DNA of 64,000 nucleotides from Agromyces luteolus (GTDB lineage Bacteria; Actinomycetota; Actinomycetes; Actinomycetales; Microbacteriaceae). Position numbers and translations under genes: made by a program. Positions 1-64,000 of this stretch are shown one piece after another. A model generated the notes under the pieces. The model searched no databases, had not been told where the DNA came from, and saw only the letters and a list, made by a program, of their open reading frames with translations. Every line of letters begins with the position of its first letter. The first letter of the stretch is position 1. The DNA lies in assembly GCF_009729855.1 (NCBI RefSeq), contig NZ_WODA01000003.1, positions 1 through 64,000 of the forward strand. Reading direction: 5' to 3'.

Positions 1-471
1 GGTGCCGATGATCTCGGTCACGAGGTTCCACCCGTACGAGCGGATGGCGGGACCGGTCGAGAACACCGCCAGCTTCGTCGCGCTCTCCGGCTCGGCGTCG
101 AAGTGCTGCTTGTAGCCCAGCCAGACGATGATCGCACCGAGGATCGCGCCGATCAGCTGCGCGCCGATGAACGTCAGGACGCTGACGATCGTGACGGGCA
201 CGGTCGTGCCGAACGCCGCGTTGCCGAACTCGGTCGCGCCGTTGGCGACGAGCCCCAGGGTGACGGCGGGGTTGATGTGCGCGCCCGAGGCGTAGGCGAC
301 GATGACGCCGGCGAAGACCGCGAGGCCCCAGCCGATGTTGACCATGAGGAACCCGCCGTTGTAGCCCTTGTTCTTCGCCAGGGCGACGTTCGCGACGACG
401 CCGCAGCCGAGCAGCACGAGCATGGCGGTGCCGACGAGTTCCGAGAGGAACAGCACTCCGAGATTGTCCAC
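1..471 (-). CDS. glpF: MIP-family channel, glycerol facilitator/aquaporin (3' end missing)
   Basis: This membrane channel probably admits glycerol by facilitated diffusion. The visible 157 residues contain several hydrophobic helices and the first MIP signature, HINPAVTLG near residue 68, which forms half of the pore. The second NPA motif would lie beyond the window edge, so the gene is partial. The start is a GTG at 469-471 preceded by AGAAAGG at a good distance; no better upstream start is seen. It lies downstream of glpD on the same strand with a 133-base gap, so glpD-glpF probably form one operon. Glycerol rather than water specificity is inferred from this neighbour, not from pore residues. 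Confidence 0.88.
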   Translation of the reverse strand, partial: MDNLGVLFLSELVGTAMLVLLGCGVVANVALAKNKGYNGGFLMVNIGWGLAVFAGVIVAYASGAHINPAVTLGLVANGATEFGNAAFGTTVPVTIVSVLTFIGAQLIGAILGAIIVWLGYKQHFDAEPESATKLAVFSTGPAIRSYGWNLVTEIIGT

Positions 472-561
472 GTTGACCTTTCTGGGTAGGACCGGACGAC
501 CCGGGGGCGGGTCGCCTGGGTGGGCCGCATCGGAGCGGCCCGGATGAAACGTACCCGCGGA

Positions 562-582
562 ATCCGCCGATCATCGGCGGAT
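562..582. repeat. Inverted repeat between glpD and glpF
   Basis: ATCCGCCGAT and its reverse complement are separated by one base, giving a perfect 10-bp stem in the glpD-glpF gap. There is no run of T after it. It may tune mRNA stability or the read-through ratio between the dehydrogenase and the channel; this is inference. Confidence 0.5.
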
Positions 583-604
583 CCGCGTGCACATCCGTGC
601 AGAT

Positions 605-2353
605 TCAGCGCGCGGCGAGCTCCTCGAGCACGACGCCGTGGCGCTCGGCGAGCACGGTCCGCGCGTCGCCGACCTCGGCGGCGCGGGCGGCGGCGTCCCA
701 GCCGAGCACGCCGCCGACGACGTCGGCGAGCTCGTCGAGCAGCGGCCCGGTGACGGCGCCGGTGAAGGCGAGGCTCGTGCGGCGGAGCACCACGTCGACG
801 AGGTGCACGACGCGCTCGTTCGCGGCGAGCCAGGCGATCTCCTCGCGGGAGTACCCGGGCGCGTCCGCGAGCGGCGTCTCCGCGGCATCCTCGATCGCCT
901 CGATGATCTGCTCGGCGCGCGTGCCGTACCGCTCGAGCAGCTGCTCGGCCCGCTCGCGGCCCACGCCGTCGCCGTGGCCGACGACCCACACGAGCCGCGC
1001 GGCATCCGTCGCCGGGTATCCGGCGCCGCCGCCGATCGGCAGGCCCTTCGTCGACCGCACCCGGTCGCGGCCGACGAGGCCGAGGACCTCGTCGGCGAGG
1101 TGCTCGGCGAGCGCGCGGAACGTGGTCCACTTGCCGCCGACGAGGCTGATCAGGACCGTGCCGGGCCGCTCCGCGACATCCGCCCGCTCGATGCGGTAGT
1201 CGCGGCTGACGAAGCCTGGCTGGGTGTCGTCGTGGCGCGGCAGCGGCCGCACGCCGGAGAACCGGAAGACGATCTGCGAACGGTCGACCGGGATGCCTGG
1301 GAAAACGTGCGCGATGAGGTCGAAGAAGTAGTCGACCTCCTCCTCGGTGCACACGGCGGGCGTCCGCATGTCGTGCTCCAGGTCGGTCGTGCCGACCATG
1401 ACCCGGCCCTTCAGCGGGTAGATCAGCACGATGCGGCCGTCGGAGTGCTCGAAGAAGATCTCGCGTCCACCGGTGGCCGCGAGGAGCTCGTCGTTGTCGA
1501 GCACGATGTGCGAGCCCTTGGTGCCGCCCATGAAGCGCGTGTCGCGGCCGAGCTGCGCGTTGGTCAGGTCGGTCCACGGACCGGACGTGTTGACGACGAC
1601 GTCGGCGGCGAGGTCGAACTCCTCCCCCGTCACCCCGTCGCGCACGCGGACGCCGCCCGCCCCGAGGCCGACGGCCTCCAGGTGGTTGGCGGCACGCGCG
1701 TGCGCGCCCGCGGCGAGGCCGTCGTGCAGCACGTCGAGCGCCAACCGCTCCGGGTCGTGCATGCTCGCGTCGTAGTAGGTCGCGGTGTACTTGAGCTCGG
1801 GGTTCAGCGCGGGCAGCTCGGCGAGCGATTTCTTCGCGCCGAGGAAGCGGTGCCGCGGCACCGACCCGCCGTCGCGCGAGAACGCGTCGTAGATCGTGAG
1901 GCCGGCCTTGATGAGCGCGGCGCCGCGCTCGGTGGGCGTGCCCTGCCGGTGCGTGAGGAAGCGCAGCGGCGCCGAGAGGATCCCGGAGAACGTCGAGAAG
2001 ATCGGCACGGTCGTCCGCAGCGGCTTGACGTAGTGCGGCGCGATGCGGAGCAGGCCGTTGCGCTCCTGCACCGACTCCTGCACGAGCCGGAACTCGCCGT
2101 TCTCGAGGTAGCGGATGCCGCCGTGGATCATGTGGCTCGAGGCGGCGGATGCCCCCGAGACGAAGTCGTCGCGCTCGACGAGCACGACGTCGACGCCCTG
2201 CAGGGCGAGGTCGCGGAACGTGGCGATGCCGTTGATGCCGCCGCCGATGATCACGACCTCGGCGGTGGGCCGGGCGCGCAGTGCGGAGATCTCCGCACGG
2301 GAGCCGGGAGCGGGCGTGGGGCGGTTCGTCGTCGGCGACGTGGTGCGCGACAT
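605..2353 (-). CDS. glpD: Glycerol-3-phosphate dehydrogenase, FAD-dependent (GlpD)
   Basis: The enzyme oxidises sn-glycerol 3-phosphate to dihydroxyacetone phosphate and passes electrons to the quinone pool at the membrane. The 582-residue protein has the N-terminal FAD dinucleotide motif GGGINGIATFRDLALQG, the conserved GIRYLENGEF stretch, and a C-terminal DAO domain typical of GlpD, and the length is normal. The ATG at 2351-2353 was chosen over upstream in-frame ATGs because GAAAGGA sits just before it and conservation begins shortly after. It heads a glpD-glpF operon and is divergent from a SorC-type regulator that probably controls it. Confidence 0.95.
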   Translation of the reverse strand: MSRTTSPTTNRPTPAPGSRAEISALRARPTAEVVIIGGGINGIATFRDLALQGVDVVLVERDDFVSGASAASSHMIHGGIRYLENGEFRLVQESVQERNGLLRIAPHYVKPLRTTVPIFSTFSGILSAPLRFLTHRQGTPTERGAALIKAGLTIYDAFSRDGGSVPRHRFLGAKKSLAELPALNPELKYTATYYDASMHDPERLALDVLHDGLAAGAHARAANHLEAVGLGAGGVRVRDGVTGEEFDLAADVVVNTSGPWTDLTNAQLGRDTRFMGGTKGSHIVLDNDELLAATGGREIFFEHSDGRIVLIYPLKGRVMVGTTDLEHDMRTPAVCTEEEVDYFFDLIAHVFPGIPVDRSQIVFRFSGVRPLPRHDDTQPGFVSRDYRIERADVAERPGTVLISLVGGKWTTFRALAEHLADEVLGLVGRDRVRSTKGLPIGGGAGYPATDAARLVWVVGHGDGVGRERAEQLLERYGTRAEQIIEAIEDAAETPLADAPGYSREEIAWLAANERVVHLVDVVLRRTSLAFTGAVTGPLLDELADVVGGVLGWDAAARAAEVGDARTVLAERHGVVLEELAAR

Positions 2354-2427
2354 CGCTGTCCTTTCGAGCTGGGTCACGCCGGGTTGCGTGGAGTCCCCGG
2401 CTGTGGATGAATACATCGTGGCAGCGA

Positions 2428-2454
2428 TGAACATGCTTGCAAGCCGAATGAACA
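2428..2454. promoter_or_regulatory. Candidate operator between glpD and the SorC-type regulator
   Basis: Two TGAACA hexamers (2428-2433 and 2449-2454) are 21 bp apart, two helical turns, and bracket the 10-bp palindrome GCTTGCAAGC at 2435-2444. The cluster lies in the divergent gap just before the regulator start. This spacing suits a multimeric SorC/DeoR-like repressor controlling both directions. No binding data are available; the assignment rests on position and symmetry. Confidence 0.45.
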
Positions 2455-2474
2455 AACGTGCAGGGGGAGACGAG

Positions 2475-3524
2475 ATGGTCGTGACGGATGCCGCGGGCCC
2501 GACGGCAGGGCACGAGCTGCCGACCGGGAAGACGCGGGACGCGCTGCGCGCGGCGCACCTGTACTACCTGCAGGACCTCACGATGGACGCCATCGCGAAG
2601 GAGCTGCACACCTCGCGATCCTCGGTCTCGCGCCTGCTGAGCCACGCGCGCGCGACCGGGCTCGTCGAGATCTCGATCCACTCGCCGCTGGACCTGCCGA
2701 GCCGGCTCGAGCAGGACATCCTCGAGCGCCACGAGGTCTCGGCGCACGTCGTGCCGGTCCCCGACCACGCGAGCGACGTCGACCGGCTCGAGCGCGTGGC
2801 GCTCTCCGCTGCACGGATTCTCACCCGGTTCATCGACTCGAACCAGACCATCGGCGTCGCGTGGGGCTCGACCATGAGCGCCATGAGCCGCCACCTGGCC
2901 CCGAAGGCGACGCACAACTCCGAGATCGTCCAGCTGAACGGCGCGGGGAACCTCCGCACCACCGGCATCCTCTACGCCTCCGAGCTGCTGCGCCGGTTCG
3001 GCGACGCGTTCGGCGCGCGAGTGCAGCAGTTCCCCGTGCCGGCGTTCTTCGACGATCCGGCCACGAAGGAGGCGTTCTGGCGGGAACGGAGCACCAAGCG
3101 CCTCCTCGACCTGCAGGCGTCGATGGACGTCGCGATCTTCGGCATCGGCTCCCCCTTCGCCGAGGTGCCGAGCCACGTGTACCAGGGCGGCTACCTCGAG
3201 CGCGCCGACTACCAGGCGCTCTCGCGCGACGGCGTCGTCGGCGACGTCGCCACCGTGTTCTACCGGGCGGACGGCTCGACCGACGGGATCCCGCTCAACT
3301 CGCGGGCCACGGGCCCCGACTTCGGCGTCCTGCGGCGCGCGCCGCGGCGGATCTGCGTGGTCTCCGGGCAGGCCAAGCTGCCGGGCCTCACGGGCGCGCT
3401 CGCGGCCGGGCTCATCACCGACCTCATCGTCGACGAGGGCACCGCTCGGCGCCTCGTCGAGGATTCCGCCGTCGAGGTCGGGACGCCGCCCGAGCGATCG
3501 ACCGGCACCGCGATGGAATCGTGA
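2475..3524 (+). CDS. SorC/DeoR-family sugar-binding transcriptional regulator
   Basis: A 349-residue regulator. Residues about 15-70 form a helix-turn-helix (LTMDAIAKELHTSRSSVSRLL), and the rest matches the SorC sugar-phosphate-binding domain, including the GSTMSAMSRHL and IFGIGSPF segments. The ATG at 2475 is preceded by AGGGGGAGA, a strong ribosome-binding site; two upstream in-frame ATGs lack one. It is divergent from glpD-glpF, so it is the likely glycerol or glycerol-phosphate-responsive regulator of that operon. That role is inferred from position; the true effector could be another sugar phosphate. Confidence 0.85.
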   Translation: MVVTDAAGPTAGHELPTGKTRDALRAAHLYYLQDLTMDAIAKELHTSRSSVSRLLSHARATGLVEISIHSPLDLPSRLEQDILERHEVSAHVVPVPDHASDVDRLERVALSAARILTRFIDSNQTIGVAWGSTMSAMSRHLAPKATHNSEIVQLNGAGNLRTTGILYASELLRRFGDAFGARVQQFPVPAFFDDPATKEAFWRERSTKRLLDLQASMDVAIFGIGSPFAEVPSHVYQGGYLERADYQALSRDGVVGDVATVFYRADGSTDGIPLNSRATGPDFGVLRRAPRRICVVSGQAKLPGLTGALAAGLITDLIVDEGTARRLVEDSAVEVGTPPERSTGTAMES

Positions 3525-3593
3525 TCCCGGAACCCGGAGCGGCAGGGTAGGTTGGCCCTCGCGACTGCCTGATCGTCGGCGCGAGAGGACCGC

Positions 3594-4871
3594 ATGCACC
3601 ACCCCGACATCCCGGAGACGACGACGGCGACCCCGACCCCGACTTCGACGGGGTGGGACGGACGTCCGCCCGCCGACGCCCCGCCGGCCCCGGAGGGCGC
3701 GGTCCCGTTCGTCATGGTCCCGTCCGAGCCCCGGGAGCCGCGCATCCCACGGCGCATCGGCGGACTGGCCGCCGCCGGCATGATCGCGGCCGTCGTCGCG
3801 GCCTGGGCGATCGGCCATCAGGTCGTCGCGACCGCCGTCCACGCGGAGGCGTGGCCCGTGTGGGCCGCCGCCGACGCCGCCTACGACGAGGCCGCCGCCG
3901 ACTACCGCGAGACCGCCGAACGAGCCGAGAGCGCGATCGCCCGCGGCGACGCCCTCGTCGGGATCGCGGTCGGCGACCTCGTCGCCGAGGAGGATCGCGC
4001 GAACCTCGAAGCGCGCATCGACGAGGCCCGCGAGCTCCTCGCCGATCGACCCTCGAGCCCCGGGATCGCGGCGCTCGGCGATCCGGGGTCGTTCGCGCCC
4101 GCCTGGGAGCGGTACGCCGACCTCGTGAGCATGATCGACCTCGTCCCCTCCCGCGAGGAGGCGGCGGCGCGCTACGGCGCGGCACGCGACGTCGTCGCCG
4201 GTGGCAGCCTTGCGATCGCCGACGCGACGGAGACCCTCATCGCCGGCACCGAGGCACGCGCGGTCGCGGCGGTCGAGCAGAGCCCGTCGGCGACCGTCGC
4301 GTCGCGCGTCGCCGTCGACGAGGCCCTCGCCGGGCTGCGCCGGTCGCCCACGACCTCGTCCGGCGACTCGAGCCGATTCGCCGATCTCGCGGCCGCCGTG
4401 GACGAGCTGCACGCCTCGCACGCCGCCGAGGTGGCGCGACTGGCCGAGTTCCCGGTCCGCGCCGAGATCGAGGCGTTCGCCCGGTCGATCTCGTTCGACG
4501 TCCCGTTCGACGTCACGTGGGCGTACGAGGTGGGCGGGTTCTCGAGCGACGGGTACTACTCGGGCACGGCCGAGTTCTTCCAGGACGTCGACGGCGAGGG
4601 CTGGGGTCTCATCTCGCTCACCCACAGCATCGAGGAGGCCTGGTCGTTCGACGAGAACGCCGAGGCCGTCGTCGTGCACGAGGTCGGGCACGTCCAGGTG
4701 CTCCGCGAGGAGTGCGCGACCATCTTCGACGGCCCCGAGTTCGCGGGCGACCACGAGGTGTGGGCGACGGCCTGGGCGATCGGGATGGGCTACGACCTTC
4801 CGGGCGCGGGCATCGAGGCGTACGGTCGGCCGAGCGACGCCCAGATCCAGGCCTCGACCGCCTGCCGCTGA
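3594..4871 (+). CDS. Membrane-anchored protein of unknown function with HEVGH motif
   Basis: I do not recognise a named family. The 425-residue protein starts with a Pro/Thr-rich cytoplasmic stretch, has one transmembrane helix at about residues 55-80, then a long Ala/Glu/Arg-rich helical extracellular part (about 85-300). The C-terminal region holds HEVGH at 362-366, matching the zinc-binding HEXXH of metallopeptidases, with a His-Glu pair at 387-388 and two cysteines that could be further ligands or a disulfide. The start ATG follows GAGAGGACC. It stands alone between the regulator and the riboflavin operon. A surface metallopeptidase is possible, but the rest of the fold is not recognised. 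Confidence 0.7.
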   Translation: MHHPDIPETTTATPTPTSTGWDGRPPADAPPAPEGAVPFVMVPSEPREPRIPRRIGGLAAAGMIAAVVAAWAIGHQVVATAVHAEAWPVWAAADAAYDEAAADYRETAERAESAIARGDALVGIAVGDLVAEEDRANLEARIDEARELLADRPSSPGIAALGDPGSFAPAWERYADLVSMIDLVPSREEAAARYGAARDVVAGGSLAIADATETLIAGTEARAVAAVEQSPSATVASRVAVDEALAGLRRSPTTSSGDSSRFADLAAAVDELHASHAAEVARLAEFPVRAEIEAFARSISFDVPFDVTWAYEVGGFSSDGYYSGTAEFFQDVDGEGWGLISLTHSIEEAWSFDENAEAVVVHEVGHVQVLREECATIFDGPEFAGDHEVWATAWAIGMGYDLPGAGIEAYGRPSDAQIQASTACR

Positions 4872-4944
4872 GCGTCCGGCGGGTCGGCGGCCTCGCCGCC
4901 GTCGCGGCCGGCCGGGGAATACCTCCGGCATCGACGCGTTGACC

Positions 4945-4950
4945 TAGAAT
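4945..4950 (+). promoter_or_regulatory. -10 element of the riboflavin operon promoter
   Basis: TAGAAT lies about 10 bases before the start of the FMN aptamer, where transcription should begin near 4957-4960. No convincing -35 hexamer is seen, which is common for actinobacterial housekeeping promoters. Confidence 0.5.
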
Positions 4951-4960
4951 CGAACACGTA

Positions 4961-5100
4961 ACGTGCTCCGGGGTCGGTGCAAGTCCGAACCGGCGGTGAA
5001 AGTCCGCGAGCCGCGAGCGCGTGACCATCCGGTCGCGCGCGGACGGTTGATCCGGTGGAATTCCGGAACCGACGGTGAAAGTCCGGATGGGAGGCAGCAC
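4961..5100 (+). promoter_or_regulatory. FMN riboswitch (RFN element)
   Basis: The leader carries the classic RFN aptamer layout: two copies of GGTGAAAGTCC (4995-5005 and 5074-5084), the GGGTCGGTGCAAGTCCGAACC entry segment from 4970, and the closing GGATGGGAGGCAGCACG from 5085. FMN binding is known to shut down riboflavin synthesis genes. The aptamer sits about 80 bases before ribD with no obvious intrinsic terminator, so control may act on translation initiation or through Rho; that is inference. Confidence 0.96.
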
Positions 5101-5180
5101 GTGTCGGCGACGCCATGCGCGTGGTCGACCGGTCCGGCGATGCCCGGGCGCCCCGGAGCCTGGAAGGCAGGCGACAGGCG

Positions 5181-6245
5181 ATGACCACGGCCACGCGCGC
5201 GGCGACGGATGCCGCGACCATGCGCCGGGCGCTGGAGCTCGCGGAGCGCGGCCCGGCGAGGGGCGTGAACCCGCGCGTCGGGTGCGTGATCCTCTCCCCC
5301 GACGGCGACGTGCTGGCCGAGGGCTGGCACCGCGGTGCGGGCACGGCGCACGCCGAGGTCGATGCGCTGTCGAAGCTCGCACCGGGCGCCGCACGCGGCG
5401 CGACGGCCGTCGTCACGCTCGAGCCGTGCAACCACGTCGGCCGCACCGGGCCGTGCGCGCAGGCGCTCGTCGACGCCGGCGTGGCACGCGTCGTCTACGC
5501 CGTCGACGACCCGGGCCGGCACTCCGCGGGCGGTTCGCGCACCCTCGAGCAGGCCGGCGTCGACGTCTCGCGCGGCGTGCTCGCCGACGAGGTCGAGGGG
5601 TTCCTCGAGGACTGGCTCTTCGCGACCCGCGAGCGCCGGCCGCGCGTGACGCTCAAGTGGGCGTCGAGCCTCGACGGCCGGGTCGGCGCCGCCGACGGCA
5701 CGAGCCGCTGGATCACCGGTCGCGAGGCGCGGGCCGACGTGCACCGTCGCCGGGCGAGCGCCGACGCGATCGCGGTCGGCATGGGCACCGTGCTCGCCGA
5801 CGACCCGGCGCTCACGGCGCGCGACGACGACGGTGCGCTGCTCGACGACCAGCCGGTCCCGGTCGTGTTCGGCGTGCGCGCGATCCCCGCCGGCGCGGCC
5901 GTGCTGCGGCATCCGCTCGAGCCGATCACGCTCGCCGGCGCGGATCTCGCCGACGACCTCGAGCAGCTGCAGCGGCGAGGCATCCGCTCGCTCTTCGTCG
6001 AGGGCGGCCCGACGCTCGCGAGCGCCGTCCTCGCCGCCGGCCTCGTCGACGAGCTCCTCGTCTACCTCGCGCCCGCCGTGATCGGCGGCCCCCTGACCGC
6101 GATCGGCGACATCGGCGTCGCGACGATCGCGGAGGCGCAGCGCTTCCACTTCACCGACCTGGTGCGACTCGGCGACGACGTCCTCGTCGTCGCCCGGCCG
6201 GGCACGGCCGCGCACCCCGATACCCCCACCCGAGAGAGGGTCTGA
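5181..6245 (+). CDS. ribD: Bifunctional diaminohydroxyphosphoribosylaminopyrimidine deaminase / 5-amino-6-(5-phosphoribosylamino)uracil reductase
   Basis: RibD performs the deamination and side-chain reduction steps of riboflavin synthesis in the cytoplasm. The 354-residue protein has an N-terminal cytidine-deaminase-like zinc domain (HAEVDAL, then the LEPCNHVGRTGPC zinc ligands) and a C-terminal NADPH reductase domain starting near KWASSLDGRVG, with the VEGGPTLASAVL motif. The ATG at 5181 begins the conserved region; an upstream in-frame ATG at 5115 would add 22 residues without a ribosome-binding site. It is the first gene of the FMN-riboswitch-controlled ribD-ribE-ribBA-ribH operon. Confidence 0.95.
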   Translation: MTTATRAATDAATMRRALELAERGPARGVNPRVGCVILSPDGDVLAEGWHRGAGTAHAEVDALSKLAPGAARGATAVVTLEPCNHVGRTGPCAQALVDAGVARVVYAVDDPGRHSAGGSRTLEQAGVDVSRGVLADEVEGFLEDWLFATRERRPRVTLKWASSLDGRVGAADGTSRWITGREARADVHRRRASADAIAVGMGTVLADDPALTARDDDGALLDDQPVPVVFGVRAIPAGAAVLRHPLEPITLAGADLADDLEQLQRRGIRSLFVEGGPTLASAVLAAGLVDELLVYLAPAVIGGPLTAIGDIGVATIAEAQRFHFTDLVRLGDDVLVVARPGTAAHPDTPTRERV

Positions 6246-6247
6246 GA

Positions 6248-6949
6248 ATGTTCACCGGAATCATCGAGGAGCTCGGCGAGGTCACGCGCGCCGAGCCGGC
6301 CGCCGACGTCATGCGCGTGACGGTGCGCGGTCCGAAGGTCGTGGAGGGCGTCCGCCACGGCGACTCGATCGCGGTCTCGGGCGTGTGCCTGACCGTCGTC
6401 GACGCCGACGCCGAGACCTTCACGGCCGACGTCATGGCGCAGACGCTCGCGATGTCGACGCTCGACACCGTCGAGGCCGGCCGCCGCGTCAACCTCGAGC
6501 GCGCGGCGCTCATCGGCGATCGGCTCGGCGGGCACATCGTGCAGGGCCACGTCGACGGCACGGCCGAGGTGCTGCAGGTCACGCCCGGCGAGGCGTGGAG
6601 CGTCGTCCGGTTCTCGCTGCCGGCGCCGCTCGCCGCGCTCGTCGTCGACAAGGGATCGATCGCCGTCGACGGCGTCTCGCTCACGGTGAGCGGCCTGGGC
6701 GACCCGCCGGAGGGCTCGTGGTTCGAGGTCTCGCTCATCCCCGAGACCCTCTCGGCGACCACCCTCGGCGCGCTCGAGCCGGGCGACCGGGTGAACCTCG
6801 AGACCGACGTGCTCGCCCGTCACGTGCAGCGGATGCTGCGCCTGGACGCGCACCGCGCCCTGCCGTCCTCGCTCGCCGAGCCCGGCGAGTCGGGCTGGGG
6901 GTTCCGCGCGGACGACCCGGCGTCCTCGTCGATCGGAGGCCACCGATGA
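6248..6949 (+). CDS. ribE: Riboflavin synthase alpha subunit
   Basis: RibE dismutates two 6,7-dimethyl-8-ribityllumazine molecules into riboflavin and a pyrimidine by-product. The 233 residues hold the expected two-fold barrel repeat: MFTGIIEELG at the start, GVCLTV and GHIVQGHVDG in the first half, and the matching GVSLTV and LETDVLARHVQRML in the second. It begins two bases after the ribD stop with GAGAGAGGG upstream, and its stop overlaps the ribBA start in ATGA, so translation is coupled. The C-terminal tail after about residue 200 is longer than usual and low in complexity. Confidence 0.96.
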   Translation: MFTGIIEELGEVTRAEPAADVMRVTVRGPKVVEGVRHGDSIAVSGVCLTVVDADAETFTADVMAQTLAMSTLDTVEAGRRVNLERAALIGDRLGGHIVQGHVDGTAEVLQVTPGEAWSVVRFSLPAPLAALVVDKGSIAVDGVSLTVSGLGDPPEGSWFEVSLIPETLSATTLGALEPGDRVNLETDVLARHVQRMLRLDAHRALPSSLAEPGESGWGFRADDPASSSIGGHR

Positions 6950-8250
6950 GCCTCGCCACGATCCCCGAGGTGCTTGACGCACTGCGTGCCGGCAAGCCGG
7001 TCATCGTGGCCGACGACGAGGCGCGCGAGAACGAGGGCGACGCGATCATGGCGGCCGAGTTCGCGACCCGCGAGTGGATCGCGTGGATGGTGCGCAACAC
7101 GAGCGGCTACCTCTGCGCGCCCATGCCGAACGGGGTCGCCGACCGGCTCGGCCTCCCGCTCATGGTCCAGCGGAACGAGGACGTGCGCGGCACGGCGTAC
7201 ACGGTCTCGGTGGACGCCGCGGACCGCACGTCGACGGGCATCTCGGCCTCCGATCGGGCGCACACGCTGCGCGTGCTCGCCGACCCCGACTCGACGCCCG
7301 ACACGTTGATCCGTCCGGGGCACATCCTCCCGCTCCGCGCGGTGGACGGCGGCGTGCGCGAGCGCGCGGGCCACACCGAGGCGGCCGTCGACCTCATGCG
7401 ACTCGCGGGACTCTCCCCCGTGGGCGTGATCGGCGAGCTCGTCGCCGACGACGGCGAGATGATGCGGCTGCCCGGGCTCATCGAGCTCGGCGAGCGCGAG
7501 GGCCTGCCGGTGACGACGGTCGCGGCCCTGGTGGACTGGCTCCGCGACCGCCACGGCGGGCAGGACCTCGCGGCCGGCGAGACGCCGGTGGCCATCGACG
7601 AGTCGCCGAGGGTGCAGTTCGAGGTGGAGACGAACCTGCCGACCATGCACGGCACGTTCCGCGTCCGCGCCTACCGCGACCGCAACACGGGTGCCGACCA
7701 CCTGGCGATCATCGCGGGCGACCCGGCGAACGATCCCGCCGGCGCGATCACGCGCGTGCACTCCGAGTGCCTGACCGGCGAGGCGATCGGTTCGCTGAAG
7801 TGCGAGTGCGGACCGCAGCTCGACGCGGCGCTCTCGACGATCGCGGATCGCGGCGGAGTCGTCGTGTACCTCCGCGGGCACGAGGGTCGCGGCATCGGCC
7901 TCATCAACAAGCTGCGCGCCTACCGCCTCCAGGAGGGCGGCCTCGACACGCTCGACGCGAACGTCGCGCTCGGGCTGCCGATCGACGCGCGCGACTACAC
8001 CGCGGCGAGCGCGATCCTCGACGACCTCGGCGTCGACCGGGTGCGGCTGCTCACCAACAACCCCGAGAAGGTGCACCAGCTCGAGGCCCACGGCATCCGG
8101 ATCACCGACCGACTCCCGCTCGTGGTGGGCGTCGGCGCGGTCAATGCCGGCTACCTGGAGACCAAGCGCACCCGTATGGGACACGCCATCGACGACCGGC
8201 AGCTGACCGAGGCTGCGGCGGACGAACTGCTGAAGGGACATGCATCATGA
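6946..8250 (+). CDS. ribBA: Bifunctional 3,4-dihydroxy-2-butanone-4-phosphate synthase / GTP cyclohydrolase II
   Basis: The N-terminal half makes 3,4-dihydroxy-2-butanone 4-phosphate from ribulose 5-phosphate; the C-terminal half opens GTP to start the pyrimidine branch of riboflavin synthesis. In the 434-residue protein the RibB signature [16 protein letters not shown] lies near residue 20. The RibA zinc and GTP motifs [20 protein letters not shown] and [15 protein letters not shown] lie near residues 265-320. The start ATG overlaps the ribE stop. Both domains appear complete, so this one gene feeds both branches of the pathway. Confidence 0.96.
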
Positions 8251-8717
8251 GCGGAGCCGGATCACCTGAACTCGACGTCGACGGCGAGGGCCTCGAGGTC
8301 GTGATCGTCGCCGGGAGCTGGCACGACGAGATCTCCGACGGCCTGATCGCGGGGGCGACGCGCGCGCTCGAGGCGGCGGGGGCCTCGTTCGAGCTGGTGC
8401 GCGTGCCGGGCAGCTTCGAGTTGCCCGTCGTGTCGAAGGCGGCCCTCGAGGCCGGCGCCGACGCGGTCGTGGCGCTCGGCGTCATCATCCGCGGCGGCAC
8501 GCCCCATTTCGAGTACGTCTCGTCGGCCGCGACCGACGGCCTCACACGGGTCGCGCTCGACACGGGCAAGCCCGTCGGCTTCGGCGTGCTGACCCTCGAC
8601 GACGAGCAGCAGGGCCTCGACCGCGCGGGCCTGCCGGGCTCCAAGGAGGACAAGGGCCGGGAGGCGGCCGAGGCCGCGATCGCGACGGCGAACACGCTGC
8701 GCGCCATCCGCGGCTGA
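8247..8717 (+). CDS. ribH: 6,7-dimethyl-8-ribityllumazine synthase
   Basis: RibH condenses the two branch products into lumazine, the substrate of RibE, in an icosahedral or pentameric shell. The 156 residues show the substrate loop [15 protein letters not shown] near residue 52 and [21 protein letters not shown], which carries the catalytic histidine. The start ATG overlaps the ribBA stop (ATGA). It is the last gene of the riboswitch operon and is followed 21 bases later by a convergent gene; no strong terminator hairpin is visible in that short gap. Confidence 0.96.
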
Positions 8718-8738
8718 GCACCGGCGTCGAGCGGCGGG

Positions 8739-11432
8739 TCACTCCGCCGGACGCCGCCGTCGCCGGCGCCTCGCGCCGAGCCATCCGGTCGCCCTGCCCC
8801 ACGCCCACCAGGCGGCGAGGCCGACGGCGAACGAGGCGACGATCGCGAGCGGCGGCGACCACTCCTCGATGGGCGGGTACACCTGCCAGTGCGTCAGGTA
8901 GACGAACATCGAGGCGGATGCCACGGTGCCGAGCGCGCCGGCGAGCACGGCGGGCACCGGCAGGCTCGTCACCCAGATGAGCACGCCGAGGCCGACGATG
9001 ACGATCCCCTCGCGCACCGGGTCGCCGAAGAAGCCGGGCACCGTCGCGAGGACGATCGCGCTCGCGGCCGCCTTGCGCGGCAGCGTCGTCGAGCGGGCGA
9101 CGAGCCAGCCGAGCGCGATGAGCCACGCGATGGCGGGGAGCGCGTAGCGCATCGGCGACGAGGGCGTGATGCCGCCCGAGACGACGTAGCGCACGACGAG
9201 GGCGATGCCGAGGACGGCCAGCGCGAAGGCGAACGGGTGGCGCCGTTCCAGCCTCGTGACGCCGGGGACCGCGAAGAGCGCGGCGAGCCCGACGATCGAC
9301 CACACGAGCGTCTCGAGGAACCAGAACTGCCACTGCTCGCTCCACGCGGTCGCGCCGGGTACGAGCTGGTTCGACAGCAGCACCGTCGCGGGATCGTACG
9401 TCCGGGCGATGAGTGCGACGCCGCCGATCCAGAGCACGGCCGGCACCGCGATGAGCGTCGCGCTGCGGAGGAGGCCCCGCACGCGCCGGCGGCGCTCGGG
9501 GCGTTCGTCGCCGACCCCGCCTGCGGAACCGCCGAACCGGAATCGCGCGAGGTTGAAGCCGGCGACGGCGAGCAGCAGGTGCGCGCCGCCCTTCAGCTGC
9601 ACGACGTCGGCGTGCGTCGCGACGATGAGCAGGATCGCGACGGCGCGGAGCACCACGGAGGTCTCGAGCCGAGCGATGCGGCGACGCCGCGGGGCCGCGG
9701 GCGGGAGCGCGGCTCGCTGGGCGTGCGTCCGCGTCGGCTCGTCGCCCGGAGACGAGCCGAGCGCGTCGACGGCGGGTTCGGCGCTGAGCGCGGGCGGGGC
9801 GAACGAGCGGATGCTCCGGCTCGGCCAGTCGGCGGGCAACGCGCCGATGCGCTCCTCGAGGCGCAGCGCGAGCTCGACGTAGTTCAACGAGTCGCCGTCG
9901 AGCGAGGCGAAGCTGTCGTCCTCCGTCGCGTCCGGCCGGCCGAGGAGCTCGGCGTAGAGGTCGCGGAGCTCGGCGACCGAGGCGGCCGGTGTCGCGACCG
10001 GAGCGTCGGCCGGCGACGACGGAGCGGCCGGGGCATCCGTCGCCCGGAGCAGCGTCGCGTGGGCGCGGAGCGCCGCGTGGTCGGGCTTGCCGTTCGCGGT
10101 GCGCGGGAACTCGGCGAGCGCGTGCACGTCGAACGCGTGCACGGGCAGGCCCGTGTGCCGGGCCACCGCGTCGCGCGCCGCATCGACGAACCGGTCGTGC
10201 CGCACGAACCCGACGAGCCGCTCGTCCAGGGCGACGGCGCGCGCCTCGAGTCCGTCGGCGGCGAGGAGCCGCTCGATCCGGTCGAGGTCGAGGCGCAGCC
10301 CGAAGCTCTTGACGAATCGGCTCAGGCGCCCGGTGATCTCGAGCAGGCCGTCCTCGCGGCGGCGCGCCAGGTCGCCCGTCCGGAGCTCGGACAGCTCGGG
10401 GCCGCGGGCGAGGTCGGCCGGCGACTCGGCGTAGCCCATCATCACGTTGGGTCCGGAGTAGACGAGCTCCCCCTCCCCGGCAGCCGCGCCGGGGACGGAC
10501 TCGTCGATGCGGAACGAACCGCCCGGGATCGGCACGCCGATGGCGCCCGCGGCCGTCTCGGCGAGCGCCGGCGGCAGGTACGCCATGCGGGCGGTCGCCT
10601 CGGTCTGGCCGTACATGACGTAGAGGTCGAAGCCGCGCTCCCGCCCGAAGCGGGCGAGGGCGCGCACCTTCTCGGGCGCGAGGCGTCCGCCGGCCTGGGT
10701 GACGTACCTGAGGTCCGGCAGGTCGCGGCGAGCGAAGTCGGTGGACTCGAGCAGTTCGTACGTGTACGGGACGCCCGCGAACGAGGTCGCGCCGAGGCTC
10801 GCGAACTCGTCCCAGAACGCCGGCTCGACGATCGAGCGGTCGGTGAGCAGGAGGCTGGCGCCCGTGACGAGGTGGCTGTTCACGACCGAGAGGCCGTAGC
10901 AGTAGCCGAGCGGCAGCGTCGTCGCCGCCCGGTCGTCGGGGGTCAGGCCGAGGTAGTCGGCGATGCTCCGCGCGTTCGACGTCACGTTCGTCCGCGACAG
11001 CCGCACGAGCTTCGGCGAGCCCGTCGAGCCCGACGTGCTCGCGAGCAGCGCGAGCTCGGGATGGAACGCGCGGGGCGTCCCGCCGGAGGCATCCGTCAGC
11101 TCGAACCCGGCCTCGTCGGCGCGGACGACCACGTCGGGCGCGTACCGGCCGACGAGTGCGTCGAGCGCCGCGCCGTCGACGCCGGCCGGCAGGAGCAGCA
11201 CGGGGTGACCGCCCGCGAGCGCGGCGAGGTAGGTGACGACGGCCTCGACGGTGTTGCCGCCCGACAGGAACACGAGACGCCGGCCATCGCCGAGCGCCCT
11301 GCGTCGATCGTCGATCCGGTCGCGCAGCTCGGCGTAGTCGATCCGGGTCGTGGGCGTCACGAGCGCCGGGGCACCGGGGTCGCCGCCGAGCAGGTCGAGC
11401 GCGGGCTCGGTCCTGGTCAGCAGCATGGGCAT
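8739..11432 (-). CDS. Adenylation domain - carrier protein - membrane acyltransferase fusion
   Basis: This 897-residue protein joins three modules. Residues about 5-470 form an ANL adenylate-forming domain (LLASTSGSTGSPKLVRLSRTN phosphate loop, YGQTE, RTGDLARR, NGKPDH lysine). Residues about 500-575 form a carrier domain with DGDSLNYVE, whose serine would hold phosphopantetheine. From about residue 615 onward come some ten membrane helices resembling acyltransferase-3 proteins (RAVAILLIVATH, FVYLTHWQVYP). It should activate an acid, tether it and transfer it to a membrane or surface acceptor, a single-chain analogue of the Dlt logic. Substrate is unknown. ATG at 11432 and ATG at 11426 are both possible. 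An iron box lies 44 bases upstream. Confidence 0.85.
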   Translation of the reverse strand: MPMLLTRTEPALDLLGGDPGAPALVTPTTRIDYAELRDRIDDRRRALGDGRRLVFLSGGNTVEAVVTYLAALAGGHPVLLLPAGVDGAALDALVGRYAPDVVVRADEAGFELTDASGGTPRAFHPELALLASTSGSTGSPKLVRLSRTNVTSNARSIADYLGLTPDDRAATTLPLGYCYGLSVVNSHLVTGASLLLTDRSIVEPAFWDEFASLGATSFAGVPYTYELLESTDFARRDLPDLRYVTQAGGRLAPEKVRALARFGRERGFDLYVMYGQTEATARMAYLPPALAETAAGAIGVPIPGGSFRIDESVPGAAAGEGELVYSGPNVMMGYAESPADLARGPELSELRTGDLARRREDGLLEITGRLSRFVKSFGLRLDLDRIERLLAADGLEARAVALDERLVGFVRHDRFVDAARDAVARHTGLPVHAFDVHALAEFPRTANGKPDHAALRAHATLLRATDAPAAPSSPADAPVATPAASVAELRDLYAELLGRPDATEDDSFASLDGDSLNYVELALRLEERIGALPADWPSRSIRSFAPPALSAEPAVDALGSSPGDEPTRTHAQRAALPPAAPRRRRIARLETSVVLRAVAILLIVATHADVVQLKGGAHLLLAVAGFNLARFRFGGSAGGVGDERPERRRRVRGLLRSATLIAVPAVLWIGGVALIARTYDPATVLLSNQLVPGATAWSEQWQFWFLETLVWSIVGLAALFAVPGVTRLERRHPFAFALAVLGIALVVRYVVSGGITPSSPMRYALPAIAWLIALGWLVARSTTLPRKAAASAIVLATVPGFFGDPVREGIVIVGLGVLIWVTSLPVPAVLAGALGTVASASMFVYLTHWQVYPPIEEWSPPLAIVASFAVGLAAWWAWGRATGWLGARRRRRRRPAE

Positions 11433-11475
11433 GGCACCTGTCCGGTTGGGAGGGGTCGTGTCCGCCGGATCGACG

Positions 11476-11494
11476 GAAGGTTAGGCTTACCTTA
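11476..11494. promoter_or_regulatory. Iron box (DtxR/IdeR/DmdR-type operator)
   Basis: GAAGGTTAGGCTTACCTTA matches the actinobacterial iron-box consensus TTAGGTTAGGCTAACCTAA at 15 of 19 positions by direct comparison. It lies 44 bases upstream of the adenylation-acyltransferase gene, where a ferrous-iron-loaded repressor would block the promoter; a -10-like TAACCT is embedded in the minus strand of the box. The divergent MHS transporter starts 266 bases away and is less likely to be controlled by it. Confidence 0.75.
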
Positions 11495-11579
11495 CGCGAT
11501 GGCCGCGAGGCGTCGAAATCCGCGACGAACGGTGACGCGCGAGCGCGCGGCATCCGTCACCGACCGACGCATCGCACCG

Positions 11580-11618
11580 GCGCCGCCGCTCGTCGCACGA
11601 GCGCCGCCGCTCGTCGCA
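11580..11618. repeat. Direct repeat of 18 bp in a divergent intergenic region
   Basis: GCGCCGCCGCTCGTCGCA occurs at 11580-11597 and again at 11601-11618, a 21-base period that puts both copies on one face of the helix. It lies in the 328-base gap between the adenylation fusion and the MHS transporter. Apart from this, the iron box and the repeat at 11653, I see nothing in the gap. Confidence 0.5.
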
Positions 11619-11652
11619 TCCGGTTCGTCCCGTCGCGGAGCGCCCGCGTAGG

Positions 11653-11670
11653 TTGTGGTGGTTGCCACAA
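11653..11670. promoter_or_regulatory. Inverted repeat TTGTGG-N6-CCACAA, candidate operator
   Basis: A perfect 6-bp dyad with a 6-base spacer lies 91 bases before the MHS transporter start. Its size and spacing suit a dimeric helix-turn-helix regulator. No regulator gene is adjacent, so the link is only positional. Confidence 0.35.
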
Positions 11671-11760
11671 GCAGCGGATCCACTCGGCCGCCGCGGTGCG
11701 GCGCCCGATCGACGCGCCCCGCGAGGGCCTCGCTCCCCATCGGAAGTCTCCCGCACCGCA

Positions 11761-13260
11761 ATGACCGCAACCCAGTCCCCCGCCGACGCCCCGGCCACGA
11801 CCCCCGCCGCGCCCGTGAACTCGCGCGGCCGGGTCGTCCTCGCCAGCCTCGTCGGCACGACGATCGAGTTCTACGACTTCTACGCGTACGCGACGGCCGC
11901 CGTCCTCGTGTTCCCGATCCTCTTCTTCCCCACCGGCAACCAGACCACGGCGCTCCTCGCCTCGTTCGGCGTCTTCGGCGCCGCGATGATCGCACGCCCG
12001 ATCGGCGCGATCGTGTTCGGCCACTTCGGCGACAAGCACGGCCGCAAGGCGACGCTCGTCGCGTCGCTGCTCGTCATGGGCATCGCGACGTTCCTCATCG
12101 GGCTCCTGCCGACGTTCGGGCAGATCGGCTGGTTCGCGGCGCTCATGCTCCTCGTGCTCCGCCTCGCGCAGGGCTTCGCGCTCGGCGGCGAGTGGTCGGG
12201 CGCGGCGCTCGTCGCGACCGAGAACGCCCCGGCCGGCAAGCGCGCCTGGTACGGCACGTTCCCGCAGCTCGGCGCACCGCTCGGCTTCATCATCGCCAAC
12301 GGCCTGTTCCTCGCGATCAACCTCGCGGCGCCCTCGCGCGAGTGGTTCTTCGAGTGGGGATGGCGCGTGCCGTTCCTCTTCTCGGCCGTCATGGTCGTCG
12401 TCGGCCTCTGGGTGCGCCTGCGGCTCGTCGAGTCGAGCGCCTTCACCAAGGCGAGCGAGAAGGGCGCCATCCGCAAGCTGCCGCTCGGCACGGTCTTCCG
12501 GCACAACTGGCGCGAGCTCGTCCTCGGGACGTTCTTCATGCTCGCCACCTACGTGCTCTTCTACCTGATGACGAACTTCACGCTCTCGTACGGCACGAAG
12601 GCCGCCGACCTCGAGACCGCGAGCGCGGCCGCGCAGGCCGCCGCAGAGGCATCCGGCACCGCGTTCGACGCGAGCGCCTTCGCCGCGCAGTTCTACCCGG
12701 GCCTCGGTTTCGGGTACGCCGACTTCGTGACCATGCAGATCATCGGCGTCGTGTTCTTCGGCGTCTTCACGCTGCTGTCCGGTCCGATCGCCGACTCCAT
12801 CGGCCGTCGGCGCCTGCTCATCTGGGTCACTTCGGCGATCATCCTGTTCGGCCTCACGTTCAACCTGTTCCTGATGCCGCAGCTCGACCCGAAGTTCACG
12901 GGCGCGCTCACGCAGGCGTTCCTCGTGTTCGGGTTCATGCTCATGGGCGCGACCTTCGGCCCGATGGGCGCGCTGCTGCCCGAGCTGTTCCCGACGAACG
13001 TGCGCTACACGGGATCGGCGATCGCCTACAACGTCGCCTCGATCCTCGGCGCCGCCGTCGCACCGCTCATCGCGGTCGCGCTGTGGGCGGCGGCCGGCGG
13101 CGAACCGTGGCCGGTCGGCATCTACCTCTCCGCGATGGGTGTGCTGACCCTCGTGGCGCTCCTCGTCTCGAAGGAGACGAAGGACGTCGACTACGAGGCC
13201 GCCGGCGTGCCGGCCGACGGTCGGCTCGCCGAGGGCGAGGCCGAGGCCGCGTCGCTCTAG
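11761..13260 (+). CDS. MHS-family (metabolite:H+ symporter) MFS transporter
   Basis: A 499-residue, 12-helix major facilitator of the MHS group (relatives include ShiA, KgtP and ProP). The IEFYDFYAYATAAVLVFP first helix, the FGHFGDKHGRKATLV loop between helices 2 and 3, LRLAQGFALGGEWSGAALVATENAP, and the late ELFPTNVRYTGSAIAYN segment are all characteristic. An insertion rich in Ala/Thr between helices 7 and 8 is usual for actinobacterial members. Substrate cannot be read from sequence; small carboxylates or aromatic acids such as shikimate are typical. The ATG at 11761 has only a weak GGAAG upstream. A strong hairpin terminator follows the stop. Confidence 0.9.
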   Translation: MTATQSPADAPATTPAAPVNSRGRVVLASLVGTTIEFYDFYAYATAAVLVFPILFFPTGNQTTALLASFGVFGAAMIARPIGAIVFGHFGDKHGRKATLVASLLVMGIATFLIGLLPTFGQIGWFAALMLLVLRLAQGFALGGEWSGAALVATENAPAGKRAWYGTFPQLGAPLGFIIANGLFLAINLAAPSREWFFEWGWRVPFLFSAVMVVVGLWVRLRLVESSAFTKASEKGAIRKLPLGTVFRHNWRELVLGTFFMLATYVLFYLMTNFTLSYGTKAADLETASAAAQAAAEASGTAFDASAFAAQFYPGLGFGYADFVTMQIIGVVFFGVFTLLSGPIADSIGRRRLLIWVTSAIILFGLTFNLFLMPQLDPKFTGALTQAFLVFGFMLMGATFGPMGALLPELFPTNVRYTGSAIAYNVASILGAAVAPLIAVALWAAAGGEPWPVGIYLSAMGVLTLVALLVSKETKDVDYEAAGVPADGRLAEGEAEAASL

Positions 13261-13283
13261 CGACGGCCCGACGCAACGACGAA

Positions 13284-13331
13284 ACGGGGCGGATGCCACG
13301 GGCTCGACGAGCCCCGCGGCATCCGCCCCGT
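13284..13331 (+). terminator. Intrinsic terminator after the MHS transporter
   Basis: ACGGGGCGGATGCC pairs with GGCATCCGCCCCGT, and an inner GGGCTCG/CGAGCCC stem extends it. The tail is not T-rich, as is common in high-GC actinobacteria. GGATGCC/GGCATCC forms part of the stem. Confidence 0.8.
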
Positions 13332-13465
13332 ATCGTGCTCGTGACGGTCGGCTCCACCCCCTTCTCGCCATGTCGCCCGCGGCGTAGCATTCGGCTCGAG
13401 AGGGTCGCCGGGCCGCAGCGCCGGCTGCACCGACACCCGGCGCCTCGGAGACGGCGAGGTGCGGG

Positions 13466-13891
13466 ATGAACATGACGATGGACATGATGAAGGGCGCCAT
13501 GTCGGCGTCGGACATGCCCATGAAGGACATGGACATGTCGATGATGCAGGAGTGTATGGAAGCCCTCTCCGCGTGCATGCAGGCGTGCCTCATGTGCGCC
13601 GACGCCGACGCGGGCGAGGGCATGGGCCGGTGCGCCGCGATGTGCGCGAACTGCGCGGACGTGTGCGACACGATGATGCGGATGATGCTCCGCACCACCG
13701 GCTACGACATGCAGGTCATGATGTCGATGATGGAGACCTGCGTCACGATGTGCCGCGCGTGCTCGGCCGAGTGCATGATGCACGCCGAGATGAGCGAGCA
13801 CTGCCGCATGTGCGCCATGGCGTGCGACCAGGCGGTCATGGCCATGGAGAAGATGATGGGCGCGATGAAGGGGATGATGCCGGCGAGCTGA
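13466..13891 (+). CDS. Met- and Cys-rich four-helix-bundle copper storage protein (Csp-like, DUF326)
   Basis: The 141-residue protein has, by my count, 15 Cys and 39 Met. The cysteines recur in CXXXC and CXXC spacings (residues 30, 37, 41, 44, 56, 60, 63, 67, 92, 96, 99, 103, 113, 116, 120), as in the copper storage proteins whose helices line a core with Cys thiolates binding many Cu(I) ions. The N-terminal 28 residues and the C-terminus are unusually Met-rich. There is no signal peptide, so it should be cytosolic like Csp3. AGGTG lies five bases before the ATG. It has its own upstream and downstream terminators, so it is monocistronic. Confidence 0.85.
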   Translation: MNMTMDMMKGAMSASDMPMKDMDMSMMQECMEALSACMQACLMCADADAGEGMGRCAAMCANCADVCDTMMRMMLRTTGYDMQVMMSMMETCVTMCRACSAECMMHAEMSEHCRMCAMACDQAVMAMEKMMGAMKGMMPAS

Positions 13892-13909
13892 CGCGCGCCC
13901 CATCACGTC

Positions 13910-13932
13910 GACGCGGCCCAGGCGGCCGCGTC
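13910..13932. terminator. Hairpin between the Csp-like gene and a convergent gene
   Basis: GACGCGGCC and GGCCGCGTC form a 9-bp perfect stem with a five-base loop, 19 bases after the Csp-like stop. It can serve both convergent transcripts. Confidence 0.7.
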
Positions 13933-13945
13933 GCGTGGGTCAGGC

Positions 13946-13987
13946 GGCGTCAGACGGCGGCGACGTCGGCGTCAGACGGCGGCGACG
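13946..13987. repeat. Tandem 20-bp duplication at the 3' end of a gene
   Basis: GGCGTCAGACGGCGGCGACG is repeated exactly at 13946-13965 and 13968-13987. The second copy encodes the last residues and stop codon of the minus-strand gene; the first copy lies just past that stop. It looks like a recent slippage duplication of the gene end. Confidence 0.7.
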
Positions 13988-14322
13988 CTGTAGCGGTCGT
14001 CGCCGCGGGCCAGCACGCCGTAGACGGGGTGCAGCGCGACCGGGTCGCCGGCCGCGAGCCGCCCAGTCAGGGCGCCGTGGTTCCACACCCGGTGCGCGCC
14101 GCCCTCGAGGTCGACGAGCTCGACGAACCCGTCGGACGCCGCCCTGACGACGACCGCGTCGGTCCACCGGCTCGCGACGATCCGCGAGAGGCGGTCCTGC
14201 ATCGGGTGCAGCCCATGGCCCGGTCGCCCGCTCGAGCACGCCTCGCCCTCGACGCAGCCGCGCATGCCCATCGCGAGGCCCGTGCGGGACTCGGCGGCGG
14301 CGTGCGGGTGCTGCGGCGACAT
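13972..14322 (-). CDS. Hypothetical protein, 116 residues
   Basis: Not recognised. The first 50 residues are rich in His, Met, Gly and Ser with two cysteines (GCVEGEAC), followed by a compact region with alternating hydrophobic strands (AVVVRAASDGFVELVDLEGG) that could be a small beta domain. GAGGAG lies six bases before the ATG at 14322, which is preferred over an in-frame ATG 51 bases upstream. It converges on the Met-rich Csp-like gene. The His/Met/Cys content of its N-terminus hints at metal binding, but this is weak inference. Confidence 0.6.
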   Translation of the reverse strand: MSPQHPHAAAESRTGLAMGMRGCVEGEACSSGRPGHGLHPMQDRLSRIVASRWTDAVVVRAASDGFVELVDLEGGAHRVWNHGALTGRLAAGDPVALHPVYGVLARGDDRYSVAAV

Positions 14323-14589
14323 GGCGTGCTCCTCGGTCGGGCGGTTCGTGCAGGCGACGATACGCCGGGGCATGGCGGATGTCCCGGGGTGCCGTCACAC
14401 GCGGACACAGTCACCGTGACCGGATCGATATCCGGTGGAACCGGAAACCGCCCTCCGGTGCGCCGCCGCCCGATTATGCTGTCGGTGCCCTACCCACCCG
14501 ACCCTCCCCCCAGCGGCCTCCCACCGCACCGTTCCACCGTCCTGCGCGCCCGCCGTTCGCAGTGCCCACTCCTGCGCCAGGAGACCCGC

Positions 14590-16632
14590 ATGCCCCGTAT
14601 CCTCATCACCACGAACCACCTGCGCGAGATCAGGGGGTCCGAACTCGTCACGCTCGAACTCGCCGAGGAGTTCCTCCTCCGCGGCTGGCACGTCGACGTC
14701 TACACCAACCTCTTCCTCCCGCCGATGGCGGATCGCTTCGCCGCGCTGGCGCAGACGGGCGACCTCCGGGTGGCGGACGACCCGTACGACGACTTCGGCA
14801 TCGACTACGACCTGGTCTGGGTCCAGCACTCCCTGCTCCCGCCGTCCGTGATCCGTCGGCTGGCCGAGCGCGACGCCCGGGCCGCCGTCGTCTGGCACCA
14901 CATGTCGGCGATGGTCGAGATCGAGCTTCCGGTGCTCGCCGACATCGAGGACGCCTTCACCGACATCGAGTCCTACGTGTCGCAGCGGACGATGGAACTG
15001 CACCGCGAGTTCGGCATCACGACGCCCGGGATGCTCTTCCCGAACCCCGTCCCGCGTCGGTTCACCGAGTATGCGGTGGAGCCGCCGCGAGCCGCGGCGC
15101 CGGACGACGGGCCGCACCGCATCGCCGTGATCTCCAACCACCCGCCGCAGGAGGTCCTCGAGGCCGCGGCGCTCCTCGAGGGGGCCGGCGTCCTCGTCGA
15201 CGTCATCGGCGAGACGACCGAGGTCCGCGACGTCACGCCCGAGCTGATCGCGTCCTACGACGGCGTCATCACGATCGGCAAGACCGTGCAGTACGCGCTC
15301 TCCGTCGGCGTCCCCGCATACGTGTACGACCACTTCGGGGGCGACGGATGGCTCGACGCCGACTCCTTCGAGCGGGAGGCCCTGACCAACTTCAGCGGCC
15401 GGGCGACCCGACGCCGCCTCGAGGGTGCCGAGATCGCGCGGGAGGTGCGATCGGGCCACGCCGCGGCGCAGCGGTTCGTGCGCGACCGACTCGAATCGCA
15501 TCGCGAGCGGTTCGCCCTGCGACGACACGTCGACGACCTGCTCGCGCATCCCGCCGTCGCCCGGCCGCCGGCGAAGCACCTCTCGCCCGCCGAGTCCCGC
15601 AGGTGGCTCGCGCACACCGAGCTCGTCCGGGGCATGTACCGCACGACCGAGTACCTTCGCGACGAGGTCGCGCGCCTCACGATCGCTCACGCGGAGGCCA
15701 CGACGCCCGACGAGCCGAGCCCCGTTCCCGAGGAGGTCGCGGACGGCTCCGTGCACGTGCTCATCGCCGCCACGGGCGACGCTTCGCGGTCGGCCCGCGC
15801 CACGGCGAGCGTCCGCCAGCAGCGGCTCCGCCCGGACCACGTGACGACGTTCGAGGCCGGTGAACCGGGTGCGTCCGGCGGACGACTCCACGACGTCGAC
15901 CGATTCAACGACCTGGCGTCGACCGTGCCCGCCGAGTTCATCGCGATCCAGGACGGAACGGGGTCGTGGCATCCGGAGTTCCTCGGTGCCGCCGTGGCCC
16001 ACCTCGCGCTGCATCCGGAGCAGTCCGCGGTCGTCGCCCGCACGGCGCTGACCGTCGAGCGGACCCTCAACGGGCACCGCATCGAGCACGAGCACCGTTC
16101 GGCCCGCCCCGCGGTCGGCAGCCACCGCGAGACGATCGACGTCTCCGACCAGCTCGTCGAGAACCGCACGCCGTTCGCGGCGATGGTCTTCCGTCGCTCC
16201 GCGGCCGTGGCGGCGGGCATGCTCGACGCCGATCTCCGTCATGCCGCGGACTGGGACTTCGGGCTCCGCCTCCTCCACGTCGGGCCGATCGGCGTCCTGG
16301 ACGCGTCCAGCACGCTCGTCACCCTGCACACCCACGACCTCGCCGCCGAGGCCGCGAACCTCGGTCGGGCGCGCACCGAGCTCGCCGCGAAGGCCATGCG
16401 GCTCGACGGCGAGCGCCGACTCATGTACTCGGCCGTCCTCACCTCGCAGGCGGCGACCGCGAACATCACGCGTTCCGGCGACCTCGTGGGGCGGTTCGAC
16501 GAGCTCTCGCGGGCCCTGCACGCGCACGGCGCCGACGCGGTCGGCCTGGAGCTCCGCGTGCGCCGCTTCCTGCGCGCACTGCCCGCCCGGATGGCCAGGC
16601 GCATGCCGAGCACGAGAGGAGCCCGCCGATGA
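14590..16632 (+). CDS. Two-part glycosyltransferase for surface glycan
   Basis: A 680-residue soluble protein. The N-terminal 330 residues resemble GT-B/GT4-type glycosyltransferases (ILITTNHLREIRGSELVTLELAEEFLLRGWHVDVYTN, later GVITIGKTVQYALSVGVPAYVYDHFGGDGWL, a donor-site-like region). After a linker helix, residues about 410-620 look like a GT-A/GT2 domain (RFNDLASTVPAEFIAIQDGTGSWHPEFL, then DWDFGLRLLHVGPIGVLD). AGGAGA lies six bases before the ATG. Its stop overlaps the next start in ATGA, making it the first gene of a three-gene operon with a HAD-like protein and an OpgC-like acyltransferase. Sugar specificity is unknown. Confidence 0.75.
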   Translation: MPRILITTNHLREIRGSELVTLELAEEFLLRGWHVDVYTNLFLPPMADRFAALAQTGDLRVADDPYDDFGIDYDLVWVQHSLLPPSVIRRLAERDARAAVVWHHMSAMVEIELPVLADIEDAFTDIESYVSQRTMELHREFGITTPGMLFPNPVPRRFTEYAVEPPRAAAPDDGPHRIAVISNHPPQEVLEAAALLEGAGVLVDVIGETTEVRDVTPELIASYDGVITIGKTVQYALSVGVPAYVYDHFGGDGWLDADSFEREALTNFSGRATRRRLEGAEIAREVRSGHAAAQRFVRDRLESHRERFALRRHVDDLLAHPAVARPPAKHLSPAESRRWLAHTELVRGMYRTTEYLRDEVARLTIAHAEATTPDEPSPVPEEVADGSVHVLIAATGDASRSARATASVRQQRLRPDHVTTFEAGEPGASGGRLHDVDRFNDLASTVPAEFIAIQDGTGSWHPEFLGAAVAHLALHPEQSAVVARTALTVERTLNGHRIEHEHRSARPAVGSHRETIDVSDQLVENRTPFAAMVFRRSAAVAAGMLDADLRHAADWDFGLRLLHVGPIGVLDASSTLVTLHTHDLAAEAANLGRARTELAAKAMRLDGERRLMYSAVLTSQAATANITRSGDLVGRFDELSRALHAHGADAVGLELRVRRFLRALPARMARRMPSTRGARR

Positions 16633-18581
16633 GCGCGGCGCACCGCCCGACGACCGTCGTGGATGCCGAGATCGTCAGCTTCGACGTGTTCGACACGCTG
16701 CTCGATCGGGTGTTCCTCCGGCCGACGGACGTCTTCACCCTGACCCGGCACCGCGTCAACGCCGGCGGCGAGTTCTGGCTCGATGCCGGGTGGACGGATG
16801 CGCGCATCGCCGCCGAGGCCGCGTGCTACGCGACCCCCTCGATCGGTCCCGACATCACGATCGACGACATCTACGACCGTCTGGAGTCGACGCTCGGCAT
16901 GACGCCGGAGCTGCGGGCGGCGGTGCAGGCCGAGGAGATCGCGACCGAGCTCTCCGTGCTCGCACCCACCCGGCGCGGACGGGAGCTGTTCGATGCGGCC
17001 CGAGCGGCGGGCGCGCGCATCCTCATCGTGAGCGACATGTACCTGCCGCCGGACGCGATCGCCGAGGCGCTCACGGCCGGTGGATACTCGGGCTGGGACC
17101 GGCTCGTGGTCAGCGGATACGACCGGATCGCGAAGCACGACGGGACGGCGTTCCGGAAGCTCAGGGCCGAGTTCCCCGCGGAGCGGATCCTGCACGTCGG
17201 GGACAACGTCGTGAGCGATGTCGAGATGGCGCGGCGCGCCGGACTCGAGGCGCTGCACCTGCCGGGCGGTGCCGAACTCTGCCGCACCGTGGGCTCGGCC
17301 CACCCGTCGGAGGCGATCGGCCGCATCGCGGCCAACGAGCGGCACACGCACACCGAGTACGGCTGGAGCCTGATCGCGGGGCTCACCTCGCGGAACCGGG
17401 ATCGCCACGACGACGATGCCGCCGCGGAGCTCGGGTACGCCGTGCTGGGGCCCGTGCTCGTCGGCTTCACGCAGTGGCTGCACGCCGCGGCACGCGCGAG
17501 GGGCATCGACCGCCTCGCGTTCCTCGCGCGGGAGGGCAAGCTGCTCCGCGACGCGTACCGCGAACTGCTCGGCGACGACGCGCTGCGGAGCGACTACGTC
17601 TACGCATCGCGCCGCATGGTCAACCTCGCCGGCATCCGGACGCCCATCCGGCCCAGCGAGCTCGACTTCCTCGCCGCCACCGGCGCCCCGTTGCGCGTCG
17701 CCGAGTACGTCACCCGGTTCATCCCGGACATCGCTCCCGACCGCATCGACGCCGCCGCGCGATCGGTCGGGCTTCGGGCGGGCTCGGTCGTCGCGCCGGA
17801 GGAGGGTTCGCGGATGCGCCAGGTCTTCCGTGCGCTCGAGCCTGAGATCGTGGCCGCGGCGGGCCGTGAGCGCGGCCCGGTCATCGACTACCTGCGTTCG
17901 GTCGGACTGCACCGGCCGACGACGGCCGTCGTGGACGTCGGCTGGCAGGGCAGTATCCAGGCGTCGCTCCGGGCGATCCTCAACCCCGACCTCGAGGGGT
18001 TCTACTTCGGCATCCACCCGACCCCGAAGACCGTCGGAGCGGACTGGCTGCACGGGTTCGTCGACGGCCGGCAGGAGGCGGCGGCCGAGTGGCACCGCGA
18101 GTGCATCCTGCCCGGGATCGAGGTCGTCGAGCTGCTGTTCGGCAACCCCGTGGACGCGTCCGTCGCGACGGTCCGACGCGACGAGGACGGCGGATTCGCA
18201 CCCGTGTTCGGCGACGAGCGGATGCGTGACGCGGACGGTGCGCTCATCGCCACGGCCCAGCGAGCCGCCATGCGGTTCGTCCGGGACTTCCGGGAGGCAT
18301 CCTCGCTCATGCCCGCGGCGGTCTCCCAGCTCCCACTCGATGTCGCGCTCGCGTTCCTGGGCGAACTCGTGCTGCTTCCGACCGCCGAGCAGGCGCGCCT
18401 GCTCGGCGGGCTGATGCACGACAACTCGCTGGGCGTCACCGCCTCGCCGCTCGCGCTGCCCCGCCACGGCCGCCGCTACTACCGACTGCACCCGATGGCG
18501 ATGGAGCGGGAGCTCGATCGCGCCTGGTGGAAGGCGGGATTCCGGAAGAACGTCGAGTCCGGGCATGCCGCACGACGCTGA
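16629..18581 (+). CDS. HAD-superfamily protein of polysaccharide loci (COG5610-like)
   Basis: A 650-residue protein. The N-terminal part has the HAD nucleophile motif SFDVFDTLLDR near residue 18, motif II-like ILIVSDMYLPP, and motifs III-IV in AKHDGTAF and HVGDNVVSDVEMAR, so phosphatase chemistry is plausible. The following 400 residues, with FLAREGKLLRDAY and VDVGWQGSIQASL, match a domain seen in proteins encoded among glycosyltransferase genes. ATGA overlap with the preceding glycosyltransferase and a 17-base overlap with the next gene show tight coupling. A role in making or modifying a phosphorylated surface glycan is inferred from context. Confidence 0.75.
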   Translation: MSAAHRPTTVVDAEIVSFDVFDTLLDRVFLRPTDVFTLTRHRVNAGGEFWLDAGWTDARIAAEAACYATPSIGPDITIDDIYDRLESTLGMTPELRAAVQAEEIATELSVLAPTRRGRELFDAARAAGARILIVSDMYLPPDAIAEALTAGGYSGWDRLVVSGYDRIAKHDGTAFRKLRAEFPAERILHVGDNVVSDVEMARRAGLEALHLPGGAELCRTVGSAHPSEAIGRIAANERHTHTEYGWSLIAGLTSRNRDRHDDDAAAELGYAVLGPVLVGFTQWLHAAARARGIDRLAFLAREGKLLRDAYRELLGDDALRSDYVYASRRMVNLAGIRTPIRPSELDFLAATGAPLRVAEYVTRFIPDIAPDRIDAAARSVGLRAGSVVAPEEGSRMRQVFRALEPEIVAAAGRERGPVIDYLRSVGLHRPTTAVVDVGWQGSIQASLRAILNPDLEGFYFGIHPTPKTVGADWLHGFVDGRQEAAAEWHRECILPGIEVVELLFGNPVDASVATVRRDEDGGFAPVFGDERMRDADGALIATAQRAAMRFVRDFREASSLMPAAVSQLPLDVALAFLGELVLLPTAEQARLLGGLMHDNSLGVTASPLALPRHGRRYYRLHPMAMERELDRAWWKAGFRKNVESGHAARR

Positions 18582-19878
18582 CGCGTCGGCGTCGGCGTCG
18601 ACGTCGGGCCGGGAGACCCCGCGCCGCGCGCGGATCGACGCGTTCGACCACCTGCGCGGCTACTTCGTCGCGCTGATCATCGTGACGCACCTCTACCTGT
18701 CGCCCAACCTGATCGAGGTCGTGACCGGGCGCGGCGCGTTGCCCGCATCGGCGGCCGAGGGCTTCTGCGCGATCTCGGGCATCGTGATGGGATACGTGTT
18801 CCTCCCGCGGGTGCGTCGCGACGGCCTCCGCCCGGTGACGATCCGCTTGGTCCGCCGCGCGCTCATGATCTACCTGGCAGCGGTCGCGCTCACCGGCATC
18901 CGTCTCATGTTCGCGGCGCGCGAGGGCACCGCGGTGGATGCCGGCACCGTCGTGGAGGCCGTCACGCTCCGGACCGCCGCCGGGGTCGAGCCGGACTTCC
19001 TCGCGCTCTACGCACTCGTCGTCCTCGGTTCGCCGCTGGTGCTCTGGGCCGCCGCCCACCGCAGGGAGTGGATCGCGATCGCGCTCACCGGCGTGACGTG
19101 GCTGATCGCGCAGTTCGCCCCGGCACTCGACGACGCCGACGCGATGCGCCTCAGCTGGTCGTTCCTGTTCGTGATGGGGGTGACGATCGGATGCCGCTGG
19201 CCGGAACTGGCACGGGCGTGGCGTCGCCTGCCCGCGCGCGCGCGATCGTGGATCGCCACCGCGCTCGTCGTCGGGTTCGTGGCATCCGCGCTGCTGGCGG
19301 AGTTCCTGATCTTCTGGAACCACCACCTGCTCGTCGCCGCCGCCGGCGCCGACGGTCCGGCGCTCGACGCCATGCGCGGGATCGAGGCGCGGTTCCTCGC
19401 CGAGTGGACCTGGTTCGGCCCGCTCCAGGACAAGGCGAGCCTGGCTCCGTTCCGACTCGTGATCGGCACCCTCTGGTTCGCCGCACTGTTCCTGGTGTTC
19501 CGACGCGTCGGGCCGAGGCTCGATCGTGCGCTCGGCGGGATGCTGACGACCTTCGGGCGCAACTCGCTGGAGGCGTACGTCGCGCATCGGCTCGTGATCG
19601 AACTGGTCATCGCGCCGACGATCTGGGTCCGGATCGCCGAGCGGGACGACATCCTCCTGAACACGGCCGTCGTGATCGCGACCGAGGTGGTCGTCCTCGT
19701 GAGCGTCCGAGCGTGGCTGGCGGTTCGCGCTCGGCCGGCCGTGCGGGCCGCTCGCCGGGCGGGCACCGCCCGCGATCGACGCGACGACTCCTCCGAGCCG
19801 GGCCGTGCGGGCTCGACCGCGTCGCCGGCGACCATGGCTCCGTTCGCGGTCGTGGAATCCACGACCGTCGTACGATGA
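18565..19878 (+). CDS. OpgC-like integral membrane acyltransferase
   Basis: The 437-residue protein has about ten membrane helices and the features of OpgC and acyltransferase-3-like proteins. These include RIDAFDHLRGYFVALIIVTHLY near the start (with the conserved Arg and His), EGFCAISGIVMGY in the second helix, and FGRNSLEAYVAHRLVIE late in the chain. OpgC proteins succinylate periplasmic glucans; here the acceptor is probably the glycan made by the upstream genes. The start overlaps the HAD gene by 17 bases. The basic, Ser/Thr-rich C-terminus contains the promoter of the next gene, psuG. Exact acyl donor is unknown. Confidence 0.8.
   Translation: MPHDADASASASTSGRETPRRARIDAFDHLRGYFVALIIVTHLYLSPNLIEVVTGRGALPASAAEGFCAISGIVMGYVFLPRVRRDGLRPVTIRLVRRALMIYLAAVALTGIRLMFAAREGTAVDAGTVVEAVTLRTAAGVEPDFLALYALVVLGSPLVLWAAAHRREWIAIALTGVTWLIAQFAPALDDADAMRLSWSFLFVMGVTIGCRWPELARAWRRLPARARSWIATALVVGFVASALLAEFLIFWNHHLLVAAAGADGPALDAMRGIEARFLAEWTWFGPLQDKASLAPFRLVIGTLWFAALFLVFRRVGPRLDRALGGMLTTFGRNSLEAYVAHRLVIELVIAPTIWVRIAERDDILLNTAVVIATEVVVLVSVRAWLAVRARPAVRAARRAGTARDRRDDSSEPGRAGSTASPATMAPFAVVESTTVVR
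19871..19876 (+). promoter_or_regulatory. -10 element of leaderless psuG promoter
   Basis: TACGAT is followed by exactly six bases and the psuG ATG, the arrangement known from leaderless actinobacterial transcripts. A 7-bp hairpin, GTCGTGG-AAT-CCACGAC at 19849-19865, lies just upstream inside the end of the OpgC-like gene. Confidence 0.65.
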
Positions 19879-19882
19879 CGCC

Positions 19883-20803
19883 ATGCCCCCCGCTCCCGCC
19901 ACGGCCCTGCGCGTCGCCGATCGCGTCCGCGACGCCGTCGACGCCGGTCGTCCCGTCCTCGCGCTCGAATCGACGATCCTGACGCACGGGCTCCCGAGCC
20001 CGCGGAACCTCGAGGTCGGGCTCGCGACGGAGGCGCTCGTGCGCGAGGCCGGGGTCGAGCCCGCAACGATCGGCGTCGTAGGCGGCACCGCGATCATCGG
20101 CCTCGACGAGCGCGAGATCGAACGCCTCTGCACCGCGGAGGGCGTCGTCAAGGCGAGCACGCGCGACCTCCCGGTCGCCCGCGCCGCCGGCCTGGACGCG
20201 GGCACGACCGTCGCGGCGACGGCGTGGCTCGCGCACCGCGCCGGCATCCGCGTGTTCTCGACGGGCGGGCTCGGCGGCGTGCATCGCGGTGCGAGCGACA
20301 CGTTCGACGAGTCGACCGACCTGCCCGCGCTCGCCGCGACGCCGATCGTGGTCGTGAGCGCGGGCGTGAAGTCGATCCTCGACGTCGGTGCGACGCTCGA
20401 GCGGCTCGAGACGCTCGGCATCACCGTGCTCGGCTACCGGACGGACCGGTTCCCGGGCTTCTACGTCGCCGATTCCGGGTTCCCCGTTCCCGCGCGCGTC
20501 GAATCCGCGGCGGAGGCGGCGGCGGTCGCACGCGGTCGCAACGAACTCGGCCTGGGCGCGGCGGTGCTCGTCGCGAATCCCGTCGCGGAGTCCGATCAAC
20601 TCGACCCCGAGGTCCACACGCGGGTGCTCGCCGAGGCGCTGAGGGCGGCGGATGCCGCGGGCGTCGCCGGTCACGACACGACGCCGTTCCTCCTCGACTT
20701 CGTCCAGCGCGCCACCGGCGGCCGCAGCCTCGAGGCGAACCTCGCGGTGTATCGCGGCAACGCGCGCCTCGGTGCGGAGATCGCGCGTGAGCTCGCCGGC
20801 TGA
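19883..20803 (+). CDS. psuG: Pseudouridine-5'-phosphate glycosidase
   Basis: PsuG reversibly splits pseudouridine 5'-phosphate into uracil and ribose 5-phosphate and allows reuse of pseudouridine from RNA decay. The 306 residues align along their whole length with the family: ALESTILTHGLPSPRN, the GVVGGTAIIGLDEREIERL stretch, RVFSTGGLGGVHRGA, and VSAGVKSILDVGATLERLETLG with the catalytic lysine region. There is no ribosome-binding site and the promoter is leaderless. The kinase gene that supplies its substrate overlaps its 3' end by 17 bases. Confidence 0.95.
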   Translation: MPPAPATALRVADRVRDAVDAGRPVLALESTILTHGLPSPRNLEVGLATEALVREAGVEPATIGVVGGTAIIGLDEREIERLCTAEGVVKASTRDLPVARAAGLDAGTTVAATAWLAHRAGIRVFSTGGLGGVHRGASDTFDESTDLPALAATPIVVVSAGVKSILDVGATLERLETLGITVLGYRTDRFPGFYVADSGFPVPARVESAAEAAAVARGRNELGLGAAVLVANPVAESDQLDPEVHTRVLAEALRAADAAGVAGHDTTPFLLDFVQRATGGRSLEANLAVYRGNARLGAEIARELAG

Positions 20804-21680
20804 GCGGCCCGGCATCCTCGTCGTCGTCGGGGACCTGCTCGAGGACATCGTCGTCTGGGCGACCGGTCCGATCCGCGCCGCGACGGATTCCGCGGCGCAG
20901 GTGTTCCGTTCGCGCGGCGGAAGTGCCGCGAACGTCGCCGCGCACGCGGCTGCGCACGTGCGCACCCGGTTCATCGGGCGGGTCGGCGACGACGGCGCGG
21001 GAGTCGCGCTCGCGTCCGCGCTCGCGGCGTCCGGTGTCGACGTGCGCGGCCAGCGCGAGGGACGCACGGGCGCCGTCGTGCTCCTGGTCGCGCCCGACGG
21101 CGAGCGCACGATGTTCCCGGACCGCGCGTCGGCTGCGGAACTGCACGACGTGCCGGCGGACTGGCTGGACGGCATCTCCTGGTTGCACGTGCCGAGCTAC
21201 GGCTTCGAGCACGAGCCCATGCGCGGCGAGGTGCACCGCCTGGTCGATCTCGCGCGCGAGCGCGGGGCGCGGGTCTCGATCGACGCGTCGTCAACCGGAC
21301 TCCTCGAGGGCCTGGGCGTCGAGCTCGTCATCGGCTGGTTCGCCGAGCTCCGGCCCGACGTGCTGTTCGCGAACGAGACCGAGGCCGAGCTGCTCGGCGT
21401 CGCCGACGGCGGCCCGGTCGCGGCATCCGTCGCCGATCGCGTCGTCGTGAAGCACGGACCGGCACCGACCGAGGTGTTCGACGGCGGCGCGCGCATCGCC
21501 CGCGTGTCCGTCACGCCGGTCGGCGCGGTGCGCGACCTCACCGGCGCGGGCGACGCGTTCGCGGCCGGGTACGTCGCGGCCGCGATGGCCGGGGCGGATG
21601 CCACGGCGTCGTGCGTCGCAGGGCACGCGCTCGCGGCATCCGTCATCGCCTCGCCGGGCGGCGACGTCGACCGCGGTTGA
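20787..21680 (+). CDS. psuK: PfkB-family carbohydrate kinase, probable pseudouridine kinase
   Basis: The 297-residue protein is a ribokinase-type kinase with GGSAANVAAHAAAH near residue 43 and the catalytic DLTGAGDAFAAGYV anion-hole motif near residue 250. The partner psuG directly upstream indicates that it phosphorylates pseudouridine. The GTG at 20787 was chosen because GGAG lies seven bases upstream and the conserved VVVGDLLEDIV strand follows; the frame overlaps psuG. Other sugar or nucleoside substrates cannot be excluded from sequence alone. Confidence 0.85.
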   Translation: MSSPAERPGILVVVGDLLEDIVVWATGPIRAATDSAAQVFRSRGGSAANVAAHAAAHVRTRFIGRVGDDGAGVALASALAASGVDVRGQREGRTGAVVLLVAPDGERTMFPDRASAAELHDVPADWLDGISWLHVPSYGFEHEPMRGEVHRLVDLARERGARVSIDASSTGLLEGLGVELVIGWFAELRPDVLFANETEAELLGVADGGPVAASVADRVVVKHGPAPTEVFDGGARIARVSVTPVGAVRDLTGAGDAFAAGYVAAAMAGADATASCVAGHALAASVIASPGGDVDRG

Positions 21681-21831
21681 CGGGCGCGCTCGCGCTCGAG
21701 GTCGGAAGGCAGGCTGTCCACAAGAAGTACGGGCGGGCCTGAGGCTCCCAGCTGGGCGACGTATGCTGCAATGCGGCCCGCGATCCCCCGACGACGGATG
21801 CCGCCGCCGCGCGCCGCGAAGGAATGACCTC

Positions 21832-23892
21832 ATGAGCGACACCGAGACCACACCCGGCCCCCGCGCCGCCGCCCGCGCCGCCGAGCGCGCGGCCGAGCGC
21901 GCAGCCCGCACCGGCAGCATCCCGCTCGTCGGCCGACGCGACGCCGGCCGGCGACCCGACCGCGATGCCGACGCGGGCACCGCCGGCGCCGCCGCGGACG
22001 GCGCCCCCGCGACGACGCGGCCCGCACGCCGCAACCCGTTCGGGCGCCGCGGCGACACCCCGCCCGGGCCCCGCGCGACGTTCCGGCAGCTGCTGCCGTT
22101 CATCTTCGAGCACCGACCGGTGCTCATCCTCGTCGCCGTGCTCTCCGTCGTCGGCGCGATCGCGAGCCTCGCGCAGCCGCTGCTCGTCGGCCGCGTCATC
22201 ACGATCGTCGAGGCCGGCGACGCGCTCGACGGCATCGTCTGGCTGCTCGTCGCGCTCGTCGTCGTGAGCGCGATCATCACGGGCTACCAGCACTACCTGC
22301 TCCAGCGCACCGGCGAGGGCGTCGTGCTCTCTAGCCGACGCCGACTCGTCGCGAAGATCCTCCACCTGCCGATCGCCGAGTTCGACACGCGCCGCACGGG
22401 CGACCTCGTCTCCCGGGTCGGCAGTGACACCACGATGCTCCGGGCCGTCCTGACGCAGGGCCTCGTCGAGGCGATCGGCGGCGCGGTCACCTTCGTCGGC
22501 GCGCTCATCGCGATGCTCGTCATCGACGCGGCGCTGCTCGGCCTGACGGTGCTCGTCATCGCGATCGCGATCACGACGGTGACCCTGCTCTCCGCGCGCG
22601 TGCGCGAGGCGTCGCACGCGGCCCAGGCGAAGGTCGGCGACGTCGCGGCATCCGTCGAGCGCGCCATCACCTCGGTGCGCACGATCCGCGCCGCCGGCGC
22701 GACCGAGCGCGAGGTGCGCGACGTCGAGGCCGAGGCCGAGGGCGCCTGGGAGATGGGCGTCAAGGTCGCTCGGATCTCGGCGCTCATCGTGCCGATCGCC
22801 GGCATCGCGATGCAGGTGTCGTTCCTCGTCGTGCTGGGCGTCGGCGGGTTCCGCGTCGCCTCGGGGGCGATCACGATCGCCGACCTCGTCGCCTTCATCC
22901 TGTTCCTCTTCATGATGATCCTGCCGCTCGGCCAGGCGTTCGGCGCGATCACGTCGGTCAACCAGGCGCTCGGCGCGCTCGGCCGCATCCAGGAGATCCT
23001 CGACCTGCCCGACGAGGACGCGCACGACCGGCAGCTCGCCGCGCGCGCCGTCATGGTCGGCCCGGCCAACGAGGGCCTGCTGCCGGATGCCGCGGCCGTC
23101 GAGTTCGACGACGTCCACTTCGCGTACGCGCTCACCCGCCCGTCCGACCCGGCCGACCCCGGCAACGACTCGCCCGACGAGCACCGGCCCGAACCCGACG
23201 TGACCGAACGTCAGCCGGTGCTCCGCGGCGTCTCCTTCCGGGTGCCGCGCGGCCGGCGGATCGCGCTCGTCGGCCCGTCCGGCGCCGGCAAGTCGACGAT
23301 CCTCGCACTCATCGAGCGCTTCTACGACCCGAGCGTCGGCACCGTCCGCCTCGGCGGACTCGACCTGCGCACGCTCGACCGCGCGGAGCTGCGAGCGCAG
23401 ATCGGCTACGTCGAGCAGGACGCACCCGTCCTCGCCGGCACGATCCGCGACAACCTCAGGCTCGGCAGCCCCGACGCGACCGACGCGGAGTGCGTGCACG
23501 TGCTGCACGCCGTCAACCTCGGGTCCGTGCTCGAGCGCGACCCCGCCGGGCTCGACGCGCAGGTCGGCGAGAACGGCATCATGCTCTCGGGCGGCGAGCG
23601 CCAGCGGCTCGCGATCGCCCGCACGTTGCTCGCGGCGCCGCCGATCCTGCTGCTCGACGAGTCGACCTCGTCGCTCGACGGGGTGAACGAGCGCATGATG
23701 CGCGAGGCGATCGACGCGGTCGCGGCAGGGCGCACGCTCATCGTCATCGCTCACCGGCTCTCCACGGTCGTCGACTCCGACCGCATCGTCGTCGTGGAGG
23801 ACGGCCGGGTCATCGGCGAGGGCACCCACCAGGAGCTCGTCCAGTCGGTGCCGCTCTACCGGGAGCTCGCCGAGCACCAGCTGCTCGTCTGA
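21832..23892 (+). CDS. ABC exporter half-transporter (fused membrane and ATPase domains)
   Basis: A 686-residue type IV ABC exporter. After an unusual Arg/Ala-rich cytoplasmic extension of about 80 residues come six membrane helices (about 95-370) and an ATPase domain with Walker A GPSGAGKST, signature LSGGERQRLAIA, Walker B ILLLDEST and the H-loop IAHRLS. A Pro/Asp-rich insert (about 430-460) follows the first strand of the ATPase domain. AAGGA precedes the ATG. No partner half-transporter is adjacent, so it may work as a homodimer. Drug or lipid export is typical of the group, but the substrate is unknown. A possible -10 (TATGCT) lies at 21762-21767. Confidence 0.9.
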   Translation: MSDTETTPGPRAAARAAERAAERAARTGSIPLVGRRDAGRRPDRDADAGTAGAAADGAPATTRPARRNPFGRRGDTPPGPRATFRQLLPFIFEHRPVLILVAVLSVVGAIASLAQPLLVGRVITIVEAGDALDGIVWLLVALVVVSAIITGYQHYLLQRTGEGVVLSSRRRLVAKILHLPIAEFDTRRTGDLVSRVGSDTTMLRAVLTQGLVEAIGGAVTFVGALIAMLVIDAALLGLTVLVIAIAITTVTLLSARVREASHAAQAKVGDVAASVERAITSVRTIRAAGATEREVRDVEAEAEGAWEMGVKVARISALIVPIAGIAMQVSFLVVLGVGGFRVASGAITIADLVAFILFLFMMILPLGQAFGAITSVNQALGALGRIQEILDLPDEDAHDRQLAARAVMVGPANEGLLPDAAAVEFDDVHFAYALTRPSDPADPGNDSPDEHRPEPDVTERQPVLRGVSFRVPRGRRIALVGPSGAGKSTILALIERFYDPSVGTVRLGGLDLRTLDRAELRAQIGYVEQDAPVLAGTIRDNLRLGSPDATDAECVHVLHAVNLGSVLERDPAGLDAQVGENGIMLSGGERQRLAIARTLLAAPPILLLDESTSSLDGVNERMMREAIDAVAAGRTLIVIAHRLSTVVDSDRIVVVEDGRVIGEGTHQELVQSVPLYRELAEHQLLV

Positions 23893-23910
23893 GCCGCGCG
23901 ACCGGAGCCG

Positions 23911-23960
23911 AGCCGCTCCGAGCCGCTCCGAGCCGCTCCGGGCCGCTCCGGGCCGCTCCG
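23911..23960. repeat. Five tandem copies of a 10-bp unit
   Basis: The unit RGCCGCTCCG occurs five times head to tail: three copies begin with A (23911-23940) and two with G (23941-23960). It lies just after the ABC exporter stop. Such short GC-rich arrays vary by slippage; no function is evident. Confidence 0.85.
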
Positions 23961-24006
23961 GGACCCGAGGTTCCCTCCACCCCGGATTCAGGGCTGACCC
24001 CCACCC

Positions 24007-24045
24007 CGCCCCGGGGCCTGCGCGGATGCCGCGGGCTCCGGGGCG
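24007..24045 (+). terminator. Hairpin, probable terminator after the ABC exporter
   Basis: CGCCCCGG and CCGGGGCG form an 8-bp outer stem enclosing a further GC-rich fold around GCGGATGCCGCGG. It lies between the tandem repeat and the next gene. Confidence 0.5.
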
Positions 24046-24105
24046 TCCGTACGGTGTCCTCATCGCTTCCCGGCGCGCCCGCGCCATCCACCCCGGAGGA
24101 CCACC

Positions 24106-24906
24106 ATGACCTTGCTCGACGCTCCCAGGACCGCTGCCCGCGGTGCGACGACCGTGCGCGACCTCGCCGCGGTCCTCGCCGCCCCCGCCACCGACGAGGA
24201 CGAGTCGCCCGCCTCGCCCGAGCCCACGTTCGACGCCCTCCGCGCACGCCTCCAGACCTGGCTGCGCGAGTGGGACACCCAGCGCCTGCCCGCGTTCGAG
24301 CAGGCACGCTCGGTCGCCCCGGCCGGCGACCGCCCCACCTCGCTCCGCGCCGCGCCCACGCGCACCGACGGCGCGGTCCGGCTCACGGCGAGCCTCTACG
24401 ACCCGCCGAGCCGCGGCGGCGACCCGCTCGCCTGGACGCGCAACTGGGTCACGGCGGTCGTGCTGCCGACGGCACCGGTCGACGGCCGCGTGTTCTACCG
24501 CTTCCGCGTCGGCAGCCGGCTCGTGCTCGACGGCCGCGCGGAGACCGCGCTCGTCTCGACGAGCGTGCACGTCGGCGTCGTGCCGGATGCCGCGGCCGGA
24601 AGCCCCTTCGACGTGCCCGGGTTCGCGACCCCCACGCTGCGCCCGCTCGTCGGCGTCACCGCGCGCGAGGACGTCGACGCGCAGGCCGAGCAGGACATCG
24701 AGGGCTCGATCGCCGTCCGGGCGGGCGAGTCGCCCGTGATCGGCATCGTCGTCGGCGCCGACATCGTGTTCCGCGACGGATGGATGCGCGTGCACGAGGG
24801 CTCGGGCCTCTGGGTCGGCGCCGCCGACCGCGGACCGACGGGCTCGGTCGAGGTGCGCTTCGCACCCGACGCGCTGCTCGACCTCTTCGGCGAGGCCGGC
24901 GTCTGA
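24106..24906 (+). CDS. Hypothetical protein, 266 residues
   Basis: Not recognised. The protein is soluble and lacks a signal peptide or membrane helix. Residues about 45-75 are amphipathic helical (TFDALRARLQTWLREWDTQRLP). From about 85 to the end the sequence is rich in alternating beta strands (AVRLTASLYDPP, RVFYRFRVGSRLVLDG, LVSTSVHVGVVP, IGIVVGADIVF). GGAGGACCACC gives a clear ribosome-binding site for the ATG. It stands alone between two hairpins. The overall pattern suggests a beta-sandwich or barrel, but no catalytic motif is apparent. Confidence 0.65.
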   Translation: MTLLDAPRTAARGATTVRDLAAVLAAPATDEDESPASPEPTFDALRARLQTWLREWDTQRLPAFEQARSVAPAGDRPTSLRAAPTRTDGAVRLTASLYDPPSRGGDPLAWTRNWVTAVVLPTAPVDGRVFYRFRVGSRLVLDGRAETALVSTSVHVGVVPDAAAGSPFDVPGFATPTLRPLVGVTAREDVDAQAEQDIEGSIAVRAGESPVIGIVVGADIVFRDGWMRVHEGSGLWVGAADRGPTGSVEVRFAPDALLDLFGEAGV

Positions 24907-24917
24907 CACTGACCGGC

Positions 24918-24949
24918 GTCCCATGCGGCGTAGCCTCGCCGCATGGGAC
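24918..24949 (+). promoter_or_regulatory. Perfect 13-bp inverted repeat spanning promoter and start codon
   Basis: GTCCCATGCGGCG (24918-24930) and its exact reverse complement (24937-24949) flank a six-base loop, TAGCCT, that fits the -10 consensus TANNNT. The ATG of the downstream gene (24943) lies inside the right arm, six bases after TAGCCT, so the transcript is probably leaderless. A protein bound to this palindrome would block both -10 and start. Confidence 0.65.
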
Positions 24950-25413
24950 GCTTCGCCGTGGTGCTGCCGATCGACCCGCTCGAGGTCGGCGGCAGCTTCC
25001 CGGTGTCGTCGTGGCCGCTGCACGTCACCGTCGTCGAACCGTTCGAGACCGATCACGGCGCCGCTTGGGTCGCCGACCTCATGGGGCCGGTGCTGCACGG
25101 ACGGCGGGCGATCGAGGTCACCGCGTTCGCCCGGGCGATGTTCGGCCGCCGGCACGACGTGCCCGTCACGCTCGTCCGCGACGGCGGGCCGCTCGGCGCG
25201 ATGCGCACACGTCTCCTCGATGCGCTGCGCGAGGCCGACGTCGACGTTGCCCGAGCGCGATCGGACTTCCGGCCGCACGTGACCGACACCGCGCGCGGCA
25301 CGATGCCGACGGGCCGCACCGCCCGGCTCATCCAGGTCGCGCTGGTCGACCTGCGCCCGCCGGAAGGCCGCGCGATGCGCTCGGTCGCCGCCGTCTGGCC
25401 ACTCGACGGCTGA
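24943..25413 (+). CDS. 2H phosphoesterase superfamily protein (LigT / 2'-5' RNA ligase-like)
   Basis: The 156-residue protein has the two H-x-T motifs of the 2H superfamily, HVT at 27-29 and HVT at 112-114, about 85 residues apart. LHVTVVEPF and the small bilobed size are also typical. Members hydrolyse or form 2',5' or cyclic phosphodiester bonds in RNA or nucleotides. The gene has no ribosome-binding site and uses the leaderless promoter embedded in the inverted repeat at 24918. Its physiological substrate is not evident from neighbours. Confidence 0.82.
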   Translation: MGRFAVVLPIDPLEVGGSFPVSSWPLHVTVVEPFETDHGAAWVADLMGPVLHGRRAIEVTAFARAMFGRRHDVPVTLVRDGGPLGAMRTRLLDALREADVDVARARSDFRPHVTDTARGTMPTGRTARLIQVALVDLRPPEGRAMRSVAAVWPLDG

Positions 25414-25455
25414 TGCCGACGCCCATCAGCGCGAGCGCCGGTCGCCCCGTCCCCC

Positions 25456-25521
25456 AGCGCGTGTGGATCCGCCGAGCGCAATCGCGTCCGCACACGCGCT
25501 CGACGGATCTACACGCGCTCG
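25456..25521. repeat. 66-bp palindromic intergenic element, copy A
   Basis: This element matches 33771-33836 at 55 of 66 positions without gaps. Each copy is a near-perfect dyad with arms of about 24 bases; the arms read AGCGCGTG.GGATCC.CCGAGCGC and its complement. Copy A overlaps the last codons and stop of the DUF1622-like gene and lies between convergent genes. It resembles a REP/BIME-type element and may also terminate transcription. Confidence 0.75.
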
Positions 25522-25931
25522 GGGTTCGCGGGCGGTGCGGCGTCCGCGGGCTGCGCGTCGTCCTGCGGCGGCGAGCCGTCGCCCGACGCCGCGAGGCGCG
25601 ATCTCTGCCACGGCCAGTGGCCCGAGATCTCGACCGCGAGCGACCAGCTGAGGAAGGTCCGGATGAGCACGATGAGCCCGAGCACCGCCACCGACTCGAT
25701 GGTCGGCGTGACGGCGACGGTGCGGATGATGTCCGCGGCCACGAGCAGCTCGAGGCCGATGAGGATGCCGCGGCCGAGCACGCGCCGGAACCGCGTGTAG
25801 ACCGGGCCGAGGTTCCGGATGCGGCGGATCGCGGCATCCGCCAGCGCGTAGAGCACGCCGAGGACGATCGCGACGACGCCGAGGACGTCGATGAACTCGC
25901 CGACCTGCGTGATGACCGCCCCGAACTCCAT
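25509..25931 (-). CDS. DUF1622-like small membrane protein
   Basis: A 140-residue protein with three membrane helices: residues about 5-25 (VGEFIDVLGVVAIVLGVLYAL), 50-70 and 75-95. It matches the layout of DUF1622 proteins, with conserved charged residues between the first two helices (RRVLGRGILIGLELLVAADIIRTV). The C-terminal 40 residues are polar and disordered, and the final PERV plus stop come from the repeat element at 25456. GGAGGGACC is placed well before the ATG. Function of the family is unknown. Confidence 0.78.
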   Translation of the reverse strand: MEFGAVITQVGEFIDVLGVVAIVLGVLYALADAAIRRIRNLGPVYTRFRRVLGRGILIGLELLVAADIIRTVAVTPTIESVAVLGLIVLIRTFLSWSLAVEISGHWPWQRSRLAASGDGSPPQDDAQPADAAPPANPERV

Positions 25932-26122
25932 GGTCCCTCCGCGGTCACGGTAGCCCCGTGCCCGGCGACGGCGGCGGAGGCGCGGCGCGTGGCGCGCACC
26001 GCGTGCGGCGATCCGAGGTGCCTCCACCGGAACGGGGACTTTCGGCCGCGGTCGAGGAGGACGAGAATGCGCGCATCGGCCGACGCCGATGCCGGCCGAT
26101 ATCCGTTCAGAGGAGATCGACC

Positions 26123-26635
26123 ATGAACGCGCTCCGAATCCTGTCCGTGATGACGCTGGCCGTCGCCGCGTCGCTCGCACCCGTCGGCGCCCAGGCCGCC
26201 GACACCACGTACACCGCACAGCTCAGCGCCGGTGAGGAGGTTCCCACGAACGCCTCCCTCGCGAGGGGTGCCGCGATCTTCAAGCTGTCCGCCGACGGCA
26301 CGGCACTCGAGTACCGCCTCATCGTGGCGAACCTGCAGAACCCGGTCGCAGCGCACATCCACCTCGCACCCGCCGGTCAGAACGGCGCGGTCGTCGCGTT
26401 CCTGTTCGGTCCGGCGGCACCGGGCGACGGTCGCACGAGCGGTGTGATCGCGACCGGGTCGATCACGGCGGCGAACCTCGTCGGCCCGCTTGCGGGCGCC
26501 TCGCTCAGCGACCTGGTCGAGATGATCGACTCGGGCAACACCTACGTCAACGTGCACACGAACGACGGCGTCGCGCCGGTGACGAACCTGCCCGGAGACA
26601 TCCCGGGCGGCGAGATCCGAGGCCAGATCGGCTGA
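26123..26635 (+). CDS. Secreted CHRD-domain protein
   Basis: The 170-residue protein has a clear signal peptide (about residues 1-25, ending near AQA) and one CHRD domain covering the rest (YTAQLSAGEEVPT, AAHIHLAPAGQNGAVVAFLFG, NTYVNVHTNDGVAPVTNLPGDIPGGEIRGQI). CHRD domains are beta-rich modules named after chordin and occur in bacterial extracellular proteins of unknown role. AGAGGAGATC gives a strong ribosome-binding site. The gene is monocistronic and is followed by a 20-bp-stem terminator shared with the convergent pckG. Confidence 0.9.
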   Translation: MNALRILSVMTLAVAASLAPVGAQAADTTYTAQLSAGEEVPTNASLARGAAIFKLSADGTALEYRLIVANLQNPVAAHIHLAPAGQNGAVVAFLFGPAAPGDGRTSGVIATGSITAANLVGPLAGASLSDLVEMIDSGNTYVNVHTNDGVAPVTNLPGDIPGGEIRGQIG

Positions 26636-26691
26636 ACGCCGGGATCCGCCACCGGACCCGGCCGGCCGGCGATCGGCCCGGCCGGGGATGC

Positions 26692-26755
26692 GGCGACGGA
26701 TGCCGCGGGCGTGACACGCCTTCCCGTGCGCGCCGCGCCCGCGGCATCCGTCGCC
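26692..26755. terminator. Bidirectional terminator between the CHRD gene and pckG
   Basis: GGCGACGGATGCCGCGGGCG (26692-26711) and its exact reverse complement (26736-26755) form a perfect 20-bp stem with a 24-base loop between convergent genes. Both arms contain the GGATGCC heptamer. Confidence 0.85.
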
Positions 26756-26825
26756 TTCCGCGCGCCCCCACGCGCGTGTGCGCCGGTCGTCGCCCACCCC
26801 TGAGCGACGACCGGCGGCCGGCCCG

Positions 26826-28694
26826 CTACGACGCCTGCTGCTGCAGGTGGTAGCGGAGGCTGGAGAGCTCGGCGCGGAGTGCAGCGGGCACCCGGTCGCC
26901 GAACTGGCCGAAGTACTCCTCGGTGAGGTCGCACTCGGCGAGCCAGGTCGTCGGGTCGACCTCGAAGAGCTGCGCGAGCGCGTCGTCGGAGATCTCGATG
27001 CCGTCGAGGTCGAGCGAGCCCTCGGCCGGCAGGTTGCCGATCGGCGTCTCGTCGGCCTCGGCCGTGCCCTCGATGCGGCCGACGACCCACTCGATCACGC
27101 GCGAGTTCTCGCCGAAGCCCGGCCAGAGGAACTTCCCGTCGTGCCCCTTGCGGAACCAGTTGACCTGGAAGATCTTCGGCGCGTTCTCGCCGAGCACGCG
27201 GCCCATCTTGACCCAGTGGCCCCAGTAGTCGGCCATGTTGTACCCGCAGAACGGGAGCATGGCGAACGGGTCGCGGCGGAGCTCGCCGACCGTGCCCTCG
27301 GCTGCGGCCGTCTGCTCCGACGAGATCGTGGCGCCCATGAACACGCCGTGCTTCCACGAGCGTGCCTCCGCGACGAGCGGGACGTTCGTGGCGCGGCGAC
27401 CGCCGAACAGGATCGCGTCGATCGGCACGCCGTCGTGGGCGTCCCAGTCGTCCGAGATCTGCGGGCACTGCGCCGCCGCGACCGTGAAGCGCGAGTTCGG
27501 GTGCGCAGCCGGGCGGCCCGAGCCGGGGGTCCACGGGTTGCCCTGCCAGTCGGTGAGCTCGGCCGGCACCGTGTCGGTCAGGCCCTCCCACCAGACGTCG
27601 CCGTCGGGGCGGAGCGCGACGTTCGTGAAGATCGTGTTGCCCCACAGCGTCTGCACCGCGGTCGGGTTCGTGGTCTCGCCCGTCCCGGGCGCGACGCCGA
27701 AGAACCCGGCCTCGGGGTTGATCGCGTAGAGGCGGCCGTCCTCGCCCGGGCGCATCCACGCGATGTCGTCGCCGATCGTCTCGACCTTCCAGCCGGGGAT
27801 CGTCGGACGCAGCATGGCGAGGTTCGTCTTGCCGCACGCCGACGGGAACGCCGCCGCGATGTGGTACGCCTTGCCCTCGGGCGAGGTGACCTTGATGAGG
27901 AGCATGTGCTCGGCGAGCCATCCCTCGTCGCGGGCCATGACGCTCGCGATGCGGAGCGCGAACGCCTTCTTCGCCAGCAGCGCGTTGCCGCCGTAGCCCG
28001 AGCCGTACGACCAGATCTCGCGCGAGTCCGGGAACTGCACGATGTACTTCGTGTCGTTGCAGGGCCACTCGACGTCGTCGCGCCGGTGGCCGACGCCGTC
28101 GATGAGGGGGTAGCCGAGCGAGTGGATGGTGCGCACCCACGGCTCGCCGGCCTCGATCAGGCGGTACACCTGCTCGCCCATGCGGGTCATGATGCCCATC
28201 GAGAGCACGACGTAGGGCGAGTCGGTGATCTCGACGCCGAGTTGGCTGATCTCGCCGCCGAGCGGGCCCATCGAGAACGGCACGACGTACATCGTGCGGC
28301 CCTTCATCGAGCCGGTGAAGACGCCGATGAGCTCCTCGCGCATCGCGTGCGGGTCGCGCCAGTTGTTCGTGGGCCCCGCGTCCTCCTCGTAGGTCGAGCA
28401 GATGAACGTGCGGTCCTCGACGCGCGCGACGTCCGACGGGTCGGTGCGGGCGAGGTAGCTGTTGGGACGCCATTCGGGGTTGAGCTTGATGAGCTTGCCC
28501 TCGGAGATGAGCTGGCGCGTGAGCTGGTCGGCCTCCTGCTTGGAGCCGTCGCACCAGACGATGTCGTCGGGCTGGGTGATCGCGGCGATCTCGGCGACCC
28601 AGGCGCGCAGCGCCGCGTCGGTCGTGCCGCGCGGGCGGTCCTCCGCGTCGGAGGCGGGTCCGGAGGCGCTGACCGAGAAGTCGGAGATGGTCAT
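26826..28694 (-). CDS. pckG: Phosphoenolpyruvate carboxykinase (GTP)
   Basis: This enzyme converts oxaloacetate and GTP to PEP and opens gluconeogenesis from TCA-cycle carbon. The 622 residues have the GTP-PEPCK signature [13 protein letters not shown] (P-loop and reactive Cys near residue 270), the GDDIAWM metal motif, [10 protein letters not shown] and the [10 protein letters not shown] guanine-site region. GAAAGGA precedes the ATG at 28692-28694; an upstream in-frame ATG lacks such a site. It is divergent from a RamB-like regulator, and RamB is known to affect pck in Corynebacterium, so this pair may be a local regulatory unit. Confidence 0.96.
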
Positions 28695-28811
28695 CGTCGT
28701 CCTTTCGAGGAGTTCGGAGAGCCAGCCGTGATCGGTGGCATGTTTCCAGTGTGGGCGAGGATGCGACATCCATCAGGCCGTTTCGGGTCTTAAGAATCCG
28801 CGATCTTTCGA

Positions 28812-28817
28812 TAATCT
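28812..28817 (+). promoter_or_regulatory. -10 element of leaderless RamB-like gene
   Basis: TAATCT is followed by six bases and then the ATG, indicating a leaderless transcript. The palindrome TCTTAAGA lies at 28788-28795, at the -35 position, and could be an operator. Confidence 0.6.
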
Positions 28818-28823
28818 GAAGGC

Positions 28824-30266
28824 ATGAAGCTCGGCAGCCCAGACCTCGCCACGCTCGGCCACCGCATCCGGCACTACCGCACCGACCTCGGGCTCACGCT
28901 CGACCAGTTGGGCGACCGGGTCGGCCTCGCGGGCAGTCAGCTCTCCCTCATCGAGAACGGCAAGCGCGAGCCGAAGCTCTCGACGCTCGACGCCCTCGCC
29001 TCCGCCCTCGAGGTCGACCTCGCCGACCTGCTCTCGCGTGAGGCGCCGAGCCGGCGTGCCGAGCTCGAGCTCGAGCTCGGCCGCGCGCAGTCCAGTCCGC
29101 TCTACGCCGCGCTCGGCCTGCCGCACGTGAAGCCGAGCCGGGGCATGAGCGACGAGTCCCTCGAGGCCATCGTCGGCCTGCATCACGAGCTGCAGCGTCG
29201 CGCGAGCGAGGCGATCGCGACGCCCGAGGAGGCGCGCCGCGCGAACACCGAGCTCCGCGAGCGGATGCGGGCGCGGAGCAACTACCTCCCCGAGATCGAG
29301 CAGCTCGCCGAGGAGCAGGTCCGCGCGTCCGGCCACCGCCAGGGCGCGCTCACCCATCGCGAGGTGAGCGTCATGGCCGAGCGGCTCGGCTTCCAGCTCA
29401 TCTACGTCAACGACCTGCCCGACTCGACGCGCTCGATCACGGACCTCGCGAACGGGCGCATCTACCTCCCGCCGGCCTCCATCCCCGGCGGGCACGGCCT
29501 GCGCTCGATGGCGCTGCAGGCCATGGCGCACCGACTGCTCGGCCACGAGCCGCCCGCGAGCTACGTGGAGTTCCTCTGGCAGCGCCTCGAGATCAACTAC
29601 TTCGCGGCCGCGTGCCTGATGCCGCAGGAGGCATCCGTCACCTTCCTGCAGGAGGCGAAGAAGGACAAGCGCCTCGCGATCGAGGACTTCCGCGACGCGT
29701 TCGGCGTCACGCACGAGGCCGCGGCGCTGCGGTTCACGAACCTCGCGACGAGCCAGCTCGACATGACCGTGCACTTCCTGCGGGTGAACGGCGACGGCGC
29801 CCTGCTCAAGGGGTACGAGAACGACGGCCTGCCGCTGCCGACGGATGTCACGGGCTCGATCGAGGGCCAGTGGGTGTGCAAGAAGTGGAGCGCCCGCACG
29901 GCCTTCGAGCACACGAACCGGACGACGGAGAACTACCAGTACACCGACACGCCCGTCGGCACGTTCTGGTGCGCGACGCAGACCGGGCGAACGGATGCCT
30001 CCGAGTTCTCGATCACGGTCGGCGTGCCGTTCAACCAGGCGAAGTGGTTCCGCGGGCGCGAGACGACGCTGCGCGCGACCTCGACCTGCCCCGACGAGTC
30101 GTGCTGCCGGCGCGCGCCCGACGGGCTCGCCGAGCGGTGGGCCGGCCAGGCGTGGCCGAGCGCGCGGCTGCACGCCCACGTGCTCTCGCCGCTGCCCTCG
30201 GGCACCTTCCCTGGCGTCGATGACGCCGAGGTCTACGCCTTCCTCGAGGCCCACGCCGGCGAGTAG
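28824..30266 (+). CDS. RamB-like XRE/ImmA-IrrE-type regulator of acetate/short-chain acyl metabolism
   Basis: A 480-residue regulator with an N-terminal XRE helix-turn-helix (residues about 12-66, LGLTLDQLGDRVGLAGSQLSLIENG), an IrrE/ImmA-like middle domain (about 180-300, with LGHEP in place of a full HEXXH zinc site), and the C-terminal short-chain fatty acyl regulator domain with a Cys-rich stretch (STCPDESCCRR). This is the architecture of corynebacterial RamB and mycobacterial PrpR/RamB. It is divergent from pckG. Regulation of glyoxylate, propionate or gluconeogenic genes is the expected role; the ligand here is unknown. Confidence 0.88.
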   Translation: MKLGSPDLATLGHRIRHYRTDLGLTLDQLGDRVGLAGSQLSLIENGKREPKLSTLDALASALEVDLADLLSREAPSRRAELELELGRAQSSPLYAALGLPHVKPSRGMSDESLEAIVGLHHELQRRASEAIATPEEARRANTELRERMRARSNYLPEIEQLAEEQVRASGHRQGALTHREVSVMAERLGFQLIYVNDLPDSTRSITDLANGRIYLPPASIPGGHGLRSMALQAMAHRLLGHEPPASYVEFLWQRLEINYFAAACLMPQEASVTFLQEAKKDKRLAIEDFRDAFGVTHEAAALRFTNLATSQLDMTVHFLRVNGDGALLKGYENDGLPLPTDVTGSIEGQWVCKKWSARTAFEHTNRTTENYQYTDTPVGTFWCATQTGRTDASEFSITVGVPFNQAKWFRGRETTLRATSTCPDESCCRRAPDGLAERWAGQAWPSARLHAHVLSPLPSGTFPGVDDAEVYAFLEAHAGE

Positions 30267-30274
30267 CTTTCCCA

Positions 30275-30307
30275 TTGCAATAATGTGCGACGCACAGTAC
30301 AGTGCAA
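30275..30307. promoter_or_regulatory. Nested dyad and -10 upstream of padR-like gene
   Basis: TTGCA (30275-30279) and TGCAA (30303-30307) enclose a central GTGCG-A-CGCAC palindrome (30285-30295). A TANNNT box, TACAGT, lies at 30298-30303, seven bases before the ATG at 30311. Its overlap with the right arm suggests autorepression by the PadR protein. Assignment rests on symmetry and position. Confidence 0.55.
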
Positions 30308-30310
30308 GAC

Positions 30311-30652
30311 ATGAGCATGGATGACACGACTGCCGGCCACCTGCAGGAACTGCGGCGCGGCACGGTCGTGCTCGGCTGCCTCGTGAGGCTGCGCGAGCCC
30401 GACTACGGATACGCCCTGCTCGAGTCGCTCAACCGCATCGGCATCACGGTCGACGCGAACACCCTCTACCCGCTGCTCAGGCGACTCGAGAAGCAGGGCC
30501 TCCTCACGAGCGAGTGGAACACCGACGAGGCCCGGCCCCGCAAGTTCTACCGCACCAGCGCGCCGGGCGAACAGCTCGCCGCCGACCTCACCGCCGATTG
30601 GAAGAACATCGACCGGGCCCTCGCCCGGCTCACCTCGGGAGACGCACGATGA
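30311..30652 (+). CDS. PadR-family transcriptional regulator
   Basis: The 113-residue protein is a compact PadR winged helix: GTVVLGCLVRLREPDYGYALLESL (helices 1-2), ITVDANTLYPLLRRLEKQGLLTSEW (recognition helix) and the wing RPRKFYRTSAPGE, ending with a dimerisation helix. The ATG at 30311 is preferred to a GTG nine bases upstream because it follows the TACAGT box at leaderless distance. The stop overlaps the next gene's ATG, which encodes a membrane protein of the kind usually paired with PadR regulators. Confidence 0.9.
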   Translation: MSMDDTTAGHLQELRRGTVVLGCLVRLREPDYGYALLESLNRIGITVDANTLYPLLRRLEKQGLLTSEWNTDEARPRKFYRTSAPGEQLAADLTADWKNIDRALARLTSGDAR

Positions 30653-31635
30653 ACGCTCCGACCACCACCCTGACCGACCGGTACGTGTGGGCCGCGACCC
30701 GCACGGTGCCCGAGGCGCAGCGCCCCGACCTCGATCGCGAGCTCCGCGAGCGCATCGGCGACGCATCCGATGCCCTCGTCGGCACCGGCCGCGCGCCGGC
30801 CGACGCCGAGCGCATGGCCCTCGTCGAGCTCGGCGACCCGGCGGCGGTCGCGGCGAGCTACGTCGACCGCCCGCTCCAGCTCATCGGACCGCGCTACTTC
30901 CTCACCTGGTGGCGGCTGGTGAAGGTGCTGTACGCGGTCGTGCTGCCGATCTCCGCGGGCGCCGTGCTGCTCGCGAAGATGCTGTCGCAGGCGCCGATCG
31001 GCGAGTCGTTCGCCGAGGCGTTCTCGGTGGCCTTCGCGCTCGCGGTGCACCTCGGGTTCTGGCCGACCCTGATCTTCGCCATCCTCGAGCGCTCGCCGGC
31101 GCGGGCGCCGGACCTCACGTGGACCCCCGACATGCTCCCCGAGCTGCCCGAGACGGGCCGCCCCGGTCGGCTCGGCGATCTCATCGCATCGCTCGTCTTC
31201 CTCGGGCTGTTCGCGGGCGTCATCATCTGGCAGGGCTACGGCGCACCGATCGTGAGGCCGATGGGCGAGCCCGTCCCGGTGCTCTCCCCCGAGCTGTGGT
31301 CGTTCTGGATCCCGTGGTTCCTCGTCATCATCGGGCTCGAGATGGTGTTCGCGTCGGCGATCTACGCCTGGGGATGGAACTGGTGGCTCGCGGTCGTCAA
31401 CCTGCTCCTCAACGTCGCGTTCGCGGTGCCCGCGCTGTGGCTGTTCACGACCGGGCAGCTCATCAACCCCGAGTTCCTCGACGTGATCGGCTGGCCGTGG
31501 GGCGAGGCCGGGGGCGTCGTGACGACGATCATCGTGTTCGCCGTGATCGCCGTGACCGTGTGGGACGTGATCGACGGCGTGATCAAGACCGTCCGCGGCC
31601 GCGGCGGTTCGGCGCTCGCCCTCGGCCGCATCTGA
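30649..31635 (+). CDS. HAAS/permease-prefix membrane protein paired with PadR
   Basis: The 328-residue protein starts with an alpha-helical prefix of about 75 residues (PEAQRPDLDRELRERIGDAS, ALVELGDPAAVAASYV) that matches the HAAS/permease-prefix domain, followed by six or seven membrane helices. Such proteins are normally co-encoded with PadR-like repressors and are thought to sense or respond to envelope or drug stress, though the mechanism is not established. Translation is coupled to padR through the ATGA overlap. A 15-bp-stem terminator follows 26 bases after the stop. Confidence 0.78.
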   Translation: MNAPTTTLTDRYVWAATRTVPEAQRPDLDRELRERIGDASDALVGTGRAPADAERMALVELGDPAAVAASYVDRPLQLIGPRYFLTWWRLVKVLYAVVLPISAGAVLLAKMLSQAPIGESFAEAFSVAFALAVHLGFWPTLIFAILERSPARAPDLTWTPDMLPELPETGRPGRLGDLIASLVFLGLFAGVIIWQGYGAPIVRPMGEPVPVLSPELWSFWIPWFLVIIGLEMVFASAIYAWGWNWWLAVVNLLLNVAFAVPALWLFTTGQLINPEFLDVIGWPWGEAGGVVTTIIVFAVIAVTVWDVIDGVIKTVRGRGGSALALGRI

Positions 31636-31661
31636 CGACGAGTGCCGACGCGCGCGACGAC

Positions 31662-31702
31662 GGGGGCGGATGCCGCAGGCTCGAGCCGCGGCATCCGCCC
31701 CC
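31662..31702. terminator. Bidirectional terminator
   Basis: GGGGGCGGATGCCGC (31662-31676) and its exact reverse complement (31688-31702) form a 15-bp stem with an 11-base loop between the convergent PadR/HAAS operon and the SDR gene. Confidence 0.85.
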
Positions 31703-31721
31703 TCGCACGTGCGCGCCGCGC

Positions 31722-32510
31722 CTACTTCGGCTGCATGCGGATCGCGCCGTCGAGCCGGATCGTCTCGCCGTTCAGCATCGGGTTGGCGACGACCGAGCGC
31801 ACGAGCGCGGCGTACTCGCTCGGATGCCCGAGCCGCGACGGGTGCGGCACCTGCTGCTCGAGCGAGGCGCGCACGTCGTCGGTCATGCCCGCCATCATGG
31901 GCGTCTCGAAGATGCCCGGCGCGATCGTCACGACGCGGATCAGCAGCTTCGACAGGTCGCGCGCGATCGGCAGGGTCATCCCGGCGACGCCGGCCTTCGA
32001 CGCCGAGTAGGCCGCCTGCCCGATCTGCCCGTCGAACGCGGCCACGGACGCCGTGTTCACGATGACGCCGCGCTCGAGCGTCGCGGGGCCGCCGGCGACG
32101 CCGGCCGACACGGGCTCGGTCTCGGACATGGCGGCCGCCGCGAGGCGGATCACGTTGAACGTGCCGATCAGGTTCACCCGGATGGTGCGCTCGAACGCGT
32201 CGAGCGGCGCCGGCCCGTCGCGGCCGACCGTGCGGTTCGCGGTCACGATGCCCGCGCAGTTCACCGCGACCCGAAGGGGCGCGAGGGCGGATGCCGCGGC
32301 GATCGCCTCGGCCACCTGCGCCTCGTCGGCGACGTCCGCCGGCACGAACCGGGCGCGCTCGCCGAGCTCCGCCGCGGCCTGCTCGCCCCGCGGGCCGGGC
32401 AGGTCGACGAGGACGACGTGCGCGCCGCCGTCGACGAGGGCCTGGGCGGTCGCACGGCCGAGGCCGGATGCGCCGCCGGTGACGATCGCGGATGCTCCGC
32501 TGAGTTCCAT
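31722..32510 (-). CDS. Short-chain dehydrogenase, 3-hydroxyacyl-CoA dehydrogenase type
   Basis: A 262-residue classical SDR with the NAD-binding [12 protein letters not shown] motif near residue 12, NCAG near residue 85, and the catalytic YSASK near residue 165. The residues around it ([34 protein letters not shown], split here by function) and the length match the HSD17B10-like 3-hydroxyacyl-CoA or 2-methyl-3-hydroxybutyryl-CoA dehydrogenases. GGAAGGA precedes the ATG. It follows a thiolase gene by 29 bases on the same strand, so the two probably catalyse consecutive beta-oxidation-type steps on a short or branched acyl-CoA. Confidence 0.88.
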
Positions 32511-32539
32511 CGGGGTCCTTCCGTGGTGGGTGGCTGAGG

Positions 32540-33715
32540 TCAGATGCGCTCGACGACGTACGCGTTGGCCATGCCGCCGCCCTCGCACATCGTCTGCAGG
32601 CCGTAGCGGCCGCCGGTCGCCTCGAGGTGGTTCACGAGCGTCGTGAGCAGGCGCGTGCCCGACGAGCCGAGCGCGTGGCCGAGGGCGATGGCGCCGCCGC
32701 GCGGGTTGAGCTTCTCGGCATCCGCCCCGGTCTCGGCGAGCCAGGCGAGCGGGACCGACGCGAACGCCTCGTTGACCTCGTACGCGTCGATGTCGTCGTG
32801 GCCGAGGCCGGCGCGTTCGAGCACCTTGGCGGTCGCCGGGATCACGCCCGTGAGCATGAAGAGCGGGTCGCTGCCGACGACCGAGAACGCGCGGAAGCGC
32901 GCCCGAGGAGTGAGGCCGAGCTTCTCGGCGGCGTCCGCGCTCATGATGAGGGCTGCCGACGCGCCGTCGGTGAGCGGCGAGGAGTTGCCAGGCGTGATGC
33001 GCCACTCCACGTCGGGGAAGCGCTCGGCCAGTCGATCGGTGCGGAACGCCGGGTTCAGGCCGGCGAGCGACTCGACCGAGGTGCCCGGCCGGACGGTCTC
33101 GTCGACGAGCCGGTGGACGCCTGCCACGGGCACGAGCTCTGTCGCGAACGCGCCGGACTCCCCCGCCGCGGCGGCGAGGTCGTGGGAACGGGCGGCGAAC
33201 GTGTCGAGGTCCGCCCGCGAGAAGCCCCACTTCTCGGCGATCAGCTCGGCGGAGACGCCCTGGCTCACGAGGCCCTCGGGGTAGCGCGCGTGCATCCTGG
33301 TGCCGAACGGGTCGGCGCCCGCGGCGCTCGAGCCGAGCGGCACCCGGCTCATCGACTCGACCCCGCACGCGATCACGATGTCGGCCTGCCCGGCGATGAT
33401 CGCCTGCGCGGCGAAGGTCGCGGCCTGCTGGCTCGAGCCGCACTGCCGGTCGATCGTGGTGCCCGGCACGTGCTCGGGGAACCCGGCCGCGAGCACCGCG
33501 TTGCGGGTGACGTTGTAGGACTGCTCGCCGATCTGGCTGACGCACCCGCCGATCACGTCGTCGATGAGACCGGGGTCGAGGTCGTTGCGGTCGACGATGG
33601 CGGTGAGCACGCCCGCGAGGAGGTCCACGGGGTGCACCCCGCTCAGCATGCCCCCTGGTTTTCCGCGCCCGACGGGCGTGCGGACGACGTCGACGATGAC
33701 GGCTTCGCTGCTCAT
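32540..33715 (-). CDS. Acetyl-CoA acetyltransferase (thiolase)
   Basis: The 391-residue enzyme cleaves 3-ketoacyl-CoA or condenses two acetyl-CoA. The nucleophilic Cys lies in [10 protein letters not shown] near residue 90, with [19 protein letters not shown] (catalytic His) and CEGGGMANA (second Cys) in the expected order near the C-terminus. The length is typical of degradative thiolases. The start is ATG at 33715. With the downstream SDR it forms a two-gene operon, probably for fatty-acid or branched-chain amino-acid breakdown. Chain-length preference cannot be read from the sequence. Confidence 0.93.
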
Positions 33716-33728
33716 GCCCCCAGCCTAC

Positions 33729-33888
33729 GGCCGGGCGCGGGGTGGCCGCCGCCGTGCGGCGCGATCGCCGAGCGCGTGCAGATCCGTCGAGCGCAATTGC
33801 GTTTCCACGCGCGCTCGTCGGATTCACACGCGCTCGGCGAGCCCTCTCGGGACGGCCGGGCGCGGGGCGGGCCGCCGCCGTGCGGCGC
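33729..33888. repeat. 66-bp palindromic element, copy B, flanked by 34-35-bp direct repeats
   Basis: Copy B of the palindromic element occupies 33771-33836. It is bracketed by two near-identical direct repeats, 33729-33762 and 33854-33888, both starting GGCCGGGCGCGGGG and ending CCGCCGTGCGGCGC, that differ by one substitution and one inserted base. The whole block fills the gap between the gap gene and the thiolase gene, both on the minus strand. No coding signal is seen in it. Confidence 0.75.
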
Positions 33889-33906
33889 CAGCCCCGCGGC
33901 ATCCGC

Positions 33907-35430
<1,524 letters not shown>

Positions 35431-35531
35431 GGCTCTTCCTTCCAGCCGCGGGTCGGACCTCGTCGGCCTGTTCGGGTCGCGCTCACGGGTGGGCAGCGTC
35501 GACCACGGGGTTTGTCCAAGGGGATGACCAG

Positions 35532-35537
35532 ATCATA
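35532..35537 (-). promoter_or_regulatory. -10 element of the gap gene
   Basis: The minus strand reads TATGAT here, with transcription expected to begin near 35525, giving a leader of about 95 bases. No strong -35 is evident. Confidence 0.45.
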
Positions 35538-35589
35538 GCGAGGACCGTGCTGCGAGGGCGCTGTACACGACGTCCGGTGACGGGCACGA

Positions 35590-35620
35590 CGGATGCCGCG
35601 GCGGCGAGCCGCGGCATCCG
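35590..35620. terminator. Terminator after the NIPSNAP-like gene
   Basis: CGGATGCCGCGG and CCGCGGCATCCG form a perfect 12-bp stem with a seven-base loop, 10 bases beyond the minus-strand stop at 35630. Confidence 0.8.
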
Positions 35621-35629
35621 CTGTGCACC

Positions 35630-35941
35630 TCAGGCGACGAGGTCGTCGACGAGGGCGATGTCGTACACCGCGACGCGCTGCGGCACGCCGTCGAACGCCG
35701 CGGCGCGCGCGTCGGAGGCGAGGTACTCGGCCTCGAGCGCGCGGAAGGCGTCGGCGTCGCCCGGCGCGCTCACGGCCCACACGAACTGGCTCGCGTCGCG
35801 GATGCCGTAGGCGAACTCGATCGCGAAGCCGGCCTCGGAACGCACGCGCGGCATCCACTCGTCCCACCACGCCACGAAGGCGTCGTACTCCCCGTCGACG
35901 AGCGTGTACCGGCGCAGCTGGATCGTCTTCACGCGTGCCAT
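35630..35941 (-). CDS. NIPSNAP-like small protein
   Basis: A 103-residue protein with a ferredoxin-like (dimeric alpha/beta barrel) pattern. It runs from IQLRRYTLVDGEYDAFVAWWDEWMP, through IEFAYGIRDASQFVWAVSAPGD, to the final helix DADAFRALEAEYLASDARAA. This matches NIPSNAP proteins, whose bacterial role is unclear. The ATG at 35941 has GGGGCAGG directly before it, so spacing is poor. It is divergent from the TPP enzyme that begins the Hpa region, but nothing ties its function to that pathway. It is not a tautomerase-type HpaF. Confidence 0.7.
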   Translation of the reverse strand: MARVKTIQLRRYTLVDGEYDAFVAWWDEWMPRVRSEAGFAIEFAYGIRDASQFVWAVSAPGDADAFRALEAEYLASDARAAAFDGVPQRVAVYDIALVDDLVA

Positions 35942-35983
35942 CCTGCCCCATGCGCGCCCCGGATGACGGCGACCGCGGCGGGA

Positions 35984-35989
35984 TATACT
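35984..35989 (+). promoter_or_regulatory. -10 element of the TPP-enzyme gene
   Basis: TATACT is a near-consensus -10 on the plus strand, giving a leader of roughly 135 bases before the ATG at 36131. No aptamer or operator was recognised in that leader. Confidence 0.5.
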
Positions 35990-36130
35990 CGCTTCGTCCA
36001 GGCGCCCGATCCCCACGATCGACGCGGCGCCGGCGCTCGAAAAATGGGCGCGAAGCGGCAGGCCGGGCGGCCGGCCCCGCGAGACACATACGGAAGTCAC
36101 GCATCCGTCACCGTCTCGAAAGGCTCCGCC

Positions 36131-37786
36131 ATGCCCACCGTCTCCGCGCACGTCGCCCGCACCCTCGCCGCCCACGTCGACCACGTCTTCGGCGTCATGG
36201 GCAACGGCAACGCCTGGTTCCTCGACGCCCTCGAGCGCGAGACCGACGCGACCTTCACCGCGGTGCGCCACGAGGTCGGCGGCGTCGTCGCGGCCGACGC
36301 GCACTTCCGCGCCTCGAACCGGCTGGCCGCGGCGACCGCGACGTACGGCGCGGGATTCACGAACACGCTCACCGCCCTCGCCGAGGCCGTGCAGGCGCAC
36401 GTGCCGCTCGTGCTCGTCGTCGGCGACGAGCCGACCTCAGGGATGCGCCCGTGGGGCGTCGACCAGATCGCGCTCGCGTCGGGCGTCGGCGCCCGCACCT
36501 ACACCGTCGGGCGAGCGGATGCCGCGGCCACGACCGTCATCGCGATCGAGCACGCCCTGGCGTACCGGGTGCCGACCGTGCTCGCGATCCCGTACGACGT
36601 CGCCGCGCTCGAGGCGGGGCCGGTGCCGGAGACCGCCGCGCCGAGCCTGCCCGCACCGCTCGCTCCGCGCGGCGACTTCGCCGCGGGCGCGGTCGCGTCG
36701 CTCGCGCGGGCGCTCGCCGACGCGAGGCGCCCCGTGCTGATCGCCGGCCGGGGCGCGTGGCTCGCGGGAGCCGGCGAGGCGCTCGGCGAACTCGCGGCGG
36801 CGACGGGCGCGGTCACCGCGTCGACTTCGCTCGGCCGCGGCCTCTTCCCCGACGGGCGCTACGACCTCGGCGTGACGGGCGGCTTCGGTGCCGAGGGCGC
36901 GATGGCGCTCATCCGCGAGGCCGACGTCGCGGTGGTCTTCGGCGCCTCGCTCAACCAGTTCACGATGCGCTTCGGCGTCCTGTTCGCCCCGGGCACGCAC
37001 GTCGCGCAGGTCGACGTCGCGCCGGCCGCGACGCACTCGCACGTCGGCGCCTACGTGAAGGGCGACGCGGCGCTCGTCGCCCGTGCGCTGGTCGAGGAGC
37101 TCGCCGCGCTCGGCGCCGAGCCGTCGGGATGGCGCGAATCGATCGAGATCGCACCGCTCCGCGCGCACGACCCGGGCGTCGGCATCGTGCCGGAGGACGG
37201 CCGGCTCGACCCGCGCTCGGTGGCCGCACGCCTCGCGGACCTCCTCCCGGAGGACCGCGTGGTCGTCTCCGACGGCGGGCACTTCATCGGGTGGGCGAAC
37301 ATGTACTGGCCCGTGGCATCCCCCGACCGCATGATGATGATCGGCACCGCGTTCCAGTCGATCGGCCTCGGATTCCCGAGCGTGCCCGGCGCTGCGGCCG
37401 CGAAGCCCGATGCGACGATCGTGCTCACGACCGGCGACGGCGGCGGACTCATGGCGATCGCCGACCTCGAGACCGCGGTCCGCACCGCTGCCGGTCGCGG
37501 CATCGCCGTGGTCTGGAACGACACCGCGTACGGCGCCGAGGTGCACCTCTACGGCCGGAAGGGCCTCGCCGAGCCGCCCATGCGCATCCCCGAGGTCGAC
37601 TTCGCGGGCCTCGCGACGGCGATCGGCGCCGAGGGCGTGGTGGTGCGCGAGCTCGCCGACCTCGACCGGCTCGCGGACTGGGCGGCCGAGCCCGTCGCCG
37701 AGCGGCGCTTCCTGCTCCTCGACTGCCGCGTCTCCGACCGGATCGTGGCGCCGTACCAGCACGAGATCATCCGCGTGAACTCCTGA
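36131..37786 (+). CDS. Thiamine-pyrophosphate-dependent enzyme (acetolactate synthase/2-oxoacid decarboxylase-like)
   Basis: A 551-residue TPP enzyme of the acetohydroxyacid-synthase fold. Its Pyr domain holds the activating glutamate in RHEVGGVVAADAHFR (near residue 50). A middle domain follows, and then the PP domain with TTGDGGGLMAIADLETAVR...N (GDG-X-N cofactor motif near residue 437). GAAAGG precedes the ATG. The substrate is not evident; 2-oxoacid decarboxylation such as 4-hydroxyphenylpyruvate to the aldehyde would fit the aromatic neighbours, but carboligation is also possible. A hairpin terminator separates it from hpaH, so it is a separate transcript with its own promoter. Confidence 0.85.
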   Translation: MPTVSAHVARTLAAHVDHVFGVMGNGNAWFLDALERETDATFTAVRHEVGGVVAADAHFRASNRLAAATATYGAGFTNTLTALAEAVQAHVPLVLVVGDEPTSGMRPWGVDQIALASGVGARTYTVGRADAAATTVIAIEHALAYRVPTVLAIPYDVAALEAGPVPETAAPSLPAPLAPRGDFAAGAVASLARALADARRPVLIAGRGAWLAGAGEALGELAAATGAVTASTSLGRGLFPDGRYDLGVTGGFGAEGAMALIREADVAVVFGASLNQFTMRFGVLFAPGTHVAQVDVAPAATHSHVGAYVKGDAALVARALVEELAALGAEPSGWRESIEIAPLRAHDPGVGIVPEDGRLDPRSVAARLADLLPEDRVVVSDGGHFIGWANMYWPVASPDRMMMIGTAFQSIGLGFPSVPGAAAAKPDATIVLTTGDGGGLMAIADLETAVRTAAGRGIAVVWNDTAYGAEVHLYGRKGLAEPPMRIPEVDFAGLATAIGAEGVVVRELADLDRLADWAAEPVAERRFLLLDCRVSDRIVAPYQHEIIRVNS

Positions 37787-37807
37787 GCCTCGGGCTCGCG
37801 GGCCGTG

Positions 37808-37849
37808 GAGCGGATGCCTCGCGCGAGCGTTCGGCCGGGGCATCCGCTC
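37808..37849 (+). terminator. Terminator after the TPP-enzyme gene
   Basis: GAGCGGATGCC (37808-37818) pairs exactly with GGCATCCGCTC (37839-37849) in an 11-bp stem with a 20-base loop, 21 bases after the stop. Confidence 0.75.
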
Positions 37850-37873
37850 GCCGACCTCGAACCGAACTGCCGG

Positions 37874-37896
37874 ATCGTATATGATCTGAGATATCA
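37874..37896 (+). promoter_or_regulatory. hpaH promoter with GntR-type operator, copy 1
   Basis: ATCGTATATGAT (37874-37885) contains the -10 TATGAT, and the overlapping TGATCTGAGATATCA (37882-37896) is an imperfect dyad typical of GntR/FCD operators. A nearly identical block precedes the FAH-RraA gene at 39637. A second dyad, CGATCG-ATA-CGATCG, lies between this site and hpaH. The GntR protein at 41223 is the likely binder. Confidence 0.7.
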
Positions 37897-37952
37897 GGCT
37901 GCCGCGGCGATCGATACGATCGACGCGACGCTCACGACGAAGTGGAGATCAC

Positions 37953-38738
37953 GTGCCAGACCCGTCACGCATCCGTGAGATCGCCGACGAGCTCTTCGCC
38001 GCCGACCGCGACCGCACGACCGTCCCGCTCCTGACCGCGCGCAACCCCGGCATGACCGTCGAGGATGCGTACGCCGTGCAGCGCGAGTGGGCCGAGCGGC
38101 GGATGTCGGCGGGCGCCAGGCTCGTCGGACGGAAGATCGGGCTCACCTCGAAGGTCATGCAGGTCGCCACGGGCATCACCGAGCCCGACTACGGCGTGAT
38201 CTTCGACGACATGGTCTACGAGTCGGGCTCGGTCATCGAGTTCGACCGCTTCTCGAACGTGCGCATCGAGGTCGAGCTCGCGTTCGTGCTGGGCGCTCCG
38301 CTCGAGGGCCCCGACACGACGATCTTCGACGTGCTCCGCGCGACCGAGTACGTCGTGCCCGCACTCGAGGTGCTGAACTCGCACATCGAGCTCGACGGCC
38401 GCACCATCGTGGACACGATCAGCGACAACGCCGCGATGGGCGCGATGGTCGTCGGCGGGCGCCCGGTGAAGGTCGACGCCGTCGACCTCCGCTGGGTGGG
38501 CGCACTGCTCTCGCGCAACGAGACCATCGAGGAGTCCGGCGTCGCCGGCGCCGTGCTCGGCCACCCCGCCATGGGCGTGGCGTGGCTCGCGAACAAGCTC
38601 GCCCAGCACGGCCAGTCGCTCGGCGTCGGGGAGATCATCCTCGCCGGCAGCTTCACCCGGCCGATGTGGGTCGAGCGCGGCGACACCGTCCACGCCGACT
38701 ACCACGACCTCGGGAGCATCACGTGCCGATTCGCCTGA
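37953..38738 (+). CDS. hpaH: 2-oxo-hept-4-ene-1,7-dioate hydratase
   Basis: HpaH hydrates 2-oxo-hept-4-ene-1,7-dioate to 4-hydroxy-2-oxoheptanedioate in homoprotocatechuate breakdown. The 261 residues match this FAH-fold hydratase family along their full length: GRKIGLTSKVMQVATGI, the metal-binding RIEVELAFVLG (E-x-E), VPALEVLNSHIEL, and LAGSFTRPMWVERGDTV near the end. The start is GTG with GGAG seven bases upstream. It is followed by hpaI, whose GTG start lies 15 bases before this gene's stop, so the two consecutive enzymes are translationally coupled. Confidence 0.93.
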   Translation: MPDPSRIREIADELFAADRDRTTVPLLTARNPGMTVEDAYAVQREWAERRMSAGARLVGRKIGLTSKVMQVATGITEPDYGVIFDDMVYESGSVIEFDRFSNVRIEVELAFVLGAPLEGPDTTIFDVLRATEYVVPALEVLNSHIELDGRTIVDTISDNAAMGAMVVGGRPVKVDAVDLRWVGALLSRNETIEESGVAGAVLGHPAMGVAWLANKLAQHGQSLGVGEIILAGSFTRPMWVERGDTVHADYHDLGSITCRFA

Positions 38739-39598
38739 CCCTGCCGCCCACCTTCGCCGCGCGCATCGACGAGGCCGACCGACCGCAGGTCGGCATGTGG
38801 GTCTGCTCGGGCAGCCCGCTCGTCGCCGAGATCGCCGCGGGCAGCGGGCTCGACTGGGTGCTCATCGACGGGGAGCACTCCCCCAACGGCCTCGAGTCGA
38901 TCCTCGCGCAGCTCCAGGCGGTCGCGGCCTATCCAGTCTCCCCCGTCGTGCGCGTGCCGTACGGCGACACGGTGGTCATCAAGCAGTTCCTCGACCTCGG
39001 CGTGCAGAACCTCCTCGTGCCGATGGTGGACTCGGCCGAGCAGGCCGCCGGGATCGTCCGCGCGGTCCGCTACCCGACGGGCGGCGTGCGCGGGGTCGGC
39101 TCGTCGCTCGCGCGCGCCTCGCGCTGGAACCGGGTCGACGATTACCTCGCGACCGCGTCGTCGACGATCAGCCTGTTCGTGCAGGTCGAGTCCGCCGCGG
39201 CCGTCGGCGACGTCGACGCCATCGCTGCGACACCCGGCGTCGACGGCCTCTTCGTCGGCCCCGCCGACCTCGCCGCGTCGATGGGGCACCTCGGGCAGCA
39301 GTCGCACCCCGAGGTCGTCGAGGCGGTGCTCGCGTCGATCCGCGGGGGCGTCGCGGCGGGCGTGCCCGTCGGCGTGAACGCCTTCGTGCCCGCCGACGCC
39401 GAGCGCTACCTCGACGCCGGCGCCTCGTTCGTCGCGGTCGGGGCGGATGTCGCGCTGCTCGCTCGTGCGTCGGAGGCTCTCGCCGATCGCTTCATCGGCG
39501 CGAACGGGGCGGCGGATGCCGCGGGCGAGCCGACGCACGGAACCGGCGGGCCCGCGACCGGCTCGAGCGCCGGATCCGCAGCGCGTCAGAGCTACTGA
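38723..39598 (+). CDS. hpaI: 4-hydroxy-2-oxo-heptane-1,7-dioate aldolase (HpcH/HpaI family)
   Basis: HpaI splits 4-hydroxy-2-oxoheptanedioate into pyruvate and succinic semialdehyde. The 291-residue protein shows the class II metal-dependent pattern. It has GMWVCSGSPLVAEIAAGSGLDWVLIDGEHSPN, the pyruvate-binding arginine in VVRVPYGDT, GVRGVGSSLARASRW, the metal ligands in FVQVESAAAV and GVDGLFVGPADLAASMG. The last 35 residues are a low-complexity Gly/Ala/Thr tail beyond the usual family end. GGGAG precedes the GTG start, which overlaps hpaH. No terminator is seen before the next promoter at 39637. Confidence 0.93.
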   Translation: MPIRLTLPPTFAARIDEADRPQVGMWVCSGSPLVAEIAAGSGLDWVLIDGEHSPNGLESILAQLQAVAAYPVSPVVRVPYGDTVVIKQFLDLGVQNLLVPMVDSAEQAAGIVRAVRYPTGGVRGVGSSLARASRWNRVDDYLATASSTISLFVQVESAAAVGDVDAIAATPGVDGLFVGPADLAASMGHLGQQSHPEVVEAVLASIRGGVAAGVPVGVNAFVPADAERYLDAGASFVAVGADVALLARASEALADRFIGANGAADAAGEPTHGTGGPATGSSAGSAARQSY

Positions 39599-39636
39599 GC
39601 TGCGGCGCCATCCGGCGCATTGCCGATCGACGTCCA

Positions 39637-39659
39637 ATCGTATATGATTTCAGATATCA
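39637..39659 (+). promoter_or_regulatory. Promoter of the FAH-RraA gene with GntR-type operator, copy 2
   Basis: ATCGTATATGAT (39637-39648) followed by TGATTTCAGATATCA (39645-39659) repeats the block at 37874 with only two changes in 23 bases. This copy is the more symmetric: TGAT-T-C-A-G-A-ATCA pairs at all but one position. It overlaps the -10 TATGAT, so a bound repressor would block transcription. Confidence 0.7.
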
Positions 39660-39675
39660 GGAGACGAGGGAGTCC

Positions 39676-41226
39676 ATGACCGCCATCTCGAAGCCCGGCA
39701 AGATCATCGCCGTGCACCTCAACTACCCGTCGCGCGCGGCGCAGCGCGGTCGCACGCCGTCGCAGCCGAGCTACTTCCTGAAGCCGCAGAGCTCGCTGGC
39801 CGAGTCGGGAGGCACGGTCGAACGACCGGCCGGTACCGAACTGCTCGCCTTCGAGGGCGAGATCGCGCTCATCATCGGCGAGCCCGCCCGTCACGTCTCA
39901 CCCGCCGACGGTTGGGCGCACGTCGCCGCCGTCACCGCGGCGAACGACCTCGGGGTCTACGACCTGCGAGCGGCCGACAAGGGCTCGAACGTCCGCTCGA
40001 AGGGCGGAGAGGGCTTCACGCCGCTCGGTCCCGAGGCCGTCCCGGTCGAGGGCATCGGGCAGGGCGACTGGCGCGTTCGCACCTGGGTGAACGGCGAACT
40101 CGTCCAGGAGGACACCTCCGACACCCTGCTCTTCGACTTCGGCCGCCTCGTCGCCGACCTGTCGCAGCACTTCACGCTCGAGACCGGCGACGTGATCCTG
40201 ACCGGCACGCCCGCGGGCTCCACGGTCGTGGTGCCCGGCGACGTCGTCGAGGTCGAGGTCGACGCCCCCGGCGCCCCCGGCGCTCCCACGACGGGCCGCC
40301 TGGTCACGACCGTGACGCAGGGCGAGGTGCCGTTCGGCGACGTCGGCGCCCTCCCCGCCGTCGACGACCGGCAGCGCATCGAGGCCTGGGGTTCCGAGGA
40401 CGCGCTCGCGGCGGCCGTCGCCGCGGGCCGGGCGACGCCGCTCGAAGCCGAGCCGACGGATGCCGCCGAGCCGCCGTTCGAGCTCACCGACGCGCTCCGC
40501 GCCCGGCTCTCGTCCGTCGCCGTCGCGACCCTCTCGGTCGCGCTCCGCAAGCGCGGCTACCACGACGTCTTCATCGAGGGCGTGTTCGCGAACCACCCGG
40601 GCGACCGCATCGTCGGCCGCGCGCGGACGCTCCGGTTCATCCCGGCCCGACCCGACCTCTTCGCCTCGCACGGCGGCGGCTACAACGCCCAGAAGCGCGC
40701 GTTCGACTCGGTCGGCGCGGGCGAGGTGCTCGTCGTCGACGCCCGCGGCGAGCGCGGCACCGGCACGGTCGGCGACGTGCTCGCCCTCAGGGCGAAGGTG
40801 CGCGGCGCGGCCGGCATCGTGACCGACGGCGGCGTGCGCGACTTCGACGCGGTCGCCGAGATCGGCATCCCGGTCTTCTCGCAGGGCCCGCACCCGAGCG
40901 TGCTCGGCCGACGCCACGTTCCGTGGGAGACCGACGTGACGGTCGCCTGCGGCGGCGCGGCCGTCCAGCCGGGCGACGTGATCGTCGGCGACGGCGACGG
41001 CGTCATCGTGATCCCGCCGCACCTCGTCGCCGAGGTCACCGCCGAGGCCGCCGAGCAGGACGCCGCCGACGCGTGGGTGGCCGAGCGCGTGGCCGAGGGC
41101 GAAGCGGTCGACGGGCTGTTCCCCATGGACCGCACGTGGCGCGAGCGCTACGAGCGCGAACGGGAGGCCGCGGCATCCGTCGCGTCGACGATCGCGTCGT
41201 CGCGCAGGGTCGGGGAGTCGCGATGA
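39676..41226 (+). CDS. Fumarylacetoacetate-hydrolase-fold and RraA-like domain fusion (HpaG-type)
   Basis: The 516-residue protein joins two catalytic folds. Residues about 1-225 are an FAH domain (FEGEIALIIGEPARHVS, AANDLGVYDLRAADKG, DVILTGTPAGSTVVVPGDVV) like HpaG, the 5-oxopent-3-ene-1,2,5-tricarboxylate decarboxylase/isomerase. Residues about 275-480 are an RraA/aldolase-type domain with GYNAQKRAFDSVGAGEVLVVDARG and AAGIVTDGGVRDFDAVAEIGIPVFS, a metal-dependent fold known for retro-aldol and oxaloacetate-type decarboxylation. E. coli HpaG has two FAH halves; here an RraA-like half seems to replace one. The ATG follows a GGGAG, and the stop overlaps the GntR gene. Confidence 0.82.
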   Translation: MTAISKPGKIIAVHLNYPSRAAQRGRTPSQPSYFLKPQSSLAESGGTVERPAGTELLAFEGEIALIIGEPARHVSPADGWAHVAAVTAANDLGVYDLRAADKGSNVRSKGGEGFTPLGPEAVPVEGIGQGDWRVRTWVNGELVQEDTSDTLLFDFGRLVADLSQHFTLETGDVILTGTPAGSTVVVPGDVVEVEVDAPGAPGAPTTGRLVTTVTQGEVPFGDVGALPAVDDRQRIEAWGSEDALAAAVAAGRATPLEAEPTDAAEPPFELTDALRARLSSVAVATLSVALRKRGYHDVFIEGVFANHPGDRIVGRARTLRFIPARPDLFASHGGGYNAQKRAFDSVGAGEVLVVDARGERGTGTVGDVLALRAKVRGAAGIVTDGGVRDFDAVAEIGIPVFSQGPHPSVLGRRHVPWETDVTVACGGAAVQPGDVIVGDGDGVIVIPPHLVAEVTAEAAEQDAADAWVAERVAEGEAVDGLFPMDRTWRERYEREREAAASVASTIASSRRVGESR

Positions 41227-41912
41227 GCGTCGAGAGCAAGTCGCAGCGGGCGTACCGGTTCATCCGGGAGCGCATCGACGACGGGCAGTACGTGCCGGGC
41301 TACCGGCTCGTGCTCGCCCAGATCGCGGGCGAACTCGACGTGTCGGTGGTGCCCGTGCGCGAGGCCATCCGTCGCCTCGAAGCCGAAGGGCTCGTGACCT
41401 TCGAGCGGAACGTCGGCGCCCAGGTCGCGCTCATCAAGGAGACCGAGTACCTGCACACCATGCAGACGCTCGCGCTCGTGGAGGGCTTCGCGACGTCGCT
41501 GACGGCGCCGTACCTCACGCCCGAGCAGCTCGGCCGCGCGCGGGCGATCAACGACGAGATGCGCCGCACGCTCGAGGACTTCGAGCCGCACCGGTTCACC
41601 GAGCTCAACCTCGAGTTCCACGCGGTGCTGTTCGAGGGCTGCCCGAACCCGCACGTACTCGACCTCGTGCACCGCGGGTGGAACCGCATGCGGGTGCTGC
41701 GCGACTCGTCGTTCAGCTTCGTCCCGGGCCGGGCGCGCGCCTCGGTCGAGGAGCACGAGCGCATCGTCGACCTCATCGAGCAGGGCGCCGACGCGCTCGA
41801 GATCGAGCTGGCCGCCCGGCAGCACCGGACGGCGACGCTCGACGCGGTGCTCGCCTACCAGGCCGACCACAAGCCGGCGGGCGCGCCGGCGACGGAGGCC
41901 GTCGCCACCTGA
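41223..41912 (+). CDS. GntR-family regulator (FCD subfamily)
   Basis: A 229-residue regulator. Residues about 8-70 form the GntR winged helix (QRAYRFIRERIDDGQYVPGYRL, LDVSVVPVREAIRRLEAEGLVTF), followed by a helical FCD effector domain with metal-ligand-like residues (NLEFHAVLFEG, EEHERIVDLIEQGDA-type segment). It is translated from an ATGA overlap with the FAH-RraA gene inside the Hpa cluster, so it is the obvious regulator of the two promoters carrying the TGATNTNAGATATCA sites. The inducer is probably homoprotocatechuate or a pathway intermediate; repression versus activation is inferred from operator overlap with -10. Confidence 0.88.
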   Translation: MSVESKSQRAYRFIRERIDDGQYVPGYRLVLAQIAGELDVSVVPVREAIRRLEAEGLVTFERNVGAQVALIKETEYLHTMQTLALVEGFATSLTAPYLTPEQLGRARAINDEMRRTLEDFEPHRFTELNLEFHAVLFEGCPNPHVLDLVHRGWNRMRVLRDSSFSFVPGRARASVEEHERIVDLIEQGADALEIELAARQHRTATLDAVLAYQADHKPAGAPATEAVAT

Positions 41913-41992
41913 CGCCGCCGTTCACCGACCATCCTGCGGCGCCCAGCGACGTCCGCCGCCCGCCCAGCACCACTCCGAGAGGATCCACCAGA

Positions 41993-43498
41993 ATGACCCA
42001 CTACGTCCCCGAGGGCCTGCCCGACCGCATCCGTCACTACATCGACGGCGAGTTCGTCGACTCGGTCGGCGGCGAGACCTTCGACGTGCTCGACCCCGTG
42101 TCCAACGAGACCTACGTCCAGGCCGCCGCCGGCCAGAAGGCCGACATCGACCTCGCCGTCGCGGCCGCCCGCCGCGCGTTCGCCGAGGGCCCGTGGCCGC
42201 GGATGCTGCCGCGCGAGCGCTCGCGAGTGCTGCACCGCATCGCCGACCTCGTCGAGTCGCGCGACGCGCGCCTGGCCGAGCTCGAGACCTTCGACACCGG
42301 GCTGCCGATCACGCAGGCGCTCGGCCAGGCGCGACGCGCGGCCGAGAACTTCCGCTTCTTCGCCGACCTGATCGTCGCGCAGGCCGACGACACCTACAAG
42401 GTGCCCGGTCGCCAGGTGAACTACGTCAACCGCAAGCCGATCGGCGTCGCCGGCCTCATCACGCCGTGGAACACGCCTTTCATGCTCGAGTCGTGGAAGC
42501 TCGCCCCCGCGATCGCGACGGGCAACACCGTCGTGCTGAAGCCGGCCGAGTTCACGCCGCTCTCGGCGTCGCTGTGGGCCGAGATCTTCGAGGAGGCCGG
42601 CCTGCCGAAGGGCGTCTTCAACCTCGTCAACGGGCTCGGCGAGGAGGCGGGCGACGCGCTGGTGAAGCATCCGGATGTGCCGCTCATCTCGTTCACGGGA
42701 GAGAGCCGCACCGGGCAGATCATCTTCGGCAACGCCGCACCGTTCCTCAAGGGCCTCTCGATGGAGCTCGGCGGCAAGAGCCCGGCCGTGGTCTTCGCCG
42801 ACGCCGACCTCGATGCCGCGGTCGACGCGACGATCTTCGGCGTGTTCTCGCTGAACGGCGAGCGCTGCACCGCCGGCAGCCGCATCCTCGTCGAGCGGTC
42901 GGTCTACGACGAGTTCGTCGAGAAGTACGCCGCGCAGGCGAAGCGCGTAGTCGTGGGCGACCCGCACGACCCGAAGACCGAGGTCGGCGCGCTCGTGCAC
43001 CCCGAGCACTACGACAAGGTCATGAGCTACGTCGAGATCGGCAAGGGCGAGGGTCGCCTCGTCGCCGGCGGCGGCCGCCCCGAGGGCCTGCCGACGGGCA
43101 ACTACGTCGCCCCGACGGTGTTCGCGGACGTCGCGAAGGACGCCCGCATCTTCCAGGAGGAGATCTTCGGCCCGGTCGTGGCGATCACGCCGTTCGACAC
43201 CGACGAGGAGGCGCTCGAGCTCGCCAACGGCGTGAGGTACGGCCTCGCCGCGTACATCTGGACGAACGACCTGAAGCGGGCGCACAACTTCTCGCAGGCC
43301 GTCGAGGCCGGCATGGTCTGGCTGAACTCGAACAACGTGCGCGACCTTCGCACGCCGTTCGGCGGCGTGAAGGCCTCCGGTCTCGGGCACGAGGGCGGCT
43401 ACCGCTCGATCGACTTCTACACCGACCAGCAGGCGGTGCACATCACCCTCGGGGCGGTCCACAACCCCACCTTCGGCAAGGCCCCGGTGATCGAGTAG
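41993..43498 (+). CDS. hpaE: 5-carboxymethyl-2-hydroxymuconate semialdehyde dehydrogenase
   Basis: HpaE oxidises the ring-cleavage product CHMS to 5-carboxymethyl-2-hydroxymuconate with NAD. The 501-residue aldehyde dehydrogenase has the PWNTPFMLESWKLAPA segment, the general-base glutamate in MELGGKSPAVVF near residue 260, the nucleophilic Cys in NGERCTAGSR near residue 295, and EEIFGPVVAITPF. Family placement as HpaE rather than another ALDH relies on its position next to hpaD and the closeness of the motifs. AGAGGA lies nine bases before the ATG. It is 48 bases upstream of hpaD on the same strand. Confidence 0.9.
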   Translation: MTHYVPEGLPDRIRHYIDGEFVDSVGGETFDVLDPVSNETYVQAAAGQKADIDLAVAAARRAFAEGPWPRMLPRERSRVLHRIADLVESRDARLAELETFDTGLPITQALGQARRAAENFRFFADLIVAQADDTYKVPGRQVNYVNRKPIGVAGLITPWNTPFMLESWKLAPAIATGNTVVLKPAEFTPLSASLWAEIFEEAGLPKGVFNLVNGLGEEAGDALVKHPDVPLISFTGESRTGQIIFGNAAPFLKGLSMELGGKSPAVVFADADLDAAVDATIFGVFSLNGERCTAGSRILVERSVYDEFVEKYAAQAKRVVVGDPHDPKTEVGALVHPEHYDKVMSYVEIGKGEGRLVAGGGRPEGLPTGNYVAPTVFADVAKDARIFQEEIFGPVVAITPFDTDEEALELANGVRYGLAAYIWTNDLKRAHNFSQAVEAGMVWLNSNNVRDLRTPFGGVKASGLGHEGGYRSIDFYTDQQAVHITLGAVHNPTFGKAPVIE

Positions 43499-43546
43499 CG
43501 CGAAGCGCGTATCGAGATCCATCCGACATCGAGCAAGGACGCTGAC

Positions 43547-44689
43547 ATGACCAACCGCGACGATATGACCCTCACCTCCTCCGGCTTCTACGTCTCCCAG
43601 GAGGCGCCGATCCGGAGCGAGAACCCGATCCCGACGCCGTCGGCGCCGGCCCCCGACATCCTGCGCTGCGCCTACATGGAGCTCGTCGTCACCGACCTCG
43701 AGGCCAGCCGGAACTTCTACGTGGAGGTCCTCGGCCTCACGGTCACCGAGGAGGACGACGAGTCCGTCTACCTCCGCTCGCTCGAGGAGTTCATCCACCA
43801 CAACCTGGTGCTCCGAAAGGGCCCGGTCGCGGCGGTCGCCGCGTTCAGCTACCGCGTGCGCACCCCCGAAGACCTCGACAAGGCGGTCGCGTTCTACACC
43901 GAGCTCGGATGCCGCGTCGAGCGTCGCACGGAGGGCTGGACGAAGGGCATCGGCGAGTCCGTGCGCGTCGAGGACCCGCTCGGCTTCCCGTACGAGTTCT
44001 TCCACGACGTCGAGCACGTCGAGCGGCTCGCGTGGCGCTACGACCTCTACACGCCCGGTGCGCTCGTGCGCCTCGACCACTTCAACCAGGTCACGCCCGA
44101 CGTTCCCCGCGCGGTCGGCTTCATGCAGGACCTCGGCTTCCGGGTGACGGAAGACATCCAGGACGAGGCCGGCACCGTCTACGCGGCGTGGATGCGGCGG
44201 AAGCCCACGGTGCACGACACCGCCATGACCGGCGGCGACGGCCCGCGCATGCACCACGTCGCGTTCTCGACGCACGAGAAGCACAACATCCTCGCCATCT
44301 GCGACAAGCTCGGCGCGCTGCGGATGTCGGACGCGATCGAGCGCGGCCCCGGCCGCCACGGCGTCTCGAACGCGTTCTACCTCTACCTCCGCGACCCCGA
44401 CGGCCACCGCGTCGAGATCTACACGCAGGACTACTACACGGGCGACCCCGACAACCCCGTGGTCACCTGGGACGTCCACGACAACCAGCGCCGCGACTGG
44501 TGGGGCAACCCCGTCGTGCCGTCGTGGTACACCGAGGCGTCGCTCGTGCTCGACCTCGACGGCAACCCGAAGGAGGTCGTCGCGCGGACCGACGACTCCG
44601 AGATGGCCGTGACCATCGGCGCCGACGGCTTCTCGTACACGCGCATGGGCGACGAGGAGAAGGGCTTCAAGCTCGGCAACACGCTCTGA
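43547..44689 (+). CDS. hpaD: 3,4-dihydroxyphenylacetate (homoprotocatechuate) 2,3-dioxygenase
   Basis: This extradiol dioxygenase opens homoprotocatechuate next to the hydroxyls to give CHMS. The 380-residue protein carries the metal triad His178 (VRLDHFNQ), His237 (RMHHVAFSTH) and Glu290 (DGHRVEIYTQDY). The 59- and 53-residue spacings equal those of the Brevibacterium Fe and Arthrobacter Mn enzymes (His155, His214, Glu267). Two vicinal-oxygen-chelate repeats are visible. It is the last gene of the cluster and is followed by a strong terminator. AAGGA precedes the ATG. Metal identity cannot be told from sequence. Confidence 0.95.
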   Translation: MTNRDDMTLTSSGFYVSQEAPIRSENPIPTPSAPAPDILRCAYMELVVTDLEASRNFYVEVLGLTVTEEDDESVYLRSLEEFIHHNLVLRKGPVAAVAAFSYRVRTPEDLDKAVAFYTELGCRVERRTEGWTKGIGESVRVEDPLGFPYEFFHDVEHVERLAWRYDLYTPGALVRLDHFNQVTPDVPRAVGFMQDLGFRVTEDIQDEAGTVYAAWMRRKPTVHDTAMTGGDGPRMHHVAFSTHEKHNILAICDKLGALRMSDAIERGPGRHGVSNAFYLYLRDPDGHRVEIYTQDYYTGDPDNPVVTWDVHDNQRRDWWGNPVVPSWYTEASLVLDLDGNPKEVVARTDDSEMAVTIGADGFSYTRMGDEEKGFKLGNTL

Positions 44690-44696
44690 GCGCCAG

Positions 44697-44728
44697 GGTG
44701 GGATGCGTCGGGGTCGACGCATCCCACC
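44697..44728 (+). terminator. Terminator of the Hpa cluster
   Basis: GGTGGGATGCGTCG (44697-44710) and CGACGCATCCCACC (44715-44728) form a perfect 14-bp stem with a four-base loop seven bases after hpaD. Confidence 0.88.
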
Positions 44729-44851
44729 GCCGTCGCGACCCGCGGCGGAACGGTCGTTGTCCCCGACCGGGCGGACCGGATATCGTCGGTCCCCTGAGAC
44801 CCGGTCCGGCGCTTCCGCGCACCGGCACGGTCCCCGCCCGTGGAGGAGCGC

Positions 44852-45316
44852 ATGGCACCTGTTCCCGAGTCGACCGACGTCGCGGCGCCCGCGGCGGCGT
44901 GGGACGTCGCCGAGCCGCTGCTCGATGGTGCGGTCCAGCCGCTCGCGCTCCCGCGATTCGTCGACGACCGCGGCTCCCTCACGCCGCTCCAGCTCGCGGA
45001 ACTCGGGTTCGCCGTCGCACGCACGTTCGTCGTCACCGCGCCGGCCGGAGCCGTCCGCGGCGGCCACGCGCATCGCAGCGTGCGCCAGGTGTTCCTCCGT
45101 GCGAGCGGGCGGATCGACGTGGAGTTCCGCCATCGCGGCGCATCGTCCCGGCTGACGCTCGACGAGGCGCATCCGGCCGTCCTCGTCGAGGCGGGCGTCT
45201 GGGCGCAGCAGACCTACCTCGTCGACGGCTCGACGCTCATCGTCTTCGCCGACGGCGGCTACGACCGGAGCGAGTACCTCGACTACGACCGGGGCGCCGA
45301 CGGGGCCGGTTCGTGA
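44852..45316 (+). CDS. Cupin sugar 3,4-ketoisomerase-like protein (FdtA/QdtA/WxcM C-terminal type)
   Basis: The 154-residue protein matches WxcM-like/FdtA cupins: the PRFVDDRGSLTPLQ entry motif, GAVRGGHAHRSVRQVFLRASG with the paired histidines of the active site, and ILVEAGVWAQQTYL-like later strands. Family members isomerise dTDP-4-keto-6-deoxyglucose to the 3-keto sugar on the way to amino or deoxy sugars. GGAGGAG precedes the ATG. Its stop overlaps the GTG of an FAD oxidoreductase, so it heads a three-gene operon with that enzyme and a glycosyltransferase. Exact sugar is unknown. Confidence 0.82.
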   Translation: MAPVPESTDVAAPAAAWDVAEPLLDGAVQPLALPRFVDDRGSLTPLQLAELGFAVARTFVVTAPAGAVRGGHAHRSVRQVFLRASGRIDVEFRHRGASSRLTLDEAHPAVLVEAGVWAQQTYLVDGSTLIVFADGGYDRSEYLDYDRGADGAGS

Positions 45317-46518
45317 CGCGGCGACGCGTCGCCGTGCTCGGCGCGGGCATCATGGGCAGTGCCACGGCGATCGAGCTCGCCCGCCGCGGGCTCGACGTGA
45401 CCCTGATCGATCGGGAGCCCGCCCCGATGTCGGCGACCAGCCGCTGGAACGAGGGCAAGATCCACCTCGGGTTCCTGTACGGCGCCGATCCGACGACCGC
45501 GACGGCCGAGCACATCCTCCCCGGCAGCCTCGTCTTCGGCGACCGGGCCCGCGAACTCATCGGCGCCGAGCTCGACGGGCACGTCACCCGCGAGGACGAC
45601 CTCTACCTCCTGCACCGCGATTCGGTCGTCGACGCCGACACCATGCGCCGCAAGTTCGAGGCGATCGGCGCGCTCGTCAGGCGGCATCCCGACGCGGCCC
45701 GGTACCTCGTCGACGTGTCCGACGCCCGCGTCGCCGAGCTCGCGCCCGACGAGCTCTCGGCCATCGCCGGCGACGACGTCGTCGCCGGCTTCCGGGTCCC
45801 CGAGCGATCCGTCGACACGCGGTGGTTCGCGGACCGGCTGGCCGCCTCGGTCGCCGACGAGCCCCGCGTGACGCTTCGGGCCGGCACGACGGTCGTCGGC
45901 GCCGAGCCGCTGCGGTCCGTCGACGGCGCCTGGCGGATCCGGACCGCCGACGGCGACGACGAGGTCGCCGACGTGGTCGTCAACGCGCTCTGGAACGGCC
46001 GGCTGCCGATCGACGTCACGGCGGGCGTCGACCCGGAGCCGCCGTGGACCCATCGGTTCCGGCTCTGCGTGTTCGTCCGGACCCGCACTCCCCAGCGGGT
46101 CGCGAGCGCGCTCGTCGCCGTCGGCCCGTTCGGCGACGTCAAGAACTACACCGACCGCGACTTCTACCTGTCGTGGTATCCCGAGGGCCTCGTCGCCGAG
46201 GGCGGCGAGCTCGAACTCGACGTGCCCGCCCTGCCGACCGGGGTCGACGCCGAAGCCTTCGTCGAACGCGTCCGATCCGCCCTCGGCCGGCTCATCCCCG
46301 GCATCGGCAGCATCCTCGACGACGCCGAGGAGACGCTCGTGCACGGCGGGTTCGTCTTCGCGCAGGGCAGGGGCGCGCTCGACGATCCGAGGTCCGACCT
46401 GCACCGACGCGATCGGTTCGGGGTCAGGCGCCTGGGCACCTACCATTCGGTCGACACCGGCAAGTACTCCACCGCGCCGTGGAGCGCGCGGATCCTCGCC
46501 GAGGGGATCGCGGGGTGA
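45313..46518 (+). CDS. FAD-dependent oxidoreductase in a glycan cassette
   Basis: A 401-residue DAO-type flavoprotein with the N-terminal dinucleotide motif VAVLGAGIMGSATAIELARRG, the following acidic strand end LIDRE, and a C-terminal region ending HSVDTGKYSTAPWSARIL. Close relatives I can recall are the amino-acid-oxidase-like proteins found in polysaccharide gene sets rather than well-studied enzymes. GTGA overlaps join it to the cupin upstream and the glycosyltransferase downstream. It probably oxidises a sugar or sugar-nucleotide hydroxyl or amine, but this is inferred only from neighbours. Confidence 0.78.
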   Translation: MTRRRVAVLGAGIMGSATAIELARRGLDVTLIDREPAPMSATSRWNEGKIHLGFLYGADPTTATAEHILPGSLVFGDRARELIGAELDGHVTREDDLYLLHRDSVVDADTMRRKFEAIGALVRRHPDAARYLVDVSDARVAELAPDELSAIAGDDVVAGFRVPERSVDTRWFADRLAASVADEPRVTLRAGTTVVGAEPLRSVDGAWRIRTADGDDEVADVVVNALWNGRLPIDVTAGVDPEPPWTHRFRLCVFVRTRTPQRVASALVAVGPFGDVKNYTDRDFYLSWYPEGLVAEGGELELDVPALPTGVDAEAFVERVRSALGRLIPGIGSILDDAEETLVHGGFVFAQGRGALDDPRSDLHRRDRFGVRRLGTYHSVDTGKYSTAPWSARILAEGIAG

Positions 46519-47393
46519 GCGACGCGATCAGGGCGACGGATGCCACGGCCCCGTGGAACCCGCTGGTGACGGCACTCGTGCCGACCTACAACGGCGCGGC
46601 CTTCATCCAGCGCACCCTCGACAGCCTCGAGGCGCAGACGTGGCCGAACCTCGAGATCCTGATCGGCGACGACCGGTCGACGGACGACACGCTCGACGTC
46701 GTCCGCCGGTTCGCCGAGCGGCACCCGCGCACGCGGATCGTGGAGCGCGACGAGAACCTCGGGTGGCTCCGCAACTCGAACGACCTGATGGATCGCGCGG
46801 CCGGAGAGCTCCAGTTCTTCGCGTTCCACGACGACGTCGTGGCGCCGACCTACGTGGAACGACTCGTCGCAGCGCTCGCGGCGAACGAGCATGCGGTGCT
46901 CGCGTTCAGCGACATGCACGTGCACGAACTCGACGGCCGCCTCGAGCTCCACGTGTTCGACGAACTCGAGGGGCTGCACTCCCCCGTCGAGCGTGGCCGG
47001 GTGATGGTGAGCCGGCCGGGGTTCTGGTGGGTGCCGAATCGCGGGCTCTTCCGGACGACCGCATTCCGGGAAGTCGGCGGGATCCACCCGAACGAGCAGG
47101 GCGAGTACTCGGCCGACTGGACGTGGCTGCTCGGGCTGTCGCTGATCGGCGAGTTCGTCCGCGTCCCGGAGGTGCTCTGCACGAAGCACTACACGGCCGG
47201 CAGCCTCTCGAAGACCTGGCCGCACGACCTCGACCAGGTCGCGGCGCTCCGGCGTTCCGGGGTCGCGGAGGTCCGGCGCAGCTCGCTCCCGACCCGGAAG
47301 AAGGCGGTGCTCGCCGGGTACCTGATGCGACGGGTCTACGGCCGTCGCCTCCCCGGGGGCGTGAAGCGCGTCTTCCGCCGGATGGGCCTCTGA
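46515..47393 (+). CDS. GT2-family glycosyltransferase
   Basis: The 292-residue protein is a classic GT-A family 2 transferase: VTALVPTYNGAAFIQRTLDSLEAQTWPNLEILIGDDRSTDDT with the nucleotide-binding Asp near residue 52, and FAFHDDVVAPTYVERLV with the DXD-like DD near residue 104. The acceptor region includes EYSADWTWLLGLS, where the ED/DW base is expected, and the C-terminus is basic. There is no membrane helix. The GTG overlaps the oxidoreductase stop. It completes the cupin-oxidoreductase-GT operon and probably transfers the modified sugar onto a surface glycan. Confidence 0.87.
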   Translation: MSDAIRATDATAPWNPLVTALVPTYNGAAFIQRTLDSLEAQTWPNLEILIGDDRSTDDTLDVVRRFAERHPRTRIVERDENLGWLRNSNDLMDRAAGELQFFAFHDDVVAPTYVERLVAALAANEHAVLAFSDMHVHELDGRLELHVFDELEGLHSPVERGRVMVSRPGFWWVPNRGLFRTTAFREVGGIHPNEQGEYSADWTWLLGLSLIGEFVRVPEVLCTKHYTAGSLSKTWPHDLDQVAALRRSGVAEVRRSSLPTRKKAVLAGYLMRRVYGRRLPGGVKRVFRRMGL

Positions 47394-47666
47394 CCGGCGG
47401 CACCGGCGCGTTCGCGCGGGGACGGCACGCCCCCGAGCCCTATCGGGCGCGCGAACAATAGCGGAATCCGGCCGCCGCCGGAATGGCTGGACGTCCCGTC
47501 GCTCGCCGCGGAATGCTGGTCACGTGGTCGCGGACCAGGGAACGACCGCTTCGCGGGCGATCACGACCGGGGGGACGTCCCCGGGGGGCACCCGTCCCCC
47601 GGGGCCCGAAGGTTCCCGACCCGCCGTGCGCCGCACGGCGTCATCGCCGATCAGAAAGGCATTTCC
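47394..47666. other. Intergenic region with GC-rich hairpins
   Basis: This 273-base gap holds a GCGCG-rich stretch near 47412, a GGGGACGTCCCC palindrome at 47571-47582 and a hairpin CCCCGGGGG/CCCCCGGGG at 47579-47604. They may end the glycan operon or control the small gene that follows. No open frame or RNA family was recognised. Confidence 0.4.
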
Positions 47667-47831
47667 GTGAACACCCTGCTCATCATCGTCGGGATCATCG
47701 CCATCATCCTGTTGTTCACCGGCGGCTTCGTGCAGTCGCTGAACTTCCTGCTCTGGGTGGGCATCGTCCTGCTCGTCCTCGCCGTGATCGTCTGGCTCGT
47801 CCGGATGCTCACCGGCAACCGGAGCGTCTGA
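47667..47831 (+). CDS. Small two-helix membrane protein, 54 residues
   Basis: A GTG at 47667 with GAAAGG eight bases upstream opens a 54-codon gene. The product begins MNTLLIIVGIIAIILLFTGG, continues through VQSLNFLLWVGIVLLVLAVIVWLV and ends RMLTGNRSV, giving two membrane helices joined by a short loop with a basic C-terminus. It resembles the small hydrophobic proteins common in Actinobacteria (DUF6131-like), many of which respond to envelope stress, but I cannot assign a function. A 9-bp GC hairpin at 47837 ends the transcript. Confidence 0.7.
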   Translation: MNTLLIIVGIIAIILLFTGGFVQSLNFLLWVGIVLLVLAVIVWLVRMLTGNRSV

Positions 47832-47836
47832 TCGAC

Positions 47837-47868
47837 ACCGCCGGGTCGCGCGTGCGCGGCCCGGCGGT
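47837..47868. terminator. Hairpin between the small membrane protein and marR-like gene
   Basis: ACCGCCGGG (47837-47845) pairs with CCCGGCGGT (47860-47868), with a further GCGC stem inside. It lies between convergent genes and overlaps the first base of the marR-like stop. Confidence 0.75.
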
Positions 47869-48509
47869 CAGGCCCCGGTCGAGGTCGCGTCCCCGCCCGC
47901 ACCGTCTCGGTGCCGGGCGGCGTCCTCGTTCCCGGGGAGCACGGTGTCCGACACGGTGAGCGACACGTCCGGGACGTCTCCGACCGACGGGTCGTCCTCA
48001 TCGTGGTGCGGGTCCACGAGTTCCATCGCCTCGATCATCCCGGCGAGGAACCGCGCGACCACGCCGAGCTCGTGCCGGTCGAGTCCGTCCGCGACCTCGA
48101 TCATCGCCCGATGCATCCGGCCGAGCGTGGCCCGCACCTCGGCGTCGCTGTCGGTCGTGCTCGCGACGACGAGCGAGCGGCGATCCGTCGGGTGCGGCCG
48201 GCGCACGAGGTGTCCGCTGCGCTCGAGGCGATCGATGAGGACGGTCGTCGAGGCCGTCGATATGCCGAGCAGCTTGGCGAGCGCGCCGGGCGTGAGCACC
48301 TCTCCCTCGCGCTCGGCCCGCAGCACGTAGCGGAGCGCGAGGAGGTCGGTCTCGCCCATGCCCATCGAGTCGCGGGTCCGGCGGCGCATTTCCTGGTCGG
48401 CCGCCCGATACCGGCGGAGCAGGTTGAGCACGTCGACGCTGCCGAGGCGGGAGTCGTCGGCCTCGTACCAGTAGCCGCTCGACTCGAATCCGCTGGGACG
48501 ACTGGACAC
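47868..48509 (-). CDS. MarR-family transcriptional regulator
   Basis: A 213-residue winged-helix regulator: DLLALRYVLRAEREGEVLTPGALAKLLGISTASTTVLIDRLERSGHLVRRPHPTDRRS spans helix-turn-helix and wing (split here for function), with dimer helices on both sides. The last 45 residues are an acidic, disordered tail longer than usual. The start is a GTG at 48509 with a leaderless TAGGGT-N6-GTG promoter and no ribosome-binding site. It is divergent from an aldehyde dehydrogenase gene, which is its most likely target. Confidence 0.88.
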   Translation of the reverse strand: MSSRPSGFESSGYWYEADDSRLGSVDVLNLLRRYRAADQEMRRRTRDSMGMGETDLLALRYVLRAEREGEVLTPGALAKLLGISTASTTVLIDRLERSGHLVRRPHPTDRRSLVVASTTDSDAEVRATLGRMHRAMIEVADGLDRHELGVVARFLAGMIEAMELVDPHHDEDDPSVGDVPDVSLTVSDTVLPGNEDAARHRDGAGGDATSTGA

Positions 48510-48515
48510 CCTGAC

Positions 48516-48521
48516 ACCCTA
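48516..48521 (-). promoter_or_regulatory. -10 element of leaderless marR-like gene
   Basis: The minus strand reads TAGGGT, then six bases, then the GTG start. This repeats the TANNNT-N6-start layout seen at several other genes in the window. Confidence 0.6.
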
Positions 48522-48632
48522 GTCCCGGCCCCCGCGCTTCGTGCGCGCACGTCCAAGTGCGTCGCGCGCACCGGCAACGGCGCCGACCGGGCCGCTGCCT
48601 ACCGTGGAACCCCGACTCAACGTGGAGGTGCC

Positions 48633-50066
48633 ATGAACAGCCCGATCCCAGTCCTCGAGGACACGCAGGCCGACCTGCTCGCCGAGGTCACGCCGCACAC
48701 CGGAGAACGCCGCGAGATCCTCGACCCGGCCACGGGCGGACTCGTCGGACACGCCCCGGTGCACAGCGTCGACGACCTCGAGCGTGCGATCGTCCGCGCG
48801 AAGGCCGCGCAGCCCGCCTGGGCGGCGCTCGGGCACGAGCGCCGGAGCGAGCTGCTGCTGCTCGCCGCCGATGCGATCGACGCCGAGGCGGAGGCGCTCG
48901 CGCACGTGCTGTCGCGCGAGCAGGGCAAGCCGCTCAACGGTCCCAATGCGCGCTTCGAGGTCGGCGCGGCATCCGGGTGGATGCGGGCCGCCGCGGCGAC
49001 ACCGCTCGACGCGGAGGTCGTCGTCGACGACGGCGAGACGCGCGCCGAGCTGCACTACCGCCCGATCGGCGTCGTCGGCGCGATCGGACCGTGGAACTGG
49101 CCGCAGATGATCACGGTCTGGCAGGTCGCGCCAGCATTGCGGATGGGAAACACGGTCGTCGTGAAGCCGTCCGAGTACACGCCGCTCAGCGTGCTCGCGC
49201 TCATCGCGGTCATCAACCGCGTGCTGCCCGAGGGCGTCGTCGAGGTCGTCTCGGGCGGTCGCGACGTCGGCGCGGCGCTGGCATCGCACCCGTCGATCGG
49301 GAAGGTGATGTTCACCGGATCGACGGCGACGGGCAAGGCGATCATCCGCAGCTCGGCCGACACGGTCAAGCGCCTCACGCTCGAACTCGGCGGCAACGAC
49401 GCCGGCATCGTGCTCCCGGACGTCGACCCGACGGCGATCGCCGAGGGCGTCTTCTGGGGCGCCTTCATCAACACCGGCCAGACGTGCGCCGCGCTGAAGC
49501 GCCTGTACGTGCACGACGACGTCTACGACGCCGTGTGCGAGGCGCTCGTCGACATCGCGCGCGCGATGCCCATGGGCGTCGGGCTCGACGAGGCGAACGT
49601 GCTCGGTCCGCTGCAGAACCGGCAGCAGTTCGACATCGTCGACCGCCTGGTGGACTCGGCGAAGGCCGGCGGCGCGCGAGTGCTGCTCGGCGGCGACCCG
49701 GATCGCACGCAACCCGGCAACTTCTACCCGACGACGCTCGTGGCCGACATCGACGACCGCTCGCCGCTCGTGCAGGAGGAGCAGTTCGGTCCGGCGCTTC
49801 CGATCATCCGCTACCGCGACCTCGACGAGGCGATCGCGATGGCGAACGGCGTCGAGGTCGGGCTCGGCGCCTCGGTGTGGTCCGCCGACCGTGACGAGGC
49901 GCGCCGCATCGCCGCGCGCCTCGAGGCCGGCACGGTGTGGATCAACGCGCACGGCGCGGTCCACCCGATGGCGCCGTTCGGCGGCGCGAAGCAGTCGGGC
50001 TACGGGCTCGAGTTCGGCGTCGAGGGCCTCAAGGCGCTCGGCGTGCCGCAGGTCGTCAACGGCTGA
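48633..50066 (+). CDS. NAD(P)-dependent aldehyde dehydrogenase
   Basis: The 477-residue enzyme oxidises an aldehyde to its acid. It has the PWNWPQMITVWQVAPALRMGN segment, the FTGSTATGK cofactor motif near residue 230, the general base in LELGGNDAGIVL near residue 252 and the nucleophile in NTGQTCAALKRLYV near residue 287. GGAGGTG precedes the ATG. The substrate is not fixed by sequence. In this window it is the best candidate to convert the aldehyde produced by the amine oxidase at 53795 into an arylacetate, although other aldehydes are equally possible. A perfect palindromic terminator follows. Confidence 0.88.
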   Translation: MNSPIPVLEDTQADLLAEVTPHTGERREILDPATGGLVGHAPVHSVDDLERAIVRAKAAQPAWAALGHERRSELLLLAADAIDAEAEALAHVLSREQGKPLNGPNARFEVGAASGWMRAAAATPLDAEVVVDDGETRAELHYRPIGVVGAIGPWNWPQMITVWQVAPALRMGNTVVVKPSEYTPLSVLALIAVINRVLPEGVVEVVSGGRDVGAALASHPSIGKVMFTGSTATGKAIIRSSADTVKRLTLELGGNDAGIVLPDVDPTAIAEGVFWGAFINTGQTCAALKRLYVHDDVYDAVCEALVDIARAMPMGVGLDEANVLGPLQNRQQFDIVDRLVDSAKAGGARVLLGGDPDRTQPGNFYPTTLVADIDDRSPLVQEEQFGPALPIIRYRDLDEAIAMANGVEVGLGASVWSADRDEARRIAARLEAGTVWINAHGAVHPMAPFGGAKQSGYGLEFGVEGLKALGVPQVVNG

Positions 50067-50099
50067 CCCGCGGCAGCGTCCGCGGGGGCGTGCAGGGAC

Positions 50100-50129
50100 G
50101 GGCCGGGAGTGCGATCGCACTCCCGGCCC
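50100..50129 (+). terminator. Perfect 30-bp palindromic terminator
   Basis: GGGCCGGGAGTGCGA is followed directly by its exact reverse complement, so the RNA folds into a long stem closed by a GATC-centred turn, 33 bases after the aldehyde dehydrogenase stop. Confidence 0.88.
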
Positions 50130-50220
50130 TCGCCGTGCCGCGGTCGCGCCGTGCCTCGGATTCCGCCGCGCCACGGCGCGTATCGTTGACCCCGACGCCG
50201 CGGCGTCGCGAGAGGGGACC

Positions 50221-50808
50221 ATGCCGAAGATCGTCGACCACGACGCACGCCGCCTCGAGATCGTGCACGCGACCTGGCGCCTCATCGCGGAGAAGGGCTT
50301 CCGGGCGACCACGATGCGCGAGATCGCCAAGGCGTCCGGTGTCGCCAACGGCGGGCTCTTCCCGTACTTCCGCAACAAGGAGGAGCTGATCGGGGCGACG
50401 TTCGAGCACGTGTTCGCCGCCACGAACGAGCGCTTCGCGGCCGTGCGCGCCGACCTCGAGGGCATGGCGGCCCTCCGCGAGCTGATGCTGCAGATCTTCC
50501 CCCTCGACGAGGAGCGCATCCTCGAGGCGCGAATCGTCATCCCGTTCTGGGAGTACGCGGCCAACGAGCCCGACCTGCTCGCCCTGCACGAGCGCACCAT
50601 GGACCAGTGGCGCGTCGAGATCGGCGGGCACCTCGCCGACGCGAAGCGCCTCGGCGAGATCCGCGACGACGTCGACATCCCGGTCGTGGTCGACCACTTC
50701 ATGGCGATGCTCGACGGCGTGCAGGTCATCGCGGTCGTCGCGCCGGCGAGTGCCGACGCCGACCGGCTGACCCGATCGCTCGACGGCTACCTCGACCTGC
50801 TGCGTTGA
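50221..50808 (+). CDS. TetR-family transcriptional regulator
   Basis: A 195-residue regulator with the TetR helix-turn-helix at residues about 10-55 (IVHATWRLIAEKGFRATTMREIAKASGVANGGLFPYF, split here by role) and an all-helical ligand domain resembling the BetI/TetR_C_6 type. AGAGGGGACC provides a strong ribosome-binding site for the ATG. It stands between the aldehyde dehydrogenase and the convergent arr gene and has no divergent target, so its regulon may include its own gene or the upstream dehydrogenase. Confidence 0.88.
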   Translation: MPKIVDHDARRLEIVHATWRLIAEKGFRATTMREIAKASGVANGGLFPYFRNKEELIGATFEHVFAATNERFAAVRADLEGMAALRELMLQIFPLDEERILEARIVIPFWEYAANEPDLLALHERTMDQWRVEIGGHLADAKRLGEIRDDVDIPVVVDHFMAMLDGVQVIAVVAPASADADRLTRSLDGYLDLLR

Positions 50809-50862
50809 CCGCCGACCGCTCTCCGCTGCAGACGACGGATGCCGCTGCGCCGCCGCCTCGGG

Positions 50863-51273
50863 TCAGTTGATGATCTCGCCCCGCTCGTCGGCCGCGAGCT
50901 CCGCCAGCCGATCGCGCCACGCCTGGAGCGCCTCCGGCGTGAGCCGGGTCCAGTCGGCGACCTCGCGGACGACGCGCAGCGGCTCGGTGCTCCGGTACGA
51001 CCGGGTCGGGTTGCCCGGGAACTTCTTGTCGGTGACGTTCGGGTCGTCCTCGAACGGTCCGGTCGGCTCGACGGCGTAGACGCGCGGTGCGCCGTCGCCG
51101 GCCGCGAGTTCGGCCGCGAGGCCGGCGCCATCCGGAAGCGCCGTGAAGTAGATGTGGTTCATGACCACCTCGGGGCGGTAGTTCGAGCGGAACCCCGCCG
51201 TGAGGAGGTCTCCGACCTGCAGGTCGGCCTTCGTGCCGTGGTAGAACGGCCCCTGGTCCAGTACGTCGTCCAC
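50863..51273 (-). CDS. arr: Rifampin ADP-ribosyltransferase
   Basis: Arr moves ADP-ribose from NAD to the 23-hydroxyl of rifamycins and so inactivates them. The 136-residue protein matches the family from end to end: GPFYHGTKADLQVGDLLTAG, RSNYRPEVVMNHIYFTA, PRVYAVEPTGPFEDDPNVTDKKFPGNPTRSYRS and a C-terminal REVADWTRL segment (split). The length is normal, so it should be functional intrinsic resistance rather than a fragment. The start is a GTG at 51273 with a leaderless TAGGCT-N6-GTG promoter. There is no sign of a mobile element around it. Confidence 0.95.
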   Translation of the reverse strand: MDDVLDQGPFYHGTKADLQVGDLLTAGFRSNYRPEVVMNHIYFTALPDGAGLAAELAAGDGAPRVYAVEPTGPFEDDPNVTDKKFPGNPTRSYRSTEPLRVVREVADWTRLTPEALQAWRDRLAELAADERGEIIN

Positions 51274-51279
51274 CGGGAC

Positions 51280-51285
51280 AGCCTA
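51280..51285 (-). promoter_or_regulatory. -10 element of leaderless arr
   Basis: The minus strand reads TAGGCT followed by six bases and the GTG start codon of arr. Confidence 0.6.
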
Positions 51286-51385
51286 GACCCCGGCCCCGAC
51301 CGTGCACCGTCGTGGGTCGAGGCCGCGTACTACGCTGACCCCGAACCAGCCGAGCGGGTACCCAGCTGCGGAAGGGGCGTGCAGT

Positions 51386-52936
51386 GTGAGCAACTCACCG
51401 ACGTCGTCAGGACAAGTCTCCCGCAGGGTCGCGACGCTCATCTCGGCGGCGACCGTCTTCGGCGCCCTGATCGTCTTCGCCTACTTCGCGCTGATCGATC
51501 CGATCCCGGTCGATGACGCTGCCGTCGCGCCGCTCGAGACCGAGGGCATCGTGGTGTTCGCGGCCGCCGGCGTCGCGATCCTCGCCGGTGCGATCGCGAT
51601 GGTGATCTGGCTCGGGCGACCGATCCGGAAGTGGCTGCGCCTGATCGAGGCCGGCACGCCCGCTTCGGAGCTGCCGCCGAACGTCGCCCGCCTGGTCCTG
51701 ATCTGGCCCCTCGTCGGGGCCTCGCTGGTCGCTGCGGGCAGCCTCGTCGTCGCGGTCTTCCACTCGATCCTGTACGACGATCCGGGCAACTTCGTCGGCA
51801 TCGCCATCGGCGGCGCGGTCGGCACGACGATCGTCTACTTCGGCACCGACCTGATCTGGCGGGAACAGGTCCCGACCTTCTTCCCGGACGGGAACCTGAG
51901 CAGCGTCCACGCCTTCCGGCTCTCGGTACGCAGGCGCCTGCTGCTGGCCTTCGCCCTCATCGGCGGCCTTACGCCGACCCTGCTCGTGGTCCTCACGCAG
52001 GCGCGCACCCGCGCCATGCTCGACGCGGAGAACCCGCAGGCGATCCTCGACAACCTCGTCGTGGTGCAGTTGTACATCCTCGGAGTGGGCCTGCTCGCCG
52101 GTGTGATCACCGCCATCCTCGTGGCGCGGGCCATCGTGGGGCCGCTCGAGGACCTGCAGGCGGCGATGGGTCGCGTGGAGGACGACGAGCTCGACACGAG
52201 GGTCGCGGTGACCACGAACGACGAGCTCGGATACCTGGGCGAGCGGTTCAACGTCATGACGGACGGACTGCGTCAGGGTGAGCGCCTGCGGGAGCTGTTC
52301 GGCCTCTACGTCAGCAGCGAGGTGGCGCAGGCTGCCGTGGAGAGCGGGGCCGGCCTCGGCGGCACGCTCGTCGACTGCACGGTGGTCTTCTCGGACATCC
52401 GCGACTTCACCACGCTCAGCGAGCAGATGCCGCCCGCCCGGCTGGTCGAGGTGATCAACCGGTACATGACGGCGATGGTGTCGGTCGTCGTCGACCACGG
52501 CGGGGTCGTCACCCGCTTCGGCGGGGACTCGATCATGGCGGTCTTCGGCACGCCGCTGAACCCCATGACCGATCACGCGGACCGTGCTGTGAGGACGGCG
52601 ATCGGGATGCGTCGCGCCCTCGCGGCGTTCAACGACGAGGAGACCCTCGACCGCCTCCCGAACCTCCGGTCGGGGATCGGCATCGCGACCGGACCGGTCA
52701 TCGCCGGCAACATCGGAGGCAGGGAGCGCATCGAGTACACCGTGATGGGGGATGCCGTCAATCTCGCCGCTCGGCTGGAGGAGAAGACCAAGGATGCCGG
52801 TGCGCCGATCCTCATGAGCGCCGAGACGTACCAGGCACTCGACGGCGCCGACGCCCTGAACGCCAGGACGCTGACTGACGTGGAGATCAAGGGGAAGCGC
52901 GACCCGGTGACCGCCTACGCCCTCCCCGAACCCTGA
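51386..52936 (+). CDS. Membrane-bound class III adenylate/guanylate cyclase with HAMP domain
   Basis: A 516-residue protein with about six membrane helices in the first 255 residues, a HAMP linker (VARAIVGPLEDLQAAMGRVEDDELDTRV) and a class III cyclase domain. The metal aspartates lie in FSDIRDFTTL and RFGGDSIMAVFG, and the transition-state residues in YTVMGDAVNLAARLEE. At the usual adenine-binding Lys position (motif GG-x-x-x-K) an Arg is seen (GGVVTRFGG), so nucleotide choice is uncertain. AAGGGG lies before the GTG start at 51386. It probably converts a membrane signal into cyclic nucleotide. Its end overlaps a convergent gene by 22 bases. Confidence 0.9.
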   Translation: MSNSPTSSGQVSRRVATLISAATVFGALIVFAYFALIDPIPVDDAAVAPLETEGIVVFAAAGVAILAGAIAMVIWLGRPIRKWLRLIEAGTPASELPPNVARLVLIWPLVGASLVAAGSLVVAVFHSILYDDPGNFVGIAIGGAVGTTIVYFGTDLIWREQVPTFFPDGNLSSVHAFRLSVRRRLLLAFALIGGLTPTLLVVLTQARTRAMLDAENPQAILDNLVVVQLYILGVGLLAGVITAILVARAIVGPLEDLQAAMGRVEDDELDTRVAVTTNDELGYLGERFNVMTDGLRQGERLRELFGLYVSSEVAQAAVESGAGLGGTLVDCTVVFSDIRDFTTLSEQMPPARLVEVINRYMTAMVSVVVDHGGVVTRFGGDSIMAVFGTPLNPMTDHADRAVRTAIGMRRALAAFNDEETLDRLPNLRSGIGIATGPVIAGNIGGRERIEYTVMGDAVNLAARLEEKTKDAGAPILMSAETYQALDGADALNARTLTDVEIKGKRDPVTAYALPEP

Positions 52937-53442
52937 TCGGTCTCGCCGCGCGCGAGGCGTCGGAAGGACACCGCGTCCGCAAGCGGAGGAAGGCCCAACC
53001 TGCGACGCAGCGCTTCGCCCGCCGTCCGGGCTCGCGATACACGCATCGCAGTCGCTGGAAAGTAGCGCTCACGACCGGAGTCGAACTCGAAGCCGATCAT
53101 CGAGACGCTCGTGCTGTAGAGGCCACCACCTCCGGACCACATCGTCACGTAGCCGTTGTAGTTCGCCACCGACACCTTCGAGATCCTCGACGCCTGGAGG
53201 CGGTACGTCCAGAACCACGACACGATCTTGAGCCGATCACCGCTGACGTAGATGCCGAAGAAGACGCTTCGACCCCAAATCAGAATGGGAAGGACGACCA
53301 TCGACCACGTGGCTGGGCTCGCCCAGTCGTAGCCGACGGCGTTTCCGCCGACGAGGAATGCGACCACCCAGCCTCCGCACGTGATCGCGGCAGTCACCCG
53401 CGCTGCCGAGCCCGTTCCGCGAATCCTGTGCGACCGCCGCAT
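52915..53442 (-). CDS. Hypothetical membrane protein, 175 residues
   Basis: The protein has two membrane helices at about residues 15-60 (ARVTAAITCGGWVVAFLVGG, WSMVVLPILIWGRSVFFGIYV) followed by a soluble beta-rich region (GDRLKIVSWFWTYRLQASRISKVSV, then SMIGFEFDSGRERYFPATAM). This layout resembles small bacterial PH-like membrane proteins, but no family is certain. GGAGGTGGC precedes the ATG at 53442. It converges on the cyclase and overlaps its 3' end by 22 bases. Codon usage seems slightly less GC-extreme than its neighbours. Confidence 0.6.
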   Translation of the reverse strand: MRRSHRIRGTGSAARVTAAITCGGWVVAFLVGGNAVGYDWASPATWSMVVLPILIWGRSVFFGIYVSGDRLKIVSWFWTYRLQASRISKVSVANYNGYVTMWSGGGGLYSTSVSMIGFEFDSGRERYFPATAMRVSRARTAGEALRRRLGLPPLADAVSFRRLARGETDQGSGRA

Positions 53443-53794
53443 TGCCACCTCCGAGCGGCCTATTCCACCAACCACGTCCAAGGATCGCACGGGAGCGCCA
53501 CATCGTCCGACGATGTGGGCGGCCGTCATGGGCTGCGGGACGGTCAGGCTGGACGGTCAACGAGCGACGTTGGCGAGTTCCATACGGGAGCACGTCCAGA
53601 ACGGAGGTGGAAAGGTATCCGCTGGGTACTTTTCCACCTCGTGTTCGCGAAGGATCATCCCCAGCCGGAACGACGTGGAGACCTGTCGGGGATGGCAACA
53701 GGTCCGACGCCCGCACCGGGCGGCCGGGAGAACGGCGGCGGGCGGATGCCGCGCCCCCGCGACATCCGCCCGCCGCCGTTCGATCGCCCGGGCG
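53443..53794. other. 352-base gene-free region with three dyads
   Basis: No coding frame here looks real. The stretch 53520-53700 is visibly poorer in GC than its surroundings. It holds CCACATCGTC-C-GACGATGTGG (53498-53518), the inverted repeat GAGGTGGAAA/TTTCCACCTC with flanking GAAC/GTTC (53599-53646), and the amine oxidase terminator (53730-53781). It may be the remnant of an inserted element or a small RNA locus. Confidence 0.4.
53730..53781 (-). terminator. Terminator of the amine oxidase gene
   Basis: GAACGGCGGCGGGCGGATG (53730-53748) and CATCCGCCCGCCGCCGTTC (53763-53781) form a perfect 19-bp stem with a 14-base loop just beyond the minus-strand stop. Confidence 0.85.
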
Positions 53795-55828
53795 TCAGGC
53801 CCCGTGCCCGTGCCCCGAGCAGGTGCACGCCCCGGCCTCGCAGTGGCATCCGCCGGCCGCGGCATCCGTGTGGCAGGCAATGCCCATCGCCTCGGAGGAG
53901 GGGACGTTCAGGGTGGGGTTCCGCCCGAAGAAGCCGTAGGGCTTCAGCGTGAACTTCGCGTAGTCGACGGGCATGACCGGCCAGTCCTCGACGCGCGGGA
54001 AGTGCGTGGGGCCGAAGGTATGCCAGAGGACGATGTCCTCGCCGTCGATCGAGCGGTCGGCCTCGGTATAGCGCGGGAGGCCGTCGCCGCCGGGGTTCTG
54101 GTTCACGAGGTCGCCCGCAGGGTAGCGCTCGTCCCGGTCGTAGCGCGTGACCCAGAGGTGCTTGCGCGTGAAGCCGGCGCGCTTCGCGATGACCGAGTCG
54201 GGGTCGGCGAGCAGCGTCGGCGAGCCCTGCGCGAGCAGCTCGTAGGCGACGGGGCGGCCGAGCCGGTTCTGCTTCTCGGTGTTGACGATGTGCCAGGCCC
54301 GGCCGGCGACGGGGTCGGCGTCGCGCGCACCCTCGGCCTCGGTGCGCAGGCGCGTCGTGCGCTTCGTGAAGGCGTTGCCGTAGGGGTTGCCCTCCCCCAT
54401 CGGCACGCGCACCGCGTCGACCTCCTCGACCGCGTTCGCGACGCCGTCGACCATCATGTCGAGCCGCGCGCTGAAGAGGTGCTGGTGGTAGGGCGCCCCC
54501 AGCCCGGGCGCGACCTCGCTCGCATGGTCGCCCGCCTCGGGGTCGTAGGCCGATGAGAAGAGCACGCCGGTGAGCTTCGCCTCGCACTCGATCGTGCCGT
54601 CGAGGTAGAGGTACCAGTAGAAGCCGTAGTCGTAGTTGCCGACCGTGGTGAAGAAGCTGATGACGAGGCGACGCTGGCGGCGCACCTCGTTCGACCCTGT
54701 GTAGATGTCGGTGTGCTTCCAGAGGGTCCCGAAGTCCTCCTCGTGCATGCAGATCGCGTTCGGGATGACGCGCGGGTGGCCGAACTCGTCGGCGATCGTC
54801 GCGTCGAAGTACTGGATCTCGCCGAGGCAGTCGCAGCCGAGCTGCAGCGAGTTCGCGTAGCGGCCGAACACGTACTCGCCGGTGTCGAAGTAGTTCTGCC
54901 AGAACCGCGCGGGCGACGGGTCGCCGTAGGGCACCACCATCTCGGCGATCGAGGCGCGGTAGACGATGTCGCGCTCGGCACCGCCCTGGTCGGCGTCGAC
55001 GTAGCGGATGCGGCGGAGCACGAGCCCCTCGCGCGCGTCGAACGCGAGCGAGAAGCGCCAGTTCGCCCAGCTCACCCGGTCCTCCTCGACGGTGAAGCTC
55101 GGCCCCTCGGGCTGGGTGATGCTGATCGGCTTCAGGGTGTCGAGCGGCGCGCCCTGCACCTCGGGGTCGTCGAAGTTCCCCGATTCGGCGGGGATCTCGT
55201 AGACCTTGTGGTCGACGAGCTCGAACATGCGTCCCTCGATCATGTCGACGTACGCGCAGAGACCGTCGACCGGGTGCGCCCAGCAGTGGTCCTGCTCGTC
55301 GTTCCGCATGAAGGCGAGCACGCGGATGACGCGCCGCCCGCGCTCGGCCTCGAACCCGTACTCCCCCGCCGAGAGCGGGGCGAGCGCGACCTGCTCGTGC
55401 GTGATGCCGCGCCTGGCGAGGGCCTCGTGCCACTCGGGCTCGGCGCCCAGCAGGTCGTAGATCGCCTCGAACTCGACGTCGAGGATCGGGACCTGGCCGT
55501 TCGCGCCGTCGATCTCGGTCCGGCTGACGATCGAGCGGTCGGTGACCGACACGCGGACGTCGGCGGACGCGCCCGTGGCCCGGTCGAGCAGCAGGACCCG
55601 GACGATGCGGGGCAGCTCGACCTCCGCGAGGACGTCGGGCTTGGCCGGCTCGTCGAGCCCGACGTAGACGAACCGCGTCTGCTCGGCGAGGAGGCCCGCC
55701 TCGGCCAGGATCTCGCGCGTCGCGTCGATCTCGCCGGCCGAGAGACCGCGCAGCGGGTCCGCCGCGGGACGGCTCTGATCGGGCGACTGGTGCCGCTCAG
55801 CGGCTCGGGTGGTCGACATCGTCGTCAT
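53795..55828 (-). CDS. Copper amine oxidase (primary-amine oxidase, TPQ-dependent)
   Basis: The 677-residue enzyme converts primary amines to aldehydes, ammonia and hydrogen peroxide. The topaquinone precursor is Tyr399 in VGNYDYG, the catalytic base Asp315 in YFDTGEY, and the copper ligands are His448 and His450 (HQH) and His609 (GPTHF). These spacings equal those of the Arthrobacter globiformis phenylethylamine oxidase. After the normal C-terminus there is an odd Cys/His-rich tail (CHTDAAAGGCHCEAGACTC then GHGHG) that could bind or deliver copper. GAGGTG precedes the ATG. An APC permease and an AraC regulator nearby suggest aromatic amine use. Confidence 0.95.
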   Translation of the reverse strand: MTTMSTTRAAERHQSPDQSRPAADPLRGLSAGEIDATREILAEAGLLAEQTRFVYVGLDEPAKPDVLAEVELPRIVRVLLLDRATGASADVRVSVTDRSIVSRTEIDGANGQVPILDVEFEAIYDLLGAEPEWHEALARRGITHEQVALAPLSAGEYGFEAERGRRVIRVLAFMRNDEQDHCWAHPVDGLCAYVDMIEGRMFELVDHKVYEIPAESGNFDDPEVQGAPLDTLKPISITQPEGPSFTVEEDRVSWANWRFSLAFDAREGLVLRRIRYVDADQGGAERDIVYRASIAEMVVPYGDPSPARFWQNYFDTGEYVFGRYANSLQLGCDCLGEIQYFDATIADEFGHPRVIPNAICMHEEDFGTLWKHTDIYTGSNEVRRQRRLVISFFTTVGNYDYGFYWYLYLDGTIECEAKLTGVLFSSAYDPEAGDHASEVAPGLGAPYHQHLFSARLDMMVDGVANAVEEVDAVRVPMGEGNPYGNAFTKRTTRLRTEAEGARDADPVAGRAWHIVNTEKQNRLGRPVAYELLAQGSPTLLADPDSVIAKRAGFTRKHLWVTRYDRDERYPAGDLVNQNPGGDGLPRYTEADRSIDGEDIVLWHTFGPTHFPRVEDWPVMPVDYAKFTLKPYGFFGRNPTLNVPSSEAMGIACHTDAAAGGCHCEAGACTCSGHGHGA

Positions 55829-55903
55829 GGTGCACCTCGTTTTTCTCTACGTTTGTCGAGTAATATAGCCGGACTCGCCGGAACAGGGAAGATTCGGGGA
55901 CGA

Positions 55904-56485
55904 ATGGTCGAGATCGCACACGGAGTGATGCTCGCGGGCGCGCTCGCCGGCACCGGCGCGACGCTCGCCCGGGGTCGACGGCTCCGGGCGCTGGACGCGA
56001 TCGCCGCGATCGCGATGCTCGCGGCCATGCTGGACACGGCGTTCGCCGGCGTCCTGCCGGGCGTGGCCTGGGCGGGCATCCTGGTCCTCGCGGGCCTCGC
56101 GATCGGCATCCGATCGCGCCTGGACCGGTCGCGCGGACTCGGATGCGGGGCGAAGCGCGGCCCGCGGCCGGTCGGCCTCGGCGGCCGCCCTCGCCCGCTC
56201 GACGACCTGCACCACGCCCTCGCGCTCATCGCGACGGGATGGCTCGTGGCCGCCGCAGGCCACGACGACGCCGGCCCGTCGGTCGAGACGCACCTCCACG
56301 CGGCCCCGCTCCTCGCCGCCGAGAGCCTCGCCGTGCTCGCGGTGATCGGGCTCGGCGCCTGGGTCGCGGTGCGCGCGCTGCGCGAGGGCCGCGGCGGGAT
56401 CGGACACGGCGTCATGGCGGCGAGCATGACCGTCATGCTCGCCGCCATGGCCGCTCCCGGCCTCTCCACCGGGTTCGGCGCCTAG
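55904..56485 (+). CDS. DUF5134-like membrane protein, 193 residues
   Basis: The product has five or six short hydrophobic helices (GVMLAGALAGTGATLARG, IAAIAMLAAMLDTAFAGVLPG, ALALIATGWLVAAAGHDDAG, LAVLAVIGLGAWVAVRALREG) and His residues in loops (DDLHHAL, ETHLHAAP). This arrangement resembles DUF5134 membrane proteins, of unknown function, sometimes near copper-handling genes. GGGGA lies close before the ATG. It is divergent from the copper amine oxidase with only 75 bases between them, so a copper link is possible but unproven. Its TAG stop overlaps the opposite-strand stop of the APC permease in the tetramer CTAG. Confidence 0.6.
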   Translation: MVEIAHGVMLAGALAGTGATLARGRRLRALDAIAAIAMLAAMLDTAFAGVLPGVAWAGILVLAGLAIGIRSRLDRSRGLGCGAKRGPRPVGLGGRPRPLDDLHHALALIATGWLVAAAGHDDAGPSVETHLHAAPLLAAESLAVLAVIGLGAWVAVRALREGRGGIGHGVMAASMTVMLAAMAAPGLSTGFGA

Positions 56486-58020
56486 AACCCTCGGTGTGCG
56501 GGGGTCTCGACGACCGCCGCCTCGGCCTCCTCGATGCCGTGGCCGACCCGCGCGTAGAGCTCCGGGTTCCGACGACGGATGACGAGGCCCCACACGACGC
56601 CGGCGATGCCGGGGACGATGAGCAGCGCGGGCAGCACGAACGTGACCGCAGTGGTCTCGGCCTGGCCGAGCAGCACGTTGAAGTTCGCCAGGATGAGCAC
56701 GAACACCGCGAACAGCACGACCGCGGAGATCGCCGGCGCGATGAGCGTCGGCCAGGCGCCGAGTCCGCGCCGGTCGCGGCGGAAGAACCCGATGACGGCG
56801 ATCGCGATGACGCCCATGAGCAGCACGAGCCCCATCGCGCCCGTGTTCGTGAGCCACGTGAACATCGTGAGGACGGGGTAGAGGAACTCGACCGGCGCGA
56901 AGTCGGCCTTGAGGCCCACGACCTCGCCCGCGACGACGAACCCGAGCGTGACGATGATCGCGATCACGCTCTGGGCGACCGAGCCGGCCCACGGCGCGCG
57001 TGAGGCGGCACGCACCGAACCGAGGCTGCGGTGCAGCACGCCCTCGCGCCCGAGCGAGAAGAGGTACCGCGCGACCGCGTTGTGGAAGGACTGCAGCGCC
57101 GCGAAGAGGCTCGTGAGGAACAGCACCTGCATGAGGTCGCTCACGATGACCGGCGCGTGCTCGCCCATGAAGACGAACATGAGGTCGGGGCCGTAGGTCG
57201 CCGACGCCTCGACGATCTGCGACGGCCCGATGCCGACCGTGAAGGCCCACGCGCTGAACGCGTAGAACACGCCGATGATCGCCACGGCGGCGTAGGTCGC
57301 GCGCGCGACCGTGCGCTTGGGGTCCTTCGACTCCTCGCCGTAGATGGCCGCGGACTCGAAGCCCATGAACGCGGCGACGCCGAACGAGAGCACCGCGCCG
57401 ACACCCGGCACGAACAGGTTGGCCGGCTCGATGCCCGCGGTGCTCACGCCCTCGGGCGCGACCGCGAACGAGACGAGGTCGAACACGAGCACGGCCGCGA
57501 ACTCGAGCGCGACGAGGATGCCGAGCACCTTCGCCGAGAGGTCCACCCGGTTGACCCCGAGCGCGCCGACGACGGCGATGCAGGCGAAGATCCACAGCCA
57601 CCACGGCGTGACGATGCCGAGCTTCGCCTCGAGGAACATCGACATCTGGAACCCGAAGAGCCCGTAGATGCCGACCTGCATGGCGTTGTAGGCCACCAGC
57701 GCGACGAGCGAGGCCCCCACGCCGAAGGGCCGCCCGATGCCCTGGGCGATGTAGGCGTAGAACGCGCCGGCGTTCGTGACGTAGCGGCTCATGGCGGCGT
57801 AGCCGACCGCGAACACCGCGAGCGCCGCGGCGAGCACGATGAAGCCCACGGGCACGCCGATCACGCCGGTCACGGCGAAGGTCGTGGTCACGCCGCCGGC
57901 GACGACGGTGAGCGGCGCCGACGCCGCGATGATCATGAGGGTGACGGATGGCACGCCGAGACGCCGGTGGCCGAGTGCACCGGTCGCCGCGGGCGTCGAC
58001 GTCGTCGTTGAGGAGGTCAT
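56482..58020 (-). CDS. APC-superfamily amino acid/amine permease
   Basis: A 512-residue transporter with 12-14 membrane helices and typical APC features: SVTLMIIAASAPLTVVAGGV in helix 1, NAGAFYAYIAQGIGRPFGVGASL, and AAFMGFESAAIYGEESKDPKRTVARATY with the conserved glutamate loop (split). It likely imports an amine or amino acid. AAGGGA lies nine bases before the ATG. It lies between the copper amine oxidase region and the FeaR-like AraC regulator, from which it is divergent by 211 bases, so an arylalkylamine substrate is a reasonable inference. Confidence 0.87.
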   Translation of the reverse strand: MTSSTTTSTPAATGALGHRRLGVPSVTLMIIAASAPLTVVAGGVTTTFAVTGVIGVPVGFIVLAAALAVFAVGYAAMSRYVTNAGAFYAYIAQGIGRPFGVGASLVALVAYNAMQVGIYGLFGFQMSMFLEAKLGIVTPWWLWIFACIAVVGALGVNRVDLSAKVLGILVALEFAAVLVFDLVSFAVAPEGVSTAGIEPANLFVPGVGAVLSFGVAAFMGFESAAIYGEESKDPKRTVARATYAAVAIIGVFYAFSAWAFTVGIGPSQIVEASATYGPDLMFVFMGEHAPVIVSDLMQVLFLTSLFAALQSFHNAVARYLFSLGREGVLHRSLGSVRAASRAPWAGSVAQSVIAIIVTLGFVVAGEVVGLKADFAPVEFLYPVLTMFTWLTNTGAMGLVLLMGVIAIAVIGFFRRDRRGLGAWPTLIAPAISAVVLFAVFVLILANFNVLLGQAETTAVTFVLPALLIVPGIAGVVWGLVIRRRNPELYARVGHGIEEAEAAVVETPAHRGF

Positions 58021-58231
58021 GGCTGGGGATCCCTTGGTCGACGGAGGGCGAGCCACGGCGGCATCGCCCGGTTCCGGCCCATGGTTCCGTGCGCCGACGT
58101 CCGGGACTTGTCGGAGAGCGTACGCCGGTTGACCTCGACCGCAGACTCCCCCTGTCGAATTTCCCTCAACGAGCGTAGAGTTTCCTCTCGACCCGGACAT
58201 CGCCGTCCCGCCCAGAGATGAGGTGCATCCC

Positions 58232-59239
58232 GTGCCCCACGGATCCTCCCCCTCCCCCGCGCTCGCGCTCGCCTCCCCCGCGCTCGCCTCGGACGCGCCC
58301 GCCATCGACGCCTCCGCCCTGCCGCTCGACTTCGCCGAGTTCAGCGCGCTCGCCTCGCAGTCCTTTGTTCCGCTGCGCGTGCGCGCGGACGATCCGGACG
58401 CGTTCCGCGGCGACATCCGCGCGGCGGCCGGCGACGACATCCACCTCTCGGTGGTCACGGCCACCGGGCATGAGATCCACCGCACACCCGAACTCGTCGC
58501 ACGGTCCGAGCATCGCTCGTTCAAGCTCGGGCTCCAGCTCTCCGGCACGGGCCTGCTCATCCAGGACTCCCGCGAGGCCGTGCTCCGACCCGGCGACCTC
58601 ACGATCTACGACACCGACTCGCCCTACACGCTCGTCTTCGAGGAGGCCTTCAGCACGCTCGTGCTCATGGTGCCGCACCGGATGCTCGAACTGCCGACCG
58701 ACGCCGTGCAGGGCATGACCGCGGCCCGCATCGCGGGCGACCAGGGCCTCGGCCGCGTCGTCGCGCGCTTCCTCGCCGAACTCGCCGGCGACCTCGACCA
58801 GCTCGGCGGTCCCGTCGGCGGCCGTCTCGCCCGCAACGCGGTCGACCTCGTGTCGACGCTCTACGCCCGCGAGCTCGACGTCGCCCGCGACGCCGACCGC
58901 CCCCACCGGGCGATGCTGCGCGGCATCCAGGCCTGGCTCGATGACCGGCTGGGCGACCCCGACCTCACGCCGGCGACGATCGCCGCGGCGCACTTCATCT
59001 CCACGCGCCACCTCCACGCGATCTTCCACGAGGAGGGGCTCACCGTCTCGAGCTGGATCCGGTCGCGGCGACTCGACCGCTGCCGCCGCGAGCTCCTCGA
59101 CCCGCTCGCGGCGCACCGACCGGTCGGCCAGGTGGCCGGCCGCTGGGGCTTCGCCGACGCGGCGCACTTCAGCCGCGCGTTCCGCGCCGAGTTCGGCGAA
59201 CCGCCGAGCGCCGTCCGGGCGCGCGCGACGGCCGCGTGA
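58232..59239 (+). CDS. AraC-family regulator with AraC_binding_2 domain (FeaR-like)
   Basis: A 335-residue activator. Residues about 20-190 form the cupin-like ligand domain of the AraC_binding_2 type (VPLRVRADDPDAFRGDIRAA, LGLQLSGTGLLIQDSREAVLRPGDLTIYDTDSPYTLVF, split). The C-terminal 100 residues hold two helix-turn-helices (LTPATIAAAHFISTRHLHAIF and VGQVAGRWGFADAAHFSRAFRAEFG). FeaR, the tyramine/phenylethylamine-responsive activator of tynA and feaB in E. coli, has this architecture. The GTG at 58232 follows AGGTG; a GTG nine bases upstream is possible. A -10-like TAGAGT lies at 58176-58181. Control of the permease and amine oxidase is inferred. Confidence 0.85.
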   Translation: MPHGSSPSPALALASPALASDAPAIDASALPLDFAEFSALASQSFVPLRVRADDPDAFRGDIRAAAGDDIHLSVVTATGHEIHRTPELVARSEHRSFKLGLQLSGTGLLIQDSREAVLRPGDLTIYDTDSPYTLVFEEAFSTLVLMVPHRMLELPTDAVQGMTAARIAGDQGLGRVVARFLAELAGDLDQLGGPVGGRLARNAVDLVSTLYARELDVARDADRPHRAMLRGIQAWLDDRLGDPDLTPATIAAAHFISTRHLHAIFHEEGLTVSSWIRSRRLDRCRRELLDPLAAHRPVGQVAGRWGFADAAHFSRAFRAEFGEPPSAVRARATAA

Positions 59240-59251
59240 GCCGAGCGGCGA

Positions 59252-60022
59252 TCAGACGAGGAAGTCGATCGCCGCGTCCTTGAACGTCCGCGAGGTGAGC
59301 GTCGAGACGTGGTCGCGGCCCCGGATCGTGATGAGGTCGCTCCCCCAGTCGAGCGCGAGCTGCTGGACTCCGAGCGGCACCGGGTCCTCCTCACCCGCGA
59401 CGAACAGCACCGGGATGTCGCCGGGGATCGCGAGCGGGGCGCCCGAGACGCCCTCGATGCACGCGAGGAGCGCGTCGCGGTCGGCGCCGGCGCGGACCGC
59501 CGGGCCGAGCACCTGGGCGATCACGGGGTTCCGCGGCGCCGTCCCGTCGTGGAGGTAGGCACGCGCGTCCTCGACGTCCCACGTCGCGAAGAGCTCCGTT
59601 GGTCCCGCACCGCCGACCACGACGCGACGCACCCGGTCGGGGGCGAGCTCGCACAGCGCCGAGATCACCCGGTTGCCCATCGAGTAGCCGACGGCGTCGC
59701 AGCGCGCTGCGCCGGCCGAGTCGAGCACGGCGAGGAGGTCGGCGCCGAGCCGGTCCGGCGCGTAGGCGTCGGCGGTGGCCGGCTTGTCGCTCGCGCCGTG
59801 GCCGCGGAGGTCGGTCGTGATCACGCGGCGCCCCGACTCGACGAGCGAGCGCACCCACCCCGTGCCGTCCCACGTCACCGACGAGTCCGACGCGAAGCCG
59901 TGCACGAGCAGCACCGGCGGGCGGCCCGCCTCGGCGTCGTCGCCGTGCACGCGATACGCGATGAGCACCCCGTCGGGCGCCTCGGCGTGCAGCATCGGCG
60001 CCGAGGACGGTTGCCCGATCAC
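59252..60022 (-). CDS. Alpha/beta hydrolase
   Basis: The 256-residue protein shows the alpha/beta hydrolase order: oxyanion strand VLLVHGFASDSSVTW, nucleophile elbow GYSMGNR near residue 115, acid in AGEEDPVPL near residue 210, and catalytic His in GRDHVST near residue 236. The substrate is unknown; many close relatives are annotated as esterases or carboxyl-ester or C-C hydrolases. The GTG at 60022 overlaps the nicotinamidase stop in GTGA, so they are translationally coupled. An in-frame ATG at 59995 is an alternative start. It ends 12 bases from the convergent AraC gene. Confidence 0.85.
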   Translation of the reverse strand: MIGQPSSAPMLHAEAPDGVLIAYRVHGDDAEAGRPPVLLVHGFASDSSVTWDGTGWVRSLVESGRRVITTDLRGHGASDKPATADAYAPDRLGADLLAVLDSAGAARCDAVGYSMGNRVISALCELAPDRVRRVVVGGAGPTELFATWDVEDARAYLHDGTAPRNPVIAQVLGPAVRAGADRDALLACIEGVSGAPLAIPGDIPVLFVAGEEDPVPLGVQQLALDWGSDLITIRGRDHVSTLTSRTFKDAAIDFLV

Positions 60023-60723
60023 GCGCGATCCGCCTCGTCGTCGGCCGGCGAGCCGGCGGCATCCGCTCGATCGGCGTCCTCGGATCCGCCGGACCCGGCG
60101 TCGTCCGCCTCCGGACGCTCGACCACCTCCCCCGGCGGCAGCTCGGACGAGTCGACGATGGCCGCTCCGGCATGGCCGAGCTCGGCGATCGCGGCGTCGG
60201 ACGTCTCCGATGCGACGCCCGCGACCAGGTCGCGGAGCACGCGCACGTGGCGTCCGTGCTCGATCGCGTCGAGCGCGCTCGCGCGCACGCAGTAGTCGGT
60301 CGCGAGGCCGACGATGTCGACGTCGGTGATGCCGTGCCGCTCGAGCACCTCGGTGATCGACGCGCCCGAGTCATCCGTGCCCTCGAAGATGGAGTACGCG
60401 GGCACCCCCTGGCCCTTGCGGACGTGCACGTGGACGCCACTCGTGTCGAGCGCGGGGTGGTACTCGGCGCCGGGCGTGTCCGCCATGCAGTGCTTCGGCC
60501 AGGTCGTGACGAAGTCGGGCTCGGCGTCCGTCGCGAAGTGACCGTCGTTGTCGTCGTCGGGATTGTGCCAGTCGCGGGAGGCAACGACCAGGTCGTAGCG
60601 TTCGCCGTGCTCGGCGAGGTAGGCCGTGATGCCTTCGGCGACGGCCGCACCGCCCTCGACGCCGAGCGCACCGCCCTCGGTGAAGTCGTTCTGCACGTCG
60701 ATGATGAACAGGGCCCGGCTCAT
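60019..60723 (-). CDS. pncA: Nicotinamidase (isochorismatase-like)
   Basis: PncA deamidates nicotinamide to nicotinate in the NAD salvage cycle and activates pyrazinamide in mycobacteria. The 234-residue protein has the catalytic triad Asp9 (IIDVQNDF), Lys103 (VRKGQGV) and Cys145 (ATDYCVRASA), and the metal site around SRDWHNPDDDNDGHFA (Asp51, His53, His62). The last 45 residues form an acidic low-complexity tail absent from typical PncA. AAGGAG precedes the ATG. It sits between a D-Ala-D-Ala carboxypeptidase and the coupled hydrolase. Confidence 0.93.
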   Translation of the reverse strand: MSRALFIIDVQNDFTEGGALGVEGGAAVAEGITAYLAEHGERYDLVVASRDWHNPDDDNDGHFATDAEPDFVTTWPKHCMADTPGAEYHPALDTSGVHVHVRKGQGVPAYSIFEGTDDSGASITEVLERHGITDVDIVGLATDYCVRASALDAIEHGRHVRVLRDLVAGVASETSDAAIAELGHAGAAIVDSSELPPGEVVERPEADDAGSGGSEDADRADAAGSPADDEADRA

Positions 60724-60817
60724 GATCGGCTCCTTCGCTCCTCGGGTCTCGGGCGGGGCTCGTCCGGCCGCCGCTCCCATTCTGTCGCGATTCGCGGACG
60801 CCGCGGCGGGCCCTCGG

Positions 60818-62368
60818 TCACTCGTTCGAGAGTTCGTCCCCGCAGCGGTAGAACCCGGTCGTGAGCGTGTCGATCGCCACCTTCGCGTCCGCCGTGACCT
60901 GCGAGACGTCGCCGAGTGCGTAGATCGCGAAGGTCAGGGTCGTGCCGTCCTGGGCGTGGACGATCCCCCCGAGCGTGTAGCCCGTGTCGATCCATCCGGT
61001 CTTCGCGAACACCGCACCGTGCGCGACCGCGTTGTCGCCCGCGAACCGGTCGGCGTACGACAGCGACCCGCGCTGCCCGGCGATCGGGAGCCCGTCGCGG
61101 ATGACGCCGAGGCTCCCCTCGCGCGCCTCCACCGCGTCGAACAGCCGAGTGAGGTAGGCGGGCGGCACCGCGTTGTCGGGCGAGAGGCCCGAGCCGTCGA
61201 CGACGTGGATGCCGCCGCGCGCGATGCCGTACGTCTCGAGCGCCTGCCGCACCGCGGGATCGATCGCCTCGAACGTGTTCCCGGTGCCGACCGCGATCGC
61301 GACCTGGCGGGCGAGCATCTCGGCGACCGTGTTGTCCGAGACGACGAGCGACTTGTCGATGAGCTGCGCGACGGTCGGCGACCACACCCGCCCGAGCTCG
61401 GTCGCGCCGCCGGGTGCGGTGCCGCGCTCGATCACCGAGACGCCGCCGAGCTCGGCGGCGAAGGCGTCGCCCGCGCGACCGACCGCGTCGGCGCCGCGGC
61501 GCGAGGTGTTGGCGTACGGGTCGTCGCGGTCGCCGTCGACCATGAGCGCCGTGATCTCCGGCATGTACCCGAGGTCGCGCTCGGTCGGCGCCCAGCTCGC
61601 GTGCCAGGTCTCGCCGCCGAAGTACGAGGCGTCGAGTACGAGCTTGGTGAGCGGCGGGTTCGACGGGTCGGCGTGCCACGCCGCCCGCACCTGCCGGGCG
61701 AGGTCGTCGAGGTGCGCGGCGCCGGGGTAGACCGTCTCGTTGCCGGTCGCGGTGCGCGAGAGCGTGAGGTCGCCGCCGCCGACGAGCACGACCGAGCCCG
61801 GCTCGGAGCCCTTCACGACGGTCGTCGCGAACCGGTCGTCGGGTGAGAACACGGCGAGCGCCGCCGCCGCGGTCACGACCTTCATGACGCTCGCCGTGCG
61901 CGCCGCTGTGAGGCCGCCGCGGTCGAAGAGCACCTCGCCGGTCTCGGCGTTCATGACCTGCGCCTGCAGGTTCACGAGGCGCGGGTCGGCGGCGAGGCCC
62001 GCGACCGAGCAGGTGCGGACGCGCGCGGCCGGTTCCTGGGTGGGCGTCGGCGTCGCGGTCGGCGTCGGCGTGGGCGTCTCGGTCGGCGTCGGGCTCGGGC
62101 TGGCCGACGGCGTCGGCGAGGCGTCGCCGCCCGTCATCGTCGCAGCGAACGCGACGGCGCCGCCGAGCAGTCCGACCGCGGCGACCGCCGCCACCGCGGC
62201 GATCACGCGATGCTCGGCGATCAGCGAGCGGATGCCTCGGGGCGGGCCGGGCGACGTGGCCCCGCCGGAGTCGCGCGGCGATGCGGGTGCCCCGGAGTCG
62301 CCCGACGGACCGGGCTCCCCCGACGCGGGGTTCGGGCCCGCGGCATCCGTCTCGTTCTCGTCGCTCAC
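60818..62368 (-). CDS. dacB: D-alanyl-D-alanine carboxypeptidase / endopeptidase, PBP4 (DacB) type
   Basis: This low-molecular-mass penicillin-binding protein trims peptidoglycan peptides outside the cell. The 516 residues comprise an acidic Pro/Ser-rich cytoplasmic start, one membrane helix (about 52-78), a Thr/Pro repeat spacer (PTPTETPTPTPTATPTPT), and the S13 domain with SXXK as SVMK near residue 160, SXN as SDN near residue 345, and KTG as AKTGWIDTG near residue 465. The start is a GTG at 62368 with a leaderless TACAAT-N6-GTG promoter. It is followed by pncA 94 bases downstream on the same strand. Confidence 0.93.
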   Translation of the reverse strand: MSDENETDAAGPNPASGEPGPSGDSGAPASPRDSGGATSPGPPRGIRSLIAEHRVIAAVAAVAAVGLLGGAVAFAATMTGGDASPTPSASPSPTPTETPTPTPTATPTPTQEPAARVRTCSVAGLAADPRLVNLQAQVMNAETGEVLFDRGGLTAARTASVMKVVTAAAALAVFSPDDRFATTVVKGSEPGSVVLVGGGDLTLSRTATGNETVYPGAAHLDDLARQVRAAWHADPSNPPLTKLVLDASYFGGETWHASWAPTERDLGYMPEITALMVDGDRDDPYANTSRRGADAVGRAGDAFAAELGGVSVIERGTAPGGATELGRVWSPTVAQLIDKSLVVSDNTVAEMLARQVAIAVGTGNTFEAIDPAVRQALETYGIARGGIHVVDGSGLSPDNAVPPAYLTRLFDAVEAREGSLGVIRDGLPIAGQRGSLSYADRFAGDNAVAHGAVFAKTGWIDTGYTLGGIVHAQDGTTLTFAIYALGDVSQVTADAKVAIDTLTTGFYRCGDELSNE

Positions 62369-62374
62369 CCGGGC

Positions 62375-62380
62375 ATTGTA
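62375..62380 (-). promoter_or_regulatory. -10 element of leaderless dacB-like gene
   Basis: The minus strand reads TACAAT, then six bases, then the GTG start. It is among the best matches to the leaderless pattern in this window. Confidence 0.65.
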
Positions 62381-62438
62381 CGGAGGCGGTCCGGACGCCT
62401 CCCGAGTGCGAGCGCCGTCGGACGCGGCTCGAACGCCG

Positions 62439-63650
62439 TCAGCGGGCGGATGGCCCGGTCGCCGGCTCCCCGCAGAAGTCCCCGATGACCCGGCCGATCA
62501 CCTCGACGAGGGTGTCGAGCGACGCGACCGAGACCCATTCGAGGTCGGCGTGGGCGCCGCCGCCGACGGGCCCGACGAGCACGACGGGAATGCCCGCCTC
62601 GGCGATCAGCCCGGCGTCGGTCCACCAGGGATCGCTGCGCAGGACCGGCGGCGCGCCCGTGACGGCCTCGACGGCACCCGTCACGGCGCGCGCGATCCGC
62701 GAGCCGGCCGACGCGGCCATCGCGGGCCGGACGACGAGCGGGACGAGGCGATCCGGCGCGGACGCCGCGAGGACGCGCGCGAGCTCGGCTCCGGGGTCGG
62801 CGTCGCCGGGCAGGGTCCGCCGCTCGACCACCAGCACGCATCGGTCGGCGACCGTCGCCGGATCGGTCCCGCCCTCGACGGTGGCCACCCGCACGCTCCC
62901 CGAGCCGAGCAGCAGATGCCTCGGCCGTGCGTCGAGTTCGGCGCCGAGGTCGCGCAGGGCGATGAGCCCGTCGAGTGCGCGATCGATCGCGTCGACCCCG
63001 AGGCCGGGCTGCGAGCCGTGCGCCGCCACGCCGTCGTACTCGACGCGGTACCAGGCGAATCCGCGATGGGCGAGCGTGACCTCGAGGTCGGTCGGCTCGA
63101 GCACGATCGCGCCGTCGGGTCGCCGCGGGGCAGCAGCGGAGGGGCCGTCCGCGTCGATCGCCGCGAGGAGTTCCTCCATGCCGAGCGAGCCGAACTCCTC
63201 GTCGGCGGCGAACGCCAGAAGGACGTCGCCCGCGAGGTCGTCGGGCGCCGCAGCGGCCGCGATCATCGCCGCCGCGAGTCCCCCGGCCATGTCGTAGGCG
63301 CCGCGACCCACGATGCGATCGGGCTCGGCGCGGGCTGCGACATCCGCCCCGCCACCGGGGCCGGGGCCATCGCCGGCGCCGTCACCGGCGCCGTCACCGC
63401 CGACCGTGTCGAGGTGTCCGGCGAGGAGCAGGGTGCGCCCGCCGCCGGCGCCGCGCCGGCGGGCGAGGACACTGGGGCGCGACGCATCGGCGCCGACCGT
63501 GCGCACGTCGAAGCCGCGCTCGCCGAGCCACGTCGCGACGGCGCCGGCGAGTTCGCGCTCGCCCGCTCCGCCCGCGACCAGCGACGGGTTCGTCGCATCG
63601 ATCGCGACGAGCCGCCGTGTCAGCGCCGCGACGTCCTCGTCGGTGGACAC
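62439..63650 (-). CDS. M20-family metallopeptidase (ArgE/DapE/ACY1-like)
   Basis: A 403-residue zinc hydrolase of the M20 group. The signature residues are GHLDTVGG (first His-Asp, near residue 78), GRGAYDMAGGLAAAM (bridging Asp), FAADEEFGSLG (catalytic Glu and metal Glu), and a C-terminal GGGAHADLEWVS His. A Gly/Asp repeat (GDGAGDGAGDGPGPGGG) inserted after the first motif is unusual and comes from a short DNA repeat near 63360-63405. Substrate, an N-acyl amino acid or small peptide, is unknown. The GTG lies 20 bases after an oxidoreductase gene on the same strand, suggesting an operon. Confidence 0.87.
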   Translation of the reverse strand: MSTDEDVAALTRRLVAIDATNPSLVAGGAGERELAGAVATWLGERGFDVRTVGADASRPSVLARRRGAGGGRTLLLAGHLDTVGGDGAGDGAGDGPGPGGGADVAARAEPDRIVGRGAYDMAGGLAAAMIAAAAAPDDLAGDVLLAFAADEEFGSLGMEELLAAIDADGPSAAAPRRPDGAIVLEPTDLEVTLAHRGFAWYRVEYDGVAAHGSQPGLGVDAIDRALDGLIALRDLGAELDARPRHLLLGSGSVRVATVEGGTDPATVADRCVLVVERRTLPGDADPGAELARVLAASAPDRLVPLVVRPAMAASAGSRIARAVTGAVEAVTGAPPVLRSDPWWTDAGLIAEAGIPVVLVGPVGGGAHADLEWVSVASLDTLVEVIGRVIGDFCGEPATGPSAR

Positions 63651-63670
63651 GTCGTCGCCACCGCCGGGGA

Positions 63671-64000
63671 TCAGTCCTCGCCCGGGTAGCGCAGTCCGAT
63701 CTCGGCGCGGATGCGGTCGAGCGTGCCCATGATGGCGACCGACTCCTCGGTCGGCAGGATGTCGCCGCCGTCGAGCCGTCCGTCGGCGACGAGCCGCTCG
63801 AGAGCGGCGGCCTGGTAGTGCATGCCGCGCCCGTTCACGTCGGACGCGAACTCCTCGATGACGGTGTCGTCGTGTCCGATCACGCGGAAGTTCGTCGCCG
63901 AGTACCAGACGCCGTCGATCTCGATCCTGGCGTCGGTGCCGAGGACGAGGGCCCGGTTCGGCCCGCGGGCATCGCTCGCGGAGAACGTCGACGCGATCCG
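63671..64000 (-). CDS. Gfo/Idh/MocA-family oxidoreductase, C-terminal part
   Basis: Only the last 109 residues are in the window. They include GVWYSATNFRVIG, NGRGMHYQAAALERLVADGRLDG and TEESVAIMGTLDRIRAEIGLRYPG, the typical C-terminal helix of sugar-type Gfo/Idh/MocA dehydrogenases (the motif matches members that act on cyclic polyols or sugars with NAD). The N-terminal Rossmann fold is outside. It is the upstream neighbour of the M20 peptidase with a 20-base gap. Confidence 0.82.
   Translation of the reverse strand, partial: RIASTFSASDARGPNRALVLGTDARIEIDGVWYSATNFRVIGHDDTVIEEFASDVNGRGMHYQAAALERLVADGRLDGGDILPTEESVAIMGTLDRIRAEIGLRYPGED

Follow-up and report, generated by a model that had tools for sequence, protein, structure and literature searches.

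A Single-Chain Adenylation, Carrier, and Transmembrane Acyltransferase Protein with a Predicted Iron Box and Recurrent Links to FbpABC-Type Ferric Transporters

Domain architecture and genomic setting

The gene studied here lies on the minus strand of the window (the whole 64-kb stretch of DNA that was analyzed) and encodes a protein in which an adenylation domain, a carrier domain, and an acyltransferase-3 (AT3) membrane domain are combined (hence, A-T-AT3). The gene, its domains, and the neighboring features are as follows.

8739..11432, minus strand: whole A-T-AT3 gene, encoding protein P0001, 897 aa (open reading frame call and Pfam)
10062..11381, minus strand: adenylation (ANL) domain, residues ~18 to 457 (Pfam PF00501; NCBIfam stretch to residue 457)
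9843..9971, minus strand: carrier (PP-binding) domain, residues 488 to 530, with the phosphopantetheine-type Ser515 (PF00550)
8814..9653, minus strand: AT3/TmAT membrane acyltransferase domain, residues 594 to 873, with R596-x10-H607 (Pfam, alignment, and fold match)
11476..11494, minus strand: predicted DtxR/IdeR-type iron box, GAAGGTTAGGCTTACCTTA, scoring 15/19 against the consensus, 43 bp upstream of the ATG (consensus and genome scans)
11761..13260, plus strand: divergent MFS/MHS-type transporter, 499 aa, start 266 bp away from that iron box (Pfam and box scan)
13466-13891, plus strand: Met- and Cys-rich protein, 141 aa, no Pfam match, relatives in loci L022, L023, and L025
14590-19878, plus strand: three genes in a row, for a 680-aa protein (no Pfam match), a 650-aa protein (HAD domain), and a membrane protein of the OpgC_C family

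As the initial annotation had proposed, three domains are joined in one chain, each scoring above its curated Pfam cutoff: AMP-binding (residues 18 to 334; 138.9 bits versus 29.9), PP-binding (residues 488 to 530; 29.2 bits versus 20.8), and Acyl_transf_3 (PF01757; residues 594 to 873; 41.3 bits versus 31). P0001 combines PF00501 with a catalytic-type lysine and PF00550 with its serine, the features by which we recognize ANL adenylation and carrier domains, and in the alignment of relatives the A10-type Lys449 of the adenylation domain, Ser515, Arg596, and His607 are invariant (42/42 rows). Foldseek matched the adenylation domain to the folds of EntF, LgrA, HitB, and DltA. Among three relatives scanned for Acyl_transf_3, L110 lies above the cutoff (38.0), and L052 (26.0) and L068 (20.2) lie below it; in the alphaproteobacterial relatives, PF00550 is under its cutoff in L110 and is not listed in L068, with the serine retained. 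The sole phosphopantetheinyl transferase found in the window genome with PF01648 is an AcpS-sized enzyme (138 aa; G000:C15:29539-29787; L165). It may activate the carrier of the A-T-AT3 protein, and we count it against the reading favored below that no other such enzyme was found.

The membrane part resembles an HGSNAT-type transmembrane acyltransferase, not DltB. Besides the PF01757 match, it is a helix bundle matching HGSNAT, in agreement with the claim that this region is related to acyltransferases; Foldseek by itself recovered no relative of the domain, and Pfam found no MBOAT family in the 897-aa protein at E ≤ 1. R596 and H607 form an R-x10-H motif in the first membrane helix (41/41 rows of alignment A3 and 42/42 of A2), which is described in excerpts from the AT3 literature as the motif of the superfamily at that position (PMC9833829). 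An RxxR where membrane helix 3 begins (R649 to R652 in P0001) is present in 27 of the 41 rows, P0001 included, and absent in 14.

Riboflavin genes flank the A-T-AT3 gene on one side and the MFS-type transporter on the other. This transporter adjoins the gene in only 3 of 18 loci compared (L021, L023, and L025); it is a possible second target of the box and could supply the acid, but is not a conserved partner. The 141-aa protein presumably is a four-helix copper-binding protein, judging from its appearance, and OpgC_C is another family of the acyltransferase-3 clan. No siderophore synthetase or iron transporter was found among 13 genes scanned with Pfam in positions 1 to 19878 of the window, five of which gave no match; these are 13 of the 14 other genes called there, the partial gene at 1-471 having been left out. 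The earlier statement that no such gene is adjacent concerns the window; in many relatives, a ferric ABC transporter adjoins the gene.

The iron box and its conservation in relatives

The box was recovered at the 15/19 score originally given, with the distance to the ATG corrected from 44 to 43 bases. Against the 19-bp sequence that we take to be the DtxR/IdeR iron-box consensus, it is the only site in the 64-kb window scoring at least 13. A stricter scan of the 3.9-Mb genome with the pattern TWAGGTWAGSCTWACCTWA, allowing up to three mismatches, returned four sites, versus 0 for the reversed pattern used as a control. The A-T-AT3 box has one mismatch, equal to the best other site, and scores 15 against the plain 19-mer consensus (17, 16, and 15 for the others). 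The other three boxes are found beside two loci for siderophore uptake of the FecBCD type, which also encode siderophore-interacting proteins (SIP). The FbpABC transporter of the same genome has a weaker 15/19 site 58 bp upstream that is absent from the strict-scan list. Two DtxR-family regulators are encoded in this genome.

The gene was found in 19 of 60 genomes sampled from the order: by the gene calls, it is in one piece in 17, at a contig end in one (G014), and broken in one (G006). In the last (L037; G006:C1:225278-227922), the gene is split into two frames at residues 401/402, next to an FbpABC set that has an iron box. Scanning named genomes recovered at least 80 loci, with mostly stand-alone ligases in the lower part of the list. 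Carriers among the matches listed include Agromyces, Arthrobacter, Streptomyces, Nocardioides, Mycolicibacterium, Lentzea, and Pedococcus, and the alphaproteobacterial relatives listed include Rhizobium, Sinorhizobium, and Mesorhizobium.

A box of at least 14/19 lies directly upstream of the gene or ahead of its apparent operon in 46 of 52 actinobacterial loci among the matches listed, the window's included. Within the 43 full-length loci listed, such a box lies no more than 300 bp away in 34 and ahead of a same-strand run in another 6, and three have none (L032, L054, and L105 [13/19]). Nine added loci that a simple gene caller had overlooked were counted apart (L041, L044, L045, L050, L051, L055, L058, L065, and L070): the box is directly upstream in three, ahead of a same-strand binding-protein gene in three, and lacking in three (L044, L051, and L065 [13/19]). 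Loci interrupted by contig ends were retained in the counts; L037 (broken) and L094 (truncated gene) were omitted from the 43, L063 and L077, both at contig ends, are fragments of the adenylation part, and L074 and L078, which have no AT3 profile match, stand outside the 16 alphaproteobacteria considered below. As a background, 44 of 1,479 other genes in loci L021 to L118 reach 14, many of which share the same box or are ferric transporter genes.

No DtxR box was seen in the promoters of the 16 alphaproteobacterial relatives. Among the matches listed, TGA-N9-TCA, given as the RirA motif in the portion of the literature cited (PMC8822346), occurs no more than 120 bp from the start in 9 of these 16 versus 13 of 255 other genes, a count to be read with the mutual relatedness of the nine loci, the overlap of the motif with the TTGAC promoter element, and the trial of a second motif in mind. 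All nine are Rhizobiales, which make up ten of the 16. An ICE-type (Irr) motif, searched for with one pattern, was not found in the alphaproteobacterial promoters. The counts lend support to, rather than prove, RirA-type control in the Rhizobiales relatives.

A chance occurrence of the window box was ruled out by its uniqueness in the window, the strict genome scan with its reversed control, and its conservation in relatives. The iron control envisaged in the initial annotation is likely in view of these operators, and neither of the contrary cases that it had named, homologs lacking iron boxes or a membrane part unrelated to acyltransferases, was borne out on sequence.

Association with FbpABC-type ferric transporters

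A link to FbpABC was absent from the initial annotation and becomes visible only through relatives. The gene lies beside an FbpABC-type transporter in 26 of the 52 actinobacterial loci among the matches listed, and not in the window genome. A binding lipoprotein and a permease are encoded within three genes in 21 of the 43 full-length loci listed, in 20 together with the ATPase; of these 21, 9 are upstream on the same strand, 7 divergent, and 5 convergent. The nine added loci include 5 with a binding protein and a permease nearby. The best PDB matches of the neighboring lipoprotein are ferric-binding proteins, and the transporter linked to the gene belongs with the FbpA-type ferric-ion systems and not with the siderophore systems of PF01497. 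L070 encodes a protein with weak similarity to FbpA (27% identity; 15242-16159, minus strand), ~3 kb past the gene and without a recognized permease; that locus has a 15/19 box upstream of its A-T-AT3 gene.

A binding protein of the FbpA ferric-iron type, assigned as such by sequence similarity, is encoded by 43/43 carriers versus 29/203 non-carriers in a sample of 246 genomes from the class. Four of an original 47 matches were judged adenylation only by frame length and matched range (G124, G137, G168, and G194) and were moved to the non-carriers; some of the 43 (e.g., G061, G099, G220, and G282) were judged full length by frame length, with the AT3 part not listed at 1e-50. Since the genomes are related, Fisher values overstate independence, a concern answered in part by the counts per genus (19/19 carrier versus 17/76 non-carrier) and within the window's own genus in the order sample (13/13 carriers versus 4/24 non-carriers). 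In 34 of the 43 carriers, the A-T-AT3 and binding-protein genes lie within 8 kb of each other, in four arrangements.

Several observations count against FbpABC as the partner. Nine of the 43 carriers, including the window genome, have the binding protein far off or on another contig. The carriers' binding proteins fall into two types, with 50 to 74% identity to the query in 26 and 33 to 41% in 17, the window genome included (among the 203 non-carriers, 3 are of the close and 26 of the distant type), which argues against a single, uniform partner protein; the best PDB match of the window genome's own binding protein is still a ferric-binding protein. FbpABC is adjacent to the gene in none of the 16 alphaproteobacterial loci among the matches listed. 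A ferric-type substrate-binding protein is encoded in 12 of these 16 genomes, carriers alone having been sampled, with only 4 at ~60% identity.

Specificity of the adenylation domain

In the HMMER alignment, the position matching the Asp of the LgrA A4 motif is occupied by Gly180, which is invariant in 42 rows. That Asp holds the substrate amino group in amino-acid adenylation domains. The loaded acid is therefore probably not an alpha-amino acid, and the amino-acid (Dlt-type) load considered initially is unlikely. When the acid was predicted from the pocket residues, as recommended, this lack of an Asp at the amino position was the sole outcome, and the acid was not pinpointed. Membership in the Dlt system was ruled out by the DltA equivalog score of P0001 in NCBIfam (61.1 bits versus a cutoff of 476), the missing amino-acid Asp, and the TmAT-like rather than MBOAT membrane part.

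The pocket residues of P0001 are nearly identical to those of stand-alone ligases from gene sets encoding an acyl carrier protein (ACP), an SDR, a ligase, LuxE, and LuxC, a pattern that points to a common small acid more than to a dedicated chelator and hence away from the reading favored below. The box scan found no iron box of at least 14 upstream of these ligases. Same-pocket stand-alone ligases recur in the LuxE/LuxC set in several phyla (L088, L090, L093, L101, L103, L104, L116, and L118), where genes for an SDR reductase and a small protein resembling an ACP are usually present as well; LuxE and LuxC were confirmed with Pfam in the four loci scanned (L090, L101, L116, and L118). Gene sets of this kind are reported, in an excerpted source, from Aeromonas flagellin glycosylation islands (PMC7874193).

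Proposed function and alternatives

We place the enzyme in ferric uptake on account of its predicted iron operators in two phyla and its constant company with FbpA-type proteins in Actinobacteria. Since neither an NRPS condensation domain (PF00668) nor IucA/IucC (PF04183) had a match in the window genome (G000), the simplest function would be an outward product that helps Fe(III) to reach FbpA; for the same reason, the siderophore finishing suggested initially is less likely in this organism. We give about an even chance to the A-T-AT3 protein being a self-loading transmembrane acyltransferase of the ferric-iron uptake regulon that works with the FbpABC transporter. In iron starvation, DtxR/IdeR would, judging from the operators, leave the box and the protein would be made. 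Its A domain would adenylate a small carboxylic acid and load the phosphopantetheine of the fused carrier, which would offer the thioester at the cytoplasmic entry of the AT3/TmAT domain, replacing the acyl-CoA of other AT3 enzymes. This domain would then hand the acyl group to a putative acceptor on the outer face. Most likely, the product would be an outward-facing compound that binds Fe(III) weakly and from which iron may pass to the FbpA lipoprotein; it could be an envelope component bearing the acyl group or a small molecule that is released.

The main rival, which we regard as possible but on the unlikely side, is that a wall glycan or lipid is acylated in iron starvation for charge, permeability, or energy sparing, with regulation and gain and loss in common with FbpABC and no iron ligand. 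Extracytoplasmic glycans are the main acylation targets of AT3 enzymes in the excerpted account (PMC9558356), and AimS of Acinetobacter baumannii, an AT3 enzyme induced by iron limitation, is reported in part of its description to act in a manner that does not depend on the metal content of the cell (PMC13345540), which counts against a role in ferric uptake. The ligases with the same pocket, in LuxE/LuxC sets like those of the Aeromonas islands (PMC7874193, in excerpt), and the Rhizobiales, with their iron motif and no adjacent transporter, also suit such remodeling. It does not readily explain the FbpA-type protein in every one of the 43 carriers and the repeated FbpABC neighborhood.

Siderophore tailoring, in which the AT3 part acylates or exports at the membrane a small siderophore made elsewhere or captured from a foreign source, is weaker and appears unlikely. 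It draws on the FecCD/siderophore-binding-protein and SIP genes flanked by the genome's other three strict boxes and on the acylation of small macrolides by some AT3 enzymes, as given in excerpt (PMC9558356). Against it stand the type of the linked transporter, the missing condensation domain, and the distribution of IucA/IucC, which is absent here and present in 1/19 carriers versus 8/41 non-carriers of the order sample. PF13434 gave partial matches in the window genome, four of them over the cutoff, in frames of 447 to 519 aa. That the box serves the divergent MFS transporter, 266 bp away, with the A-T-AT3 gene not iron controlled, is highly improbable, the transporter being nonadjacent in 15 of 18 loci in which boxes remain and the box lying 43 bp from the A-T-AT3 start; control of that transporter alone was ruled out by the boxes kept in loci without it.

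Returning to the ferric uptake reading, we tentatively raise a broader proposal, itself doubtful: a third route to an iron ligand, neither NRPS nor NIS, in which one membrane protein would activate a simple acid, carry it, and esterify or amidate an outer-face acceptor, giving an Fe(III) trap, either bound at the surface or shed, to feed FbpABC, under DtxR-type control across Actinobacteria and RirA-type control in Rhizobiales. FbpABC imports ferric iron, and it is not obvious how Fe(III) reaches FbpA where a bacterium has no recognized siderophore pathway. An enzyme that accompanies FbpA-type proteins in all carrier genomes of the class examined, under what appears to be the same iron switch, makes this question directly testable. 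Such an enzyme would also show AT3 chemistry fed by a built-in carrier in place of acyl-CoA, and hints at an unrecognized step in iron gathering by some bacteria.

Comparison with known systems

An A-T-AT3 architecture with FbpABC or an iron box was not named in the titles and abstract openings of the open literature searched. The DltA-DltC-DltB system for D-alanylation follows a logic of adenylation, carrier, and membrane transfer, which P0001 shares. In contrast to that system, P0001 has a TmAT-like rather than MBOAT membrane part, lacks the amino-acid Asp, forms one chain, and is predicted to be under iron control; DltB/MBOAT is described in excerpt as structurally distinct from TmAT (PMC12423673). 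With AT3/TmAT enzymes such as OafB, OatA, HGSNAT, and GWT1, P0001 has in common PF01757, the R-x10-H motif, and the HGSNAT-matching helix bundle. Whereas those enzymes favor acyl-CoA as the donor and the fusion partners named for AT3 in the excerpted reviews are SGNH, serine/alanine racemase, and NRF domains (PMC9558356 and PMC12423673), P0001 has adenylation and carrier domains fused in front. The stand-alone ACP ligases of LuxE/LuxC sets (e.g., orf3 of Aeromonas FGI group II) are alike in their A domain (36 to 49% identity) and nearly the same pocket but have a separate ACP, reductase partners, and no AT3 profile match. AimS is likewise an AT3 enzyme with iron-limitation induction, although the excerpted report describes an AT3 acyltransferase alone, with no A/T domain or FbpABC link mentioned there (PMC13345540). 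The FbpABC, SfuABC, and HitABC ferric ABC transporters, finally, are connected to the A-T-AT3 protein by a common predicted regulon and gene neighborhood, as its partner and not its homolog.
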